Positions 1 through 64,000 of a stretch of DNA of 64,000 nucleotides are shown piece after piece. The translations under genes and the position numbers were made by a program. Origin of the DNA: Roseovarius mucosus (GTDB taxonomy: Bacteria; Pseudomonadota; Alphaproteobacteria; Rhodobacterales; Rhodobacteraceae). The DNA is taken from assembly GCF_002080415.1 (NCBI RefSeq), contig NZ_CP020474.1:4043501-4107500 (forward strand). Direction: 5' to 3'. The number at the start of each line of letters is the position of its first letter. Position 1 is the first letter of the stretch. Under the pieces are notes generated by a model that was given only the letters and a program-made list of their open reading frames with translations, did no database searches and was not told where the DNA came from.

Positions 1-1117
1 CGGGCCGCATCAACCGCTCGCGCAGCAGGTTCAGAACGACCTCTTCAAGATCGTGGCGCTTGAAGGAGCGCTTCTGGTCGCAGGTGCCCAGTTTGCGCGC
101 GGCCGAGCAGGCCAGATAATCCTTGCCGACCGCAGCAAAGCCGCTGCCGCAGCAGCCACAGCGCAGGAGGCCTGTCAGCAGATGGATCGAGCGCTTCTTC
201 TCCCAAAACCGTGTCTCTTTGATGGCCTGTACTCTGGGGCTGGCATCGATCTCGCCCTGTCGCTGTTTGACCCGCGCCCAGAGCGCGTCATCCACGATCC
301 GCAGCTCGGGAACCTCGGTGGTGATCCACCGCTCACTTGGATTGAGCCGCGAAACCCGGCGCCCGCTTTCCGGATCCTTGATATAGCGCAGGCGGTTCCA
401 CACGAGCCGCCCGATATAGAGCTCATTATTGAGCAAGCCGGTGCCCCGAATACGGTGCCCGCGAATGGCGGTGTCGCGCCATGCTTTGCCGCGCGGACCA
501 GGAATGCGCTCGGCATTGAGGCGCTTGGCGATGGCTTTGGGGGACAGCCCCTCGCTGAATTCCTGAAATATCCTACGGATCAAGGTTGCCTCATCCGCGT
601 TGATCGTGCGTTCGCCGGTCACAAGCATGCCGTCCTCGCCCAAGCGGCGCACGACGTCATAGCCGTAGCTGTTGCCACCGCCAGAGTGCCCCGCTTCCAC
701 GCGCCCGCGTAAACCGCGATGGGTCTTGGCGGCCAGATCCTTGAGAAAGAGCTGGTTCATCGTGCCTTTGAGGCCGACATGCAGCTCACTGACTTCACCC
801 TCCGACAAGGTAACAATCCGCACCCCGTGAAAACTCAGCCGCTTGAAGAGCGTGGCCACGTCCGCCTGGTCGCGGCTTAACCGATCCAGGGCTTCGGCGA
901 TGACGATATCAAAGCAACCTCGGCTCGCGTCATCGAGCAGGCGTTGAACGCCAGGGCGCTGCATGCTGGCGCCGGAAATCGCCATGTCGGAAAACTCTTC
1001 CGTCACCGTCCAGCCTTCGCGCGCGGCGCGCTCACGGCAAATGCGCAGCTGATCCTCGATCGAGGCCTCGCTCTGCATCTGGGATGAAAACCGCGCATAG
1101 ATCGCTGCCCTGATCAT
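1..1117 (-). CDS. Large serine recombinase (resolvase/invertase family), 3' end outside window
   Basis: Reading the minus strand from an ATG at 1117 gives an open frame to the window edge (at least 372 codons, no stop). The N-terminus has the resolvase signature YARFSS around residues 7-12, with the candidate catalytic serine at 11 or 12, then a QR/DRLSRD segment typical of the catalytic domain. A recombinase domain follows (GRVEAGHSGGGNSYGY, then a linker), and then a zinc-ribbon segment with CGCCGSG and a later Cys, as in phage-type large serine integrases. These enzymes cut both strands through a 5' phosphoserine link. A GGGAGG ribosome site (1125-1130) precedes the start, and the start overlaps the stop of the upstream tyrosine recombinase gene (ATGA at 1114-1117), so the two are translationally coupled. 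The catalytic domain call is firm. The specific target is unknown. Confidence 0.9.
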   Translation of the reverse strand, partial: MIRAAIYARFSSQMQSEASIEDQLRICRERAAREGWTVTEEFSDMAISGASMQRPGVQRLLDDASRGCFDIVIAEALDRLSRDQADVATLFKRLSFHGVRIVTLSEGEVSELHVGLKGTMNQLFLKDLAAKTHRGLRGRVEAGHSGGGNSYGYDVVRRLGEDGMLVTGERTINADEATLIRRIFQEFSEGLSPKAIAKRLNAERIPGPRGKAWRDTAIRGHRIRGTGLLNNELYIGRLVWNRLRYIKDPESGRRVSRLNPSERWITTEVPELRIVDDALWARVKQRQGEIDASPRVQAIKETRFWEKKRSIHLLTGLLRCGCCGSGFAAVGKDYLACSAARKLGTCDQKRSFKRHDLEEVVLNLLRERLMRP

Positions 1118-2157
1118 GATCGACCTCCCTTAAGCCGCTGGACGAGCGACGCGTAATCGCGCCCGGCCTCGATGGTTTGTGCGTGTATGTAATGGCGTTC
1201 TGCGGTCATTGCGCTGGAGTGTGCCAGAACCGGCTGGATCAGTCGCGCACTTTCTGGTGACAACCGCGCCAGCGTCGTGGCCGCCGCATCCCGGAAGAGA
1301 TGCGGCGAGACCCGCTTGCCGGTCAATTTAAGCGTCAAATCTCCAATGCGACTGCCGAGACCATTCTGTTCCAAGATCTCACCCTTCTTGCCAACCCAGA
1401 GGATATTATGGGTCCGGCCGCCGCGGGCGAGCAAGGCTGGCCGCACGTCCACGATGTAGCGCCGAAGCATAGCCTCGATCTGAGGGGGCACTGACGCCTC
1501 CCATGGCACGCCGGTTTTGGTCATCTCCTCAGACAGCGAGATCGTGATCTCATCAGATGTCAGCAGCACAGACTGACCAAGAGCGAGCTCGCAAAATGCG
1601 CGTCGGCGTATTGGCAGAACGGCGAGCATAGCGATCATCATACCGTCCCGCAGACGGATCATCCTTTTTAGAAAATTGGGAACTGCAAGGGGATCCGCGT
1701 TGGCATAGGTCAATCCGACCTTGAGCAGCACCCCGCTCGAGAGGATTCGACCGCGCTTGCGCGCCGGATCGCCCCGGCCCGCAGCGCGCTTCAAGCCCGC
1801 GAGCAAACGCCGTTGCATTGTCCAATCCAGATCAGGGTCAGCGGCGCGCAGAACACGCAAGACGCTGTCGAAGAACATCAAGCGCGACATGGGCTTGGTG
1901 TGAGAGAGTGCCTCCAGCCAGGATTGCAAGCGGGGCAGGGTGGCCCGTTCTGCAGGCGGCAGCGCCAGTGCGTTCGGATCGAAAGTGGTCAGCCACTTCA
2001 TCCATCGCGCGTAGCGCACTTCAAGCGTCTTGGACGAGGTCTGGCGCAGATGCGCCAAAGCCCCTGGATCATCAAATGGATCCGCTTTCTTATGCAGCGC
2101 ATCCCACATGGTGCGATCAGCCGCGGGCCATGCTGCGCGGGGGAGAATGAGGCTCAT
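1114..2157 (-). CDS. Tyrosine recombinase (phage integrase family), second of the trio
   Basis: This is a 347-residue protein. The C-terminal half carries the tyrosine-recombinase catalytic pattern: Arg in LPIRRRAF (about 184), HLFRD (His 286, Arg 289), His 313 in LAHSS, and the probable nucleophile Tyr 323 in RHYIH. The N-terminal about 120 residues are a helical core-binding-like domain. The enzyme would cut and rejoin DNA through a 3' phosphotyrosine. Its start overlaps the end of the upstream 567-residue recombinase (2154-2157) and its stop overlaps the start of the serine recombinase, so the three are coupled as one unit. Family membership is clear from the motifs. Whether it acts as a partner of the other two is inferred from gene order. 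Confidence 0.9.
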   Translation of the reverse strand: MSLILPRAAWPAADRTMWDALHKKADPFDDPGALAHLRQTSSKTLEVRYARWMKWLTTFDPNALALPPAERATLPRLQSWLEALSHTKPMSRLMFFDSVLRVLRAADPDLDWTMQRRLLAGLKRAAGRGDPARKRGRILSSGVLLKVGLTYANADPLAVPNFLKRMIRLRDGMMIAMLAVLPIRRRAFCELALGQSVLLTSDEITISLSEEMTKTGVPWEASVPPQIEAMLRRYIVDVRPALLARGGRTHNILWVGKKGEILEQNGLGSRIGDLTLKLTGKRVSPHLFRDAAATTLARLSPESARLIQPVLAHSSAMTAERHYIHAQTIEAGRDYASLVQRLKGGRS

Positions 2158-3857
2158 TTGCGCCGTGCTTTTTTGGCCTCGATCAGATCAGCAAAGGCGC
2201 GTGTGGCCGACTTCACCTCAAGGCCGGAGTACATATTGATTGTGTGGCTCGTCGCACAGTGACCGAGAAGGCGGCGGGCGACCTCGTAGCCTCCTGGATT
2301 TGCATCAAGCCAGTTCATCACCGCGAAGTGACGAAACAGATGGGCATTGACCTCGACGCCGGCGGTCTTCCAGACGCGCTGTTTGATCCTATTTGAGAGT
2401 TGGCCCGGAATAATGGCCTCCGCACCGTCCCGCGTAGGAAACAGCCATGGCGTTCCGGCCGGGCACATCATCGGGCTGCGCGTCGCAAGGTGACGATCAA
2501 TCATGCGAATGACATCCTTGGGCAGTTCGAATTCGATGGGGCGTGCGTTCTTGACGTCGTCTTCGATCAAAACCAGATAGGCGCGGCCATCACCAGGGCG
2601 CTGGATATGCTTCTCCAGATGAATACCGGCCAGATTCTTGATGCGGATCGGGCAGGCCAGAAGAATAGCGATGGCCACGGCATCCTCGCGCGCCAGAGCC
2701 TTGGTGTAGGGGTTCAGTTTGCCTTCGGGCGGGTGGTTGAAAATCCGTTCAGGCAGAAGCAGCAGGCGCAGCATGGTCTGTTCGTTTTGCAGGATGCGCA
2801 ACCGGTCTCGGTTCTTGGAGGTCATCCCGCGTTGCGGTTGCGACGCGACGCGTGCCGCAAGCTTGCTCAGCTGTTTGCGTGTCGCGTCGTCTTGTCCAGT
2901 GATCCGGCCAAGGTTGCGCAACAGGGCCCCCACTTCGCTGATCATTTTTGTGATCTTGTTGTCGGTGCGGGTCAGCATCTGGCGCAGGCCGCGTTCGACT
3001 GTTGCGGGATGCAGCAACACGGCGATACTGTCGATCTCTTCCACGGGTACGCCCGCATGCACCAGTTCAGAAGCAAAGCGGATGATCTGACGTCGATACT
3101 GGAGAAGTGTTTGGGGGCGCAGCGCCTTTGCTTGTCCGTCCTCAGCCATCGGGTCTGGATGCGCCAAGCGAAACATCAGTTGTGCCAGATCCACCTGAAA
3201 CGCGTCAGAAAACATGTCGTCGTCCAGTTTGATGATCTTTTGTCGGTTCTCCAGCGGCAGAAGCGTCCTGGGCCAGCTGGGCAGGCGGCGCACTGCGAGG
3301 TTCCAGGCATTCAAGGAGGCGCGATAGGCAACTTCGGGCGACTTGCTGATCTCACAACGCACCAGAGCCTCGCGGTAAATCAAGGTGTGCTCAGCAGACA
3401 CGTCCTCTGGGCGGAGGCCGAGGTCGCTCAGGAAATAGACAAAACGGTGCAGTGCTGGCTTCAAAGTGGGATCGTTGGAGGCCAGAACCATTGACCAGAG
3501 CTCATTCCATTCGGGCATGAGGTCGGTCTTGCGGTGCTTGCGGCGCTCCACGATTCCAACATGGGCCATGGCCGACCGCGCGTCGCTGACGGCGTTCTGC
3601 CACGCCTTCCGGCTGATCCCCAGCGAGACGGGTGAAATCTTGGCCAGACGTGGCTGCAGCCACCGCCCGTGGCAGGGCACATTTTGCGGCGCCCGACCAA
3701 GAGCTTTGGCGACGCGGCGCAAACCTGAGATCATATCCCGGATGCGGATGACATTCAGGCTCTTGTCCTCCTCCAGGGTCTTGATCAGATCAGAGAACAT
3801 CGGTGTTTGGTTGGGTATGAACGCCATATCGAGATCATTCTTCGCAACATAACTCAT
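2154..3857 (-). CDS. Tyrosine recombinase (large), first of the trio
   Basis: A 567-residue protein starting at the ATG at 3857. It is preceded by AAGGAAA with suitable spacing, and an in-frame extension to 4016 lacks protein-like sequence or a ribosome site. The C-terminus shows tyrosine-recombinase motifs: an Arg in the CPIRIKN segment, HLFRH (His 506, Arg 509), LLGHC (His 533) and the candidate nucleophile Tyr 543 in NMYSG. The long N-terminal region (about 330 residues) is helical and longer than in simple phage integrases, resembling integrases found in multi-recombinase mobile elements. It opens the recombinase operon and lies downstream of a small HTH protein. The role in element movement is inferred. 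Confidence 0.88.
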   Translation of the reverse strand: MSYVAKNDLDMAFIPNQTPMFSDLIKTLEEDKSLNVIRIRDMISGLRRVAKALGRAPQNVPCHGRWLQPRLAKISPVSLGISRKAWQNAVSDARSAMAHVGIVERRKHRKTDLMPEWNELWSMVLASNDPTLKPALHRFVYFLSDLGLRPEDVSAEHTLIYREALVRCEISKSPEVAYRASLNAWNLAVRRLPSWPRTLLPLENRQKIIKLDDDMFSDAFQVDLAQLMFRLAHPDPMAEDGQAKALRPQTLLQYRRQIIRFASELVHAGVPVEEIDSIAVLLHPATVERGLRQMLTRTDNKITKMISEVGALLRNLGRITGQDDATRKQLSKLAARVASQPQRGMTSKNRDRLRILQNEQTMLRLLLLPERIFNHPPEGKLNPYTKALAREDAVAIAILLACPIRIKNLAGIHLEKHIQRPGDGRAYLVLIEDDVKNARPIEFELPKDVIRMIDRHLATRSPMMCPAGTPWLFPTRDGAEAIIPGQLSNRIKQRVWKTAGVEVNAHLFRHFAVMNWLDANPGGYEVARRLLGHCATSHTINMYSGLEVKSATRAFADLIEAKKARRK

Positions 3858-4022
3858 CGGGTGGTTTCCTTTTGGACAGGGGGAGACTCGGGTGGACAGG
3901 TCAGGACAGAGCGCCCGATTCGGGAAAAGAGTAGCATGAAAAGTTCGCAATTTACGGCGTAGGCCTCTTCCCGAAACAGGCGTAAACCATTGATATGAAT
4001 GGACATTGATGGCCAAAGATGA

Positions 4023-4232
4023 TCACCACTGTGAGGCCGCTCGATAGGCCGCGTGTGCCGCTGGATCGATGCGTAAAAGACGCCCTCCAGGCCCCACACG
4101 GATCGCCTGAAGAAGGCCGGACGCAATCGCGCGGCGCACCGTTTTTTCCGAGCAGTTGTCCAGAACGGCCACATCCTTCACCGTCAAAAGGACGCGAGGT
4201 TGGTTAGGTGTCTTGAAGGTCGGGGTGGGCAT
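4023..4232 (-). CDS. Small HTH (excisionase/MerR-like) protein
   Basis: A 69-residue protein starting at ATG 4232 behind a GAGGAG ribosome site. The core (VLLTVKDVAVLDNCSEKTVRR, then a GLLQAIRVGPGGRLLRI wing) is the winged-helix pattern of excisionase/helix-turn-helix proteins: a helix pair that reads DNA, followed by a short basic beta wing. Such proteins act as recombination directionality factors or regulators of the neighbouring integrase. It lies about 165 bases upstream of the first tyrosine recombinase on the same strand, which fits that role. An alternative longer start exists at 4325 but has no ribosome site. Substrate and direction of control are not shown by the sequence. Confidence 0.75.
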   Translation of the reverse strand: MPTPTFKTPNQPRVLLTVKDVAVLDNCSEKTVRRAIASGLLQAIRVGPGGRLLRIDPAAHAAYRAASQW

Positions 4233-4377
4233 TGGCTGTCTCCTCAACGTTAGGAGCATCCGCCACCAAGTCCCCTGCCACCTGCCGCGCAAGCAGATCA
4301 ACCAGCCGCAAAATCGCAGCGTCAATCTGCGCGTCGGCAGACTTCAGAGAAAGGGATTGGGCGGGAACGCGTGTCAT
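4204..4377 (-). CDS. Possible 57-residue leader protein overlapping the HTH gene
   Basis: An ATG at 4377 opens a 57-codon frame with stop TAA at 4204-4206. It overlaps the next gene by 29 bases in another frame, the arrangement expected of coupled genes. The middle is a regular amphipathic stretch (AQIDAAILRLVDLLARQVAGD), which looks like a real helix, with an acidic tail. There is no strong ribosome site. I do not recognise a family. It could be a real small protein of the recombinase module or a chance frame. Confidence 0.4.
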   Translation of the reverse strand: MTRVPAQSLSLKSADAQIDAAILRLVDLLARQVAGDLVADAPNVEETANAHPDLQDT

Positions 4378-4427
4378 GCCATGACCATGACGCGAGGACC
4401 AAAATAGAACAAAGTGTCCAGATCGAC

Positions 4428-5171
4428 TTACTTGTCAGTGGTAGATACACTTGCCTCTTCAAGCTTCAGGCGTTCGTACAATTCTTTAGACTCCTGATGT
4501 TCGCGCCAACCCTGAACCTCTTTCCAGATCGTCTCGCCTTTTATCTCTGACACCGGATCGGTGATGCAACGCACAATTGCATTAGTGAAATCGACAAGCG
4601 GTCCAGTTCGTTCAGAGGTCACGGAGTTGGTCGTTAGAGACACGTTTTTGTCTGCCGCGTGCCATGTATCGAAAATACACCCTAAAATTACGGTGCGGCG
4701 ATAATCGCGATTGCGCCTCTTGTCAGGCTCCCCGGTGAAGTGGACCCCATACTTTACCGCCGCCCGAGCAAGCGTTCCACTTAGCACCGAAACGTCTCTG
4801 AGCGCGTTCTCCAACATCAATCTAAAAACAATATTTGGGTTGTCTTTCGAGCGACCAACCTTTGGGTACTGAACTTCAATCTCCGAATACAACGCCGACG
4901 CTCGGGAAAGCCGCACCTGAGCCTGCCTCAACTCTTTGATCAGCTTTTCAAGTTCCGAAGGGCCCATCTCCATCTGCTTGACGACCTTCAAAATGCCGCG
5001 TGAGACAATTCTGCCTGATAGACAACCTCCGAGTGCCGAAGACAGCTTGCGCAAACTGTCTCGCGGAAGGTCGAAATCTGCGGCGAACTGCTGGATCTGA
5101 GTGTCATTCAGTGGGCCATCCGCAGTTTCCTGCTGCATGATCCACCTTGTAGGCGGTGGCCGCTTTACCAT
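4428..5171 (-). CDS. Helical protein of unknown function
   Basis: A 247-residue protein starting at ATG 5171 behind AAGGAA. It is mostly alpha-helical and charged, with a probable coiled segment near residues 73-100 (rich in Glu, Leu, Lys and Arg) and no membrane segment or signal peptide. I recognise no catalytic motif. The stretch around residues 165-205 (Trp followed by a TGPLVDF segment) resembles a motif seen in uncharacterised proteins next to integrases, but that is only an impression. It lies between the recombinase module and the gene-poor stretch, so it is probably cargo of a mobile element. Confidence 0.6.
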   Translation of the reverse strand: MVKRPPPTRWIMQQETADGPLNDTQIQQFAADFDLPRDSLRKLSSALGGCLSGRIVSRGILKVVKQMEMGPSELEKLIKELRQAQVRLSRASALYSEIEVQYPKVGRSKDNPNIVFRLMLENALRDVSVLSGTLARAAVKYGVHFTGEPDKRRNRDYRRTVILGCIFDTWHAADKNVSLTTNSVTSERTGPLVDFTNAIVRCITDPVSEIKGETIWKEVQGWREHQESKELYERLKLEEASVSTTDK

Positions 5172-6291
5172 TCTCTATTCCTTGAACGCAGTCGGTTGAC
5201 GCCGGCATGTCCTCACTCGCAGTCATTCCCAGTGTATCGATCGCGTACCAAAAACAACATCCCTACACTTAGCATTCTCTGACCAACGGCTCGAAAACGA
5301 ACTTCGAGTCAGGACCTTGCGCCTTGCTCCCTGGTGCTTGGTTTATGCTCGTTGCTTTTCCAAAGGCCTGGATCAGAAAAAGCATCGACCACGGTTCTCC
5401 CGTCAACCGGCCACCAATGATGGAATAAGATCCGGGGACCACCCCACCCCGCGCCGACGCGGCCCCTTCTGGCCCGGCGCAGAAACACGACGACGAAACC
5501 CACCAGCCGGTGAAATCGATGCTCGCGCGCGATGTGACGGATCGGGGACCGCAACGGTTGCTATCGCCGAAGCGGGGCAGGTGCAAAGCCTGCGGGGAAG
5601 CGGCTGGCCACCGAAAAACGGCATCGTGTGGATACGGATCTGAAAGCGAAGGGCCTTCCCCCGCAAGACGGGGGGAAGGTGCGGGGGCCGGATATTGTCT
5701 GATGACACCACAAACGCCGCTGTAGCTAAGCTGGTAGAGCAGGCCCTTCTTGGTTTTCGCCAGATGTCGTTGATTTTCGTGTCGGATTGACCCGTTTTTC
5801 TATTTAGCGCTGACCATTCTGAAATATGATAATCTCATGAAAAGTCGGCGGAATTATTGAAATCAGTGGGTCAAGGCGTTTCGAAAAACTGGTTCAAATT
5901 CTCGCAGAATTCAACACGCCTCAGCCATGAACTCCCGCGTCATGGGTGAGTGCGGCAGGATCAGATCACTGGGAGAAGTCTGGAAGGTGATCATCCGTAG
6001 GTCAACTCGATGATACATGGGTGGCAGTGGCCAACAGTTTAGCACAGCCCATGGGACGTCTGACAAGGCCAGCTTGGACGGGGTTTTGTGTCATGGATGT
6101 CCCAGGGATGCTCGACGTGGGTGCCGATCCCGCGAGGCGTTCGCCTTTTCACAATGCGAATCAAAGCAAGGAATAGTGCAGCCGCAATCTTTGCGGGAAA
6201 CGATGTGCCGTTCAGCGTTGTCCCGTGGCTGCAAAGCTGATTAAGTCCTTGAGTAACGACGACGATATAGTTCTTCCCTTAATGTTGGGGC
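5172..6291. other. Gene-poor stretch between mobile module and restriction operon
   Basis: No reading frame here has a convincing start, codon pattern or domain. The part from about 5280 to 5700 is GC-rich and reads open in several frames, as GC-rich noncoding DNA does. It is followed by a broken tRNA-like sequence at 5716-5741, and then a lower-GC stretch (5760-6290). The mixture suggests a junction of inserted DNA pieces. Confidence 0.5.
5716..5741 (+). pseudogene. 5' half of a tRNA gene (tRNA-Thr-like), truncated
   Basis: The 26 bases read like the acceptor strand, D stem and D loop of a tRNA-Thr gene (begins GCCGCTG, then TAGCTA...TGGTAGAGCA). After the D stem the sequence departs from any tRNA: there is no anticodon arm or T arm. 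One D-stem base is changed (A for C), so the stem no longer pairs fully. It is best read as a remnant left by integration or recombination at a tRNA gene. Confidence 0.5.
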
Positions 6292-8775
6292 ATGCACCAA
6301 GGTTGTGGCGGTTTGGATAAACGATTCCTGAGTGAGCGTGACATTTGCACGAAGTTCATCACGCCAGCCCTGCGTGCCGCTGGGTGGGACGAGATGACTC
6401 AGATCCGCGAAGAGGTCAGCTTTACCAAGGGACGGATCATCGTGCGCGGCAGGCTGGTGAGCCGGGGTAAGGGCAAGCGGGCTGATTACATCCTGTCGGT
6501 AAAACCGAATATCCCGCTGGCGATTATAGAGGCCAAGGAGAACACACAGGCGGTTGGCGCCGGGCTGCAGCAGGCACTGGACTACGCGGAAACGCTGGAC
6601 ATCCCGTTCGTGTTTTCGTCGAACGGCGATGGGTTTGTTTTTCATGATCGAACTGGTGCTAGCCCGACACCCGAGGTCACACTAACCTTGGATGAGTTTC
6701 CGTCACCTGCCGAGTTGTGGGCGCGGTATCAGACGGCTAAGGGGCTATCGGATGAAGCTGCGGCGGTGGCGTTGCAGGATTATTTCGACGATGGCAGCGG
6801 CAAGACCCCGCGCTACTATCAGGTTAACGCTGTCAACACTGCGATTGAAGCCATCGCCAAGGGCCAGGACCGTGTGTTGCTGGTGATGGCAACCGGCACC
6901 GGCAAGACCTACACGGCGTTTCAGATTATCTGGCGGCTTTGGAAGGCGGGACAGAAAAAGCGCATCCTGTTTCTGGCGGATCGCAACGTGCTGATCGACC
7001 AGACCATGGTGAATGATTTCCGGCCCTTCGCGGGCAATATGGCAAAACTGTCGACCCAGTCCAAAACCATTGAGCGCGCCGATGGCACATCAAACGATCT
7101 GACGATTGCCTTGGATAAAAAGAGGCGGATCGACACATCCTATGAGATTTATCTTGGCCTCTATCAGGCCATCACCGGCCCCGATGAAAGTCAGAAGCTC
7201 TACCGCGAGTTTTCACCAGACTTTTTCGATCTGATTGTGATTGACGAGTGCCACCGGGGAAGCGCTGCAGACGATTCCGCCTGGCGCGAAATTCTCGCGC
7301 ATTTCTCAACGGCGACCCAGATCGGCCTGACCGCAACGCCGAAGGAAACCGAATACGCCTCGAACATCGATTACTTTGGCAAGCCGGTTTACAGCTATTC
7401 GCTCAAGCAGGGCATCCGCGACGGCTTCCTTGCACCCTACAAGGTGATCAAGGTTCACATCGACCGGGATGTGCAGGGCTATCGGCCTGTTCAAGGTCAG
7501 CTGGATCGCGACGGTGAAGAAGTCGAAGATCGCATCTACAACACTAAGGATTTCGACCGGACATTGGTGCTGGAGGATCGTACCAAACTGGTCGCCCAGA
7601 AGATCACGGAGTTTCTGAAACAAAGCGGCGACCGGATGGCCAAAACCATCGTCTTTTGTGTCGATCAGGAACACGCCGCCCGGATGCGGCAGGCGCTCAT
7701 CAATGAAAACGCCGATCTGGTGGCGCAAAACCATCGCTACGTCATGCGTATCACCGGCAATGACAAAGAAGGCCTCGACCAACTTGGTAACTTTATCGAC
7801 CCGGAAGCGCCCCATCCGGTGATCGTGACAACTTCACGGCTTCTCTCGACCGGTGTCGATGCGCAAACCTGTCGTCTGATCGTCCTCGATCGTGAAGTTG
7901 GGTCAATGACCGAGTTCAAGCAGATCGTTGGTCGCGGCAGCCGTGTACATGAGGATACCCAAAAGCTGTTCTTCACAGTCATGGATTTCCGAGGCTCAAC
8001 GAGCCATTTCGCTGACCCGGAATTCGATGGGGAGCCGGTTCAAATTTACCAACCCGGCCCTGATGACCCGATAACACCACCAGATGATGCCCCGCAGACG
8101 GACAATGAAGGCGCTCCCTTGTCACCGGAACCGGATGATGATGAAACTGTGCTGATTGACCCAATCGATCCACTCGACCCACTTGGTGGCAACACAGGCG
8201 GCGGCCCGATCCGCAAGGTCTACGTTGATGGGGTAGGCGCGGTCATCGTGGCTGAACGCGTTGAATACCTCGACGAGAACGGCAAGCTGGTCACAGAGTC
8301 TTTGCGCGACTACACCCGCAAGGCCCTGAAACGGCAATTTGCCAGCCTTGATGATTTCCTCAAGCGCTGGAACAGCGAGGGCCGCAAACAGGCGGTGTTC
8401 GAGGAATTGGCAGCCGAAGGCCTGCCGCTCGATGTCATCGCTGCGGAACTTGGCAAGGATCTCGACCCATTCGACCTGATCTGCCACATCGCTTTTGATG
8501 CCAAACCTCTCACCCGGCGTGAGCGGGCTGAAAGCGTGAAAAAACGCGATGTATTTACTAAATACGGCCCCCAGGCAAAGGCCGTTCTCGAAGCCCTGCT
8601 GGAAAAATATGCCGATGAGGGCGTCATGAACCTCGACGATCTTGGCGTCCTGAAGATTGCGCCATTCAGTGGCATGGGAAGTGTGGTTGAACTCGTTCGC
8701 GCTTTCGGTGGAAAACCCGGGTTCGAACAGGCCGTCCACGACCTGCAATCTGCTATTTACGAAGAAAGCGCATAA
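6292..8775 (+). CDS. hsdR: Type I restriction enzyme, R (motor/nuclease) subunit
   Basis: An 827-residue HsdR. The N-terminal nuclease domain has Asp in RADYILS and the E-A-K pair in LAIIEAKEN (PD-(D/E)XK type). A helicase core follows: Walker A in MATGTGKTYTA, the DECHRG box, GLTATPKE, then the second RecA domain with TSRLLSTGVDAQT and QIVGRGSRVHED. The C-terminal region resembles EcoEI-type R subunits. With HsdM and HsdS it would translocate and cut unmodified DNA. The downstream TTG at 6313, behind AAGG, is a possible alternative start and removes an atypical 7-residue leader. It is separated from hsdM by 3 bases, so the genes form one operon. Confidence 0.93.
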   Translation: MHQGCGGLDKRFLSERDICTKFITPALRAAGWDEMTQIREEVSFTKGRIIVRGRLVSRGKGKRADYILSVKPNIPLAIIEAKENTQAVGAGLQQALDYAETLDIPFVFSSNGDGFVFHDRTGASPTPEVTLTLDEFPSPAELWARYQTAKGLSDEAAAVALQDYFDDGSGKTPRYYQVNAVNTAIEAIAKGQDRVLLVMATGTGKTYTAFQIIWRLWKAGQKKRILFLADRNVLIDQTMVNDFRPFAGNMAKLSTQSKTIERADGTSNDLTIALDKKRRIDTSYEIYLGLYQAITGPDESQKLYREFSPDFFDLIVIDECHRGSAADDSAWREILAHFSTATQIGLTATPKETEYASNIDYFGKPVYSYSLKQGIRDGFLAPYKVIKVHIDRDVQGYRPVQGQLDRDGEEVEDRIYNTKDFDRTLVLEDRTKLVAQKITEFLKQSGDRMAKTIVFCVDQEHAARMRQALINENADLVAQNHRYVMRITGNDKEGLDQLGNFIDPEAPHPVIVTTSRLLSTGVDAQTCRLIVLDREVGSMTEFKQIVGRGSRVHEDTQKLFFTVMDFRGSTSHFADPEFDGEPVQIYQPGPDDPITPPDDAPQTDNEGAPLSPEPDDDETVLIDPIDPLDPLGGNTGGGPIRKVYVDGVGAVIVAERVEYLDENGKLVTESLRDYTRKALKRQFASLDDFLKRWNSEGRKQAVFEELAAEGLPLDVIAAELGKDLDPFDLICHIAFDAKPLTRRERAESVKKRDVFTKYGPQAKAVLEALLEKYADEGVMNLDDLGVLKIAPFSGMGSVVELVRAFGGKPGFEQAVHDLQSAIYEESA

Positions 8776-8778
8776 CCA

Positions 8779-10227
8779 ATGTCCGTCCGTACCCTCGTCA
8801 AATCCATCCAAGACATCATGCGCAAAGACACCGGCGTGGATGGCGATGCGCAGCGCATCAGCCAGCTTTGCTGGATGTTCTTCCTCAAGATCATCGACGA
8901 TCAGGATCAGGAGCTCGAACTTACCAAGGACGACTACACCTCGCCCATTCCAGAAGCTCTGCAATGGCGCGCCTGGGCGGCAGACCCAGAGGGGATAACC
9001 GGCGACACGCTGCTGGATTTCGTGAACAACACCCTGTTCCCCGAACTCAAGGCCCTGCCCACCAATGCAGGCCCCCGTGCCAAGGTCGTCCGCGATGTGT
9101 TCGAGGATGCATACAACTACATGAAATCCGGCCAGCTGATGCGGCAGATCATCAACAAGATCAACGAGGTCGACTTCAATAACCTGACCGAGCGCCAGCA
9201 CTTCGGCGACATCTACGAGCAAATCCTCAACGATCTGCAAAACGCGGGCAACGCGGGCGAATACTACACCCCGCGCGCGGTCACCGCCTTTATGGTCCAG
9301 CAGATCGACCCGCATCCCGGAGAAATCATGTTCGACCCGGCCTGCGGCACCGGCGGCTTTCTGACCTGCGCCATGCGCCACATGCGCGAGCGCTACGTCA
9401 AACGCCCCGAGCATGAGGCGCTGATGCAGGGCGCCCTGCGCGCGGTGGAAAAGAAACCGTTGCCCCACATGCTCTGCGTCACCAACATGCTGCTGAACGG
9501 GGTCGAAGAACCCGACTTCGTACGCCACGACAACACCCTCGCGCGGCCGCTGGTCAGCTGGACCCGTGATGAGCGCGTCGACATCGTCCTCACCAACCCA
9601 CCCTTCGGCGGCAAGGAAGAGGATGGGATCGAATCCAACTTCCCCACCTTCCGCACCCGCGAAACCGCCGATCTGTTCCTTGCCCTGATCATCCGCCTGC
9701 TCAAACCCGGTGGCCGTGCCGCTGTGGTGCTGCCCGACGGGTCGCTCTTCGGCGAAGGCATCAAGACCCGCCTGAAAGAACACCTGATGGAGGAATGCAA
9801 CCTGCACACCATCGTGCGGCTGCCGAACTCGGTCTTCAAACCCTATGCGTCCATCGGCACCAACCTGCTGTTTTTTGAAAAGGGCACGCCCACGCAGGAC
9901 ATCTGGTATTGGGAACACCGCGTGCCCGAGGGGCAAAAGGCCTATTCGATGACCAAGCCGATCCGGCTGGATCATCTGGCCGACTGCGCCGCATGGTGGG
10001 GCGGGGCAGGGCGGCAAGGGCGGGTGGAAGGGCCTCAGGCGTGGAAGGTCACGGCGGAAGAGATCAAGGCGCGCGGCTATAACCTTGACGTCAAGAACCC
10101 CCATACGGTGGCCGAGGATCACGGCGACCCCGAAACCCTGCTGGCCGATTTGGAGGCTGCCGAGACGCAGGTGGCCACCCTGCGTGATCAATTGAAGGCG
10201 ATCCTGACCGAGGCGCTGGCACGATGA
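8779..10227 (+). CDS. hsdM: Type I DNA methyltransferase, M subunit
   Basis: A 482-residue HsdM. It has an N-terminal helical HsdM_N domain (residues 1-130), then an N6-adenine methyltransferase fold: the S-adenosylmethionine site FDPACGTGGF (about residue 180) and the catalytic NPPFGG motif (about 273). A long C-terminal helical tail probably contacts HsdS. It modifies adenine in the sequence chosen by HsdS and protects host DNA. The stop overlaps the start of hsdS (ATGA at 10224-10227), which is usual for coupled M and S subunits. Confidence 0.95.
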   Translation: MSVRTLVKSIQDIMRKDTGVDGDAQRISQLCWMFFLKIIDDQDQELELTKDDYTSPIPEALQWRAWAADPEGITGDTLLDFVNNTLFPELKALPTNAGPRAKVVRDVFEDAYNYMKSGQLMRQIINKINEVDFNNLTERQHFGDIYEQILNDLQNAGNAGEYYTPRAVTAFMVQQIDPHPGEIMFDPACGTGGFLTCAMRHMRERYVKRPEHEALMQGALRAVEKKPLPHMLCVTNMLLNGVEEPDFVRHDNTLARPLVSWTRDERVDIVLTNPPFGGKEEDGIESNFPTFRTRETADLFLALIIRLLKPGGRAAVVLPDGSLFGEGIKTRLKEHLMEECNLHTIVRLPNSVFKPYASIGTNLLFFEKGTPTQDIWYWEHRVPEGQKAYSMTKPIRLDHLADCAAWWGGAGRQGRVEGPQAWKVTAEEIKARGYNLDVKNPHTVAEDHGDPETLLADLEAAETQVATLRDQLKAILTEALAR

Positions 10228-11924
10228 GGGGAGAGGACTTTACCGCCGACCGCCTGCTGGCGCTCTATGACCGCGTGGCCGACTCTGAGGACGCCATCCC
10301 CCGCCTGCGCCGCTTTGTGCTGGATCTGGCCGTGCGCGGGAAACTGGTGGAGCATGACCCGAGCGACGAACCGGCGGCAGAGTTGCTGAAGCGGATCGCG
10401 AAGGAAAAGGCGCGGTTGGTGAAGGCGGGCGAGATCAAGGAGGCCAAGCCAATTTCCTTTATTGGCGAGCCTGTGACACCTGCGCCAATGGGCTGGATGG
10501 TTGTGCCATTGGGTGAAGTCATAAATCGTCACCTCGGCGGAGGGACCCCGTCTAAGAATGACCACTCCTATTGGGGCGGCGATATACGCTGGGCCAGCGT
10601 AAAGGACGTTGGCAAGGCCAAGTATGTCGATGATACCATTGATCGGATCACCGAGAAGGGTCTGGAAAATAGCGCTTCCAACCTTGTTCCTGCTGGAAAC
10701 CTGATTGTCGTAACCCGAATGGGGCTTGGACAACTCTCGATCAATCGAGTTCCGGTGGCAATCAATCAGGATCTGCGCGCGCTGTTTCTCTCGCCTTTTG
10801 TGGACATTGATTTTGTTTACAATTTCTTCCTGACCTATGGGATGGAAGGCACTGGACTGACCGTTAAGGGCATCAAGATCGAAGAGTTGCTGGGGATAGC
10901 CTTCCCCCTCCCCCCCCTCGCCGAGCAGCGGCGGATCGTGGCCAAGGTGGATGAACTCATGGCGCTGTGTGACAGGCTGGAGGCGGCGCGGGCGGGGCGC
11001 GAGGGGGTGCGGGATCGGCTGACCGCCGCCACCCTTGCCCGCCTGACCGCTGCCGAGACCGACGCGGAAACCTTCCCCACTCACGTCCGCTTTGCCCTGC
11101 AATCCCTCCCCACCCTCACCACCCGCCCAGATCAGATCAAAACCCTCCGCCAAACCATCCTGAACCTCGCCGTGCGGGGGAAGCTGGTGGCGCAAGACCC
11201 AACCGACGAACCTGCGGCGGAGTTGTTGAAGCGGATTGAAAAGGAACGCGCGGCCCGGTTAGCCGGTGGTCGCGCGCAACTGATGAACGAACTAGAAGCA
11301 GTCGCTGAACACGAACAAGACTTTTATCTTCCTAAAGAATGGAGATGGACGCGGCTTGGCACTGTAATCAAGCTTTGGAATGGCTTCGCCTTCAAGAGCG
11401 CTGACTTCAAGACTACCGGCATACCCGTCATCCGTATTGGCGACTTATCTGACGGTGAGGTAAAGCTCTCCTCGTCCGTTCACGTGTCGAGCGATGTCGC
11501 AGCTTCAGTCTCTGATGAAGTCTGGATTCCAGAGGACGCTCTGTTGCTTGCGATGTCGGGTGCAACAACTGGGAAAACGGCGTTCAATCGAACCGGTAAG
11601 AAATTGCTTCTGAACCAACGTGTTGGGCGCATCGATTGCTTTTCGATGAATGTCAACTTTATCAGGTTCTTCTTCGAAACGATCATCGCTCGAAACCTGA
11701 GTATTTCCCTTGGGACCGCCATTCCGAACCTCAGCACAAAGCAGATATATGAAACTGCGATCCCCCTCCCACCCCTCGCCGAACAACACCGCATCGTGGC
11801 ACGCGTCGATGCCCTGATGGCGCTTTGCGATCAGTTGGAAGCCAGCCTCACCGCCGCCACCACCACCCGCTCTCGCCTGCTGGAATCTCTGTTGCACGAG
11901 GCCTTGAACGGGGCCGTCGCATGA
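10224..11924 (+). CDS. hsdS: Type I specificity subunit
   Basis: A 566-residue HsdS with two target-recognition domains (about residues 90-240 and 370-520), each followed by the conserved segment ending in PLPPLAEQ(R/H)RIVA and a coiled-coil spacer. Before each recognition domain is the conserved repeat LAVRGKLV...DEPAAELLKRI (about residues 35-65 and 313-345). The two halves each read one half of a split target. The target itself cannot be read from sequence. Codon use is less GC-biased in both recognition domains than in the repeats, as expected for domains exchanged by recombination. Confidence 0.93.
   Translation: MRGEDFTADRLLALYDRVADSEDAIPRLRRFVLDLAVRGKLVEHDPSDEPAAELLKRIAKEKARLVKAGEIKEAKPISFIGEPVTPAPMGWMVVPLGEVINRHLGGGTPSKNDHSYWGGDIRWASVKDVGKAKYVDDTIDRITEKGLENSASNLVPAGNLIVVTRMGLGQLSINRVPVAINQDLRALFLSPFVDIDFVYNFFLTYGMEGTGLTVKGIKIEELLGIAFPLPPLAEQRRIVAKVDELMALCDRLEAARAGREGVRDRLTAATLARLTAAETDAETFPTHVRFALQSLPTLTTRPDQIKTLRQTILNLAVRGKLVAQDPTDEPAAELLKRIEKERAARLAGGRAQLMNELEAVAEHEQDFYLPKEWRWTRLGTVIKLWNGFAFKSADFKTTGIPVIRIGDLSDGEVKLSSSVHVSSDVAASVSDEVWIPEDALLLAMSGATTGKTAFNRTGKKLLLNQRVGRIDCFSMNVNFIRFFFETIIARNLSISLGTAIPNLSTKQIYETAIPLPPLAEQHRIVARVDALMALCDQLEASLTAATTTRSRLLESLLHEALNGAVA
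10322..11250 (+). repeat. Internal direct repeats of hsdS
   Basis: The segment 10322-10410 recurs at 11162-11250 with high identity (both encode the LAVRGKLV...AAELLKRI block). A second pair lies near 10906-10983 and 11762-11840 (PPLAEQ...MALCD block). These repeats flank the two recognition domains and could support domain swapping by homologous recombination. Confidence 0.8.
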
Positions 11925-11996
11925 CCGCGACGTCTTGGTTTTATCCGGTTGCCGCTTTGCCTGTGTAACGACCCCCACACGAAAGATTTGCCTGAC

Positions 11997-14900
11997 ATGC
12001 TGACCCAAACAGACCGCCTGACGACAAAAGTTCTGAATGACGCCCGGCGCAAGCTGTTGGAAACCGGCACCCGGAACCGCCTGATCCACGTCAACCGCGC
12101 GAACCAGCGGGCCAATACGCTGAACATCATCAACGAGCGGTGCGACGACATCTTTGGCATCCTGCGCGATCAGGCCAAGCGGATGCGGTTCAAGCCCACG
12201 GGCAAGGATCGCAAGCCCGGCGAAGAGGACGAGGCCAGCCAGTTCACACTGTTGCCGATGGAGGAGGGCGCAGGTGCGGCAGGCCCCGAGCGGTTTACCG
12301 ACCAGTTTCTGGAAACCCCGCTTGGCCCCGAAGCGCAGGCGCGCAGGCTGCTGCGGCTGGCAAGTGACGCCCGCACCGCCGAGGAAGAGCAGGGGCTCAA
12401 CATCCTTTACCTTGCCATCGGGTTCCTGAAATGGCGCGAAAGCAGCAGTTCGGATATCTGGCGCGAGGCGCCCTTGGTGCTGTTGCCGGTCGAGTTGGTG
12501 CGCAACGAGCGGACCTCGACCTATGACATTCGCGCGCGCGAGGATGACATCACCACCAACCTGCCGCTGCAGGAACGGTTGCGCACGGATTTTGGTATTC
12601 TGTTGCCCGAGATTGAGGAGGGCGAAGGCTGGCAGCCGTCAACGTATTTTGCCCAAGTTACGGATGCGGTTTCCGGCCAGCCCGGTTGGGCGGTCGATGC
12701 TGACGGGATGCAGCTTGGGTTTTTCTCCTTCGCCAAGCTCTTGATGCACCGCGACCTTGACCCAGCGGCGTGGCCGAATGGCGGGCTGACGCAAAGCCCG
12801 CTCTTGGGGGGGCTATTGGCCGAAGGGTTTGATGGCGGCACGTCGATTTTCGGGCCAGAGGACAAGCTGGATGCGCTGCTGGACCCCGCGGATATCATTC
12901 AGGTCGTCGATGCGGATGCGTCGCAGACCAAGGTGATCGAAGAGGTGCGGCACGGGGCGAACCTTGTGGTGCAGGGACCGCCCGGCACGGGAAAATCGCA
13001 GACCATCACCAACCTGATCGCAGCGGCGGCGCATGACGGCAAAACGGTGCTGTTCGTGGCCGAAAAGATGGCGGCGTTGTCGGTTGTGCATCACCGGCTG
13101 GTGCGGTCGGGGCTGCGCGATATCTGTCTGGAGCTGCACTCGCGCAGTGCGAATAAAAAGGCGTTGGCGCAAGAGCTTGGCCGGACGTTGAGCGCCAGTG
13201 CGGCGGCAGTGCCGGGGGTGTCTGATGTCTCAGGCCTGCGTCAGAACCGGGACGCGTTGAACCGGATTTCAGACCTGCTGCACACGCCCGTGGGCGCATC
13301 GGGCGACACGCCGTTCCGGGCCATGTCCGAGATTATCGGCCTGATCGGCAAAGGCGCGCAGCCGCCGTCGATCCCGCTGGAGGGGCTTGAACGGCTGGAC
13401 GCGCCCGCGCGCAAGGCCGCGTTGGGGGCCATCGCGCGCTTTATCGAGGCGTTGCGGGTTGTGGGCGCGCCGGACGCACACCCTTACCGCGGTGTGCGGG
13501 AGTATGATCTTCAACCAACCGATCTATCACGCTTGGGCGGCGAACTGGCCGCCGCTGCTGCCGCGCTGACACATGTTTCGGCAGAGGCCGCGCTTTTGGC
13601 ACCCAGCCTCCTGCGGCCTGCACCTGTGACGCTGGCGGATGCTGCGGCACTGGTGTCCGGTTTGAATATATTGGCCTCAGCGCCCGCGCATGCACAGCCT
13701 TTTATCACGCAAAGCCTGCTTGACCGCGTTGATCAGCCCCGCTTGATCGAAGCTTTGACGGCCGGGATCGAATGGTCCGAAGCGCGCCACGAGGCCGAAG
13801 GTAGGTTCACGCCAGCCGCGTGGTCGGCAGAGCTTGTATCGCTGCGGTCTGCTATTACGGGTGGGCAATCATCCTTCCTTGCGCGGATTTTCGGGCCATA
13901 CCGCAAGGCATCGGGCGTTTTGGCCGGGCTGTTGTCGGGCGCGCTTCCAAAGCCCGCCGCTGAGCGTTTGGCGCTGGTTGACCAGTTGGCAGGCGTGCAG
14001 GCCCGCAGGCAGCGACTTGCTGATGAGGAAGCGTGGCTGCAAGTGGCCTTGGGCGAGAATTGGCGTGGTGAGCGCACGGAATTTGCCGCGATCAAGGAAA
14101 TCTCAACCTGGCTCGCAACGGCGAAGGCGGCTGGCTTTGCCACGGCGGACGATCTTCTGGCCGCTCTGGCCGAAATCAAAACGCCGGGACAAGCCGCGCT
14201 TTCTCTGGCGGCTTTGGTGCGCGACGCGCAGGAAAAGGCGGAAAAGCCGATTACCCGGTTGGGGTTTGATCTTGAACAGGCCGGGTTGTCGTCGGAATTG
14301 AAAGAGGCTGATCTAACTGATTTGGCGGCAGTGTTTGAACGGATGCAGACAGAAAGCGGGCGCTATGCCGATTGGGCGGCCCTTGCGCGCGCGACGGCGC
14401 AGACGGTGGAGAACGGAGCAGGCGACGTGATTGACGCGGTTGCGGATGGTCGCGTCGAACCTGCCGCCGCTGGGGACGAATTTACCTATGCTTGCGCCGA
14501 GGCGCGTTGGAATGCGGCACGCGCGGTGCTGCCCGAACTTGGGCAAGTGGCTGGTTTGGACCGGCATGAGCTTGTGCAGATGTTTCAGGAAAAGGAGCGC
14601 TCGCGTCTGAACGAGGCCCAAACGCTGATCCTTGCGCGCCATTTTGCCCAGATCCCCAAGGGCAGCATGGGGGAAATGGGCGTCATTCGCGGTGAGATTG
14701 GTCGCAAAAGCCGCCATAAGCCGATCCGCTGGGTGATGAAAAACGCGGGCTCGATGGTGCAGCGTATCAAGCCCGTCATGCTGATGAGCCCGATTTCCGT
14801 GGCGCAGTTTCTGCCGCCCGGCACGGTGACCTTTGATTTGCTGGTGATTGATGAGGCGTCGCAGATCCGGCCTGAGGATGCGTTGGGCGTGATTGCCCGC

Positions 14901-16700
14901 GCGCGCCAGATCGTGGTGGTCGGGGACCAAAAGCAACTGCCGCCAACGTCGTTCTTTGATCGTCTTGTGGACGATGTCGAAGACAACGAAGAGGACGACG
15001 AAATGCCCGCAGGCGCAACGGCGGCAGATATGGAAAGTATCCTGTCGCTTTGCGAAGCCCGTGGTTTGCGGTCGCGCATGCTGGAATGGCATTATCGGTC
15101 CCGCGATCCATCCTTGATCCGGGTGTCGAACGCGGAATTCTATGATGACAATCTGGTTCTGCCGCCATCGCCACTGCAGCTCGATCCCAATTATGGGATG
15201 AAGTTCCGGCGCGTGCCGGGTGTTTATGCCCGCGGGAAAACTACGTCAGCCCGGGCTGGAACCAACAAGATCGAGGCGCAGCATGTGGTCAAAGCCGTTG
15301 CTGAACATGCCCGCAAAAGCCCCGACCTGTCACTTGGCGTTGTGGCCTTTTCCAAAGCGCAGTCTGATACATTGACCGAGGCGTTGGAATATGAACGCCG
15401 CCGCGATCCGGTTCTGGAGGCGTTCCTGCGCGAAGGTCGGGCCGAGGATGTTTTCGTGAAGAACATCGAAAACGTGCAAGGCGATGAGCGTGATGTGATC
15501 CTGATTTCGGTCGGCTACGGTCCGCAAGAGCCCAACGGTCGGTTGGCATCCATGTCATTCGGCCCGGTGAATGGGGAAGGTGGCGAACGCCGCCTGAACG
15601 TTTTGTTCTCGCGTGCAAGGGTGCGCTGTGAAATTTTCGCCTCGTTCGATCCCGGCGACATTGACCCAAGCCGGTCATCGCGCGTCGGGCCGCGCGTTTT
15701 GAAACGCTTTCTCGATTTCGCGAAAACCGGGATCATTGAAGAACAGGTGGCAACCGGTCTTGATGCGGATAGCCCTTTTGAAGAGGATGTCGCCCGCGTC
15801 ATTCGTGAGCTTGGTTATGAGGCCGACCCGCAGGTTGGCACCGCTGGTTTCCGCATTGACATCGGGGTGCGCCATCCTGACCGCCCCGGTCAGTATATCG
15901 TCGCGGTTGAATGCGATGGGGCGGCATATCACGCGGCACTTTGGGCACGCGAGCGTGACCGCTTGCGGCAGGATGTGCTCGAGGGCCTTGGCTGGCGCTT
16001 CCACCGGATATGGAGCACGGATTGGTTCCATCGCCGAGATCATGAGATTCGCCGTCTTGCCGAAGCCCTTCTCGCCGCAAAAGAATCTTCTGCGGGCGGC
16101 ATTGTTGTGCGAGGCGCAAATACGGGCGGACTCTTGCAAGTGGTTGATGTGGAACAGAATGCGCCGGGCCCGATCGAGATCGGCCATCTGGAATTGACAG
16201 CCCCTCCCTATCAACGCGCAGATTTGTCGGTCAGAAGCACTGTTGAACCCCACGAGGCGCCTCAGGGGCAGATCGGCGATCTGATCATCAAGATCGTCGA
16301 GATTGAAGGGCCGATCCATGTGGATGAAATCGCAAGAAGAGTCGCAACAGCTTTTGGTAAGCTCAAGGCGGGTAGCCGGATCGTTGACGCGACAACGCGT
16401 GCTTTGAAGGCGGTGCAGAGACGCAGCGACAATCCTCTGAAAACGGCGGGACGGTTTGTCATGACCAAAGATCAGGCCGCCGCTCCGCCGGTTCGAGACC
16501 GGAGGGCAGAGACGGGCGGTGTGCTGAAGGCGGAATATCTGCCTCCCATGGAAATTTCCGCTGCAGTTGCGAAGATAAGTGCTGAAAGCGGCATTATGCC
16601 GCCCGAAGAAATGACCAAAGCCGTGGCGCGTTTACTTGGTTTTCAGCGTGTTGGGCCGGATTTGTCGGAGGGTATCAGGGCGGTCGTGGTGAAAGCCTGA
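11997..16700 (+). CDS. DUF4011-helicase-Vsr-like nuclease-DUF3320 protein (Hhe-like defence protein)
   Basis: A 1,567-residue protein. I chose the ATG at 11997 because the 16 codons upstream (to 11949) do not look like protein. The N-terminus matches DUF4011 (helical, starting TDRLTTKVLNDARRKLLE). A superfamily 1 helicase follows: Walker A GPPGTGKS near residue 326, Walker B LLVIDEASQ near 948, then EWHYRS, NIENVQGDERD and the RRLNVLFSRAR motif. From about residue 1260 there is a Vsr/DUF559-like nuclease domain (FEEDVARVI, then RIDIGV and VAVECDGAAYH). Residues about 1400-1490 match DUF3320. The same architecture is listed in defence-system catalogues, to my memory as Hhe. It lies 72 bases after hsdS on the same strand, so it may share the restriction operon. 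Confidence 0.85.
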   Translation: MLTQTDRLTTKVLNDARRKLLETGTRNRLIHVNRANQRANTLNIINERCDDIFGILRDQAKRMRFKPTGKDRKPGEEDEASQFTLLPMEEGAGAAGPERFTDQFLETPLGPEAQARRLLRLASDARTAEEEQGLNILYLAIGFLKWRESSSSDIWREAPLVLLPVELVRNERTSTYDIRAREDDITTNLPLQERLRTDFGILLPEIEEGEGWQPSTYFAQVTDAVSGQPGWAVDADGMQLGFFSFAKLLMHRDLDPAAWPNGGLTQSPLLGGLLAEGFDGGTSIFGPEDKLDALLDPADIIQVVDADASQTKVIEEVRHGANLVVQGPPGTGKSQTITNLIAAAAHDGKTVLFVAEKMAALSVVHHRLVRSGLRDICLELHSRSANKKALAQELGRTLSASAAAVPGVSDVSGLRQNRDALNRISDLLHTPVGASGDTPFRAMSEIIGLIGKGAQPPSIPLEGLERLDAPARKAALGAIARFIEALRVVGAPDAHPYRGVREYDLQPTDLSRLGGELAAAAAALTHVSAEAALLAPSLLRPAPVTLADAAALVSGLNILASAPAHAQPFITQSLLDRVDQPRLIEALTAGIEWSEARHEAEGRFTPAAWSAELVSLRSAITGGQSSFLARIFGPYRKASGVLAGLLSGALPKPAAERLALVDQLAGVQARRQRLADEEAWLQVALGENWRGERTEFAAIKEISTWLATAKAAGFATADDLLAALAEIKTPGQAALSLAALVRDAQEKAEKPITRLGFDLEQAGLSSELKEADLTDLAAVFERMQTESGRYADWAALARATAQTVENGAGDVIDAVADGRVEPAAAGDEFTYACAEARWNAARAVLPELGQVAGLDRHELVQMFQEKERSRLNEAQTLILARHFAQIPKGSMGEMGVIRGEIGRKSRHKPIRWVMKNAGSMVQRIKPVMLMSPISVAQFLPPGTVTFDLLVIDEASQIRPEDALGVIARARQIVVVGDQKQLPPTSFFDRLVDDVEDNEEDDEMPAGATAADMESILSLCEARGLRSRMLEWHYRSRDPSLIRVSNAEFYDDNLVLPPSPLQLDPNYGMKFRRVPGVYARGKTTSARAGTNKIEAQHVVKAVAEHARKSPDLSLGVVAFSKAQSDTLTEALEYERRRDPVLEAFLREGRAEDVFVKNIENVQGDERDVILISVGYGPQEPNGRLASMSFGPVNGEGGERRLNVLFSRARVRCEIFASFDPGDIDPSRSSRVGPRVLKRFLDFAKTGIIEEQVATGLDADSPFEEDVARVIRELGYEADPQVGTAGFRIDIGVRHPDRPGQYIVAVECDGAAYHAALWARERDRLRQDVLEGLGWRFHRIWSTDWFHRRDHEIRRLAEALLAAKESSAGGIVVRGANTGGLLQVVDVEQNAPGPIEIGHLELTAPPYQRADLSVRSTVEPHEAPQGQIGDLIIKIVEIEGPIHVDEIARRVATAFGKLKAGSRIVDATTRALKAVQRRSDNPLKTAGRFVMTKDQAAAPPVRDRRAETGGVLKAEYLPPMEISAAVAKISAESGIMPPEEMTKAVARLLGFQRVGPDLSEGIRAVVVKA

Positions 16701-16887
16701 GGGTGGAACAGGCACCTGGAGCAAGAATGACGCACTCGGCGCAGAGGGGACTTTGACCGTGCCATAGGTTGCCGCACTGCCGCTTCCCAGAAGCGGAAAT
16801 TGACGAGCGGTGGCTAGGTCCACAGCCAGTTGGTGACTTAACCTGAGTCTAGTCCTCAAATGACTTGAGAGTGAAGGGGTACTCCAC

Positions 16888-18540
16888 TCAAGTAGAGCAG
16901 GCTGGACAATTTTTTGCTCGTTCAACGTTCTTGAATGGAACTTGGACAGTAGCTGACGGGACTACCTGAACCGTACGCAAATCATAATCGTATCGATCCA
17001 GGAAGACTTCACTTGCATGGGTCGCGGCCAATGCTGCCGCCTGCATAGATGCAGGGACGGCATAGGGAATGAATGAGCCTTGCGCACAGGGCCGAATGGC
17101 TATGCCGGTTTCCCTGGCCTCCGGCTTGAGGGGATTAAAGCGCCACTCGCCCTCGAAACGCGGCTTCAGACAGCGATAGCAAGCTCTGCCTTTTTCCCAG
17201 CGGGCAAGATAGCTTTGTGCAGCAAGGCCATTGCCAAAGAGCATGGTAAATAGCGTCGGCGAAAAGGGCTCAGCACCACCGATCCGCGTGAGCGCGAAGC
17301 CATTCAGCGCCTCGGAGAACTGCTCATCGCCCGTTGCATCGATGACCAGATCATAGCCTGCAAGGCGATCAAAAGTGCCCTGCGCCTGCGCGGCGACGGC
17401 CTCACGCTTCGCGTCCGGAAAATCGCTTCCGATTTGGTCGGCCAAGGCCACGGCCTTGTTTCGCCAAAGATGGCGCGCGCCCAGGATGTGCCGCCCAAGA
17501 TTTTCCGGCTTAAGGTCATCATGGTCGATGAGCAGCAATTCAGCACCGTGCCCTGCACCGAGCTGGACAAGCGCACGGGCGAGATAGCCGCCAATCGTTC
17601 CGCACCCGATCATTGCGAGCCGCTTCCCCGTCAGCGGCGCGGCCCTATCGAGATTGCGCGCAGTGATTTCATCTTGGCTGGCAGGTACGCAATGGAAGGT
17701 CTCCAAGCGCGCGCGTCCGGCCTCTTTTTTCCAGACACCGGGTAGCGCAGACACCCTAAATCCCCCTTGCTCCGACTTCTTGATCAGCGTGGTCTTTTCC
17801 GCGCGGAACCCGATGATCGCATTCGATGCTGCGATCAGGAGCACGGGCCTATCCTTGGCCGTGCCAATGGCAAGATCGACCAATGATCGCGCGCTTCCCG
17901 TTTGCGGCTGAAGCCAGTCGGTCGCGCCTTTCAGTGTAAGAGTCCCGGAAGATGGCGGTCGGATCGCATCAATCGCATGCACGACAGGCGCTTCAAAGGT
18001 CTTGGTGAATGTCCCTCCGGCCTTTTTGGTCCAGGCTTGAAGGCGCTCTTCGCTCTTTCCTGCGATGAGGATCTGGGGACCGTTCTGAAACGCACAGACA
18101 CCGAACACGCAACGCGTTAAGCCCGACTGTTTATCAACAAGGCAATAGGGCGTGGCGCTCCAATAGGCGGCCAGCTCGGCCATGTAGGCTGCGCTCGGGT
18201 TGCCGTGAAGCAATGCGTTGAGCGTTGTACAGGCCTGCTCAAGACAGGAGGCCACACTGCGATCTGGTTGGTAGCGGTCGAGCAAGAACGTGGCTTTGTC
18301 CGCATAGCACAGGCTGCCGTCACTGACGATATGAGCGGTGAGGCGCCTGGGAAGAGCGCCGCGCTTGAGGACGCGAATTTTTGGCATATCGAGAAAGTCG
18401 TAATCGGTAATCTCGATCTCTAAGGATACTGATACCGTGCCAACCTTAACCTGGCCTTGATACCGATCCCGCCCGGAGCCTGGCACGAGGGTAAACCCGT
18501 GTCCGGCAAGAACCTCACGCACGCGCTCCCAGGCGTCCAT
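16888..18540 (-). CDS. cap2: Cap2-like E2-E1 fusion of a CBASS system
   Basis: A 550-residue fusion. The N-terminal about 150 residues form an E2-like domain with His 70 and the candidate catalytic Cys 78 (HIVSDGSLCYAD). The C-terminal half is a ThiF/E1 adenylation domain: GCGTIGG (312-318), LLIDHDDLKPENLGRH, a zinc knuckle (Cys 454, 457, 545, 548) and Cys 485 in RPCAQGSF, a candidate E1 thioester cysteine. In type II CBASS, Cap2 conjugates the CD-NTase C-terminus to target molecules and raises its activity. Its start overlaps the stop of the CD-NTase gene by one base (TGATG at 18538-18542). The next plus-strand gene ends at 16700, leaving no room for a Cap3 protease. Confidence 0.85.
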   Translation of the reverse strand: MDAWERVREVLAGHGFTLVPGSGRDRYQGQVKVGTVSVSLEIEITDYDFLDMPKIRVLKRGALPRRLTAHIVSDGSLCYADKATFLLDRYQPDRSVASCLEQACTTLNALLHGNPSAAYMAELAAYWSATPYCLVDKQSGLTRCVFGVCAFQNGPQILIAGKSEERLQAWTKKAGGTFTKTFEAPVVHAIDAIRPPSSGTLTLKGATDWLQPQTGSARSLVDLAIGTAKDRPVLLIAASNAIIGFRAEKTTLIKKSEQGGFRVSALPGVWKKEAGRARLETFHCVPASQDEITARNLDRAAPLTGKRLAMIGCGTIGGYLARALVQLGAGHGAELLLIDHDDLKPENLGRHILGARHLWRNKAVALADQIGSDFPDAKREAVAAQAQGTFDRLAGYDLVIDATGDEQFSEALNGFALTRIGGAEPFSPTLFTMLFGNGLAAQSYLARWEKGRACYRCLKPRFEGEWRFNPLKPEARETGIAIRPCAQGSFIPYAVPASMQAAALAATHASEVFLDRYDYDLRTVQVVPSATVQVPFKNVERAKNCPACST

Positions 18541-19754
18541 CAGCCCGAAGTCGTGCGCGCCGTGGTCATAAGCGGTGCTCTGGAGATAACCGCCGCAGGG
18601 GCGGCGACCTCGGGCACCCTGCTATGAGCTTTGACAAGGTCGGGGCGGTTCGGCACACGCCGACCGAGCGCGTTCTGAAGGCGCTGTACGGTCAGGTCTT
18701 GCAAGTAATGCCCGTTCAGCGCGGTCCCGACCGTCTCGTGCAGTTGGTTTGCGGCGCTATGATAGCGGGCACGCTCGATGTCGTCCCAGTCATTTAGGGT
18801 GCTCGGGACGTCCAAGACCGGGTTCTGAATCGGATCGCGCAAAAAATTGGAAAGCGCACCTGCGACCTGATGAAACGCCAAATCGTCTCTTGCCTCGTCG
18901 GCAGAGACAAGGTCTTCGCGGTAGCAGTTGGCGATACAGACCATGAGCGCAACCGAAGACGGCCCGCCTTGCTCGAAAGCAAAATCGCGCCATCCCTTGA
19001 AGTATCGGCTCTGACGCCGGACCTGCGGCCCGTAGCGTGAGAACTGTTCTTCGAACCAGTCATGAAGGGCGCGGGGGTCGGACTGCACCCAGCCCTCTTC
19101 GCGGTGTGCGAGCATGATTCGGTCCGACGGGATGCGAAGCGTGCGATGACGATCCATCAGAGTGAGCATCTGCGATGCGGCGGTCACCAGCGTTTGGCCG
19201 GTCGCATCGCGAAGGCTCTTTTCCAAGGTCTCGAAGGCATCATCGGGGATCGCGTAGAGCGGGTAGTCGATATGCATGAACGGGCTGATCTCGACCCGCA
19301 CGCAGGTACTCTTCTTCTTGATGGTCCAGCCTTCGGCAATACACAGAGGCTTGATGGCATTCTCGACCAGCTCGAAGAACTTCTTGGCGGCAAGACCAGG
19401 TTCCTGACGGGACAGGAACGAAGTCTTTACGTAGACGCCAGTGTCACGATCGCATTGCTGCGGCGGCATGATGGCCGGTTCGACGGCGGTGTCATAGGCA
19501 AGGCCCCCTTGGAGAAGGAAGCGGACATCAAGGGTCGGCGGTGCTTGCTTAGAGGCGCGATAGGCGTCGGTGGCAAGTGCCATCTGCTTGCCGAACTGAA
19601 CGGCCTCAGAGGCGGCGCGGCGGATGGCGGCACGAAGCTTTCGGTCGGCCTGTAGCAAGGCGCGGCGCGTCTCATCCGGCAGCAAGATCGCCTGATGGTA
19701 GGACGCGCTCGTGTTCGCGCCGAGAAACAGAGCATGGGCATTCATAGTTGACAT
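18540..19754 (-). CDS. DncV-like CD-NTase (CBASS cyclic nucleotide synthase)
   Basis: A 404-residue nucleotidyltransferase. The pattern QGGLAYDTAV, then CDRDTGVYV (metal ligands Asp 105 and 107 when counted from an upstream GTG at 19763), then MHIDYPLYAIP (third Asp, 166) follows DncV: helix GG/GS, DxD-x-G-x-Y and hID-PLY. It should make a cyclic di- or trinucleotide signal on phage infection. The C-terminus ends in a flexible Ala/Thr/Ser-rich tail with a terminal Gly, as expected for a Cap2 substrate. The start is uncertain: ATG 19754 has only a weak GGTGGG ribosome site, and ATG 19745 and GTG 19763 are alternatives. It sits divergent from the membrane effector. Confidence 0.85.
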   Translation of the reverse strand: MSTMNAHALFLGANTSASYHQAILLPDETRRALLQADRKLRAAIRRAASEAVQFGKQMALATDAYRASKQAPPTLDVRFLLQGGLAYDTAVEPAIMPPQQCDRDTGVYVKTSFLSRQEPGLAAKKFFELVENAIKPLCIAEGWTIKKKSTCVRVEISPFMHIDYPLYAIPDDAFETLEKSLRDATGQTLVTAASQMLTLMDRHRTLRIPSDRIMLAHREEGWVQSDPRALHDWFEEQFSRYGPQVRRQSRYFKGWRDFAFEQGGPSSVALMVCIANCYREDLVSADEARDDLAFHQVAGALSNFLRDPIQNPVLDVPSTLNDWDDIERARYHSAANQLHETVGTALNGHYLQDLTVQRLQNALGRRVPNRPDLVKAHSRVPEVAAPAAVISRAPLMTTARTTSG

Positions 19755-19779
19755 AAGACCCACCGGGTTCGTGACATCA

Positions 19780-19800
19780 CATCATACATGATATATGATG
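19780..19800. promoter_or_regulatory. Inverted repeat in the divergent CBASS promoter region
   Basis: Perfect 7-base arms CATCATA and TATGATG are separated by 7 bases (CATGATA), in the 86-base gap between the CD-NTase start and the Cap15-like start. It is AT-rich against GC-rich surroundings and well placed to be an operator governing both genes. No regulator gene lies beside it. Confidence 0.5.
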
Positions 19801-19840
19801 GGCGGGCGAAAAACAAACCACATCTTGAGGAATCTCGCGG

Positions 19841-20491
19841 TTGTACAGAGTCTTAGATAAAACGGCGTTGAATTGGGTTCTGTTCATCCTGTTCGTGGTG
19901 AGCCTGGCCTTCAACGCGGTGCTGATCTGGCCGGAGACGGTCTCGGAACTCATGCGTGTCATCTACACGACCCCGGCCACCTTCGGGCTCATTAGCCTGG
20001 TGCTTGGAGCAACGCCGCTGTGGCGCAAGCTTTGGGGGTTTTTCCCGCAGCTAAACAGCTGGGTCTTCCCCGATCTAAACGGGCGCTGGCAGACTGAAAT
20101 CCACTCAAACATCGCCGTGATGGCGGCGCATCATCTGGATTTTGCGAGCACCGACCCGCAAACCATCAATACACTGGTGCCCGGGCAATTCGAGATCGTT
20201 CAGAATTGGTTCAGGCTATTCATCCGTTTTGATGCCGATGACAAGTACTCGACCTCGAACACACTTGTAGTCGAGCCGAGAAAAGACCGCGAGTCGGGTC
20301 GGTTCACGCTCACATATGTCTACAAAAACGAAACCTCTGCACCTCAGCCAACGGATGAACAGTTTCATTTCGGCGCTGCCCACGTCGAGATCGATCCGAA
20401 CTTCAAGTCCATGCGAGGATGCTACTGGACGAACCGCAATGCCCCACGCGGGCTCAATACAGCGGGATCCATTGAAGCAAAGCGGGTTTAA
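19841..20491 (+). CDS. cap15: Cap15-like CBASS membrane effector
   Basis: A 216-residue protein with a TTG start at 19841 behind GAGG. It has two predicted membrane helices (about residues 10-30, LNWVLFILFVVSLAFNAVLIW, and about 43-65) and then a soluble beta-rich domain beginning with FPDLNGRWQTEIHS. Two membrane helices plus a small beta-barrel with an LNGxW strand is the architecture of Cap15. That effector binds the cyclic nucleotide and disrupts the inner membrane, causing abortive infection. No nearby ATG would keep the first membrane helix, which supports the TTG. Unusually it is divergent from the CD-NTase rather than in one operon. Identification rests on architecture and the short motif. 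Confidence 0.75.
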   Translation: MYRVLDKTALNWVLFILFVVSLAFNAVLIWPETVSELMRVIYTTPATFGLISLVLGATPLWRKLWGFFPQLNSWVFPDLNGRWQTEIHSNIAVMAAHHLDFASTDPQTINTLVPGQFEIVQNWFRLFIRFDADDKYSTSNTLVVEPRKDRESGRFTLTYVYKNETSAPQPTDEQFHFGAAHVEIDPNFKSMRGCYWTNRNAPRGLNTAGSIEAKRV

Positions 20492-20552
20492 AGCCAACAG
20501 CTTCTGGCGGCACATTCCTCTAGCTGCATTCGAATGAAGTTCGCGCCGTGGC

Positions 20553-21845
20553 CTACATCAACCTAAACGCAGGCGACACTTCAGAACTCCCACTCGATGT
20601 AGGTCTGTAGCCTGTTATACTTCCGTCTTGCGAGATTTTGACTCCAAGACCGAACCTCGCCAATCCTTGGGCGGCCGATGTCCGGCCGCCGCCATCACCA
20701 GAATTACTGATTTTTACCACAGCACCGACTGCCAGCACATTACCCTTATGATCCAGTAGTGTTGCTCCATCGATTGAAAGCAACTCTTCCCTAAGCGTAC
20801 GGTCCAGTTCGTGGAAGGGCCGCTTCTGTACGACGGCGCCAAGCACTTTTGTTTTTTCCGAAATTCTTAGGTCCAGCCTGTCAAATTCGGATACCAGCGA
20901 GTGCCAACTCTCGCGTTGACCAGAACCAACAATTCCTAGGCAAGCACCTCGCCTCCCAAACGAGGCGTCGAGAATAGATTCATATATTGCACCACGAATC
21001 TTCGGATCACGCGGCACAGCCATTTGGCCCAAGATCGGACTGTGGGTAAGGAAATGCCAAATCCCATTCCGTCTTGAGAAGAGGAGCTGCCCATCGCGAA
21101 AGACTAGCAACTCTCCATACCCATTAAGTGCAACTGCAACCCTGCCTTCTCGATCTGCGGTCCAGTTAGAAATTGCCGATTGCATCGAAGGGCTTGCCGG
21201 AGCCGTTTTGACCTCATGATTTAGAGAAAGGTGCTGAATGAAACTCAGATCTTCATCGAATGCCAGCATGCTGTTGTACCCGTTCGACAGAACGGCACCG
21301 ATGTCGTTCGAAGCAAATTGGTCAAATTTGATGCTTGTGTCCGTTTTCGCAAAGGGATCGATGCCTATCGCGCCGGTTATTGGCGTACCTTCGTAAAGTC
21401 TCGTCGCCCAGCTCGACATTTGATCGAGCAAGGTAAGAACGTTCTTCTCGATGGATTCTTCAGAGACCGCTCGTGCAACTACTCGCCTTTGGAAGGTCGA
21501 GAGCAGATCGCCTTTGAGGTCTCCCTTCAGCTCGTCGTTCATTTCAGCCATGATACTTGAGAAGGCTTCAATTACCCGAATTTCTCGGGCAGGGTCTTTT
21601 TTCTTTGCGAACGGCTGATCTCTTCGAAATATTAACCGGTATGTATCTGATTTGTTCACCTTAAACCCAATCTTTTGAGGACTGAGATAGGCGACAGTCG
21701 CCTCTGAGGAGCTTGAACGTTCAGAAAACGCGTCTAAAGACGCGCCCGAAAATAATGGGAGCAGGTATTCGTTAGATATCTCTCTGAGAAGATCCTCGTT
21801 CATCCCCTTTGGCAAAGCGGACCGATCTCTTTTCTTAATCGCCAA
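20553..21845 (-). CDS. Protein with C-terminal DisA_N/DAC-like domain, probable nucleotide sensor
   Basis: A 430-residue protein. Residues about 270-415 follow the diadenylate-cyclase (DAC, DisA_N) layout: LREELLSIDGATLLDHKGNVL with the DGA motif at 359-361, then GGGRTSAAQGLARFG (387-401) where active enzymes carry RHR in a G-x-RHRAA segment. The RHR is replaced by GRT, so catalysis is doubtful and a ligand-sensing role is more likely. Aravind and colleagues have described DAC-derived sensor domains in conflict systems. The N-terminal about 200 residues are unrecognised. Start uncertain: TTG 21845, or ATG 21803 preceded directly by AAAGGGG. It lies downstream of an AAA ATPase gene on the same strand, with a 564-base gap. 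Confidence 0.6.
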   Translation of the reverse strand: MAIKKRDRSALPKGMNEDLLREISNEYLLPLFSGASLDAFSERSSSSEATVAYLSPQKIGFKVNKSDTYRLIFRRDQPFAKKKDPAREIRVIEAFSSIMAEMNDELKGDLKGDLLSTFQRRVVARAVSEESIEKNVLTLLDQMSSWATRLYEGTPITGAIGIDPFAKTDTSIKFDQFASNDIGAVLSNGYNSMLAFDEDLSFIQHLSLNHEVKTAPASPSMQSAISNWTADREGRVAVALNGYGELLVFRDGQLLFSRRNGIWHFLTHSPILGQMAVPRDPKIRGAIYESILDASFGRRGACLGIVGSGQRESWHSLVSEFDRLDLRISEKTKVLGAVVQKRPFHELDRTLREELLSIDGATLLDHKGNVLAVGAVVKISNSGDGGGRTSAAQGLARFGLGVKISQDGSITGYRPTSSGSSEVSPAFRLM

Positions 21846-22409
21846 TATTCAAACCATCTCTTGAAAGCCAAACGCAGCGAGGACTTGTTCCTAGCGAATT
21901 CGCCCGTCTGTCTTGTTGCAGTAGTGGTGTGCCAAGTTCACAAGCGAAATCATTCGTGACCAACCATACACCTCCTTGCATCACCTTCTCTTCCCAGTCA
22001 AAGAGTGCGCGCACAAGGCGGTGGGGCAAATGTTGAGTTGTCCGATCACACGGCGACCGATGTCTGCTTTCACCACACGAGATACCTTGTGTAGCATTTG
22101 TAGCGAAAGGCAGCTCTCCGCCCCTCGGGATGGTGACCGTTTAGTCTTCGGTCTCGGCCCTCTACGGACATTCGCGCTTGGTCCAACGGATGGCTGGAGC
22201 CAGTCCAAAGCGGCAGATCGGATCAATGGCGAGCCCCCTCACCAAGCGCAGCGCGTGACAGCTGTCTGCAGTATGCGGAGTTCCCCCAAAATGCAGCTCT
22301 GCGTAGTACGCAAATCAGCCGCAGACACATGTGCCCGCTGCCGAACCGGCACGGGATCTATACGCAATAACCACCAAACCGAACCTGAACCGTTCACCTC
22401 CACTACTCT
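21846..22409. other. Gap between DAC-like gene and AAA ATPase gene
   Basis: The 564 bases hold no frame I can support. The minus strand reads through a few short frames, one of 64 codons (22029-21835) overlapping the next gene start, without a recognisable family. Part of the sequence (about 22040-22330) looks like decayed or rearranged noncoding DNA. It may contain the promoter of the DAC-like gene. Confidence 0.4.
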
Positions 22410-23915
22410 TCACATCCAAATTGCTTGATGCACAACATCGCGAATACGTTTTACTGTCGCCTCACCAATCCCAAAAATTGTGTGTAGTTTTTTATCGCTC
22501 GAGTCTCCGAGCTCCTCAACAGAATTTATACCGGCGCCACGCAGCCGATCAATCTTATCATCGGTCAATCCATAAGGGTATGCATTGGATTTCTTTAGCA
22601 CCGAAATATCCTGCCGGAGGATCTTCAGTTCATCTCCATCGAGCACATTAGGCAGAGTTACGCTCGCAAACAACTGGCCGCTCAAATGTACCTCTGCGGG
22701 TTCCAAGCTTCCATCCACCCACTGCCCAATGCCATCAATAGTCAGGCGACCGGAGGGCATTTCCTCGATTATATTGCAAAGGTTCAGGGCGAATACGGGC
22801 CCTCGACCACCGGACTTCATCCCCCTTGACGCCTCTCGCTTTGAGAGAAACCCCAAGTACTCAAGAATCTCAAATGCTTTGGAGAATTTAGATACCAGCT
22901 GACGATGAATCAGGACCCGATCTTGAGCCAGAGTTCTGGTATCAGATCCCATATTTTTAGTAACATTGGAAACCAAGAGTTCAAAAATTTCCGTCGCGGG
23001 CGCGATCAAAGGCTCGTAAAGTCCAAGCTTGGGCTTAACCTCTTCCATAAGTGGCCAATAGTAATCCGTGGCCATCGCAATGAGTGTCTGATTTAGACTT
23101 GGGACACTAATCTTTTCCATGTCCAAGAACTTATTGCAGGTCAATACAAATGCCCGCATGTTTCCTACGACAGCCCGCGCTATAAGCCTAGAAAATATCT
23201 GAGAACTCAGTCGATCGGAGTATGTCGCAGATTTTACAAGCTTAGGATAGCGTGCGCTCAAGACATCATAGAAGTACGAAGAATCCTTTGATACGTCTGA
23301 TCGATTTAGGTCAAGGACTGTCGCGTCATTGTATACATCAAATCGGATTCCAAACTTAGTCACGCCTGGGTATATCGCGGCCTTGCAAGAGACCGCATTA
23401 CTTGAAAGCGTTCGGAATAGATCGAAGAACACCTCAAGCGGCTTCTCACGTCCAATGTGTGCGGCATCATCGAAAAGCAGCACTATCCGCTTTCCTTGGC
23501 TGCTGGAAAGATCGCTCAGCGCAAGCTGTATGCCCAGTTCATCGACAACATCAGGGAATCCGGCAGGCTGCCCTCGCTCTTGCAGCTCCTTGTTAATGCT
23601 CTTGGAAAGAATCTTTCCAAAGTGGTTGATGTACTCATCTCCATCGGACTTTAATAATGGGAGGTGCCGCAAGCTTACATAAGCGCAGAAAATGGTGTCT
23701 GAGCTTCTCAGGCGCCGATGCGCTTCGATCATTAGAGCACTTTTACCGCTGCCCCGTCCGCCGCGCAAAAGCACTGGACCGTGGGCCGACAGCTTTCGAA
23801 TGATCAAATCATCACTTGAAGCAAAAGAATGAATTCGCTCGAAGTCTTGGGGCGGACAATCTTCAGCTGCGAGTATTAGATGTATGTCATCGTCGTTCAC
23901 AAGCGGGTGTGTCAT
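22410..23915 (-). CDS. AAA ATPase with C-terminal helix-hairpin-helix domain
   Basis: A 501-residue protein. Walker A is GGRGSGKS (52-59) and Walker B is RIVLLFDDAAH (143-153). The layout (short N-terminus, P-loop, long middle, helical lid) resembles ORC/Cdc6-like or STAND-like AAA ATPases used as switches in conflict systems. Residues about 445-500 form a helix-hairpin-helix segment (LTDDKIDRLRGAGINSVEEL, then IFGIGEATVKRIRDVV), a non-sequence-specific DNA-binding fold. Its start overlaps the stop of the 277-residue gene upstream (ATGA at 23912-23915), so the two are coupled. The base composition is visibly less GC-rich than the core genome, suggesting transfer. The exact family and target are not known to me. 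Confidence 0.7.
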   Translation of the reverse strand: MTHPLVNDDDIHLILAAEDCPPQDFERIHSFASSDDLIIRKLSAHGPVLLRGGRGSGKSALMIEAHRRLRSSDTIFCAYVSLRHLPLLKSDGDEYINHFGKILSKSINKELQERGQPAGFPDVVDELGIQLALSDLSSSQGKRIVLLFDDAAHIGREKPLEVFFDLFRTLSSNAVSCKAAIYPGVTKFGIRFDVYNDATVLDLNRSDVSKDSSYFYDVLSARYPKLVKSATYSDRLSSQIFSRLIARAVVGNMRAFVLTCNKFLDMEKISVPSLNQTLIAMATDYYWPLMEEVKPKLGLYEPLIAPATEIFELLVSNVTKNMGSDTRTLAQDRVLIHRQLVSKFSKAFEILEYLGFLSKREASRGMKSGGRGPVFALNLCNIIEEMPSGRLTIDGIGQWVDGSLEPAEVHLSGQLFASVTLPNVLDGDELKILRQDISVLKKSNAYPYGLTDDKIDRLRGAGINSVEELGDSSDKKLHTIFGIGEATVKRIRDVVHQAIWM

Positions 23916-24745
23916 GATACGTGGCTCCGCATTTGAGCGTAGATATCGAAGGCATCGTCCGGCATCAAAGATGAATATGCCGTCGGAATAAAGTGTGAGG
24001 TCAATCCTAGAATTGAGACCCGGGAGAAAAGGTCTTGGAGATTTGCCTTGATTGAGCTCTCGTCGTATTCAATCGCTGAATTGAAAAAATCCCAATGCAC
24101 CCCCTTTGAGAGGCTAGAGTAGAGACGGCCAAGCTCACCCCTCATACGCGGAACGAACGCCTCAGGCTCAATGCTGATAAGCTCCTCAAACTCATCACGC
24201 CCAGAGTTCTGAATTTGGTCGAGAAGCTCACTATACGCCGGTCTCCATATTAGGTGATCGAAGTGCTCAGAAAACAGAGAGCGGCTGATCTTCGCAATAT
24301 CGACGTCGCTCGACCATATTCTGTCCTGCCCAAGCGGCTTGTCCGGATTCATGACATCGCCTTGCCATCTGAAGCCGGACTTCGCGGGGGCGCCATGTTC
24401 AAAGCTGGGTTGGCTTTGGAATTCATTGAGATATAAAAGCCGAAATGGATCTAGACGACCGACAATCGCAGCGCTGGAATTCTCCAAAACAACGCGAGCA
24501 CAGAAAGCGCTAAAGTATTTAGATTCATCAGAGAATTCTTCCTGGAGATATCGAACGCCCTTCGTAGAGAAGGTGTTGATGGTTCTGCTGAGGTGCTGGA
24601 GAGTCTTGTCAGCCTTTGCATCGCCGTGGGGACGTCCACAAACAAGTTCTCCAAGCACGCTATCTTGCCACTGCATCTCCGTCATTTCATCTGCGCCTTG
24701 TCTTTCTGTCAGGCCAGATAAGGTCGACCAGATCCTGGAAAGCAT
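23912..24745 (-). CDS. Helical protein of unknown function, partner of the AAA ATPase
   Basis: A 277-residue protein starting at ATG 24745, with AGGGAC a few bases upstream. It is largely alpha-helical, without signal peptide or membrane segment. The segment RGELGRLYSSLSKGVHWDFF (about 208-227) resembles the Y-x-x-L-S-x-x-V-H stretch of some HEPN-like helical proteins, but the usual R-x4-6-H catalytic spacing is not met, so I do not call it a nuclease. It is translationally coupled to the AAA ATPase, which makes a sensor, adaptor or effector role in the same system likely. A 19-base palindrome lies upstream of its start. Confidence 0.6.
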   Translation of the reverse strand: MLSRIWSTLSGLTERQGADEMTEMQWQDSVLGELVCGRPHGDAKADKTLQHLSRTINTFSTKGVRYLQEEFSDESKYFSAFCARVVLENSSAAIVGRLDPFRLLYLNEFQSQPSFEHGAPAKSGFRWQGDVMNPDKPLGQDRIWSSDVDIAKISRSLFSEHFDHLIWRPAYSELLDQIQNSGRDEFEELISIEPEAFVPRMRGELGRLYSSLSKGVHWDFFNSAIEYDESSIKANLQDLFSRVSILGLTSHFIPTAYSSLMPDDAFDIYAQMRSHVS

Positions 24746-24799
24746 TTGCTGTCCCTATTTTGTCCTAGCCACGCTGATGGGGGCCTCATCGACATAGCG

Positions 24800-24818
24800 G
24801 ACATGACTGAGTCATGTC
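24800..24818. promoter_or_regulatory. 19-base palindrome upstream of the AAA operon
   Basis: GACATGACT and AGTCATGTC are perfect 9-base inverted arms around a single base. The palindrome lies 55-73 bases before the start of the 277-residue gene, where an operator or activator site would be expected. It is outside the adjacent insertion sequence. Confidence 0.55.
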
Positions 24819-24955
24819 TAGGGTTTCACCCATAGTGATCGAGGGAAACTTTCTTGGAAAGGACCGGTGACTCGTTCCCGGCGGATCATCGTCATGTTGC
24901 GCTTTGCGGTCATTGATCCAAGACCCAGCGAAGGTCATGTGTGGATGGCTCCTGC

Positions 24956-25179
24956 ATAGCAAGACATATTTGATCAGATTTGTGCATTTGTAAGAAGCAG
25001 TCATGTGTCCGGCCTGTTTGCGCGGTTTTGACCGCTGGCCCTGATGGGTTCCGCAAACCAAGTCCCTTACAGCTTAGCGGGCAATTGAGCCCAGGACCTT
25101 CGACGGGGTGTCTTGGTTTTGGCGGCAGACTTATGCACCATCATCTCGCGGGTCTTGCTAACTCGTGATTCTTCCTCCT
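24956..25179 (-). ncRNA. Candidate bridge RNA region of the insertion sequence
   Basis: The 224 bases between the transposase stop and the left subterminal repeat contain no gene. In IS1111-group elements this downstream side is where the bridge RNA that guides the recombinase to donor and target DNA is encoded. Location is the only evidence; I did not fold the sequence. Confidence 0.4.
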
Positions 25180-26199
25180 TCAGGCAGTGTGCGGTGTATA
25201 TGGTTCTTTGCGGGTCAGAACGGCCCAGACGATCCGTGCTGTCTTGTTGGCCATAGCAACAGTCGCCAAACGCGCAGGCTTTCGTTCCAGCAGTGACGTC
25301 AGCCATTTACTTGCGCGTTCCGGGTGCGACTTGGTTTGTCGGACGAGGGATGTCATGCCAACAACGAGCATTGATCGTAAGTATTGATCACCCATCTTTG
25401 TAATTCGCCCGAGCTTCTCTTTGCCACCGCTGGACTTGTTCGCAGGCGTCAGACCCAGCCAAGCTGCAAATTCCCGGCCATTACTGAACTGATGGCCGTC
25501 ACCAATGCTGGCGATAATCGCCGACGCTGTGACAGCGCCAACACCTGGAATGGTACGCAACAACCGCACCCGCGCATCTTCCTTGGCGACCTGCTTCAGG
25601 CGGTCTTCGTACCAGCGGACCCGAGCATGCAGTGCCATGAGATGTTCACAGAGATTGCGGATCACTTCGTTCGCGATATCAGGCAAGTCCAAAACCTCGC
25701 CAGCCAATATGTCCTCTGCAAATCCAATGACCCGAGCGAGACCTCTGGCGATACACACGCCAAATTCGGCGGCAATTCCGCGTAGACCATTGATCAGTTG
25801 GGTTCGTTGCCGAACCAATAGGTTCCGCGCACGATGGACCGACAATAGCGATTGTTGTTCGACTGTCTTGATGGCCACAAATCGCATCGTGGGACGGGTC
25901 ACTGCCTCACAAATGGCCTCCGCATCAATCGCGTCAGACTTGCCGCGCTTTACGTATGGCTTCACATAGCTCGGTGGGATCAGCCGAACATCATGACCAA
26001 GCTCTGTCAGCTCACGCCCCCAATGATGCGCACTGCTACAGGCCTCCATACCAATCAAGCAGGGCTCAAGCTTTGAGAAAAAGGACAACAACTGCGCCCG
26101 TCTCAAAGGTCGATTGAAGGCAACCTCGTCGTCTTTCGTGGTCCCGTGAACTTGGAAAACGTTCTTGGCCAGATCAAGGCCGATTGTGGTAACTTGCAT
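25180..26199 (-). CDS. IS110-family (IS1111 group) transposase
   Basis: A 339-residue DEDD recombinase starting at ATG 26199 with a strong AGGAGG site. The N-terminal RuvC-like domain shows Asp in TIGLDLAKNVFQVHG, Glu in IGMEACSSAHHW, and the pair in SDAIDAEAI. The C-terminal Tnp20 domain has a helix-hairpin-helix-like IPGVGAVTASAI, then SSGGKEKLGRITKMGDQYLR carrying the candidate catalytic serine. The enzyme moves the element through a circular intermediate using an element-encoded RNA guide. The frame is intact, so the copy may be active. Confidence 0.95.
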   Translation of the reverse strand: MQVTTIGLDLAKNVFQVHGTTKDDEVAFNRPLRRAQLLSFFSKLEPCLIGMEACSSAHHWGRELTELGHDVRLIPPSYVKPYVKRGKSDAIDAEAICEAVTRPTMRFVAIKTVEQQSLLSVHRARNLLVRQRTQLINGLRGIAAEFGVCIARGLARVIGFAEDILAGEVLDLPDIANEVIRNLCEHLMALHARVRWYEDRLKQVAKEDARVRLLRTIPGVGAVTASAIIASIGDGHQFSNGREFAAWLGLTPANKSSGGKEKLGRITKMGDQYLRSMLVVGMTSLVRQTKSHPERASKWLTSLLERKPARLATVAMANKTARIVWAVLTRKEPYTPHTA

Positions 26200-26279
26200 C
26201 GGGTGGCTCCTCCTAAAAGCAGATATGAACATCCGCAGTATGGCGCATTGCGACGCCGGTTGGAGCAGGAGCCATCCAC

Positions 26280-27312
26280 CCCATCAGCTCCCCGCCCTCC
26301 GCGTCGGTCGTGCGGCTGTTCCGGATGTGCTGGGCCACCAACATCGTAGGCCTCCGCTCTTGCTTCACGATCTGCGATTTCCGCCGGCCACTGGCGCGCC
26401 CCAGTAGGATGTCTCGCCACGGTTGGAGAAGGTGAAGGGACTCGCCCCCCGAAAGCCCGAAGCTCGGGAATGGCTTGCGGCACGAATGCCAAGGGGCGGA
26501 AGGCCGACCGAGAGTAGGGGATTAGTAGGGAATGTACGCCAAACGTTCTACTGTGCGATCCAACGCCGTCCAAGGTGGGTCTAGGAAATAGTCTAGCGAT
26601 CATAATAGGTTAAATGGCTTTAGCAGGCTTCATCCGGTTGCGTCCAACTCGTAGACGGCAAAATTCGTAATTAGTACGTCGGGTTCACTGTCGGTTTAGA
26701 AAAGCGCTGGTTCGGTCTAGGTCTATGCGCCCTCCCGCAACCAACTTACTTTGAAAATACTGCACTGTTTTTACTACATAAGCAGCCCCACGGGGAATTA
26801 ATAAGCAATTGATTATTAATAATTTATACTGCCGTTGATTATGGTTTTGGCCTACATCGGCTCCGCCATTTCATTTTTATGTGATTGCATTTTAGATATA
26901 TTCTTGAATGTCGTGAATGAATGCCACCACCGTTCACGTCCTCAATTGCGCGAAAAATAGGCGCTTTGCTGCCCTAAGTAAGAGCTTGGCTTACAAGGGA
27001 AGCAAGAAGCCCCATCAAAGCTGGAGGAATAATTCGGCCGAAGCGCGATGCCATCTTTTAACCACCCGAGCCACCATTTTTGATGCCGATTTTGCGGCAT
27101 CTGCGGGGGGAGCAGTCTTGGTATTCTCCCACCGCGTTGATCAAAATCAGGCTGCTCATTTTGAAGAACCGTTTCTGAGCGGCAAAGCTTTTCACTGGCA
27201 GGTCATTGTTTTCGCCCGACTTCAGCAGGCAAAGATTGACCAGAGAATTTGTAAATCTAAACTCTTTCCAAGGCGCTCCGGAATTTGAATTTTATGCCCG
27301 AGAGGAAATATC
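26280..27312. other. Noncoding stretch between the insertion sequence and the RTX gene
   Basis: About 26290-26600 is GC-rich and looks like a decayed coding fragment on the minus strand without a family I recognise. About 26620-26900 is AT-rich (for example around 26800-26840), unlike its surroundings, and is a likely promoter region for the RTX gene at 27313. A 123-codon frame at 26917-27288 has no ribosome site or domain and I do not support it. Confidence 0.45.
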
Positions 27313-29817
27313 ATGACGCATTTATTTGACTATTCCTCCTCCTCTGTCGGGATCAATCAGTTCACGGGTTATAGCATAAGTAACTTGTTTGGCACCGTTG
27401 ATGGCACTTTTCTGCCCGCCGAGTTCTGGGACCCTCTGGGCGCTCTTTCAGGTGTGTTAAGCTACCATTTCGTGGAGTTCGATGAAGTAAGAACCGGCAG
27501 TTTCCGATTTAACATCGATGCGTTCGGAACATTTTCACAGCAAGTGTCTGGTTCTGGGGATGTTTTTTCCCCCATTTTCTACGCCGACGATCCTGAGTTT
27601 TTCGCGTCCGAAGATTTTTTCACCGGAGAGGCACAGTTGACGCTCTTTGGTTTGAGCAGCCAGAGCTATTTGCGCTTCGAAGGGTTGCCGACACTTGAGC
27701 GGAGTTTTGGGCCGCTGCCCTCAGAGCCGTTCGCGGATTTTAACAATGCGACAGCATTTGCTGTCTCAGCGGCGGCGCTGGCAAACGCGGAACATCTCGC
27801 GAGCTTGCAGGCGTTGCAACCCGCGTCATTAGCCACGGCCATACGGATTGTTGCAGAGAATTTCGGCCCCGACCCGGCTGCGGGGACTGTCCGCCTTGTC
27901 TATACACCCGATGTGACCACAAGCCTGACCTTTGCCGATTGGATCGGACTAGATCCATCGGGCTTTAACGATGCCTATGGCGCGCAGCTTGTTGATACGC
28001 GTAGCCTTTTCTCAAATGAGGATGTTGAAGTTATTCTGACGGATTTCGACGATTCTCTTAGTGACGCCGGCGGAGGTTTTGCCGCGCGGCGCGTCATGAT
28101 CAACGCAGGCGGGGGCGATGACATCATCGACATGAGAGGCGACGCGACAAGCGGTGTCTTGCCCTTCGCCCTGACAGTGCCGTCGATTGTGTCCGTTGAC
28201 GGCGGCGAGGGCAACGACAGTATCTCCTTTGTCGTAAAGGTCTCTGGATTTGTTGATGGGGGCGCAGGCAATGACACGATCTTCGGGTCCAGTCCGTCAG
28301 ACGGTCTTGCCGCCTTTTTCGAAGCGCATGGCGGAGATGGCGAAGATCAATTCCAAGGGCTTAATAACGGTGCAAATCTGTTCTTTGGCGGAAATGATAA
28401 TGATCTGTTGATAGGTGGATTTGACTCTGCGGATACGATCCACGGCGGGGCCGGTGATGACAACATCGGTGCAGGGTCATTCTTCAACTTCTCACTGGGC
28501 GCAAACATTTACTCCGACGTCGCAAACCTGTTTCATGGTGACGCGGGCAATGACACCCTCTTTGGCGGCAACGGTGCTGACACTCTCCATGGAGGTGATG
28601 GAGACGACTATATCTTGCCTCTTCTTGGGGATGACGTTGTCCATGGCGGGGCGGGTTTTGATACTTATTCACTGAGCGTTGGAAACGGCGGATTTGAGGG
28701 ATCGGATGTCTCTCGCAGCTTTGGGGATAAGCTCATTGTTGATACTGGCGGCATCCTGGAATTCGCTCCATGGATGAGCGCTGACTTCAACACAAATTTG
28801 CTGGAACGGCTTGGGAATGACCTTGTGATCGGCACTCTTGGTCAATCCAGCATTCGGCTGGTTGATTTCTACTCTAATCCTACCGGCTGGATTTCAACTT
28901 CTGACGATTCAAGAGAAATCGATTTTGCCCGTGCGGCGACACTTTCTGACTCATCACCAGAGGTGCCTGAGGGTGGTGACACGATTACTGGCGGTGACAC
29001 CGACGACACAATCGCCGGGAGCGTAGGTAACGATGTGCTTGACGGGGGGGCTGGCAATGACCGGATTGCCGCCTCGGACGGCGATGACCTCGTATCGGGC
29101 GGCGCTGGCAATGACAGTATCGGCGGTGGTCTGGGAAATGACACGATCGACGGCGGCGATGGGGATGACGTTATCGGTGGTGGTTTTGGGAATGATTCCA
29201 TTATCGGTGGCGACGGCCGGGATTTAGTTGCTGGCGGCGCCGGCAACGACACGCTCTCGGGTGGCTCCGGAAATGACAGCATGTCTGGCAGTTTTGGCAA
29301 CGATCTGATCGACGCAGGTTTGGGGGCGGATGACATCGGTGGCGGCACCGGGCGCGATACCATCAACGCCGGTGCTGGAAATGACCGGGTCGGCGGCGGC
29401 GAGGGCAATGACACAATCTCGGGTGGCAACGGCAATGACTTTCTTGCCGGTGGTGGACGGGACGACATCATCGACGGCGGCACGGGCAATGACACAATCA
29501 ACGGCGGCGCAGGCAATGACGTGATGACTGGCGGCGCAGATGCGGATCAGTTCGTGTTCAGCGCCTTCTTCGACGGTGAGGTCGATGTCATCACCGATTT
29601 CGAAGATGGGATCGACAGCTTCTTCATCCGCCGTTTCGATCCCGATACCGGTGTTGAGAATATCAGCAACGGCGGTAATGGGCTTGCCGGGTTCGTCGCG
29701 GCGATGAATATCGTCGACGTGGCGGGCGGCGCGCAGATGACGGTGAATGGCAACACCATCCTTGTCGAGGGCATCACAGCGGCGCAACTGACGGTAGAGG
29801 ATTTTCAGTTCCTGTAA
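27313..29817 (+). CDS. RTX (calcium-binding repeat) secreted protein
   Basis: An 834-residue protein starting at ATG 27313 behind AGAGGAAA. The N-terminal about 260 residues have no family I can name. Two blocks of glycine-aspartate nonapeptide repeats (GGxGxDxxx) follow, at about residues 260-450 and 555-740, each binding calcium in a beta-roll. The last about 95 residues are a conserved acidic module (FVFSAFFDGEVDVITDFEDG and following) that also ends the second RTX protein. Absence of an N-terminal signal peptide and presence of C-terminal repeats point to type I secretion to the outside. No secretion ATPase gene is nearby. Role unknown; adhesin or surface-layer type is possible. Confidence 0.8.
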   Translation: MTHLFDYSSSSVGINQFTGYSISNLFGTVDGTFLPAEFWDPLGALSGVLSYHFVEFDEVRTGSFRFNIDAFGTFSQQVSGSGDVFSPIFYADDPEFFASEDFFTGEAQLTLFGLSSQSYLRFEGLPTLERSFGPLPSEPFADFNNATAFAVSAAALANAEHLASLQALQPASLATAIRIVAENFGPDPAAGTVRLVYTPDVTTSLTFADWIGLDPSGFNDAYGAQLVDTRSLFSNEDVEVILTDFDDSLSDAGGGFAARRVMINAGGGDDIIDMRGDATSGVLPFALTVPSIVSVDGGEGNDSISFVVKVSGFVDGGAGNDTIFGSSPSDGLAAFFEAHGGDGEDQFQGLNNGANLFFGGNDNDLLIGGFDSADTIHGGAGDDNIGAGSFFNFSLGANIYSDVANLFHGDAGNDTLFGGNGADTLHGGDGDDYILPLLGDDVVHGGAGFDTYSLSVGNGGFEGSDVSRSFGDKLIVDTGGILEFAPWMSADFNTNLLERLGNDLVIGTLGQSSIRLVDFYSNPTGWISTSDDSREIDFARAATLSDSSPEVPEGGDTITGGDTDDTIAGSVGNDVLDGGAGNDRIAASDGDDLVSGGAGNDSIGGGLGNDTIDGGDGDDVIGGGFGNDSIIGGDGRDLVAGGAGNDTLSGGSGNDSMSGSFGNDLIDAGLGADDIGGGTGRDTINAGAGNDRVGGGEGNDTISGGNGNDFLAGGGRDDIIDGGTGNDTINGGAGNDVMTGGADADQFVFSAFFDGEVDVITDFEDGIDSFFIRRFDPDTGVENISNGGNGLAGFVAAMNIVDVAGGAQMTVNGNTILVEGITAAQLTVEDFQFL

Positions 29818-29826
29818 TGGATAAAC

Positions 29827-29848
29827 CCCGCCGGTTTCGGCTGGCGGG
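29827..29848 (+). terminator. Hairpin after the first RTX gene
   Basis: CCCGCCGG and CTGGCGGG form an 8-base stem (one G-T pair) around a 6-base loop, 10 bases after the stop codon. A T-run is lacking, so termination strength is doubtful. It is a weaker version of the hairpin after the second RTX gene. Confidence 0.5.
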
Positions 29849-30243
29849 TATGACGAGATGCCCGCCTATATGTGGTCGCGTGCTTGCTAATGCGCTGGCA
29901 TGCGAGAGGTAAATCGCCTTTGTCACCTGCCGAACCACTGGAACTGGATGGACCTGAAAAGCACAATAGGTTCACTGCGGTTCCGTCGGTCCAAACTAGG
30001 CTTGGCGATTTTGCAAAATCTCCGGGCCCTCAAAGAACACACCTTTTAAGCCAACCGGGCAAGCAACGACGTTCTTGTCCGTAACAAGGTTCAGGGCGCT
30101 TTCAACGCCAAGGAATGGCTCGTTCGAGCGCGACTCCCTCGAAAACTCCATCGGACGCCAGGGGGGTTAAGGCTGGTGCGGGCATTAACGTGGGGGATTT
30201 CATCGAGCCAGCGCGCAGCGCAAACTTGGGCCTTTCTGACCCT
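29849..30243. other. Intergenic gap between convergent genes
   Basis: The stretch between the first RTX gene and the end of the papain-like gene has only short frames without ribosome sites. I see no RNA gene or repeat in it. Confidence 0.4.
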
Positions 30244-32265
30244 TCACTCGGGGGGTGTGGGACAAAGATCGCCACGGCCAGCGGCCCAGCTTTTCCGGCC
30301 TTTGGCTGCGATACTCGCAATCTGATCGTCCGGCACCGGCACTGTCGGACGGGGCGTCAGCCCGTCATCGTGGAACAAGTAGAGCCGCGCGGCAAAATCC
30401 TCGAATGGTAGTGAACCTTCCCCGAACCGCTCTCCGCTGCCCTGTGTCGAGACAACGAGACCGTGGCCCCAATCTTGTCCGCTGTCATTGTTGGGATTGA
30501 AGAAGTAAACGCGCATATGCCCTGTTGGGTCCAGACCTACCCGGATTAGTGTGATCGCGTGCCAGCCTACAAAGGTCGCGCCCGAGTCTGTCACGGCGAT
30601 CCCGGCAGGTTGCGGGTGGATGACTGGTTGGTTGCCATTGTATTGCGGGTGGTAACAGGCGTGAAAGTGGCGCAGGAAATCCTCATAGTGTTTCAATGCG
30701 CCTGTGGCGACATCGACGGCTATGTGAAACTCGCGCCCAACCCACCAGCCGTGCAGTTCGGGATTGATCCAGCGATGTGGGTCTTCGGGGCGGCCGAGAC
30801 ATCGGCGGCCCATTTCGGCATAGGCGCGGTCCAGATGCGGTACCAGCAGGACAGAGATGGGATCGGCATCCAGCAACGCCGACGTCGCAAGGCCGGGCGG
30901 TAGGGTCGCGGTGTCGAGTGGTTCGCCCTCGAAATGCAGCACCAGCCTGTCCCTGCGTGCCACCTGTGCGATCAGCCAGAGCAGGTAATCCGGATCGTTC
31001 AACGCCCACATCGACAGGGCCCTGGCAGATTGGCAGGTCGGATTGTTGCCCTGACCGACACCAAGGGGTTGGCCCAAGAACATGATGAGCCCTGCAATCA
31101 GATGCGTTCGCGCAGGGAGCGCCGTACCGCAGGTTGCCTCTAAAGCGCAGATGCACTCTTCGGTTAGTGGTGTTTCCAACAGGCGCCACAGGGACGGCGC
31201 AACGGGAGGGGAATACAGAATGCCCCGTTCCAACATAAGCGCCAGCCCATAGACCGCCTGCGCTGTGCCGGGCTGAATGGCGACATCGACCAAGGCGCGC
31301 ACCAGCGGCTCATAGCAGCGCAGGGCATCAAGCCCGGTGCTCGACAGGCCCAAGGCGTCAGGGAGCACCTTGGTCTGATCGGCCTCAATGGCCCAACGCA
31401 AGAAGCTGGCGTGATAATCTGATACCAACCCCGTGTCGTGCATGGCGCGGGCAAAGGCATAGGCCTCTTCCTGAACCGTGCGCTCGTCCGCTCGTGACAG
31501 TCTGTCGATGTAAGCTGAAATGCCCGGGTCCTCTCGGTTCAGGGCGGTCGGACCAAATAAGGCGCTGATCAATCTGTCGGCCCCCCGATGGGCGTCGGCG
31601 GTGAGGGCGGTTCCGGTTTGTAGGGCGCTTGCGATCTGCAGGATCATCGCCTTGACGTGATCAACCTGCAAAGGTCGCTGCGCCATGATGCGCCAGATCT
31701 CGTCTGTCAGGTGATCCAAGACACCGTCAGTCCCAACCTCTTGCAACAGATACCGCATCAGCCGGTCAATAGCCGGTGTGAGCGCATTTTGCGCGTGGCG
31801 TTGCGCCTCGTCCAGGCCCTGTCCGAGCAGCCGGTCGAGATTGAACGACAGAACCTGCGTAAGAAATTGTTCGGCCTGCGCAGGTGACAGATCAGGCGTC
31901 GCATGTTCGCCTTTGGCAACCACAAGAAAGCGTAGCAGGCTCATCGCTTCTAATGTGATCGTCTGCTGGCTGGCCTGTGTCAGGGTATGTTTGACAAGGT
32001 TCGGCAGCAGGTGCGCCGGACGTCCCCAATCCGTGCCAGAGAACAGCCCAGCCTCGTCCATGAGGCCGGCCCGCTGGCGCAAGGCTGGCAATCCGTCCTC
32101 ATGCTGCAGCACCGGGCGCGCCGCATCCAACACGCGCAGCGCATGGTTGTTCTTGCCAATACGCGACGCGCTTTGCAGACCACAAATCTGCCGGTCGAGC
32201 CGGTCAAGAAGCGATGCAAGCTGTCCAGCGGCGTTCAAATGGGCTGTCATATCGGCTTCGACCAT
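30244..32265 (-). CDS. Large protein with papain-like Cys-His-Asn pattern, unknown function
   Basis: A 673-residue protein starting at ATG 32265 behind AAGGGC (an in-frame TTG at 32283 is less likely). The first about 400 residues are helical, with no signal peptide. The C-terminal part has Gln/Gly then Cys 411 in NPTCQSAR, His 569 in VGWHAITL and Asn 590 in YFFNPNND, in the order and sequence setting of a papain-like or transglutaminase-like catalytic triad. It may therefore be a cysteine peptidase or acyltransferase, but no named family is recognised. It follows an ATP-grasp gene on the same strand 141 bases downstream, and the pair sits between two RTX genes, so the enzymes may act together on a peptide or protein. 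Confidence 0.55.
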   Translation of the reverse strand: MVEADMTAHLNAAGQLASLLDRLDRQICGLQSASRIGKNNHALRVLDAARPVLQHEDGLPALRQRAGLMDEAGLFSGTDWGRPAHLLPNLVKHTLTQASQQTITLEAMSLLRFLVVAKGEHATPDLSPAQAEQFLTQVLSFNLDRLLGQGLDEAQRHAQNALTPAIDRLMRYLLQEVGTDGVLDHLTDEIWRIMAQRPLQVDHVKAMILQIASALQTGTALTADAHRGADRLISALFGPTALNREDPGISAYIDRLSRADERTVQEEAYAFARAMHDTGLVSDYHASFLRWAIEADQTKVLPDALGLSSTGLDALRCYEPLVRALVDVAIQPGTAQAVYGLALMLERGILYSPPVAPSLWRLLETPLTEECICALEATCGTALPARTHLIAGLIMFLGQPLGVGQGNNPTCQSARALSMWALNDPDYLLWLIAQVARRDRLVLHFEGEPLDTATLPPGLATSALLDADPISVLLVPHLDRAYAEMGRRCLGRPEDPHRWINPELHGWWVGREFHIAVDVATGALKHYEDFLRHFHACYHPQYNGNQPVIHPQPAGIAVTDSGATFVGWHAITLIRVGLDPTGHMRVYFFNPNNDSGQDWGHGLVVSTQGSGERFGEGSLPFEDFAARLYLFHDDGLTPRPTVPVPDDQIASIAAKGRKSWAAGRGDLCPTPPE

Positions 32266-32406
32266 AGCGTCGCCCTTATTCAATTGGCCGGGGCACTGTT
32301 TATGCTGCCAACCGTCACTTCAAGGATGCGGCGACCCCAAGGGGTCAACAACGAAAATGCGCGACATCATGGGTGCCGCAGCCATCGGCGTGGCCCGCAG
32401 GGACCG

Positions 32407-33633
32407 TCACAGATAGTAATCCAGCTCTTCTTGCGCCTTAAGCAAGTCACGCATTTCGACAGCATCCTCGCCATAAAAATACACAAGGCCCCAATGCGTG
32501 CCGAACGCCGTTCGCTTGGTTACCTTTTGCGCATGTGGCGGGTTGAGTTCGTGAAAGTCAAAATAGGGATGGCTCTCGGTCTGTGGGGGGATTTCAAGAT
32601 TGCTGACCACACGGCGGCGGGGATAGACGCCAAAGCACCCGGCATGGCCTGTCGCATCCGTGACTGGGGTCGGAAAGAAGGCATCAAGCTCGTCCTGCGT
32701 TGTCTTGGGATCGAACACCAGAACCAGCGCCTGATACGCGTTGAACCCGTAGGCGCGTTCGAGCAATTCGAACACGTTGAAGCCCGGCGGGCGATAGGCC
32801 ACTTCGCCGAAGTACATGGTTCCGTCAGAGGTGACGAAATACTCCGGGTGGATGAAACCGAAATCAATATCGAACACGTCAATTAGTTTTTCGATTTCCT
32901 GCGTGATACGACCGCGCCACTGCTCCAATTCAGGGGTTGCCGGGACGAAAACGGAATAGCCCAGGGTGACATACTCTGAAATGTTCAAGAACTGGATCTT
33001 ACCATCCTTGATCCACGCCTCGACTGCGAATTCCCAACCATCCAGATGGCTTTCCAGAAGCGCCGGAAATTCATCGTCCGAGATGGAGGCCACATCGTCA
33101 GCAGTGCGGATCACGCGGTGCCCCAGACACCCCGCCTTGTCGAATGCCTTGAAATGGATCGGATCATTCGGGTCGCCATCCAGTTTCAGCAGTGTCTGGT
33201 TCACGCGTCTGAGAAAGCGGATCACATCCGTCTGATCCATGGCTTCCTCAAAGATGCCAACACGGATGCCACCCAACTGCGCGCGGCGTTTCATAAGTGA
33301 TTTATCGCGGAACAACATGGATTGACCCAACAAGCGCGGGTTTTTCATCAACACGGAGTTAACAGCACCCGCCCACTCGACCGTTTCCTCGAAAAGGGGA
33401 ATCGCCACGTCGACCCCCATGTCTTTCAGTGTCGTGGCAAGTTCGAAGGAACGGTCGTTGAGCCGCTCAAAATCCCAGGAAACAAACGGTATGTCGTGCT
33501 CGACTGCATAGGATTCAGCCCAAGCGGGAGCGACGATGACATACCTACGATCAAATTTTTCGAGCGCGTCAATGCAACGCAAGCTCCAACCTAAAATTGC
33601 AACAAACCCTTTGTCCGAATTTTTATCGGTCAT
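32407..33633 (-). CDS. ATP-grasp ligase-like protein
   Basis: A 408-residue protein starting at ATG 33633, with AAGGAGTTAGG just upstream; an in-frame extension to 33747 lacks protein character. It has a pre-ATP-grasp Rossmann-like part (FVAILGWSLRCIDAL), then an ATP-grasp fold: Lys/Glu-containing strands WEFAVEAWIKDGKIQFLNISEY, and metal-binding residues in FGFIHPEYFVTSDGTMYFGEVAYRPPGFNVFEL. ATP-grasp enzymes join an acyl phosphate to an amine, often making peptide-like bonds. The substrate is unknown. It is the first gene of a pair with the papain-like protein. Confidence 0.75.
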   Translation of the reverse strand: MTDKNSDKGFVAILGWSLRCIDALEKFDRRYVIVAPAWAESYAVEHDIPFVSWDFERLNDRSFELATTLKDMGVDVAIPLFEETVEWAGAVNSVLMKNPRLLGQSMLFRDKSLMKRRAQLGGIRVGIFEEAMDQTDVIRFLRRVNQTLLKLDGDPNDPIHFKAFDKAGCLGHRVIRTADDVASISDDEFPALLESHLDGWEFAVEAWIKDGKIQFLNISEYVTLGYSVFVPATPELEQWRGRITQEIEKLIDVFDIDFGFIHPEYFVTSDGTMYFGEVAYRPPGFNVFELLERAYGFNAYQALVLVFDPKTTQDELDAFFPTPVTDATGHAGCFGVYPRRRVVSNLEIPPQTESHPYFDFHELNPPHAQKVTKRTAFGTHWGLVYFYGEDAVEMRDLLKAQEELDYYL

Positions 33634-34202
33634 CCTAACTCCTTGCTGGTGTGAAGGGTGTCTACCTACACTAAAACTCAAAAAAAACAACCCGCGCGGG
33701 TATTTGCAAAACACATGAGACAAATCCTTGCCGGTTTTCCGTGCCACGTGAATTTTGCGATTTTAGGATAAAAGCCCTAAATTATAGCCGTTTCGGAAGC
33801 ATCAGCATACGCGGGATTACGAAGCGGCGCGCAGGTGACGCCAAGCGCGCGCTCACGCCGCTAATACGGGGTCAACACCCCGGTGCCGGTTGGCGGGGCG
33901 ACCGGCATCACCCGGGGGCAGGCGGCGGAATTTTCACACCAGGTTTGGACACGCGCCTCTTGATTTCACGGTTTCGTGAAGACTAAGATTTTCTCATAAG
34001 ATCAACCAGCATCTCACCGGGCGCTTTTGTGAGTTGTTTCACGCCATCCTCTTGGATGCCTGCAGTGAACGCAGACATGAAGGGGATGGTATCGAGCGCC
34101 CGCTGGTTGATTGGTGGAGTGTGTATGTTCGGCTTGGCCCTCTTATGGGCCTCTCTGAACAAGATTTTGCAATAATGCCCAAGTATTGAAATGGAGCTAT
34201 GA
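33634..34202. other. Divergent gap between ATP-grasp gene and second RTX gene
   Basis: The 569 bases contain a GC-rich hairpin (TGCCGGT at 33884-33890 pairing with ACCGGCA at 33901-33907) next to a smaller one (CGGGGT/ACCCCG, 33867-33882). On the minus strand, 33983-34080 reads like the end of a lost gene. No gene is called. Both flanking promoters must lie here. Confidence 0.4.
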
Positions 34203-36398
34203 ATGTTTCCCGACACATTTGACATAACCAGCGTCGACGATCTGACAGCGCTGAACGGACAATTGCTAACGGCACTGACCTTTCTCGGCGATCAGGATCT
34301 GAACAACGCCTTCACCATCAACCCCGAGGCCATCACGGTCGGAGACTACCTTGCCCTGATCGACGCGGCCGAGGCGAGCTTGATCACAACCGACTTCAGC
34401 TTTCTTGCGCTCTCAATTCCGACAATCCGCGCGCAACTCGAGGCGATCCTGACGCCAGATAATGTGCCGGATGGGCTGAGCGTACAGCAGGTGATCGACC
34501 AGTCCATTGGAGTTCTGGAAGACATCGCGGCAGGCGATTTTGGCCTGCTGACTGTTGGCTTTGACGCGATCCGTGCGGCGCTCGAGGGGGTGCCGCCCGA
34601 AACCTTGTTACTGGATGCGTTCGGTTTCACAGGGCCGGGCAATCCTGATATCATTGATGCCTTTTTGGATCTCTTGCCTCAGTTCTCAACCGATGCTTTC
34701 CCGGCTTGGGTCTCTGGCGATCCGCATCTCAAGACTTTGGATGGCGTGGATTACGATTTTCAGGCAGCAGGTGAGTTCGTCCTGTTGCAATCGACCGATG
34801 CGCAGGGCTTTGCCTTGCAGGCGCGCATGGTGCCGGTGGCCGCGAATGTCAGCGTCAATGAGGCCATTGCCACCAATCTCGACGGCACGGCAGTGATGAT
34901 TGACGCTGCAGATCCTGATCCGTTGCACGTGAATGGTGCGGTTGTGGCGCTTGCGGATGGGTCCTCTCTTGATGTGGGCGAGGGGCGCATTTACCGGCGC
35001 GGCGATGTTTACACCATTGTTTATCCCGGCGCGGATGGTGCGATCGGCAATGGCGACAGTCAGGTTGTCGTGCGGGTGCGAGAAGGGCGGCTTGACCTAG
35101 ATGTGCGCCTGAACGCCGAACTGCTCGGATCGCTTGAGGGGCTGCTTGGGGATGGGGATGGCAACCCGGACAATGATATTGCGCGGGCCGATGGCACCGT
35201 CTTGGCGCGGCCTTTGGTCTTCTCAGAGCTCTATGGCGCGTATCGCGATGATTGGCGGATCAGCAGTCTCGGGGATAGCCTTTTTTCTTACGAGTCCGGC
35301 GAGAGCCCGAATGGGTTTTACCAATCGGATTTCCCCGGCGCGATTGTTTCGCTCGATACGCTTGATCCGGAGGTGCTTGCCACCGCGCGCGAGGCGGCAC
35401 TGGCTGCGGGATTGCAAGAGGGCAGCGAAGCCTTCGAGAATGCCGTGCTGGATTTCGCGCTGACCAATGACGAAAGTTTCCTGACCTCAGCGCTGGATGT
35501 GCCTTTGGCCAGCGTCGGCACAGAATTGGCGGATACCTTGATCGGGAATTCGGGCGATGACGTGCTACGCGGTGAGGGCGGCGATGACGGTGTCTTCGGA
35601 CAGTCAGGCAATGACATTCTCGACGGCGGGGCGGGCAATGACTCGATCGCCGGGGCGGATGGCAATGACCTTATTTCGGGCGGCCTTGGCAACGACAACA
35701 TCGGCGGTGGCCTCGGCAATGATACCATTGATGGCGGTGAGGGCGATGACATCATCGGGGCCGGGTTCGGAGACGACTCCGTGACCGGCGGGGCTGGCAA
35801 TGACGTGGTTGCAGGCGGCGCGGGCGACGACACGCTCTCGGGCGGCGATGGCAACGACAGCATGTCGGGCAGCTTTGGCAATGACCTCATCGACGGTGGC
35901 GAGGGTGCGGATGATATCGGCGGCGGCACCGGGCGCGACACGATTGACGCAGGTGCGGGCAATGACAGTGTGGGTGGTGGTGAAGGCGACGACAGCATCC
36001 TTGGCGGCGAGGGCAATGATTTCCTTGCCGGCGGCGGGCGCAACGACACCATCGACGGCGGCGCGGGCAATGACACGATCAACGCGGGTGCTGGCAACGA
36101 TGTGATCACCGGCGGAACCGGGGCTGATCAGTTCGTCTTCAGCGCCTTCTTCGATGGCGAGGCGGATGTGATCACCGATTTCGAGGACGGTTTGGATAGC
36201 TTCTTCATCCGTCGTTTTGATCCCGATACCGGCGTTGAGAATATCAACAACGGCGGCAACGGCCTGGCGGGATTCGTCACGGCGATGAATATCGTCGACG
36301 TGACGGGCGGCGCGCAGATGACGGTGAATGGCAACACCATCCTCATCGAAGGGGTCACCGCCGCGCAACTGACGGTGGATGATTTCACGTTCCTCTGA
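34203..36398 (+). CDS. VWD-domain RTX secreted protein
   Basis: A 731-residue protein starting at ATG 34203. Residues 1-165 are helical and unrecognised. A von Willebrand factor type D-like domain begins at FPAWVSGDPHLKTLDGVDYDF (about 170) and runs to about residue 335, including the LLGDGDGNPDND calcium loop. From about 435 to 640 are GGxGND-type RTX repeats, and the last 95 residues match the first RTX protein, a probable type I secretion signal region. Together these indicate an exported calcium-dependent surface or matrix protein. A strong terminator follows the gene. Its repeat region is nearly a copy of that in the 834-residue protein, pointing to duplication. Confidence 0.82.
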   Translation: MFPDTFDITSVDDLTALNGQLLTALTFLGDQDLNNAFTINPEAITVGDYLALIDAAEASLITTDFSFLALSIPTIRAQLEAILTPDNVPDGLSVQQVIDQSIGVLEDIAAGDFGLLTVGFDAIRAALEGVPPETLLLDAFGFTGPGNPDIIDAFLDLLPQFSTDAFPAWVSGDPHLKTLDGVDYDFQAAGEFVLLQSTDAQGFALQARMVPVAANVSVNEAIATNLDGTAVMIDAADPDPLHVNGAVVALADGSSLDVGEGRIYRRGDVYTIVYPGADGAIGNGDSQVVVRVREGRLDLDVRLNAELLGSLEGLLGDGDGNPDNDIARADGTVLARPLVFSELYGAYRDDWRISSLGDSLFSYESGESPNGFYQSDFPGAIVSLDTLDPEVLATAREAALAAGLQEGSEAFENAVLDFALTNDESFLTSALDVPLASVGTELADTLIGNSGDDVLRGEGGDDGVFGQSGNDILDGGAGNDSIAGADGNDLISGGLGNDNIGGGLGNDTIDGGEGDDIIGAGFGDDSVTGGAGNDVVAGGAGDDTLSGGDGNDSMSGSFGNDLIDGGEGADDIGGGTGRDTIDAGAGNDSVGGGEGDDSILGGEGNDFLAGGGRNDTIDGGAGNDTINAGAGNDVITGGTGADQFVFSAFFDGEADVITDFEDGLDSFFIRRFDPDTGVENINNGGNGLAGFVTAMNIVDVTGGAQMTVNGNTILIEGVTAAQLTVDDFTFL

Positions 36399-36408
36399 CG
36401 ATTATACA

Positions 36409-36438
36409 AACCCGCCAGCCCAAGCTGGCGGGTTTTTT
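36409..36438 (+). terminator. Rho-independent terminator after the second RTX gene
   Basis: AACCCGCCAGC and GCTGGCGGGTT form a perfect 11-base stem with a 4-base loop (CCAA), followed by a run of T, 10 bases after the stop codon. Confidence 0.9.
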
Positions 36439-36614
36439 CTGAAAACAATCTGCGGCGCGACTTTGATGACGTTGCCGTAGTGCTTCCCATGCGCATCTTT
36501 AGCCCCGGCTACGCTCCTGCCAGGAGGGATCACAGGCCGCTAGTGCAGGCTTGCGGGCGTGTGTCCATTTGTGGTTTCTATCGAATCTCCTGCATTTCAT
36601 TCGCTGGGGCAATC

Positions 36615-37502
36615 ATGATCGACAAGCTGGAAATGTTCATCGCGGTCGCGCAAGAGGGGCATTTCGGCCGTGCGGCGGTTCGGATCGGGATCACACAACC
36701 GTCGCTCTCAGCCGGGATCAAGCAGCTTGAGGAACAATTGGGCGTGCAGCTCATTTTTCGGGGCTCACGCTATGGTGGGCTGACGCCAGAGGGGCAAGCC
36801 ACGCTGGTCTGGGCGCGCCGGATCGTTGGCGACGCCCGACAATTGCGCGAAGAGATGCGCGCCAAGCGGCATGGCTTGTCCGGCCAGTTGCGGATTGCGG
36901 CCATTCCCACTGCGCTGACATGGGCGGCGCGGCTCTGTCATCGGTTCAATGCCAAGCATCCCAAGGTGCGGTTCACGATCCTGTCGCGTACCTCGATCGA
37001 GATCCTGTCGATGCTAGATAATCTCGAGATCGACGCGGGCATTTCCTATCTCGACAACGAGCCGATGGGGCGGGTCAGCATGGAGCCGCTCTATGAAGAG
37101 CGTTACCTTTTGGTCTGTGCCAAGGGCGCACGTTTTGCCGGGCGCGAGCATGTGGGCTGGGCTGAAATGGCGGGAGAGCCGCTCTGTTTGCTGACGCCCG
37201 ACATGCAGAACCGCCGCATCATCAACCGCAATTTCGCGGCGGTTGAGGTGACACCCGAGGCGTGGATCGAGTCGAATTCCACCGTTGTCCTGATGGCAAC
37301 GGTCGAGGCGGGCGGCTGGATGACAGTCTTGCCCGAGGATGCCGCACGCTTCCATGCCAGCGGAAAAAACGTGGACTTGATCCCATTGATCGGCTCGGAA
37401 CCGGCGCATTCGGTTGGTCTCGTTGCGCCATGGCGCGAACCGCATACGCCCGTTCTGGAAAGCCTATTGCGCGAGGCGCGGCGGTTAGGTGGGGATGCTT
37501 GA
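36615..37502 (+). CDS. LysR-type regulator of the formate dehydrogenase operon
   Basis: A 295-residue LysR-type regulator from ATG 36615. The N-terminal winged helix is clear (MFIAVAQEGHFGRAAVRIGITQPSLSAGIKQLEEQLGVQLIFR), followed by a substrate-binding domain. It lies directly upstream of fdsG in the same direction, separated by 91 bases that hold an inverted repeat suitable as its site. LysR genes of this type next to fds operons usually activate them with formate as the signal. An in-frame extension to 36480 exists but is not protein-like. Confidence 0.88.
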   Translation: MIDKLEMFIAVAQEGHFGRAAVRIGITQPSLSAGIKQLEEQLGVQLIFRGSRYGGLTPEGQATLVWARRIVGDARQLREEMRAKRHGLSGQLRIAAIPTALTWAARLCHRFNAKHPKVRFTILSRTSIEILSMLDNLEIDAGISYLDNEPMGRVSMEPLYEERYLLVCAKGARFAGREHVGWAEMAGEPLCLLTPDMQNRRIINRNFAAVEVTPEAWIESNSTVVLMATVEAGGWMTVLPEDAARFHASGKNVDLIPLIGSEPAHSVGLVAPWREPHTPVLESLLREARRLGGDA

Positions 37503-37513
37503 TAGGCAATAGC

Positions 37514-37542
37514 TATCAATCCACCGTATAACGATATTGATA
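37514..37542. promoter_or_regulatory. Inverted repeat upstream of fdsG, candidate LysR operator
   Basis: TATCAAT (37514-37520) and ATTGATA (37536-37542) are perfect 7-base arms 15 bases apart, between the LysR gene and fdsG. The T-N11-A type geometry and position suit LysR-type regulator binding. An overlapping GATAG/CTATC pair lies at 37501-37517. Confidence 0.5.
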
Positions 37543-37593
37543 TGGCATGGTGAAACCTGATTGACTGGCATCAGCAATCGAAAGAGGCCAGCC

Positions 37594-38058
37594 ATGACCA
37601 CACCCGCCCCCGACGACATCACCTCGATCCTAGCCGCGCATCGTGATCTGGAAGGTCCGCTTTTGCCGATCCTGCATGCGATGCAGGCTGCCTTTGGATA
37701 TATCCCCGAGGCGGCGCATCGCCCAATCGCCGAAGCGCTGAACATCAGCCGCGCAGAGCTGCATGGTGTGATCAGTTTCTACCACGATTTCCGTGCCAAC
37801 CCCGCTGGACGGCATGTGCTGAAAATCTGCCGCGCCGAGGCCTGTCAGGCGGTGGGAGGTGCTGTGCTGGCCGAGGCGACCTTGGCCAAACTGGGGCTTG
37901 CGTGGCATGGCACCACGGCCAATGGCGCAGTCACGGTCGAGCCGGTGTATTGCCTTGGCCTGTGTGCCTGCGCACCTGCGGCCATGCTGGATGACCGCGT
38001 GGTGGGCCGGGTGGATGCCGCCCGGATCGATGCCCTTTTGGCGGAGGCGGGCGCATGA
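37594..38058 (+). CDS. fdsG: NAD-dependent formate dehydrogenase, gamma subunit
   Basis: A 154-residue NuoE-like [2Fe-2S] protein. ATG 37594 follows AAAGAGG. Conserved Cys are seen in KICRAEACQAVGG and VYCLGLCACAPA, the four-Cys cluster site of the family (C-x4-C and C-x3-C). It passes electrons between FdsA and the NAD-reducing FdsB. It is the first structural gene of the operon, and its stop overlaps the fdsB start. Confidence 0.92.
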   Translation: MTTPAPDDITSILAAHRDLEGPLLPILHAMQAAFGYIPEAAHRPIAEALNISRAELHGVISFYHDFRANPAGRHVLKICRAEACQAVGGAVLAEATLAKLGLAWHGTTANGAVTVEPVYCLGLCACAPAAMLDDRVVGRVDAARIDALLAEAGA

Positions 38059-39563
38059 AGATTTATGTTCCGATGGATAGCGCCGCCAAGGCGCTTGGTG
38101 CCGAAGACGTGGTCGCCGCGCTGCGCGCTGCAGCGCCTGAGGCGCAAATCATTCGCACCGGCACGCGCGGCATGATCTGGCTAGAGCCACTTGTGGAGAT
38201 CGAGATTGACGGCGTGCGCCATGGCTATGGCCCGGCGACAGTTGGCGATGTTGGAGGTATTCTTGATGGGACGAGCCCCAAAGCTCTTGGCCCGGTCGAA
38301 CACCTCGACTGGATGAAACGTCAGACGCGGCTGACCTTTGCCCGCACAGGGGTGATCGACCCGCTTGATCTGGAGGATTACGCGGCCCATGGGGGCTTGG
38401 TTGGTCTGCGCCGGGCTATCGCGATGGACGCCCATGACATCGTTGCCGAAGTGACAAAATCCGGCCTGCGTGGACGCGGCGGCGCGGGCTTTCCGACCGG
38501 GATCAAATGGAAAACGGTGCAGGAGGCGCAAGCGCCGCAGAAATACATCGTCTGCAATGCCGACGAAGGTGACAGCGGCACATTTGCCGACCGGATGATC
38601 ATGGAAGGAGACCCGTTCAGCCTTGTCGAAGGCATGGCGATTGCGGGGATCGGTGTGGGGGCCACACGCGGCTATGTCTACCTGAGGTCGGAATATCCCG
38701 ATGCCATCGCGGTGATGTGCCGTGCGGTCGAGATTGCGCGCGGGGCAGGGGTGCTTGGTTCTGATGTGCTGGGGTCTGGCCACGCCTTTGACATGGAAAT
38801 CCGCGTTGGGGCCGGGGCCTATGTCTGTGGCGAGGAAACCGCGCTGTTGAACTCGCTCGAAGGCAAGCGCGGCGTGGTGCGCGCCAAGCCGCCGCTGCCC
38901 GCGCTTGAAGGGTTCCTGGGGCGGCCCACGGTCGTGAACAATGTCATCAGCCTGGCCACTGTGCCGGTGATTTTCGAGAGGGGCGCGCAGCATTATGCCG
39001 ATTTCGGGCTTGGCCGGTCGCGTGGCACTGTGACCCTGCAAATCGCGGGCAATGTGGCGCGCGGGGGGCTATTCGAAACCGCCTTTGGCATCACCTTGGG
39101 TGAGGTGGTCAATGACTTGGGCGGCGGCACCATGACGGGCCGTCCGGTCAAGGCGGTGCAGGTGGGCGGGCCGCTTGGCGCCTATATCCCGGTCAGCAAT
39201 TTTGATGCCCCGCTTGGCTATGAAGAGTTAGACGCAAAAGGCGGCCTCTTGGGGCATGCCGGGCTGGTTGTGTTCGACGATAGCGCCGACATGCTGCAAA
39301 TGGCCCGCTTCGCGATGGAATTCTGCGCTGTGGAAAGCTGCGGCAAATGCACCCCTTGCCGGATTGGGGCCGTGCGGGGCGTAGAGACCATCGACCGCAT
39401 CGCAGCGGGTGACGGAACGGCGATCCCGCTTTTGACCGATCTGTGCGAGACGATGAAAGACGGCTCGCTTTGCGCACTTGGCGGGTTCACACCCTTTCCG
39501 GTCATGTCCGCACTCACGCATTTTCCGAATGACTTCGCCACCCAGCAGGAGGCCGCCGAATGA
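38055..39563 (+). CDS. fdsB: NAD-dependent formate dehydrogenase, beta subunit (NADH/FMN)
   Basis: A 502-residue NuoF-like subunit. The FMN/NAD region contains GLRGRGGAGFPTGIKW and YIVCNADEGDSGTF, then the FMN-binding GAGAYVCGEETALLNSLEG and a 4Fe-4S Cys cluster CVESCGKCTPCR. It takes electrons from FdsG/FdsA to reduce NAD+. The N-terminal about 100 residues are a thioredoxin-like extension, shared with NuoF fusions. Overlap with fdsG (38055-38058) and fdsA (39560-39563) shows tight coupling. Confidence 0.94.
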   Translation: MKIYVPMDSAAKALGAEDVVAALRAAAPEAQIIRTGTRGMIWLEPLVEIEIDGVRHGYGPATVGDVGGILDGTSPKALGPVEHLDWMKRQTRLTFARTGVIDPLDLEDYAAHGGLVGLRRAIAMDAHDIVAEVTKSGLRGRGGAGFPTGIKWKTVQEAQAPQKYIVCNADEGDSGTFADRMIMEGDPFSLVEGMAIAGIGVGATRGYVYLRSEYPDAIAVMCRAVEIARGAGVLGSDVLGSGHAFDMEIRVGAGAYVCGEETALLNSLEGKRGVVRAKPPLPALEGFLGRPTVVNNVISLATVPVIFERGAQHYADFGLGRSRGTVTLQIAGNVARGGLFETAFGITLGEVVNDLGGGTMTGRPVKAVQVGGPLGAYIPVSNFDAPLGYEELDAKGGLLGHAGLVVFDDSADMLQMARFAMEFCAVESCGKCTPCRIGAVRGVETIDRIAAGDGTAIPLLTDLCETMKDGSLCALGGFTPFPVMSALTHFPNDFATQQEAAE

Positions 39564-42454
39564 AAGATTTCATTATTCCCAAAGACCGCGACATGGGCAC
39601 GCCCGCCAAAGTGGGAGCCCCGGTGACGTTGGAGATCGACGGTGTTGCCGTAACGGTGCCCGAGGGCACATCGGTGTTGCGCGCAGCGGCCGAGGCGGGG
39701 ATTTCCATCCCCAAGCTCTGCGCCTCTGATAATCTTGAAGCCTTTGGTTCTTGCCGCCTCTGTGTGGTGGAAATCGAGGGGCGGCGTGGCACACCTGCGT
39801 CCTGCACCACGCCTGTGACGCCGGGCATGGTGGTGCATACCGGATCGTCAAAGGTGCGCAAGATCCGCAAAGGGGTGATGGAGCTCTATATCTCTGATCA
39901 CCCTCTCGATTGCCTGACTTGCTCTGCCAATGGCGATTGCGAGTTGCAGGATATGGCCGGTGCGGTCGGGCTGCGTGATGTGCGCTACGAGGCCCCCAAG
40001 GATGGCGGCATGGTCAACCATTTCGAGGCTCGGAACACGAGCGGCGAGGCCAATCCGGAATGGTTGCCGAAAGACGACAGTAACCCGTATTTCAGCTATG
40101 ACCCCAGCAAATGCATCGTCTGTAACCGCTGTGTGCGTGCCTGCGAAGAAGTGCAGGGCACATTTGCCCTGACCATTCAGGGCCGTGGCTTTGACAGCCG
40201 CGTATCGGCGGGTAATGCGGATGATGATTTCCTCGCCTCTGACTGTGTGAGTTGCGGGGCCTGCGTGCAGGCCTGCCCGACGGCGACTTTGCAGGAGAAA
40301 TCCATCATCGAGCTGGGCACGCCTGATCGCTCGGTTGTCACGACCTGTGCCTATTGCGGCGTTGGCTGTTCGTTCAAGGCCGAGATGAACGGCGACACGC
40401 TGGTGCGTATGGTGCCATATAAACACGGCAAGGCCAATCGCGGGCATTCCTGCGTCAAAGGGCGATTTGCCTATGGGTATGCCCATCACAACGACCGCAT
40501 CCTAAAGCCTATGATCCGCGAGCGGATTACTGATCCCTGGCAAGAGGTCAGTTGGGACGAGGCGCTCAGCTTTGCAGCCACCCGTCTGCGCAGCTTGCAG
40601 GCACAATATGGCAAGAAATCTATCGGCGTGATTACCTCAAGCCGCTGCACCAACGAAGAAACCTATCTGGTGCAGAAACTGGCGCGCGCAGTCTTTGGTA
40701 ACAACAATACCGACACCTGCGCGCGCGTTTGTCATTCCCCTACAGGATATGGCTTGGGCCAGACGTTTGGCACCTCTGCCGGCACGCAGGATTTCGACTC
40801 TGTCGAACATACCGATGTGGTGGTGGTGATCGGTGCCAATCCGACCGATGGGCACCCGGTTTTTGCAAGCCGCCTCAAAAAGCGGTTGCGTGCTGGTGCC
40901 AAGCTGATCGTGATTGACCCGCGCCGGATTGACCTTGTGAAATCACCGCATATTTCGGCAGCGCATCACCTGCCGCTTCGCCCCGGCACCAATGTGGCGG
41001 TGGTCAGCGCGCTTGCGCATGTGATCGTGACCGAGGGGCTGATGGATGAGGACTTCATCCGCGCGCGGTGTGATTGGGATGAATTTCAGCATTACGCCGA
41101 ATTCATCAGCAACCCGCGCCATTCGCCAGAAGCGACAGCGATGTTGACCGGGGTCGACCCTGCGGAACTGCGCGCCGCGGCCCGGCTTTTCGCGCATGGT
41201 GGGAACGGGGCGATTTACTATGGTCTTGGCGTAACCGAACATTCCCAAGGGTCGACCACGGTCATGGGCATTGCCAACCTCGCGATGCTGACTGGCAATA
41301 TCGGGCGGCCCGGCGTGGGCGTGAACCCGTTGCGCGGGCAAAACAACGTGCAGGGCTCTTGCGACATGGGGTCTTTCCCGCATGAATTGCCCGGCTATCG
41401 CCATGTCAAAGGGCCAGAAGTGCGCGCAGTCTTTGAAGAGGCTTGGGGCGTAGAGATTGACGCCGAGCCGGGTTTGCGCATTCCCAACATGCTCGATGCT
41501 GCCGTCGATGGGACGTTCAAGGGGCTGTATTGCCAAGGCGAGGATATCCTGCAATCGGACCCCGACACCAAGCATGTGGCGGCGGGTCTGGCTGCGATGG
41601 ACTGTGTCATCGTGCATGACCTCTTCCTCAACGAGACCGCCAATTACGCGCATGTCTTCCTGCCCGGTTCGACCTTCTTGGAGAAAGACGGAACCTTCAC
41701 CAATGCCGAGCGCCGCATCAACCGCGTGCGCAAGGTGATCCCGCCACTCAACGGCTATGCGGATTGGGAAATTACCCAGATGCTTGCAAACGCCATGGGG
41801 GCAGGGTGGACGTATAGCCACCCGGCGCGGATCATGGAGGAAATCGCTGCAACGACGCCAAGCTTTGCCGGGGTCGACTATGCCCTGCTGGAGGAAAAGG
41901 GCAGCGTTCAATGGCCCTGTAACGAAGCACATCCAGAGGGCACGCCGCTGATGCATGTGGATGGGTTCATGCGCGGCAAGGGGCGGTTCATCGTCACCGA
42001 ATATGTGGCGACTGATGAGAAAACCGGCCCACGGTTCCCGCTGTTGCTGACCACCGGGCGCATCCTCAGTCAGTATAACGTCGGCGCGCAGACACGGCGC
42101 ACCGCGAATGTGGTCTGGCACGAAGAGGATCTCTTGGAAATCCATCCGCATGATGCCGAGGTGCGGGGTTTGAAAGAGGGCGATTGGGTTCGATTGGCCA
42201 GTCGCGCAGGCGAAACCACCCTACGGGCCATGCTGACAGATCGCGTCAGCCCCGGCGTGGTCTACACCACCTTTCACCATCCGGATACGCAGGCCAATGT
42301 CATAACCACCGATTACTCGGACTGGGCCACCAACTGTCCGGAGTACAAGGTGACAGCGGTTCAGGTCAGCCTGTCGAACGGGCCAAGTGACTGGCAAGAA
42401 GATTACGCCGCGCAGGCCGCACAGGCGCGGCGCATCCTGCCTGCGGCGGAGTGA
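39560..42454 (+). CDS. fdsA: NAD-dependent formate dehydrogenase, catalytic alpha subunit
   Basis: A 964-residue molybdopterin oxidoreductase. It starts with a [2Fe-2S] ferredoxin domain (CASDNLEAFGSCRLC) and a NuoG-like His/Cys region (CLTCSANGDCELQ), then 4Fe-4S ferredoxins (CIVCNRCVRACEEV, CVSCGACVQACPT). The catalytic part has CAYCGVGC for the proximal cluster and Cys 391 in ARVCHSPTGYG, the molybdenum ligand of Cys-type enzymes; there is no selenocysteine codon. It oxidises formate to CO2 with bis-MGD cofactor. It overlaps fdhD. Confidence 0.95.
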   Translation: MKDFIIPKDRDMGTPAKVGAPVTLEIDGVAVTVPEGTSVLRAAAEAGISIPKLCASDNLEAFGSCRLCVVEIEGRRGTPASCTTPVTPGMVVHTGSSKVRKIRKGVMELYISDHPLDCLTCSANGDCELQDMAGAVGLRDVRYEAPKDGGMVNHFEARNTSGEANPEWLPKDDSNPYFSYDPSKCIVCNRCVRACEEVQGTFALTIQGRGFDSRVSAGNADDDFLASDCVSCGACVQACPTATLQEKSIIELGTPDRSVVTTCAYCGVGCSFKAEMNGDTLVRMVPYKHGKANRGHSCVKGRFAYGYAHHNDRILKPMIRERITDPWQEVSWDEALSFAATRLRSLQAQYGKKSIGVITSSRCTNEETYLVQKLARAVFGNNNTDTCARVCHSPTGYGLGQTFGTSAGTQDFDSVEHTDVVVVIGANPTDGHPVFASRLKKRLRAGAKLIVIDPRRIDLVKSPHISAAHHLPLRPGTNVAVVSALAHVIVTEGLMDEDFIRARCDWDEFQHYAEFISNPRHSPEATAMLTGVDPAELRAAARLFAHGGNGAIYYGLGVTEHSQGSTTVMGIANLAMLTGNIGRPGVGVNPLRGQNNVQGSCDMGSFPHELPGYRHVKGPEVRAVFEEAWGVEIDAEPGLRIPNMLDAAVDGTFKGLYCQGEDILQSDPDTKHVAAGLAAMDCVIVHDLFLNETANYAHVFLPGSTFLEKDGTFTNAERRINRVRKVIPPLNGYADWEITQMLANAMGAGWTYSHPARIMEEIAATTPSFAGVDYALLEEKGSVQWPCNEAHPEGTPLMHVDGFMRGKGRFIVTEYVATDEKTGPRFPLLLTTGRILSQYNVGAQTRRTANVVWHEEDLLEIHPHDAEVRGLKEGDWVRLASRAGETTLRAMLTDRVSPGVVYTTFHHPDTQANVITTDYSDWATNCPEYKVTAVQVSLSNGPSDWQEDYAAQAAQARRILPAAE

Positions 42455-43281
42455 CGGCGATGGGCTTTTCTCCCACCCAAAGCCGTCCGGGCCTCTCGGT
42501 GCAGGGCGAGGGGGCGCGTCGCGTCATCCGCGCTCTGCCCGATGAGGTGCCGGTGGCCTTTGTATTCGATGGCACGACACAAGCCGTGATGATGGCAACG
42601 CCTGCGGATATCGCCGATTTCGCCTATGGCTTTGCGGTAACCGAGGGGATCGTGACCACTCAGGAGGACATCGAAGGCTTTGAAATCGCCGAGCATTGTA
42701 ACGGGATCGAGGCCCGGTTCTGGTTGCGAGGAGACCGGCAAGAGGCGCTTGCGGCGCGGCGGCGCTATATGGCCGGGCCGGTGGGCTGTGGGCTGTGCGG
42801 TATCGACAGCCTTGAACAGGCGGTGCGCCCGGTGCCGTCGGTTGCCCATGTCTCTCCTGCGTTTACCGCGCAAGAGATTGCCCGCGCGACCGATGCCCTG
42901 AGTGCGTGCCAGCCGCTTCATGATCTGACCCGCGCTACTCATGCTGCGGGGTTTATCCTGCCCGGTGCCGGTGTGGTCATGGCGCGCGAGGACGTGGGGC
43001 GGCACAATGCGCTCGACAAACTCATTGGCGCTCTCTGGCGGGCGGACATCGATCCGGCAGAGGGTGGCATCGTGATGACCAGCCGCCTGTCTGTTGAACT
43101 TGTGCAGAAATGCGCGGTCGCGGGTTGCGGCCTGCTGGTCGCGGTCTCTGCGCCCACGGCCCATGCGCTATGGTTAGCCGAGAGCGCAGGGCTAACCCTT
43201 GCCGCGTTTGCACGCGGCGGCGGCTTCGATCTCTATTCCCATCCCCATCGCATTCCCCATGAGGTTCCCGATGTCGCCTGA
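42451..43281 (+). CDS. fdhD: Formate dehydrogenase accessory sulfurtransferase
   Basis: A 276-residue FdhD/FdsC-type protein. The GCGLCGIDSLEQA segment has the two cysteines that carry the sulfur for the molybdenum cofactor; VVMAREDVGRHNALDK and IVMTSRLSVELVQK are typical FdhD segments. It transfers sulfur to bis-MGD for the FdsA active site. The GTG at 42451 overlaps the fdsA stop; the ATG at 42460 is an alternative. Confidence 0.93.
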   Translation: MTAMGFSPTQSRPGLSVQGEGARRVIRALPDEVPVAFVFDGTTQAVMMATPADIADFAYGFAVTEGIVTTQEDIEGFEIAEHCNGIEARFWLRGDRQEALAARRRYMAGPVGCGLCGIDSLEQAVRPVPSVAHVSPAFTAQEIARATDALSACQPLHDLTRATHAAGFILPGAGVVMAREDVGRHNALDKLIGALWRADIDPAEGGIVMTSRLSVELVQKCAVAGCGLLVAVSAPTAHALWLAESAGLTLAAFARGGGFDLYSHPHRIPHEVPDVA

Positions 43282-43477
43282 GAAAATGGTCCATATGGTC
43301 AACCAGATCGCTACGTTTTTCAAAACCCAGCCGGGCACTGATCAAGCGGCCCGCGTTGCTGCGCATATCCGGGATTTCTGGGAGCCGCGCATGCGCCAGC
43401 AACTGCGCGAGTTTGTTGCCACCGGCGGCGAGGGGCTCGATGATATCGCGCTCAAGGCCGCAAGGATGATCGATTAG
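43271..43477 (+). CDS. fdsD: Formate dehydrogenase delta subunit
   Basis: A 68-residue protein with the FdsD pattern: MVNQIATFFKTQP, then VAAHIRDFWEPRMRQQLREFV. The ATG at 43271 overlaps the end of fdhD by 11 bases. FdsD is a small operon partner thought to help cofactor maturation or stability of the complex. It ends the fds operon. Confidence 0.88.
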   Translation: MSPEKMVHMVNQIATFFKTQPGTDQAARVAAHIRDFWEPRMRQQLREFVATGGEGLDDIALKAARMID

Positions 43478-43795
43478 GCAGTGAAGACGCGAGGGATGGC
43501 CTCGCGCCCGCGCCAAAATTCGCGCGCGTCAGTCAAGCGCGTCTGACGTGGCCCTGACCGTCCAATGGCGCGCCACCGCCAGCAGGGGCGCGATTATGAC
43601 CGGCTATTGCGGTGATCGGGAGCGTGCGCAGAGCAAAGGCCGAGACATGGCGACCACCCGCCAGGGCTGATTTCAGGCGTGTCGAGACAGCCGTTTGCCT
43701 GATCTGCGACAGGGATTTGCGAACTGAACAAAAACACGATGTTCAGACACGCGATGCCGCGTTTGTCATAAATCATATCTGCGATTGATTTTAAA
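43478..43795. other. Gap between fdsD and tRNA-Cys
   Basis: No gene is supported. There is a small hairpin (GCGAGG, 43489-43494, pairing with CCTCGC, 43500-43505) soon after fdsD but no T-run, so it is at most a weak terminator. The rest looks noncoding. Confidence 0.4.
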
Positions 43796-43869
43796 TGGAG
43801 GCGAGTAGGAGAATCGAACTCCTGTACACGGATTTGCAATCCGCTGCGTCACCACTCCGCCAACTCGCC
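43796..43869 (-). tRNA. tRNA-Cys (GCA)
   Basis: The reverse complement folds as a tRNA: acceptor GGCGAGT with ACTCGCC, D arm, anticodon loop with GCA (from GGATTGCAAATCC), T arm with GTTCGATTC, and an encoded CCA end (74 bases). Confidence 0.95.
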
Positions 43870-44053
43870 ATTCCGTGTGGTTGGGATGAATTATCTGATC
43901 GGGCCGGGTGGTGCAAGTGGGCAATGCAGGCTGAGTAGGGTCAATTTGCAAGGTCGAATTGTCCCGCGCCTCTGGGACCTATAGCCGTTGCCGCGGAACG
44001 GGTTCTGTGCGAAAACCGCAATCGATAGGATTCCGAACGTAAGAGCTTCGATC

Positions 44054-44707
44054 ATGACAGACTATGCCGCGCGGCGCACGATGATGGTGGACACGCAAGT
44101 TCGCCCGTCCGATGTGACCAAATTTCCGATCATCGACGCCATGCTGTCGGTCCCGCGTGAGGCGTTTGTTCCCACCGGCCTGCGCGAGGCGGCCTATATG
44201 GGCGAAAACCTTGATCTGGGCGAAGGGCGGGTGATGCTTGATCCGCGCACACTGGCCAAGATGCTTGACGCGCTTGAGATCGAGAATGACGATCTCGTGC
44301 TCGATATCGGTTCGGGCTATGGATATTCTGCGGCTGTGATCGCGCGCATGGCCGAAGCGGTCGTTGCGGTCGAGGATAAGGCATCTGTGGTCGCTGAGGC
44401 GCAGCGCACCCTGTCTGAGCAGGGGGCTGACAATGTGGTTCTGCACGAGGGGCCTTTGGCCGACGGTGCGCCGGAACACGGGCCCTATGACGTAATAACG
44501 GTGCAGGGCGCGGTCGAGCATCTGCCCGAGGTTCTGGCGGCGCAACTCAAGGAAGGGGGCCGCATGGCTTGCCTTTTCATGGAGGGTGCGCTTGGGGTGG
44601 TGCGGATCGGTTACAAGATCGACGGGCGGATCAATTGGCGCTACGCATTTAATGCGGGTGCGCCGGTGCTGCGCGGATTTGAACGGCACGCGGCCTTTAC
44701 CCTGTGA
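44054..44707 (+). CDS. pcm: Protein-L-isoaspartate O-methyltransferase-like protein
   Basis: A 217-residue protein from ATG 44054. The S-adenosylmethionine site is [18 protein letters not shown] (about 78-95) and the N-terminus has VPREAFVP. These enzymes repair isoaspartyl residues in damaged proteins. In roseobacters it precedes tolC, as here, where the genes nearly touch. Confidence 0.85.
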
Positions 44708-44742
44708 GGGGAGCGGCGCGGCAAAAGAGGGATGGCGAGCGC

Positions 44743-46149
44743 ATGAGAACGAACAAGTTGCGGACCTTGGGCGGTGTTTTCGGGCTGGCAATTCTGGGCC
44801 TTGCGCCGGTTACAGCCAAGGCTGAAACACTCGCCGATGCGCTCAAGAGCGCCTATGTCAACAGTGGCCTTCTGGAACAGAACCGCGCCTTGCTGCGCTC
44901 GGCTGATGAGAATGTGGCGCAGGCGGTGGCCAGTCTTCGGCCAATCATCGATTGGACTTCGGGGATCACTCTCGATTCATCGGATACGCGGTCCCAAGGG
45001 GCCAATCGTAACAACACGTCAACATCGCTCAATCTTGGGATTACCGGGAGCCTGCTGGTCTATGATTTCGGCCGCAGCGATTTTCTGACCGAATCCGCCA
45101 AAGAGACCGTGTTGGCCACGCGCCAGACCCTGATCAGTGTTGAGCAATTCGTGCTGTTGACGGGTGTGCAGGCCTATATGAACGTGATCCGCAATCAAGA
45201 ATTCGTGGACCTGCGGCAGAACAACCTGCGTTTGTTGCGCGAGGAACTGCGCGCGGCGCAGGACCGGTTCGAGGTAGGCGAGGTGACCCGCACCGATGTG
45301 GCGCAGGCGGAATCCGCTGTGGCATTGGCGCAAAGCGGATTGGCTGCGGCGCAGGGCGACCTTACGCGCGCAATCGAGGAGTTCCGCGAGGCAATCGGAC
45401 GTGATCCGGGCAGTTTGCAGACACCGAGCGAATTGCCGCAACTGGGTGAGAATGTCGATGCCGCCAAAGCCGCGGCGCTGCGACGTCACCCGGATCTTTT
45501 GCAGGCGCAGCATAATGTTGCCGCCGCCGAGTTGAACATCCGCGCCGCTGAGGCAGCGCTGTTGCCCACCCTGAATTTGACGGCGCGCGTCGGGGCATCC
45601 GAAGAACTCGACGGGTCAGACATGTCGCGCACCGGCAGTCTGGGCGTCGAAATGCGCGGCCCGATTTATCGCGGTGGCCGCCTCACGTCGCAGCAACGCC
45701 AAGCCATGGCGCAGCGCGATGCGCAATTGGCGCTGCTGCATCTGGCGGGGCTTCAGGTCAAGCAGGATGTGGGCGATTCCTATGCCAATCTGCGCGCCGC
45801 CCGCGCCAGCCGCACGGCCAGCCGCGAGGCGGTGCGTGCTGCCCAAGTTGCCTTTGACGGCACCCGGGAAGAGGCGACACTGGGCGCTCGCACCACGCTG
45901 GATGTCTTGGATGCCGAACAGGACCTGCTTGATGCGCGGGCCAATCTGATCTCGGCCAATGCCGATGTGGTGATTGCCGCCTATTCGGTGCTGGCGTCGA
46001 TTGGCGAGTTGACGGCGCGCGATCTGAACCTTGGGGTGCAGACCTATGATCCGGCCGCCTATTACGAACTGGTCAAAGATGCGCCGATCGAAAGCAGTCC
46101 GCAGGGCCAGAAGCTCGACCGGGTGTTGCGGGCTTTGGGAAAAAACTGA
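44743..46149 (+). CDS. tolC: Outer membrane efflux protein, TolC family
   Basis: A 468-residue protein with a signal peptide (LGGVFGLAILGLAPVTAKA, cut after about residue 26). It shows the duplicated TolC helical repeats with alternating heptads (AAQDRFEVGEVTRTDVAQAE, and later EATLGARTTLDVLDAEQDLLDAR). It forms the outer membrane channel for type I secretion or efflux. The RTX proteins in this window could be clients, though no partner ABC transporter is here. An in-frame GTG at 44704 overlaps pcm. Confidence 0.9.
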   Translation: MRTNKLRTLGGVFGLAILGLAPVTAKAETLADALKSAYVNSGLLEQNRALLRSADENVAQAVASLRPIIDWTSGITLDSSDTRSQGANRNNTSTSLNLGITGSLLVYDFGRSDFLTESAKETVLATRQTLISVEQFVLLTGVQAYMNVIRNQEFVDLRQNNLRLLREELRAAQDRFEVGEVTRTDVAQAESAVALAQSGLAAAQGDLTRAIEEFREAIGRDPGSLQTPSELPQLGENVDAAKAAALRRHPDLLQAQHNVAAAELNIRAAEAALLPTLNLTARVGASEELDGSDMSRTGSLGVEMRGPIYRGGRLTSQQRQAMAQRDAQLALLHLAGLQVKQDVGDSYANLRAARASRTASREAVRAAQVAFDGTREEATLGARTTLDVLDAEQDLLDARANLISANADVVIAAYSVLASIGELTARDLNLGVQTYDPAAYYELVKDAPIESSPQGQKLDRVLRALGKN

Positions 46150-46221
46150 AAAGTTTTTGAAACGGTTGTGTGGCACCGCCTGCAGCGATAAGCTCTGCTT
46201 AGGCAAGAATGGTACAAGAGC

Positions 46222-47043
46222 ATGTCCGACCCCGTGACCAATGTGGAAATCGAGGATGTCCTGTCGTCGATAAGGCGGCTGGTCTCGAATGGCCAAGCCG
46301 AACGCCTCAGCACAACCGTGGCCGCGCCGCGCGAGGCAGGGATGCCGGCGGCGGACCGGCTTGTCCTGACACCGGCCTTGCGGGTGGATGAACCCGTAGC
46401 AGAGCCACCTGCCGAGGCTGTGGATGCCGAAGAGCCGGATGCGCATAACGTTTGGACAGGCACAGATCTGTCTGAGCATGAGACAGATGTTCAGGACGAA
46501 AGTGCGCCTGAGGGGATAGAGACAGAGTTCAGTGAGACCGATCAGACGCCTGATCTTCCGTCGGAACTGAGCGCGCAGGCTGCAGAATTTGAAGCGATGA
46601 TCGCCGGGCGCGACGATCAGTGGGAGCCGGATGGCGCCTCTGACGACGATTACGCCGGGGGAGCCGCTGAATCGGTGCTGAGTTGGTCCGAGACGGATGA
46701 GCCAGAGGGTGACGAAGAGGCAGAGCTGGACGAGGCCGAGACGGCCCCCTCAGTTGATCCCGACTGGGATGAGTCGGACGATCTGGCCTCGGAACGCCAT
46801 GTTCAGGATTGGCAGGATGCGGATGCGGCGGATTTGCGCCCGGCACCGGATGCCGATGCGGATCGCGGCGAGGGTCTGCTGATGGATGACGCCGTGCTGG
46901 ATGAAGAGGCCCTGCGTGATTTGGTGGCCGAGATTGTTCGGCAAGAATTGCAAGGTGCCTTGGGCGAGCGGATCACCCGCAACGTGCGCAAACTTGTGCG
47001 CCGCGAGATTCACCGCGCGCTGACCAGTCAGGATTTCGACTGA
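46222..47043 (+). CDS. PopZ-like polar protein
   Basis: A 273-residue protein with the three-part layout of PopZ/DUF2497: a short N-terminal helix ([16 protein letters not shown]), a long acidic Asp/Glu/Pro-rich linker (about 45-215), and a helical C-terminal end ([19 protein letters not shown], then [11 protein letters not shown]). PopZ organises the cell pole and anchors chromosome origins in alphaproteobacteria. Sequence identity to PopZ is low, so the call rests on the layout. It ends 16 bases into the tail of convergent cobQ (47028). Confidence 0.6.
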
Positions 47044-48494
47044 GTCGGAATGTCTGCACTGAGCGAAAAGAGCAGATCTAAATCCATATACGCTTCCAGA
47101 TGCGCCGCGAGAGCGTCGAGCGTGGCCTCGACATCTGCCCCATAGCTCAGGTCTGATCGCGCACCTAGCCCTGCCAGAAACGCCGCACGAAACGCGTCGG
47201 ACGCGAAGAGCCCGTGCAGATAAGCGCCGCGCACCCGGCCACTGGCCGAAGCGGCCCCCTCAGGGCGATCCCCGACACGCAGCCATGCGTGCGCGCAATC
47301 CGGGCCGATGGTTTCACCCAAATGGATTTCATACCCTTCTACGGCATCGCCAGTTTCGAGATAGGTGGCCTGTGTCAGGGCAAGTCGCTTTTCCGGCTTC
47401 ATCACCGTCACGACGCCGAGATGCCCCAGGCCGGGCACCGAGGCGGGAGGGCCCTCGATGCCGTCCGGGTCTTCGATCCGGTGCCCCAGCATCTGATAGC
47501 CGCCACAGATGCCCAGCACATGCCCGCCGCGCCGGATGTGGGCGGCAAGGTCGATATCCCAACCTTGGGCGCGGAAATGTGCCAGATCGGCGATGGTGGA
47601 TTTGCTTCCGGGGATAAGCACCAAATCGGCATCGCCGGGCAGGGGGCTGCCTGCTCCGATGATTTCCACACTCACACCCGGTTCGCTGCTGAGGGGATCA
47701 AGATCGTCGAAATTGGCAATCCGGCCAAGACGCGGCACGACCACCTTGAAAGCGCCGCCCTTGGTCGAGGCGATATCCATCACATCCTCAGCCGGAAGGC
47801 GCCATGCGTCTGAAAACCATGGCACGACGCCCAAAGAGGGCCAGCCTGTGCGCGTCACAATTTCGCGCAAGCCCTCGTCAAAGAGGCTGACATCGCCACG
47901 GAACTTGTTGATGGCAAAAGCCTTGATCCGGGCGGCATCTTGGGGCGGCAACACCGCTTGGGTGCCGACAACCTGCGCGATGACCCCACCCCGGTCGATA
48001 TCACCCACAAGGATCACGGGCACGCCTGCGGCCTCGGCAAAGCCCATATTGGCGATGTCTCCGGCGCGAAGGTTGATTTCCGCGGGGCTGCCCGCCCCCT
48101 CGACCAGCACGAGATCTGCGGTGGCGGCAAGGCGGTGAAAACTCTCAAGCGTGGGGGCCAGCAACTGCGGTTTGGCCCGGGCATAGTCGCGGGCACGCAG
48201 CGTGGCAAAGCGGCGGCCCTGCACGATCACTTGGGCGCCAATATCGCTCTCGGGTTTGAGCAGTACGGGATTCATATCGGTGTGTGGCGCGCGGTACGCG
48301 GCCAGCGCCTGAAGCGCCTGCGCGCGACCAATTTCGCCGCCATCCACGGTGACAGCGGCATTGTTTGACATGTTTTGCGGCTTGAACGGGGCCACCGACA
48401 GGCCACGTCGGGCATAGGCGCGCGCCATACCTGCCACGAGCATGGACTTGCCCACATTCGAGCCTGCCCCCTGAATCATGATCGCGCGTGTCAT
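47028..48494 (-). CDS. cobQ: Cobyric acid synthase
   Basis: A 488-residue protein. The N-terminal P-loop domain has [14 protein letters not shown] and [13 protein letters not shown]; the C-terminal class I glutamine amidotransferase domain has [13 protein letters not shown] with the active Cys. It amidates four carboxyl groups of adenosylcobyric acid using glutamine and ATP, in vitamin B12 synthesis. Its 3' end overlaps the convergent PopZ-like gene. Confidence 0.95.
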
Positions 48495-48593
48495 TGCGAT
48501 GCCCCTTTTGCCGCTCTGTGCTGATACCGTTTGAGAGTGCAGGGGGAAAGGCCGGTTTCCGTCACAAAGGCCTGTTTTCCCGACCGCAACGCA

Positions 48594-48620
48594 AAAGCCC
48601 TGCCACTAGGGCAGGGCTTT
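48594..48620 (-). terminator. Terminator downstream of the 107-residue gene
   Basis: AAAGCCCTGCC (48594-48604) and GGCAGGGCTTT (48610-48620) form an 11-base stem with a 5-base loop. The minus strand continues into T residues, which fits termination of the minus-strand gene ending at 48644. Confidence 0.8.
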
Positions 48621-48643
48621 GATACGTGGTCAGGCAGCAGTGC

Positions 48644-48967
48644 TCAGGCGGCTTCGGCCTGCGCCGCAGCATTCCGGCGTTCACTTTCTTCGCGCGAGAG
48701 GGCCACAGAGGTGCGCACGCCCTTGGATACGAAATCCATCAGGCCGGCAACAACCCGCTCATTCGGGTCGATCCCGGCGCAGGACAATACTTCGCGGCCA
48801 TCACGGGACCGCGCCCAGCGGGCGATCTGCTCGGGGCCATTGCCATATTTCTTGTCATCGGAAATGGCGTCATCCAGAGCGGCCAGCACAACGGCCGCAA
48901 AGAGTTTACGAGCACGGTTGCCCTGTTCGGCGTTGAAAGCCGTACCGTCAACGAAATCCTTCATCAT
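48644..48967 (-). CDS. Conserved DUF6280-like small protein
   Basis: A 107-residue protein with conserved blocks FVDGTAFNAEQGNRARKLFAA and SRDGREVLSCAGIDPNERVV. I recall this type of protein as DUF6280, restricted to Rhodobacterales; no function is known. It is soluble and helical, has a terminator after it, and is separated from cobQ and efp by its own region. Confidence 0.65.
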   Translation of the reverse strand: MMKDFVDGTAFNAEQGNRARKLFAAVVLAALDDAISDDKKYGNGPEQIARWARSRDGREVLSCAGIDPNERVVAGLMDFVSKGVRTSVALSREESERRNAAAQAEAA

Positions 48968-49181
48968 TCGTCCTTGTTCTTATTGCTCTTGCGTTTTGGG
49001 CGTGACGGACCTTATGGCGGAGTTTTTGCGATTCGGATAGAGCACAGTTGCATAACTTCTATGCGAATTTTGCATGCCTCGCCACGATGCATAACGACAT
49101 TTCGTTGTCTTGCCACCCATCATCCCTCCAGATATAGGAAGCATCAATCTCACATCAACCTTTTGTCACGGTTTGAACGCA

Positions 49182-49745
49182 ATGCCCAAGATCAATGGAA
49201 ACGAAATTCGCCCCGGTAATGTGCTGGAGCATAATGGCCACCTCTGGGCCGCGGTGAAGGTCGATCACGTAAAGCCCGGCAAGGGCGGTGCCTTTGCTCA
49301 GGTCGAAATGAAGAACCTGCGCAACGGCTCCAAACTCAACGAACGCTTTCGCAGCGCCGACAAGGTCGAGCGTGTGCGCCTTGAGCAAAAGGATCAGCAG
49401 TTTCTCTATGAAGAGAATGGCAAGCTGGTGTTCATGGATGCCGAGACCTATGAGCAGATCGAATTGCCCGCTGACCTTTTGGGGGAACGTCGTCCGTTTC
49501 TTCAGGACGGTATGACCATCACGGTTGAATTCCACGAGAGCGAGGCGCTGCACGCCGCGCTGCCGCAAAAGGTGATTTGCCGCATCGTCGAGACTGAGCC
49601 CGTCGTGAAGGGGCAGACGGCGGCCAATAGCTTTAAGCCTGCGATCCTCGATAATGGGGTCAAGGTCATGGTGCCGCCCTTTGTTGGACCTGACGAGGAT
49701 ATCGTCGTCAACACCGAGACGATGGAATATTCCGAGCGCGCCTGA
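49182..49745 (+). CDS. efp: Elongation factor P
   Basis: A 187-residue EF-P with three beta domains. The modified lysine Lys 34 is in [11 protein letters not shown] relieves ribosome stalling at polyproline. The ATG at 49182 starts the classic [19 protein letters not shown]-terminus. A strong hairpin follows the gene. Confidence 0.95.
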
Positions 49746-49772
49746 ACGGGCAAGAGCACTGAAAACGAAAAA

Positions 49773-49809
49773 GGGGGCAGGCCGGTGTTGGCCTGCCCCC
49801 TGTTCTTTT
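49773..49809 (+). terminator. Terminator after efp
   Basis: GGGGGCAGGCC (49773-49783) and GGCCTGCCCCC (49790-49800) form an 11-base stem with a 6-base loop, then TGTTCTTTT. It can act for efp and, from the other side, for the convergent symporter gene. Confidence 0.88.
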
Positions 49810-49823
49810 GAAACACGCCCGGC

Positions 49824-51191
49824 TCAGCTGCGTCGAGCGCCCATCATCACCGCGGCAAAGCCAGCGATCAACACCCCCACGCAGATGACCAACAGCTGCT
49901 CGTATTTATGGGCCTCTGGCAGTAGCGCAACGGCCCAGTCGGCTTCGCGCGCGAAGTAGAGCACGGCACCGAACATCGCCGCACCAAAAGCCACCAGATA
50001 GGACCAGAGTGCGATGTGACGCCCCATCACCAGCCCAATGATCAGAATAGGTGTCAGAAACATGCTGGCCGTGCCGCTGATGGCTACAGCGTCGAACAGC
50101 GTCTGATTTCCCCATAGGGTCAGACCGGTGCCAACCACCATGAACGCGATCATTGCCATGCGCCCACCCGCAAGCGACCGCTGCCCCAGTTTCAGCTCGT
50201 CCACCACAAGCCGCGCGGCACTGGCCAGTGCTGAATCGAGCGTGCTGAGAGCTGAAATAAGCAGTGACACGAGCAACGCCACAAAAAGCCATGCCGGGAA
50301 CATCGTGGCCCAAGTGCCAATCAACTCGCCCTCATATTCCGCCCCGACCAATCCAGCCTGAATGCCGAAAAAGCCAAAGCCAATGATACAGAGCGTAGAG
50401 ATCCAGAAGGCATGCAGGAAAGAGCGGCGCGTTGTCTCGGGATCGGCGATAAAGCCACGATCCATCATCACCGGGTCATGTGCGGGGTAAGAGAACACCT
50501 GCAACAGCGCCACCAGCAAAAGAACTTGGCCACTCCAGGCACCGGAAGTGCCCGGCGCGGTCAGCACGGCCCCAAGGTCAAAGCCGGGGCTGATCACGAG
50601 CGCTACAAAGGCAACCGCGAAAACGCCCAAGAATACCACCATCTGCAACACATCGGTGCGCAGCGCCGCGCTTAGCCCGCCCCAAGCGCTATAGGCCAAC
50701 CCAAGCACCGCGACGATCAGGATAGAGGCGTCGCGCGCGATGCCCATTTCAGGCAGGGCTGCGGCAAAGATCAGCCCCACCACCAGCAGATTGGCAAAAA
50801 CCTCGGACAAGAGCCGCAGAGCAATGACGAAGTTGTAGCAGGCCTTGCCCATTGCGCCAAAATGTGTGCCCAGCCAATCCTGCACAGAGCCCGCGCCACC
50901 TGCACGCAATCGGCCTACGATATAGCCGCCGCTCAGGAAAGAGCCGTAGTAAGCAGCATAGGCCAGCGTGCCCCAAATCCCGAAGAAATACCCCAGAATG
51001 GCCGAATTCATCAGAGAACGAGCGAAAATCCAGGTAGTGACCTGGCTTAGGACCAGCACCCAAAGACCTGGCGCTCGGCCATCCGTGCCGGTGCCGTTGA
51101 AAAAACCTTCAATCGTGGCGCGACGCGGTGCGACGAACAGGCTGCCCAGAATGACGAGGCCAAAAAGGCCAATAATCGCCAATGCTTGCAT
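49824..51191 (-). CDS. Sodium:solute symporter (SSS family)
   Basis: A 455-residue membrane protein with about 13 hydrophobic segments. The SSS-type core is visible: FARSLMNSAILGYFFGIWG, LAYSAWGGLSAALRTDVLQM and ISALSTLDSALASAARLVVDEL. It should import an unidentified organic solute with sodium. It lies downstream of a short-chain dehydrogenase on the same strand (102 bases), possibly co-transcribed. Confidence 0.85.
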   Translation of the reverse strand: MQALAIIGLFGLVILGSLFVAPRRATIEGFFNGTGTDGRAPGLWVLVLSQVTTWIFARSLMNSAILGYFFGIWGTLAYAAYYGSFLSGGYIVGRLRAGGAGSVQDWLGTHFGAMGKACYNFVIALRLLSEVFANLLVVGLIFAAALPEMGIARDASILIVAVLGLAYSAWGGLSAALRTDVLQMVVFLGVFAVAFVALVISPGFDLGAVLTAPGTSGAWSGQVLLLVALLQVFSYPAHDPVMMDRGFIADPETTRRSFLHAFWISTLCIIGFGFFGIQAGLVGAEYEGELIGTWATMFPAWLFVALLVSLLISALSTLDSALASAARLVVDELKLGQRSLAGGRMAMIAFMVVGTGLTLWGNQTLFDAVAISGTASMFLTPILIIGLVMGRHIALWSYLVAFGAAMFGAVLYFAREADWAVALLPEAHKYEQLLVICVGVLIAGFAAVMMGARRS

Positions 51192-51293
51192 GACTTGTGT
51201 TTCCTCCGTGGAATGGTTGCTCCAGTGCTAATGACCAGAGCGTTCCAGCACCAGAGTTTATGTAGCCCGATCTCGCTTTCGTGATGCCCGCGA

Positions 51294-52076
51294 TCAGAGC
51301 GTTGCGTTGACGCCGCCGCCATCTAGCAGGATGTTTTGTCCCACGATAAAACCCGCATGCTGGCTACAGAGAAAGGCACAAGCCGCGCCAAATTCCTGCG
51401 CCGTGCCATAGCGCCCAGCGGGAATGCTGGCACAGCGGCGCGCCTTTGCCTCCTCCATGCTGATCCCTTGTGCTTTGGCCACGCCTTCATCCAGTGCTTT
51501 GGCGCGATCCGTGGCATGGATACCCGGTAGCAGGTTGTTGATCGTGACGCCGCTGCCAGCCACTTGCCGTGACGTGCCCGCGACATAGCCTGTCAGGCCT
51601 GCGCGCGCCGAATTGCTAAGACCTAGCGCCGGGATCGGCGCCTTGACCGATTGCGAGGTAATGTTGACCACACGGCCCCAGCCCCGCGCCATCATTCCGG
51701 GGACCAAGGCCTTTATCAGCGCGATAGGGGTCAGCATATTGGCGTCGAGTGCTCGGATAAAATCCTCGCGGTCCCAATCAGACCACAGACCCGGCGGCGG
51801 TCCTCCGGCATTGTTGACGAGAATGTCCACGTCTTGCGCCACGTCAAGCACTGCTGCGCGACCGGCCTCTGAGGTAATGTCGGCTGCGACCGTCTGAACG
51901 GTAACGTCGAAATCCGCACGAATGGCCGTTGCTGCCGCCTCGAGCGCCTCGCCGCCGCGTGCGTTGATCACCAGATCGACCCCTGCCTCGGCCAATGCGC
52001 GCGCAGAGCCCAATCCCAAGCCTTTGGACGCGGCGCAGACCAACGCCCGTTTCCCCTTGATCCCCAGATCCATCAT
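51294..52076 (-). CDS. Short-chain dehydrogenase/reductase (SDR)
   Basis: A 260-residue Rossmann oxidoreductase: GXXXGXG cofactor site in ALVCAASKGLGLGSA, the NNAG box in DILVNNAGG, active-site Ser/Tyr-Lys region around NITSQSVKAPIPALGLSNSARAG, and the typical C-terminus FLCSQHAGFIVGQNILLDGG. The usual YxxxK appears as LSNSARAGL here, so the catalytic Tyr is not at the standard place, as in the divergent SDR branch related to ketoacyl reductases. Substrate unknown. Confidence 0.8.
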   Translation of the reverse strand: MMDLGIKGKRALVCAASKGLGLGSARALAEAGVDLVINARGGEALEAAATAIRADFDVTVQTVAADITSEAGRAAVLDVAQDVDILVNNAGGPPPGLWSDWDREDFIRALDANMLTPIALIKALVPGMMARGWGRVVNITSQSVKAPIPALGLSNSARAGLTGYVAGTSRQVAGSGVTINNLLPGIHATDRAKALDEGVAKAQGISMEEAKARRCASIPAGRYGTAQEFGAACAFLCSQHAGFIVGQNILLDGGGVNATL

Positions 52077-52234
52077 CCACTCTCCTGCTTAATCAACGCG
52101 AAATTAACACGCTGTCGGCAAGAATGGCCAGATGCTTGCAAGCGGGCGTGTGACGGGCCTCGTCCACGAGGGCATGTCCATCACATTGACGCCATGATAC
52201 CACAATTCTAAACTACGCTGCCCGATAGAGAATT

Positions 52235-53281
52235 GTGACCCCAGCCATATCAGGACCAACTGCACCCATGACCTCTGATCTTGCCCCGTCCGACCACATC
52301 CTGCCCGTGTATACGGGATTGGATTTTCGCGTCGTCAACGGGGCGAACATGGGGGATGCTCTGTCTTTTGCGGCAGAGCTCGACCTCGACGATGTCTATG
52401 AGTTGCAGCCGCAAGCGCGGCAGCTTCGCCTCTCGCTTTCTCTGGCAGGGGGGGCACCATTTAAAATCGCTCGCGGCTCCGAGGTTGGTCGACCCGGTGC
52501 GCAAATCCATCTCGACTGTTGCCTGACGTTGATGTCGGGCACCGGGCGCACAACCGAAATGATCGTGTTGGTCGAGGTGGATGATGCCGAAAACATGGTA
52601 GAGGTTTTTGCCATGCCGCTGGCGCAGATGCGGCCCAAGACCGGCTATGCGCTGGTGGGCATTGACACGGAGAACGTGCTGCAACGTTTTGCTCAGGTGG
52701 CGTGCGTGTCGTTCTCGCGGGGCACCCACATCACCATGGCAACGGGGGAACAGCGCCCGGTCGAAACCTTGGTGTGCGGCGACATGGTCCTTACGCGCGA
52801 TGACGGGGTGCGGCCAATTCGGTGGGTCGGGCATTCGACCGTTCGCGCGGTTGGGGATTTCGCCCCCATTCGGATTTCTGCTGGGGCGTTGCACAATGAA
52901 AACGACCTATTGGTCAGCCCCGATCACCGGCTCTTTATCTACCAGCGCTCGGATGCCCTTGGTGCGGGCCGGGCCGAAGTATTGGTGCGCGCCCGGCATC
53001 TGGTCAACGGGGATACCGTGCGCCGCGAGAGCGGCGGTTTCATAGATTACGTGCAACTGCTCTTTGACCGGCATCAAATCATCTATGCCGAAGGGATTGC
53101 TGCCGAAACTCTGCTGGTCGATCCGCGCACCTCTGCTGCACTGCCCGCCGATCTCAAAGAGGCGCTGAGCCGACAGATTGCAGGCCAGAACGCCCCCAGC
53201 CACCTGCAATTCGAGGTGGGGCAAGCGCTGCTCAATCACCCGAATGCGGCGGATATCCTGAAACGGGCGTCAACGCGCTAA
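52235..53281 (+). CDS. Hint-domain protein
   Basis: A 348-residue protein. From residue about 155 there is a Hedgehog/intein (Hint) module: CVSFSRGTHITMATGEQRPVETL, CGDMVLTRDDGVRPIRWVG, and VSPDHRLFIY. Hint modules can self-cleave by N-S acyl shift at the leading cysteine, but no extein follows, so its role is unclear; such proteins are abundant in roseobacters. GTG 52235 opens the frame; ATG 52268 behind AGGA is an alternative. Confidence 0.75.
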   Translation: MTPAISGPTAPMTSDLAPSDHILPVYTGLDFRVVNGANMGDALSFAAELDLDDVYELQPQARQLRLSLSLAGGAPFKIARGSEVGRPGAQIHLDCCLTLMSGTGRTTEMIVLVEVDDAENMVEVFAMPLAQMRPKTGYALVGIDTENVLQRFAQVACVSFSRGTHITMATGEQRPVETLVCGDMVLTRDDGVRPIRWVGHSTVRAVGDFAPIRISAGALHNENDLLVSPDHRLFIYQRSDALGAGRAEVLVRARHLVNGDTVRRESGGFIDYVQLLFDRHQIIYAEGIAAETLLVDPRTSAALPADLKEALSRQIAGQNAPSHLQFEVGQALLNHPNAADILKRASTR

Positions 53282-53381
53282 CTACTGGCGTGGCAAGAGG
53301 CCAAGTCAGATTTGCGTTATCGCCTGCATCGCGCACAAACACAGGTGGCCGGCGCATATAAGACAGCGGATTCACAATATC

Positions 53382-53458
53382 TGGCGATCCCGGGAGGACT
53401 CGAACCCCCAACATCCTGATTAGAAGTCAGGTGCTCTATCCGGTTGAGCTACGGGACC
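53382..53458 (-). tRNA. tRNA-Arg (TCT)
   Basis: The reverse complement forms acceptor GGTCCCG with CGGGATC, a D arm, an anticodon stem-loop CTGACTTCTAATCAG with TCT, a T arm with GTTCGAGTC, and an encoded CCA end (77 bases). Confidence 0.95.
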
Positions 53459-53500
53459 GCTGAGCAGGGTCTTAGCGTGGCAAGGACGCAAGATCAAAGC

Positions 53501-54277
53501 CTAATCTTGCGCGGCGAACGGGTCTTGCGGATAGCTGACCCCAGCCAGATAGAGGCCATGAGGGGGGCACACCGGGCCACAGGCGGCGCGGTCGCGTGCG
53601 TTCAGTGCGGCGCGCACCTCATCGGGATGCCAAGACCCCGCGCCCACACGCTCCAACGTGCCCACGATACTGCGGACTTGATTGTGCAGAAACGACCGGG
53701 CGCGCAGGCGGAAATGGATCTCGGGGCCCATGGCGCTCTCGTGCTCCGAAATCTCAATGGCGTCCAATGTCTTGATTGGGCTTGCCGCCTGACAAATGGT
53801 CGAGCGGAAAGTGGTGAAATCATGCATCCCGATCAGATGTTGTGCGCCTGCGCGCATCGCCTCGATATCGAGCTTTGGGCGCACATGCCAAACCCGGCCT
53901 CGGTCCAACGTAACAGGGGCGCGCCGCGACATGACGCGAAAAAGATAGCGCCGCTCGTTTGCGGAAAACCTTGCGTGCCAGTCTTCAGCGACACGCACGC
54001 AGGCCGTAATCGCCACGGGCAAAGGTTTGAGGTGATAGTTGAGCGCCTCTGAAAGGCGAAACGTGCCCCATTCCCGTGTCAGGTCGCAATGCGCCACCTG
54101 GGCAATCGCGTGCACGCCTGCATCCGTGCGCCCGGCGGCGGCGATGGTATGGGACCCCGGTTCAATCCGCGCGAGCGCCGCCTCGACGGCACCTTGCACA
54201 GAGGGGTGATCGACCTGCCGCTGCCATCCGGCAAAGGGCGCGCCATCATATTCGATCCGGAGGGCATATCGGGGCAT
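53501..54277 (-). CDS. truA: tRNA pseudouridine(38-40) synthase
   Basis: A 258-residue TruA with the catalytic Asp in [16 protein letters not shown] and the start [17 protein letters not shown]. It isomerises uridines 38-40 in the anticodon arm of tRNAs. It is close to the tRNA-Arg gene. Confidence 0.95.
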
Positions 54278-54364
54278 GGTCGGCGGGTCTTGCTATCAAT
54301 TGCGGTTCATCTGGCCCGAAATACCTCGGGGGTTCGGGGGCAGCGCCCCCGTCCATTGCAGGTT

Positions 54365-55852
54365 TCAGTAGTCGGCGTTTCCGCCTTGTTGCCAGGGCTT
54401 GACCAGATTGCCAAAGCGGGTGAACTGCGCCTCAAAGCTCAATTCAACCGTACCGATAGGGCCGTGGCGCTGTTTGCCGATGATGACTTCGGCCTTGCCA
54501 TGCAGGCGCGACATCGCCTCTTGCCATTCGGCCATCTTATCCATTTCGTGATCGCCCGGCTTTTCGCGTTCCTTGTAATATTCTTCGCGGAACACGAACA
54601 TCACGACATCGGCGTCCTGTTCGATCGAGCCGGATTCGCGCAGGTCCGAGAGTTGCGGGCGCTTGTCCTCGCGGCTTTCGACTTGGCGCGACAACTGCGA
54701 AAGGGCCACGACGGGGATGTTAAGTTCCTTGGCTATTGCCTTGAGCCCCATGGAAATTTCGCCAATCTCCTGCACCCGGTTGTCAGAGGACCCGCGCACA
54801 AGTTGCAGGTAGTCGACGATCAAGAGATCAAGACCATGCGTGCGCTTTAACCGTCGCGCGCGCGCGGCAAGTTGTGAAATCGGGATCGCGGCAGTATCGT
54901 CGATATAGAGCGGACAGGATTCCAGTGTCTTGGCGGCTTCGACAAAGCGGCGGAACTCGCTTTCGTCCATGTCGCCCTGACGGATCTTGTGCGAGGAGAT
55001 TTCCGAGGCTTCGGCCAGCACCCGACCGGCCAATTGTTCGGCGCTCATTTCAAGCGAGAAGAAGCCCACGACGCCGCCATCCACAGCCCCCTCAGACCCA
55101 TCGGGCAGCGTGCCTCGGCGATAGGCCTTGGCTACGTTAAAGGCGATATTGGTCGCGAGCGACGTTTTGCCCATCGAGGGGCGGCCCGCAAGGATGAGAA
55201 GGTCGGATTTGTGCAGCCCGCCCAGTTTTCCATCAAGATCGACCAGCCCGGTTGAGATGCCTGCCAACCCGCCTTCGCGCTGATAGGCGGCGTTGGCCAC
55301 ATTAACAGCGTCTGTTACAGCCTTGAGAAAGCTTTGAAATCCGCTCTCGGACTGACCTTGCTCAGCCAATTGGTAGAGCTTTTGTTCGGCCTCGACGATT
55401 TGATCCTTGGGTTCGCTATCGACATTGACGCGGGCCGCCTTGCCGGCGATGTCATGACCCAAGGCAATAAGCGCGCGGCGGATCGCCAGATCATAGATCA
55501 TTTGCGCATAGTCGCGCACGGCGAAGGTCGAGATCGCGGCACCGGCCAGTTTGGCAAGATACGCAGGCCCGCCAAGCTCTTTTAACCCCTCATCATTTTC
55601 GAGGAACGCGCGCAAGGTTACGGGCGAGGCGAGGTTGTTCTTGGCGATGCGGGCGGCGGCGGTTTCGAAAATACGGGCATGGACGGGGTCGTAGAAATGC
55701 TGTGGGCCGATAATGGCGGCGATGCGGTCATAGACATCGTTATTTGTCAGAATCGCACCGAGGAGTTGCTGCTCAGCCTCGATCGAATGCGGCACGCTTT
55801 CAGCGGATTGAATCTCTGCCCCAGTCGGATTGAAAGCGCTGATCTCGTTCAT
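54365..55852 (-). CDS. dnaB: Replicative DNA helicase
   Basis: A 495-residue DnaB. The N-terminal helical domain starts with PHSIEAEQQLLGAIL; the RecA-like domain has Walker A LAGRPSMGKTSLATN, Walker B LLIVDYLQL and the QLSRQVESREDKRPQLSDLRESGSIEQDAD region. It unwinds DNA at the replication fork as a hexamer. Length is normal. Confidence 0.97.
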   Translation of the reverse strand: MNEISAFNPTGAEIQSAESVPHSIEAEQQLLGAILTNNDVYDRIAAIIGPQHFYDPVHARIFETAAARIAKNNLASPVTLRAFLENDEGLKELGGPAYLAKLAGAAISTFAVRDYAQMIYDLAIRRALIALGHDIAGKAARVNVDSEPKDQIVEAEQKLYQLAEQGQSESGFQSFLKAVTDAVNVANAAYQREGGLAGISTGLVDLDGKLGGLHKSDLLILAGRPSMGKTSLATNIAFNVAKAYRRGTLPDGSEGAVDGGVVGFFSLEMSAEQLAGRVLAEASEISSHKIRQGDMDESEFRRFVEAAKTLESCPLYIDDTAAIPISQLAARARRLKRTHGLDLLIVDYLQLVRGSSDNRVQEIGEISMGLKAIAKELNIPVVALSQLSRQVESREDKRPQLSDLRESGSIEQDADVVMFVFREEYYKEREKPGDHEMDKMAEWQEAMSRLHGKAEVIIGKQRHGPIGTVELSFEAQFTRFGNLVKPWQQGGNADY

Positions 55853-56101
55853 GCCTGCGGTCCCCGTTTGTTCGGTGTTTTATCGGTATCGTGTCGGTAG
55901 TCTTGGTTCGAGAGTTCTAGGCCAATCCTTGCGCGCTCGCCACTTGTATAAACCTGTGGGCATTTGGCGGGATAAGTCGGTGGATAGGGCCGCGCCACAG
56001 AAGCGCTTCCCATATCCTGTATTAGGATTTTCCTAGCCTACCACATATCGAAGCATTTTACGATTCGAGAGGTGGTTTATCCCCATCCCCTGAGGACAAA
56101 T

Positions 56102-56779
56102 TTATTTCTTGTGTGCCGCCTGCCACTTACGGGGATCGCGCAAGAAATCTTCGACCGCGTCAAGAGTAGCGGCCTCGAAAATCGCTTGCGTGCGCGCCTC
56201 GGCCAACACATCCCACCACGTGCAGAGGTGATGCAGGGCCACGCCGTGATCGCCAAGGGTTTTCTTGGTGTCGGGGAAAATGCCGTAGTAAAAGATCACC
56301 GCCGTATGGCCGCAGGTGGCCCCGGTTTCGCGGATGGCATCCACAAAGCTGAGCTTTGAGCCGCCATCCGTGGTGAGATCCTCAACCAAGAGTACGCGCT
56401 GCCCCTCGGTCATGGCCCCTTCGATGCGAGCGTTGCGCCCATAGCCTTTCGGTTTCTTGCGCACATAGGTCATGGGCAGGGCCATACGCTCGGCGACAAG
56501 GGCCGCAAAGGGAATACCCGCGGTTTCGCCGCCCGCGATATTGTCGAACGCCTCAAACCCGGCTTCCCGCATCACGGTGATCGAGAGAAAATCCATAAGG
56601 GTGCTGCGGATGCGCGGATAGGAGATCAACTTGCGGCAGTCGATATAGGTGGGTGAGGGCAGGCCCGAGGCCAGCGTAAAGGGCGTGTCCGCGTTGAAAT
56701 GCACTGCGCCGATTTCCAGCAGCATGCGGGCGGTCAGACGGGCGATCTCATCCTTGGGCGGGTAGGTGGTGGGGATCAT
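56102..56779 (-). CDS. pyrE: Orotate phosphoribosyltransferase
   Basis: A 225-residue enzyme with the PRPP loop [29 protein letters not shown] and [12 protein letters not shown]. It joins orotate and PRPP to make OMP in pyrimidine synthesis. Alphaproteobacterial long form. It lies upstream of dnaB on the same strand with a 249-base gap. Confidence 0.95.
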
Positions 56780-57333
56780 GGCAGGGTCCTTGGGTTGGGC
56801 GGTACGCGGTAGAGAGTTGGGCGTCCAGAGGAGGTATTGTCAAGAAAAAGGGCTATATTTTTCAACTGAATGTGGGTTTGCCTGTCTCTTTATGTCCGCC
56901 TTTGGAATCTACGCTTGGTCCGATGGTTCAGACTGGGATGATGCTTTGGATTTAGCATCTACCAATCAGCCCATGCCAAGAAAGCCCTTAAAAACAAAAT
57001 GTCAGGGCCGCACTACCGGATCTTTGGGTTCCTGTCGATTGTTGGAAATCGGGGCCGTTTGAGCATTCAGCACTCCAAGCCGATGACAAGGTGGACTGGG
57101 GTCCTTGCGCGAGACATGCCGAACCGGCCTTGGGTCAGCGATATCGTCTACGTTTGAACAGTGCACAGAACGGTGTATCTTGCGCCTTTATCCGTTGAAT
57201 TGAGCCTGCATGCCCCCTGCATGGATCAAAAGATTCATGGCAGCGTTAAGCTATCGTGCCTGGCGTCGCACGGGGGGCGGCGCCGATGTCCCGGGTCAGG
57301 CCCGGGACGTTAGACCCCCGTCGGCGGCGCGCT
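56780..57333. other. Gap between pyrE and the GTA terminase
   Basis: The 554 bases hold no supportable gene. Near the terminase end lies a perfect 8-base hairpin, GTCCCGGG/CCCGGGAC (57288-57308). The portal-protein gene that normally follows GTA terminase is absent. Confidence 0.55.
57288..57308. repeat. GTCCCGGG-type palindromic repeat
   Basis: Arms GTCCCGGG and CCCGGGAC around TCAGG are perfect. There is no T-run. The sequence resembles dispersed palindromic units common in alphaproteobacterial genomes, so it may be a REP-like copy or a termination hairpin for the terminase gene. Confidence 0.45.
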
Positions 57334-58746
57334 TTAGACCCCGCGCACCCTTGGGCGGACCCATTTCGAGGCGGGTTCCACGATGAGATCGGTGAGCGCC
57401 CAGACCAACGCATCGACGCGGTCGGGGCTGCCACGGCCCTCATAGCCGCGTGCGGTCATGGCGCACATCTGATCCTCCAACGTGCCAAGCCCGCGCGCGT
57501 GATGGACCCGGCCCTGTTCATAAAGCGCTGCCACCGGCTCTGCCCGTGCCACCTTGCCCCGGCTGGCGTGGACCTTGCGCAGGGGCACGAGGGGGTCGAC
57601 CTGCCGGATCACCTGTTCCACCAGATCGCCGCCCTGATTGACCTCGGCCACCACCCGTTCTGCCCCCCAAAGCTCGCGTGCGCGGATCACGGCGCGGGCC
57701 CAGCGGGCGGGGCTGGCGGCGCTGACGCTGGCATCGGCCAGAACATAGGCGCGCCAGTCCTGCACCGGGCCGCGCGTGATGGCCCCGACCACAATGATCC
57801 CGCATTCATCCGATGCGGCATGGCCCGAAACCGGAGGATCAACCGCCACCACCACGCGGTCAAATTCGGGCAAGGTGTCGACGCGCGCGGCCTCTAGCAT
57901 GGCTGGGCTCCAGAGCGCATCCTCGGCCTCGTCAATCAGCAGGCCGTCCAGTTCCTGCCGCCCAAGCCGCGTGCCTGCATAGCGTGCGCGCACCTCGTCA
58001 AGGAAGCTCTCGGCGAGATGGGCGCGGTTGGCCTCGGTGGGGGCGGAGCTGGTCACAGTGCTGGGGGTGGCAAGGATGTCCTTGAGCACGCCCACATTGC
58101 GCGGCGTGGTGGTGACGCAGACGCGCGGCGCTTCGCCCAACCGCAGACCGAATTGCAGCATGTCCCAAGTTTCGCGCGCGCGTTTCCACTTGGCCAGCTC
58201 ATCCACCCAGGCTCCGTCGAATTGCGGGCCGCGCAGCCCCTCGGGATCATGGGCGGAAAAGGCCTGTGCCACCGCGCCATTGGGCCAGATCAGCCGCTTG
58301 CGCGTGGCCTGCCATTCGGGGCGGCGGTCGGGGGGCGAACAGGCGAGAATGCCGCTCTCGCCAAAGATCATCACTTCGCGCACCTGATCAATCGTCTCGC
58401 CCACAAGGGCGATCCGCTTGCAGCGGCCTGTATCCATGGGGCGCGCGCCTTCGACCTCGGACCGCACCCATTCGGCCCCGGCGCGGGTCTTGCCCGCCCC
58501 GCGCCCGCCCATGATCACCCATGTCCGCCAGTCGCCCGAGGGCGGCAGTTGATGCGGCAGCGCCCAGAACTCGAAGAGATAGGGCAGGGCCATGAGCTCG
58601 CCGTCACTCAGGGCATCGAGAAAGTCGTCCCGGACAGCTTGCCCGTTTGAGACGATCCAATCGGCACCCGATCTGATGCCGGGCGTCGTCGAAATCGAGG
58701 GCGTATCCATGGACAATACCAAGGTCTTCTTTTCTGCGTCGTTCAA
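57334..58746 (-). CDS. GTA/phage terminase large subunit
   Basis: A 470-residue TerL of the Rhodobacterales gene transfer agent type (gp2). Conserved core LPYLFEFWALPHQLPPSGDWRTWVIMGGRGAGKTRAGAEWV contains Walker A; Walker B is FDGAWVDELAKW; the nuclease domain has VVAVDPPVSGHAASDECGIIVV. It cuts and pumps DNA into capsids. The start is uncertain: TTG 58746 follows GGAGG but gives a 143-base overlap with the small subunit; ATG 58710 is an alternative. The frame looks intact, yet no portal, capsid or tail genes follow. Confidence 0.85.
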   Translation of the reverse strand: MNDAEKKTLVLSMDTPSISTTPGIRSGADWIVSNGQAVRDDFLDALSDGELMALPYLFEFWALPHQLPPSGDWRTWVIMGGRGAGKTRAGAEWVRSEVEGARPMDTGRCKRIALVGETIDQVREVMIFGESGILACSPPDRRPEWQATRKRLIWPNGAVAQAFSAHDPEGLRGPQFDGAWVDELAKWKRARETWDMLQFGLRLGEAPRVCVTTTPRNVGVLKDILATPSTVTSSAPTEANRAHLAESFLDEVRARYAGTRLGRQELDGLLIDEAEDALWSPAMLEAARVDTLPEFDRVVVAVDPPVSGHAASDECGIIVVGAITRGPVQDWRAYVLADASVSAASPARWARAVIRARELWGAERVVAEVNQGGDLVEQVIRQVDPLVPLRKVHASRGKVARAEPVAALYEQGRVHHARGLGTLEDQMCAMTARGYEGRGSPDRVDALVWALTDLIVEPASKWVRPRVRGV

Positions 58747-58954
58747 GTTGTGCCTCCGCTTCCAGAGCGATTTTGAGCCATTGCCGGATCTCGGCGGTGG
58801 CCTTGGTCGCGTTTTTCAATTCATCCAGATCACCGGCTCTGATCCGTTGATAGATCTCTGCCAGATCGACGCGCATGTCGGCCAATTGCTGTTCCAGCGC
58901 GTTGATCGAGGTGGTCAGGCCGGTGGGCCCCTCGTCGGGGGTGATCAAAACCAT
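58604..58954 (-). CDS. GTA small terminase subunit-like protein (gp1)
   Basis: A 116-residue helical protein from ATG 58954 (an in-frame extension to 59101 is not protein-like). The region INALEQQLADMRVDLAEIYQRIRAG, followed by WLKIALEAEAQLERRRKEDLG, is coiled and fits GTA gp1, which recognises DNA for packaging. It precedes the large terminase, with which it overlaps. Confidence 0.7.
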   Translation of the reverse strand: MVLITPDEGPTGLTTSINALEQQLADMRVDLAEIYQRIRAGDLDELKNATKATAEIRQWLKIALEAEAQLERRRKEDLGIVHGYALDFDDARHQIGCRLDRLKRASCPGRLSRCPE

Positions 58955-59172
58955 GCGTGCTCTTGCCTCATGAGTGGTGTGTTTCGGTGGGCCCCTCTGT
59001 CTGCTCGACATGAAAAAACGGCCTCCGGGGTTTCCCCCGGGGCCGTTGCCCATTTCGTCCAGCATGTCACAACCTATACGTGAGGCCGCGCGGTGAGTCA
59101 AGTCACAGCGCGATAGCTTCGACCCGCAACTATCCGTTATATTTACGTTTTATTAACTATTCGGCATGGCAC

Positions 59173-59964
59173 TCAGGCGCGGTGTGCCCCGTCGGCCAGA
59201 CCTTTTACAAAGGCCAAAACCTCTGTGACCGCTTTGCCCTTGGCAATCTCGCCCACGATGGCCGAGCCTACGACGCAGCCATCGGCAACGCTGGCAATCG
59301 TCTGCGCAGTTTCCGGTGTGCGGATGCCAAAGCCCACGATCACCGGTAGATCGGTCTGAGCCTTGATGCGTGCCACCTCGGGGGCGACATCCGCCGCCTC
59401 TGCCGCCGCTGCCCCGGTGATGCCGGTGATCGAGACGTAATAAACAAAGCCAGAGGTGTTTTCGAGCACCTTGGGCAGGCGTTTGTCATCGGTTGTGGGG
59501 GTGGCGAGGCGGATGAAGTTCATCCCCGCCTTGCTGGCCGGAATGCAGAGTTCGTCATCCTCTTCGGGGGGCAGATCAACCACGATCAGCCCGTCGATCC
59601 CGGCGGCCTTCGCATCGGTCAGGAACTTGTCCACGCCACGATTGTAGATCGGGTTGTAATAGCCCATGAGCACGATGGGCGTGCTGTCATCGCCTTTACG
59701 AAACTCGCGCGCCATGGCCAGCGTTTTTTCGAGCGTCATGCCCGCCGCCAGCGCCCTCTGACCGGCGAGTTGGATGGTTGGCCCGTCCGCCATCGGATCA
59801 GTAAAGGGCACGCCCAATTCGATGATATCCACCCCCGCAGCAGGCAGCCCCTGCATCACCGCGAGCGAGGTGTCATAATCCGGATCGCCCGCCATGATGT
59901 AGGAAACGAACGCCTTTTTACCGGCGGCCTTCAACTCTGCGAATTTGGCGTCGATACGTGTCAT
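59173..59964 (-). CDS. trpA: Tryptophan synthase alpha subunit
   Basis: A 263-residue TIM-barrel from ATG 59964 with AAGGA upstream. The catalytic Glu and Asp lie in [20 protein letters not shown]; the phosphate site is GFGIRTPE and GCVVGSAIV. It splits indole-3-glycerol phosphate to supply indole to TrpB. trpB is not in the window. Confidence 0.95.
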
Positions 59965-60090
59965 GTTGGTCTGTCCTTCGAATGGGTCCGTGCGGGTTTG
60001 GCGCAAAGCGCGCGGGAAATCAATGCCCGGCTTGACCTTGGGGGGCGCAAACCCGTAGATGCGCGCAATTCACCGCATGGAGGGTCTGAG

Positions 60091-61188
60091 ATGGGCTTTA
60101 AAATGGGAATCGTGGGCCTGCCCAATGTTGGCAAATCCACGCTCTTTAATGCGCTCACCCGCACGGCTGCGGCGCAGGCGGCGAACTTTCCCTTTTGCAC
60201 GATCGAGCCGAATGTGGGCGAGGTGGCCGTGCCTGATGCGCGGCTGGACAAATTGGCGCAGATTGCCGGATCCAAGCAGATCATCCCGACGCGCATGACC
60301 TTTGTGGACATTGCCGGGCTGGTCAAAGGGGCGTCCAAAGGCGAGGGGCTGGGCAATCAGTTTTTGGCCAATATCCGCGAGACGGATGCGATTGCCCATG
60401 TGCTGCGCTGCTTTGAGGATGGCGATGTGACCCATGTGGAGGGGCGCGTTGATCCGGTGGCGGATGCCGATACGATCGAGACCGAATTGATGCTGTCTGA
60501 TCTTGAGTCGGTTGAAAAGCGGCGCGCAGGCCTGCAACGCAAGCTCAAGGGCGGCGATAAAGAGGCGGCACAGGCTGAGCGGCTCTTGGCCGCAGCGCAG
60601 GCCGCGCTGGAAGAGGGACGCCCGGCGCGCACGGTTGAGGTGGATGCCGAAGACATTAAAGCATGGAAAATGCTGCAACTTTTGACCGCCAAGCCGGTGC
60701 TCTATGTCTGCAACGTGGATGAGGGGAATGCCGCGACCGGCAATACCCATTCTGAGGCGGTGGCAAAGATGGCTGCTGAACAGGGCGCGGCCTCAGTTGT
60801 GATTTCTGCGCAGATCGAAGAGGAAATCTCCAAGCTCGAGCCGGAAGAAGCGGAGATGTTTCTAACCGAGATGGGGCTGGAAGAGGCGGGGCTGGATCGG
60901 CTGATCCGGGCGGGCTATGGTCTCTTGCATCTTGAGACGTATTTCACCGTCGGGCCCAAAGAGGCGCGCGCCTGGACCATTCCGGCAGGCACGCCAGCCC
61001 CCAAGGCGGCGGGCGTGATCCACGGCGATTTCGAGCGCGGATTCATCCGGGCCGAGACGATTGCCTATGACGATTTCGTGACACTTGGCGGCGAGCAAAA
61101 GGCCAAGGACGCGGGCAAGATGCGGTCTGAGGGCAAGAGCTATGTCGTCAAGGATGGCGACGTTTTGCACTTTCTCTTCAACACCTGA
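60091..61188 (+). CDS. ychF: Redox-regulated ATPase YchF
   Basis: A 365-residue OBG-family protein from ATG 60091 behind GGAGGG. G1 is GLPNVGKST (9-17), G3 is VDIAGLVKGASKGEGLGN, followed by a coiled-coil insert and a C-terminal TGS domain (KDAGKMRSEGKSYVVKDGDVLHFLFNT). YchF hydrolyses ATP and binds ribosomes, acting in stress response. Confidence 0.95.
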   Translation: MGFKMGIVGLPNVGKSTLFNALTRTAAAQAANFPFCTIEPNVGEVAVPDARLDKLAQIAGSKQIIPTRMTFVDIAGLVKGASKGEGLGNQFLANIRETDAIAHVLRCFEDGDVTHVEGRVDPVADADTIETELMLSDLESVEKRRAGLQRKLKGGDKEAAQAERLLAAAQAALEEGRPARTVEVDAEDIKAWKMLQLLTAKPVLYVCNVDEGNAATGNTHSEAVAKMAAEQGAASVVISAQIEEEISKLEPEEAEMFLTEMGLEEAGLDRLIRAGYGLLHLETYFTVGPKEARAWTIPAGTPAPKAAGVIHGDFERGFIRAETIAYDDFVTLGGEQKAKDAGKMRSEGKSYVVKDGDVLHFLFNT

Positions 61189-61206
61189 GCGGGGCGTTTT
61201 AACGCC

Positions 61207-62358
61207 TCAGACTGTCGCGCCGCGCCAGATCCAGCCGCCGCCCAGAACGCGGGTGCCGGTGGTTTCATAGAAAACGCAGGCCTGACCGGGCGAGACGCCT
61301 TCCTCTGGTGTCAGCAATTCAACCGTCGCCTCGGTGGCGGAAATGGGGCGCAGCACCGCCTCGCGCGGCGGGCGGGTGGAGCGGACCTTGACCGAGATAT
61401 GCCATTCCGCCTGAGAGGTGAGGGGGGCATCGCCCAGCCAGTTGATTTCGCGCAGCGGCACGGTGCGGGTCGAGAGCATGTCCTTGGGGCCGACGATCAC
61501 ACGGCGCGTGTCGACGTCAAGGCGCACGACATAGAGCGGCTCTTCAAGCCCGCCGATGCCAAGGCCGCGACGCTGACCGATGGTGTAATGGATGACGCCC
61601 TCATGCGTGCCAAGGATGCGGCCATCGGCATGGACAATCTCACCGGGTTCGGCGGCACCGGGGCGCAGTTTTTCGATCACGCTGGCGTAATTGCCGTTGG
61701 GGACAAAGCAGATGTCCTGACTGTCGGGTTTGTCCGCGACTTGCAGGCCATATTGCGCGGCCAATTCACGCGTCGCCTGTTTCGAGGGCAGATGCCCCAG
61801 CGGGAAGCGCAGGAATTCGAGCTGCTCGGGCGTGGTCGAGAACAGAAAATAGGACTGGTCGCGCGCCGAATCAGTGGCGCTGTGCAATTCCGGCCCCTGC
61901 ACGCCCATCTTGCGCTGAATATAATGGCCGGTCGCCATGCAATCCGCCTCAAGATCGCGGGCGGTTTCCAAAAGGTCCTTGAACTTGACCCGTTCATTGC
62001 AGCGGATGCAGGGCACGGGCGTGGCTCCGGCAAGATAGCTATCAGCGAATTCGTCGATCACGGCATCGCGAAAGATGTTCTCGTAATCCAGCACGTAATG
62101 CGGAAAGCCCATTTCCTCGGCAACGCGGCGGGCGTCGTGGATATCCACCCCGGCACAGCAGGCGCCCTTCTTGGCCAGAGCCGCGCCATGGTCGTAAAGT
62201 TGCAGGGTGACGCCCACCACATCATAGCCCTCGGCGGCCAGATGTGCGGCCACAACCGAGCTGTCAACGCCGCCCGACATGGCGACAACCACACGGGTTT
62301 CGGCCGGGGATTTCGGAAACCCAAGGGAGTTCAATGGTTTATTTATGTCCAATGCCAT
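61207..62358 (-). CDS. mnmA: tRNA-specific 2-thiouridylase
   Basis: A 383-residue MnmA. The PP-loop ATPase site is [17 protein letters not shown]; catalytic cysteines lie in [13 protein letters not shown] and in DSQDICFVP. It thiolates uridine 34 of Lys, Glu and Gln tRNAs. The ATG at 62358 gives normal length. Confidence 0.95.
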
Positions 62359-62481
62359 GGCGGCCTCCGCTCGGGTGTTTCAGAATATAGGAAAATCCTA
62401 AACACTCTCAAGACCCGGTTTCACACCGCATTAAGCCTGAAAGCGCCATTCTGGGTGCATCAGACCAAAGGGGTGAGCGTC

Positions 62482-62754
62482 ATGTATCTCAAGAAAGTGG
62501 AAGGGCCAAGGGCTGTTACCTTGGCGGATGGAACGGTGTTCAGCCGGGCGGATTTGCCGCCCGCCGATACGGCGCGATGGGTTGCATCGCGCAAGTTGGC
62601 GGTGGTGCGCGGGGTGGCCTATGGGCTGATCTCGCGGCGTGAGGCGCTCGAAACCTATGGGTTGAGCGAAGAGGAGTTTGACGGCTGGATTGCCGCGGTG
62701 GCCAAGCATGGGGAGGGTGCGCTCAAGGTCACGGCATTGGGGGCGTATCGATAA
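62482..62754 (+). CDS. sciP: CtrA inhibitor protein SciP
   Basis: A 90-residue DUF1153/SciP protein: MYLKKVEGPRAVTLADGTVF, then ADTARWVASRKLAVVRGV and GLSEEEFDGW. SciP binds CtrA or its target DNA and represses CtrA-activated genes in the cell cycle. It lies 101 bases upstream of ctrA in the same direction. Confidence 0.93.
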   Translation: MYLKKVEGPRAVTLADGTVFSRADLPPADTARWVASRKLAVVRGVAYGLISRREALETYGLSEEEFDGWIAAVAKHGEGALKVTALGAYR

Positions 62755-62788
62755 CTGCAGGTTGAGCATTTGAGATGTTGAAACAATG

Positions 62789-62804
62789 GTAACGGGTAGT
62801 TAAC
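62789..62804. promoter_or_regulatory. CtrA-box-like site upstream of ctrA
   Basis: GTAA-N7-TTAAC (62789-62804) is close to the full CtrA site TTAA-N7-TTAAC, one mismatch in the first half. It is 52 bases before the ctrA start and would suit autoregulation. Confidence 0.55.
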
Positions 62805-62855
62805 CATTTTTGAGCAGTGTGATCGGTATCAAAACAATGATCCATGGAGTCCCCA

Positions 62856-63572
62856 ATGCGCGTACTTTTGGTCGAGGATGATCCGACAACCTCGAAAAGC
62901 ATCGAGTTGATGCTCACCCATGCCAATCTCAATGTCTACACCACCGATCTGGGGGAAGAGGGCATAGATCTGGCAAAGCTCTATGATTACGACCTGATCT
63001 TGCTGGATCTGGGCCTGCCGGATATGAACGGGCACGAGGTGTTGCGCCAATTGCGGCTGGCGCGCATTGCCACGCCGATCCTGATCCTGTCAGGGGCGGA
63101 TGACACCGAAAGCAAGATCAAAGGGTTCGGATTTGGCGCGGATGATTATCTGACCAAGCCATTCCACCGCGATGAGTTGGTGGCGCGTATCCACGCCATC
63201 ATCCGGCGGTCCAAGGGGCATTCGCAATCGGTGATCCGCACCGGCAAGATCAATGTGAACCTTGATGCCAAGACGGTGGATGCGGGCGGCAAGCCGGTGC
63301 ATCTGACCGGCAAGGAATACCAGATGCTGGAGCTGTTGAGCCTGCGCAAAGGCACAACCCTGACCAAAGAGATGTTCCTGAACCACCTCTACGGCGGCAT
63401 GGATGAACCGGAACTCAAGATCATCGACGTGTTTATCTGCAAGCTGCGCAAGAAACTCTGCGAGGCCACCGATGGTGTCAATTACATCGAGACGGTCTGG
63501 GGGCGCGGCTATGTGCTGCGGGATCCTGAGCAAGCGACGCTGGGCGGGCGGCCTCTGGCCATTGGGGCCTGA
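62856..63572 (+). CDS. ctrA: Cell-cycle response regulator CtrA
   Basis: A 238-residue response regulator from ATG 62856 behind GGAG. The receiver domain begins [15 protein letters not shown] and has the phosphoacceptor Asp 51 in LILLDLGLP; the winged-helix output domain has [20 protein letters not shown] and FICKLRKKL. CtrA controls motility, GTA and cell-cycle genes in Rhodobacterales, driven by the CckA-ChpT phosphorelay. Confidence 0.97.
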
Positions 63573-63675
63573 GGGTAGCACAGGCTCTGGACGCTGGGCG
63601 GGTCGGGCACTATCACTCTGATCAGGGAGAGGCGGGCAGGGAATGGCCGCCGCATCCGGGATCAGCGAGGGGCCG

Positions 63676-64000
63676 ATGACCGACAAACTTGCCGTTGAGG
63701 ATCTGACCGAAAGCGAGGCGCAGGCCGAATTGGGGCGGCTTGCGGCGCTCTTGGCGGCGGCAAACCGGGCCTATCACACCGAGGATGCGCCCGAAATCAC
63801 CGATGCGGCCTATGACGCGCTCAAGGCGCGCAATGCGGCGATCGAGGCGCGCTTTCCTGAGCTCAAGCGCGACGACAGCGCATCGGATCAGGTAGGCGCC
63901 GCGCCGCTGGATGGCTTTGCCAAGGTGGCCCATAGCATCCGCATGCTGAGCCTGGGCAATGCGTTCGAGCCAGAGGATGTGGCCGAGTTCGACAGCCGTA
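63676..64000 (+). CDS. ligA: NAD-dependent DNA ligase, 5' part only
   Basis: The first 108 codons are in the window. The N-terminal Ia domain and start of the adenylation domain are seen: ANRAYHTEDAPEITDAAYDALK and HSIRMLSLGNAFEPEDVAEF. LigA seals nicks in DNA using NAD+. I chose ATG 63676, behind GAGGGG; ATG 63643 in the same frame is an alternative. It continues past the window end. Confidence 0.93.
   Translation, partial: MTDKLAVEDLTESEAQAELGRLAALLAAANRAYHTEDAPEITDAAYDALKARNAAIEARFPELKRDDSASDQVGAAPLDGFAKVAHSIRMLSLGNAFEPEDVAEFDSR

Follow-up and report, generated by a model that had tools for sequence, protein, structure and literature searches.

The window, a 64,000-nucleotide stretch of Roseovarius mucosus DNA, contains a dense group of defence and mobility genes in its left part. 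Two tandem integrase-type genes (1114-4016), the second just under the Pfam cut-off, mark the left end of this island. They are followed by a plus-strand type I restriction-modification (R-M) set of HsdR, HsdM and HsdS (6292-11924) with a large DUF4011/Hhe-like helicase directly downstream (11949-16700; PADLOC PDC-S37, 1804 bits; NCBIfam ProA, 1313 against a cut-off of 1500). A CBASS then encodes a Cap2-type E1-E2 fusion (16888..18540, minus strand; PADLOC PDLC00842, 672 bits; ThiF and Prok-E2_B above the Pfam cut-offs), a CD-NTase of the cGAMP synthase/DncV type (18540..19763, minus strand; NF041078, 285 bits against a cut-off of 150, with PF21654 and PF21713 also above theirs) and the effector Cap15, composed of 2TM and a cyclic-dinucleotide receptor domain (19841..20491, plus strand; PF18153, 51.8 bits against 31.2; PADLOC 2TM effector, 210 bits). 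Three minus-strand genes complete the row, namely the CBASS-linked DACL with its C-terminal DAC-fold domain (20553..21845), an AAA-type ATPase with a C-terminal HhH-like segment (22410..23915) and a possibly HEPN-like helical protein (23912..24745), the latter two forming what is treated below as module 2. An IS110 transposase lies beyond them at 25.2-26.2 kb.

The initial annotation had described the last three genes as one undescribed system within a defence island. Its observation was partly confirmed, since the three ORFs were found at the positions and on the strand it reported, while their assignment to a single system did not hold. The island setting was borne out by the integrases, the type I R-M set, the PDC-S37-type helicase and the CBASS around the genes, and the proposed coupling of the helical protein and the ATPase by the four bases shared between their ORFs. 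The low GC it noted was likewise recovered: the segment at 20-24 kb has 50-51% and that at 24-28 kb 52-53%, while the rest of the first 50 kb lies at 55-64%.

The ATPase matched AAA_16 (E 8.5e-6), HHH_5 (E 5.9e-4; 20.7 bits against a cut-off of 27 for the HhH-like segment) and an ORC-CDC6-like family (E 0.0096), all under the curated cut-offs, and profile residues 440-495 matched DMC1 (E 0.015). The key residues of Walker A and B were retained in 28/28 sequences, and 1127 homologues were found among 8000 scored candidates. Matches in NCBIfam were all sub-threshold and confined to the P-loop or HhH region. DS41_1 (17.8 bits, cut-off 370) and the Sll1717 family (18.7 bits, cut-off 75) showed a weak likeness around the P-loop, but the ATPase aligned with them across about 50-80 residues of that region only. 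For the helical protein, 202 homologues were identified, many of about 247-250 aa, and its true start is probably later than 24745. The predicted fold was weakly nearest to HEPN toxins, with Foldseek matches that were not significant, so that on the structural model the protein is possibly HEPN-like. Unlike HEPN-MNT and AbiV, its partner is an AAA/HhH-like ATPase and the canonical Rx4-6H motif is missing, an invariant YS..SKG.H occupying its place in 16/16 rows. A PDB sequence search with the helical profile returned no match.

The helical gene lay directly upstream of the ATPase gene in all nine loci whose close ATPase is full-length (the window, L020, L021 and L033-L038). The two genes overlapped by 4 bp in seven of these and by 7 bp in L037, and were separated by 2 bp in L038, whereas the genes flanking the pair varied from locus to locus. 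No helical homologue was detectable at four distant plasmid ATPase relatives (24-26% identity). Cupriavidus and Rhizobium plasmids (L045 and L046) showed a methylase-type gene, an ATPase relative and an R-x4-H protein in a row, possibly a further three-gene system. On a Planktothrix plasmid (L023:338-14155), an ATPase relative was found in a run with DUF4007, PAPS reductase and a 239-aa helical-looking protein, continuing with a helicase, an ATP-binding protein, DUF2779 and PLD. Homology of the helical protein to the R-x4-H partners of the distant ATPases (hhalign E 0.98 and 0.023) and to the 239-aa Planktothrix neighbour (E 0.49) was considered and left unproved by sequence.

The spread of the pair is patchy. 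It was present in 2/385 genomes of the class, its own included, and the ATPase profile was found in 7/398 genomes of the phylum, again including its own and with one hit being a 77-residue fragment; a search for further ATPase genomes in two orders returned only those already known. Two copies of the pair, with 47% identity, were carried as prophage cargo in viral contigs; scans of viral contigs with the helical profile and of phage records with the ATPase gave nothing useful. One of the copies (L020) adjoins an integrase. Next to the other (L021) is a portal gene and, after it, a gpP-type terminase; a head scaffolding gene is also present. According to Rousset et al., the P2 defence hotspot has gpA on one side and the portal gene gpQ on the other, close to cos; the P2-like placement of L021 was read from the portal side, the gpA gene not being identified there.

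The helical-ATPase pair is probably antiviral. The ATPase would use its HhH-like end to bind phage DNA or a DNA intermediate, and ATP turnover would release or activate the helical, possibly HEPN-like partner; this partner would then halt growth, probably through an action on RNA. A toxin-antitoxin system or a module for plasmid/prophage maintenance, with no antiviral function, would equally consist of two coupled genes on mobile DNA and would suit a helical fold weakly nearest to HEPN toxins. This explanation seems rather improbable to us, given that one copy occupies the P2 site that Rousset et al. describe as a defence hotspot and that the window copy sits within a dense defence island; maintenance and defence roles are in any case compatible. 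The pair is a compact, mobile candidate defence system missing from the defence library searched, and both it and the CBASS-DACL genes are open to ordinary phage assays.

The CBASS beside DACL has the CD-NTase, the Cap2 E1-E2 protein and the cyclic-nucleotide effector Cap15 of a type II system. No Cap3/JAB gene was assigned among the ORFs listed at 16.9-21.8 kb, where small ORFs fell outside the scan; a Cap3 JAB protease was found in the relatives L004 and L024. The three components share one DNA block with DACL, and this DAC-fold accessory, for which PADLOC gave no match at E up to 1, sets the locus apart from type II CBASS. The same search gave nothing for the ATPase or the helical protein, leaving all three proteins outside the PADLOC models, in line with the initial proposal. 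Upon infection, the CD-NTase would be primed by the E1-E2 protein and make a cyclic nucleotide, which would in turn activate the membrane protein Cap15.

The DAC-like domain noted in the third protein was identified as a DAC fold at residues ~255-416 of the 416-aa form (start 21803), and residues 2-98 gave a weak GAF-like match. The DAC pocket is partially conserved. Three motifs of diadenylate cyclases, DGA, SQD and RHR, were compared. The D and G of DGA were present in 54/54 rows and the A in 49/54, and SQD kept its acidic residue in 52/54; within RHR, the first R was kept in 53/54, while H at position 375 was found in 0/54 and the second R at position 376 in 1/54. DACL therefore has the DAC fold and DGA of a diadenylate cyclase and lacks a complete RHR. 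It differs from DisA and CdaA in this large loss of RHR, in its N-terminal region and in its genomes, which mostly have no canonical DAC over the cut-off. Comparison with two canonical DACs by hhalign gave a probability of only 5.9, and searching PDB sequences with the DACL profile yielded two chance-level rows. A scan of viral contigs with the profile produced nothing useful, and none of the three window proteins matched PHROGs at E up to 0.01. PF02457 had no match in the window's own genome and none over the cut-off in 14/17 other DACL genomes, some of which are drafts with no stated completeness. A housekeeping c-di-AMP enzyme that could compete was thus not found in most of them; on the same grounds, an identity of DACL with housekeeping c-di-AMP machinery was rejected.

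The closest known parallel is DS-2, described in the DefensePredictor study (PMC13092281) as a phospholipase, a cGAS and a DAC protein. According to that study, mutation of two predicted catalytic DAC residues abolished DS-2 defence, and 15/30 DAC homologues adjoined CBASS, an association it credits to Galperin 2023. As in DS-2, a DAC-domain protein stands beside CBASS, and the DAC domains of DACL and DS2_3 are homologous (hhalign 56.8, against 23.0 for the best of 25 column shuffles); in L005, DACL comes after homologues of DS2_1 and DS2_2. However, DACL scored 12.9 bits with DS2_3 (NF053872, cut-off 630) and is not a full-length member of that family, nor did it match the DACNG-DACNH front of the DS2_3 in L012. 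Since L012 carries both proteins, DACL is no simple substitute for DS2_3. Equivalence of the DACL middle part to the DACNH of DS2_3 was left unproved (13.6, shuffles up to 17.0; 14.0 and up to 19.0 in the single-sequence version). A role of DAC proteins in phage defence was demonstrated only of late, for DS-2 (PMC13092281), and DACL adds a second DAC-fold family. A literature search joining diadenylate cyclase, restriction-modification and CBASS found this paper only; in a looser search, no other title among the matches listed concerned DAC proteins in defence. Across all the literature searches, no title or abstract start among the matches listed named the DACL family or the helical-ATPase pair. 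In E. coli AR_0128 (L047:2068-9733), a DS-2-like set of a patatin, a nucleotidyltransferase and a DS2_3-like gene, the last present in 18/5426 E. coli genomes, adjoins a second, type II CBASS.

Seventeen further genome loci of DACL were collected with a scan for two short peptide patterns, a procedure that favours close relatives, and several of the loci are closely related to one another. With the window included, 11 of the 21 DACL loci adjoin CBASS, a raw count that stands without a matched background rate for CBASS or R-M. An E1-E2 type II CBASS accompanies DACL in the window, L002, L003, L004, L009 and L024, and a patatin-NTase pair in L005, L007, L008, L011 and L012. The L005 pair matched DS2_1 and DS2_2 above the NCBIfam cut-offs, L012 has DS2_3 in addition, and BLAST clustering with L005 was the basis for assigning the pairs in L007, L008, L011 and L012. 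In three loci (L006, L010 and L016), DACL is part of a type I R-M operon and lies between hsdS and hsdR, with an extra gene between DACL and hsdR in L016 and hsdR split over two ORFs in L006; the subunits were typed directly in L006 and by clustering with it in L010 and L016. The window's own type I R-M set has no DACL gene, though DACL occurs elsewhere in the same island. Among the other seven loci, an IetS-like gene lies downstream of DACL in L015, and the copy in L025 is shortened and surrounded by insertion sequences. L018, from a candidate division Hyd24-12 genome, has a UG9 reverse transcriptase (RT) with a DNA polymerase A-like neighbour (L018:10240-13516) at 1.6 kb from a distant DACL. 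No named defence system was found among the few neighbours scanned or read at L013, L014, L017 and L026.

A tree was built from 19 DACL proteins, with 5/16 inner branches drawn open. The R-M copies L006 and L010 fell inside a supported clade (99/97) that also holds the CBASS copies L024, L005, L007 and L008 together with L013; L016 was placed outside it. This mixing suggests an exchange of DACL partners. By analogy with DS-2, whose DAC protein is needed for its defence, the DAC pocket of DACL would bind an adenine nucleotide or cyclic dinucleotide, or make a modified one, and thereby set a threshold for, or license, the CBASS response. We tentatively entertain the wider idea of DACL as a portable subunit, for nucleotide sensing or signalling, of immune systems with unrelated mechanisms, namely two CBASS types, type I R-M and perhaps the RT and IetS-like loci; if true, a common adenine-nucleotide signal would tie restriction to abortive signalling. 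Somewhat less likely, DACL may be an active cyclase whose product, c-di-AMP or another dinucleotide, serves as a second signal, so that this CBASS would work with two cyclases. The invariant DGA Asp and Gly, the nearly invariant motif Arg and SQD acidic residue, the requirement for predicted catalytic DAC residues in DS-2 and the housekeeping enzyme not found in most DACL genomes by the PF02457 cut-off argue for such activity, and the shrinkage of RHR to a single R against it, seven DS2_3 relatives likewise having no RHR. It is less likely still that DACL serves as a general brake or immunity factor against self-activation of neighbouring defence systems. Its presence with such unlike mechanisms as CBASS and type I R-M, and near a UG9 RT and an IetS-like gene, fits a shared safety device, yet in DS-2, mutating the DAC removes defence and does not strengthen it, although the match between DS2_3 and DACL is confined to the DAC domain. 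A DAC-fold family with a partial active site that occurs both next to CBASS and within restriction operons allows a direct test of whether DAC proteins in immunity make, sense or dampen a signal.

The relation between DACL and the helical-ATPase pair was addressed by comparing the DNA of the window at 15-27 kb with the 17 genome DACL loci. Roseovarius sp. 217 (L003) showed one contiguous match of 86.7% over 16876-22115, which delimits the CBASS-DACL cassette, and Salipiger abyssi (L002) a 92.6% match over 17942-22095, its contig ending there on the E1-E2 side. Both matches stop upstream of DACL, before the ATPase gene at 22410. The gene order of CBASS and DACL is identical in Yoonia (L009), and in Rhodobacter sp. 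NTK016B (L004) all the genes are there, rearranged. ATPase or helical homologues were found by profile search in 0/20 other DACL loci (17 genome and 3 plasmid, several shortened by contig ends), and DACL, CD-NTase, E1-E2 and Cap15 by tblastn in 0/12 other ATPase loci, several similarly shortened. Among 398 phylum genomes, DACL was found in its own genome only; the draws for ATPase and DACL were of equal size and had the same first handles.

These results point, with fair confidence, to two adjacent and independently moving modules, a type II CBASS with its DACL accessory and the helical-ATPase pair. A single undescribed nucleotide-signalling system of three genes, favoured by their adjacency, shared strand and similarly low GC, was rejected as highly improbable, because the trio was absent from every other locus examined (20 of DACL, 12 of the ATPase), a DNA block boundary separates DACL from the pair, and DACL instead travels with CBASS and R-M. 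Thus the earlier interpretation keeps its island setting, coupled pair and DAC-like domain and loses its grouping, the co-occurrence survey that it had named as a refuting check having found no co-occurrence in the loci seen. DACL is indeed next on the same strand, across a 564-bp gap that includes the end of the conserved block. Its statement that no named system is known to have this set still fits the pair and fails for DACL, which belongs to a CBASS on its other side, beyond the three genes then considered. New here are a DAC-fold accessory of CBASS and an unnamed mobile two-gene pair. Further along the window, a large protein with RTX calcium-binding repeats and a VWD domain is encoded at 34203-36398, and another large repeat protein, similar to it by eye, at 27313-29817.
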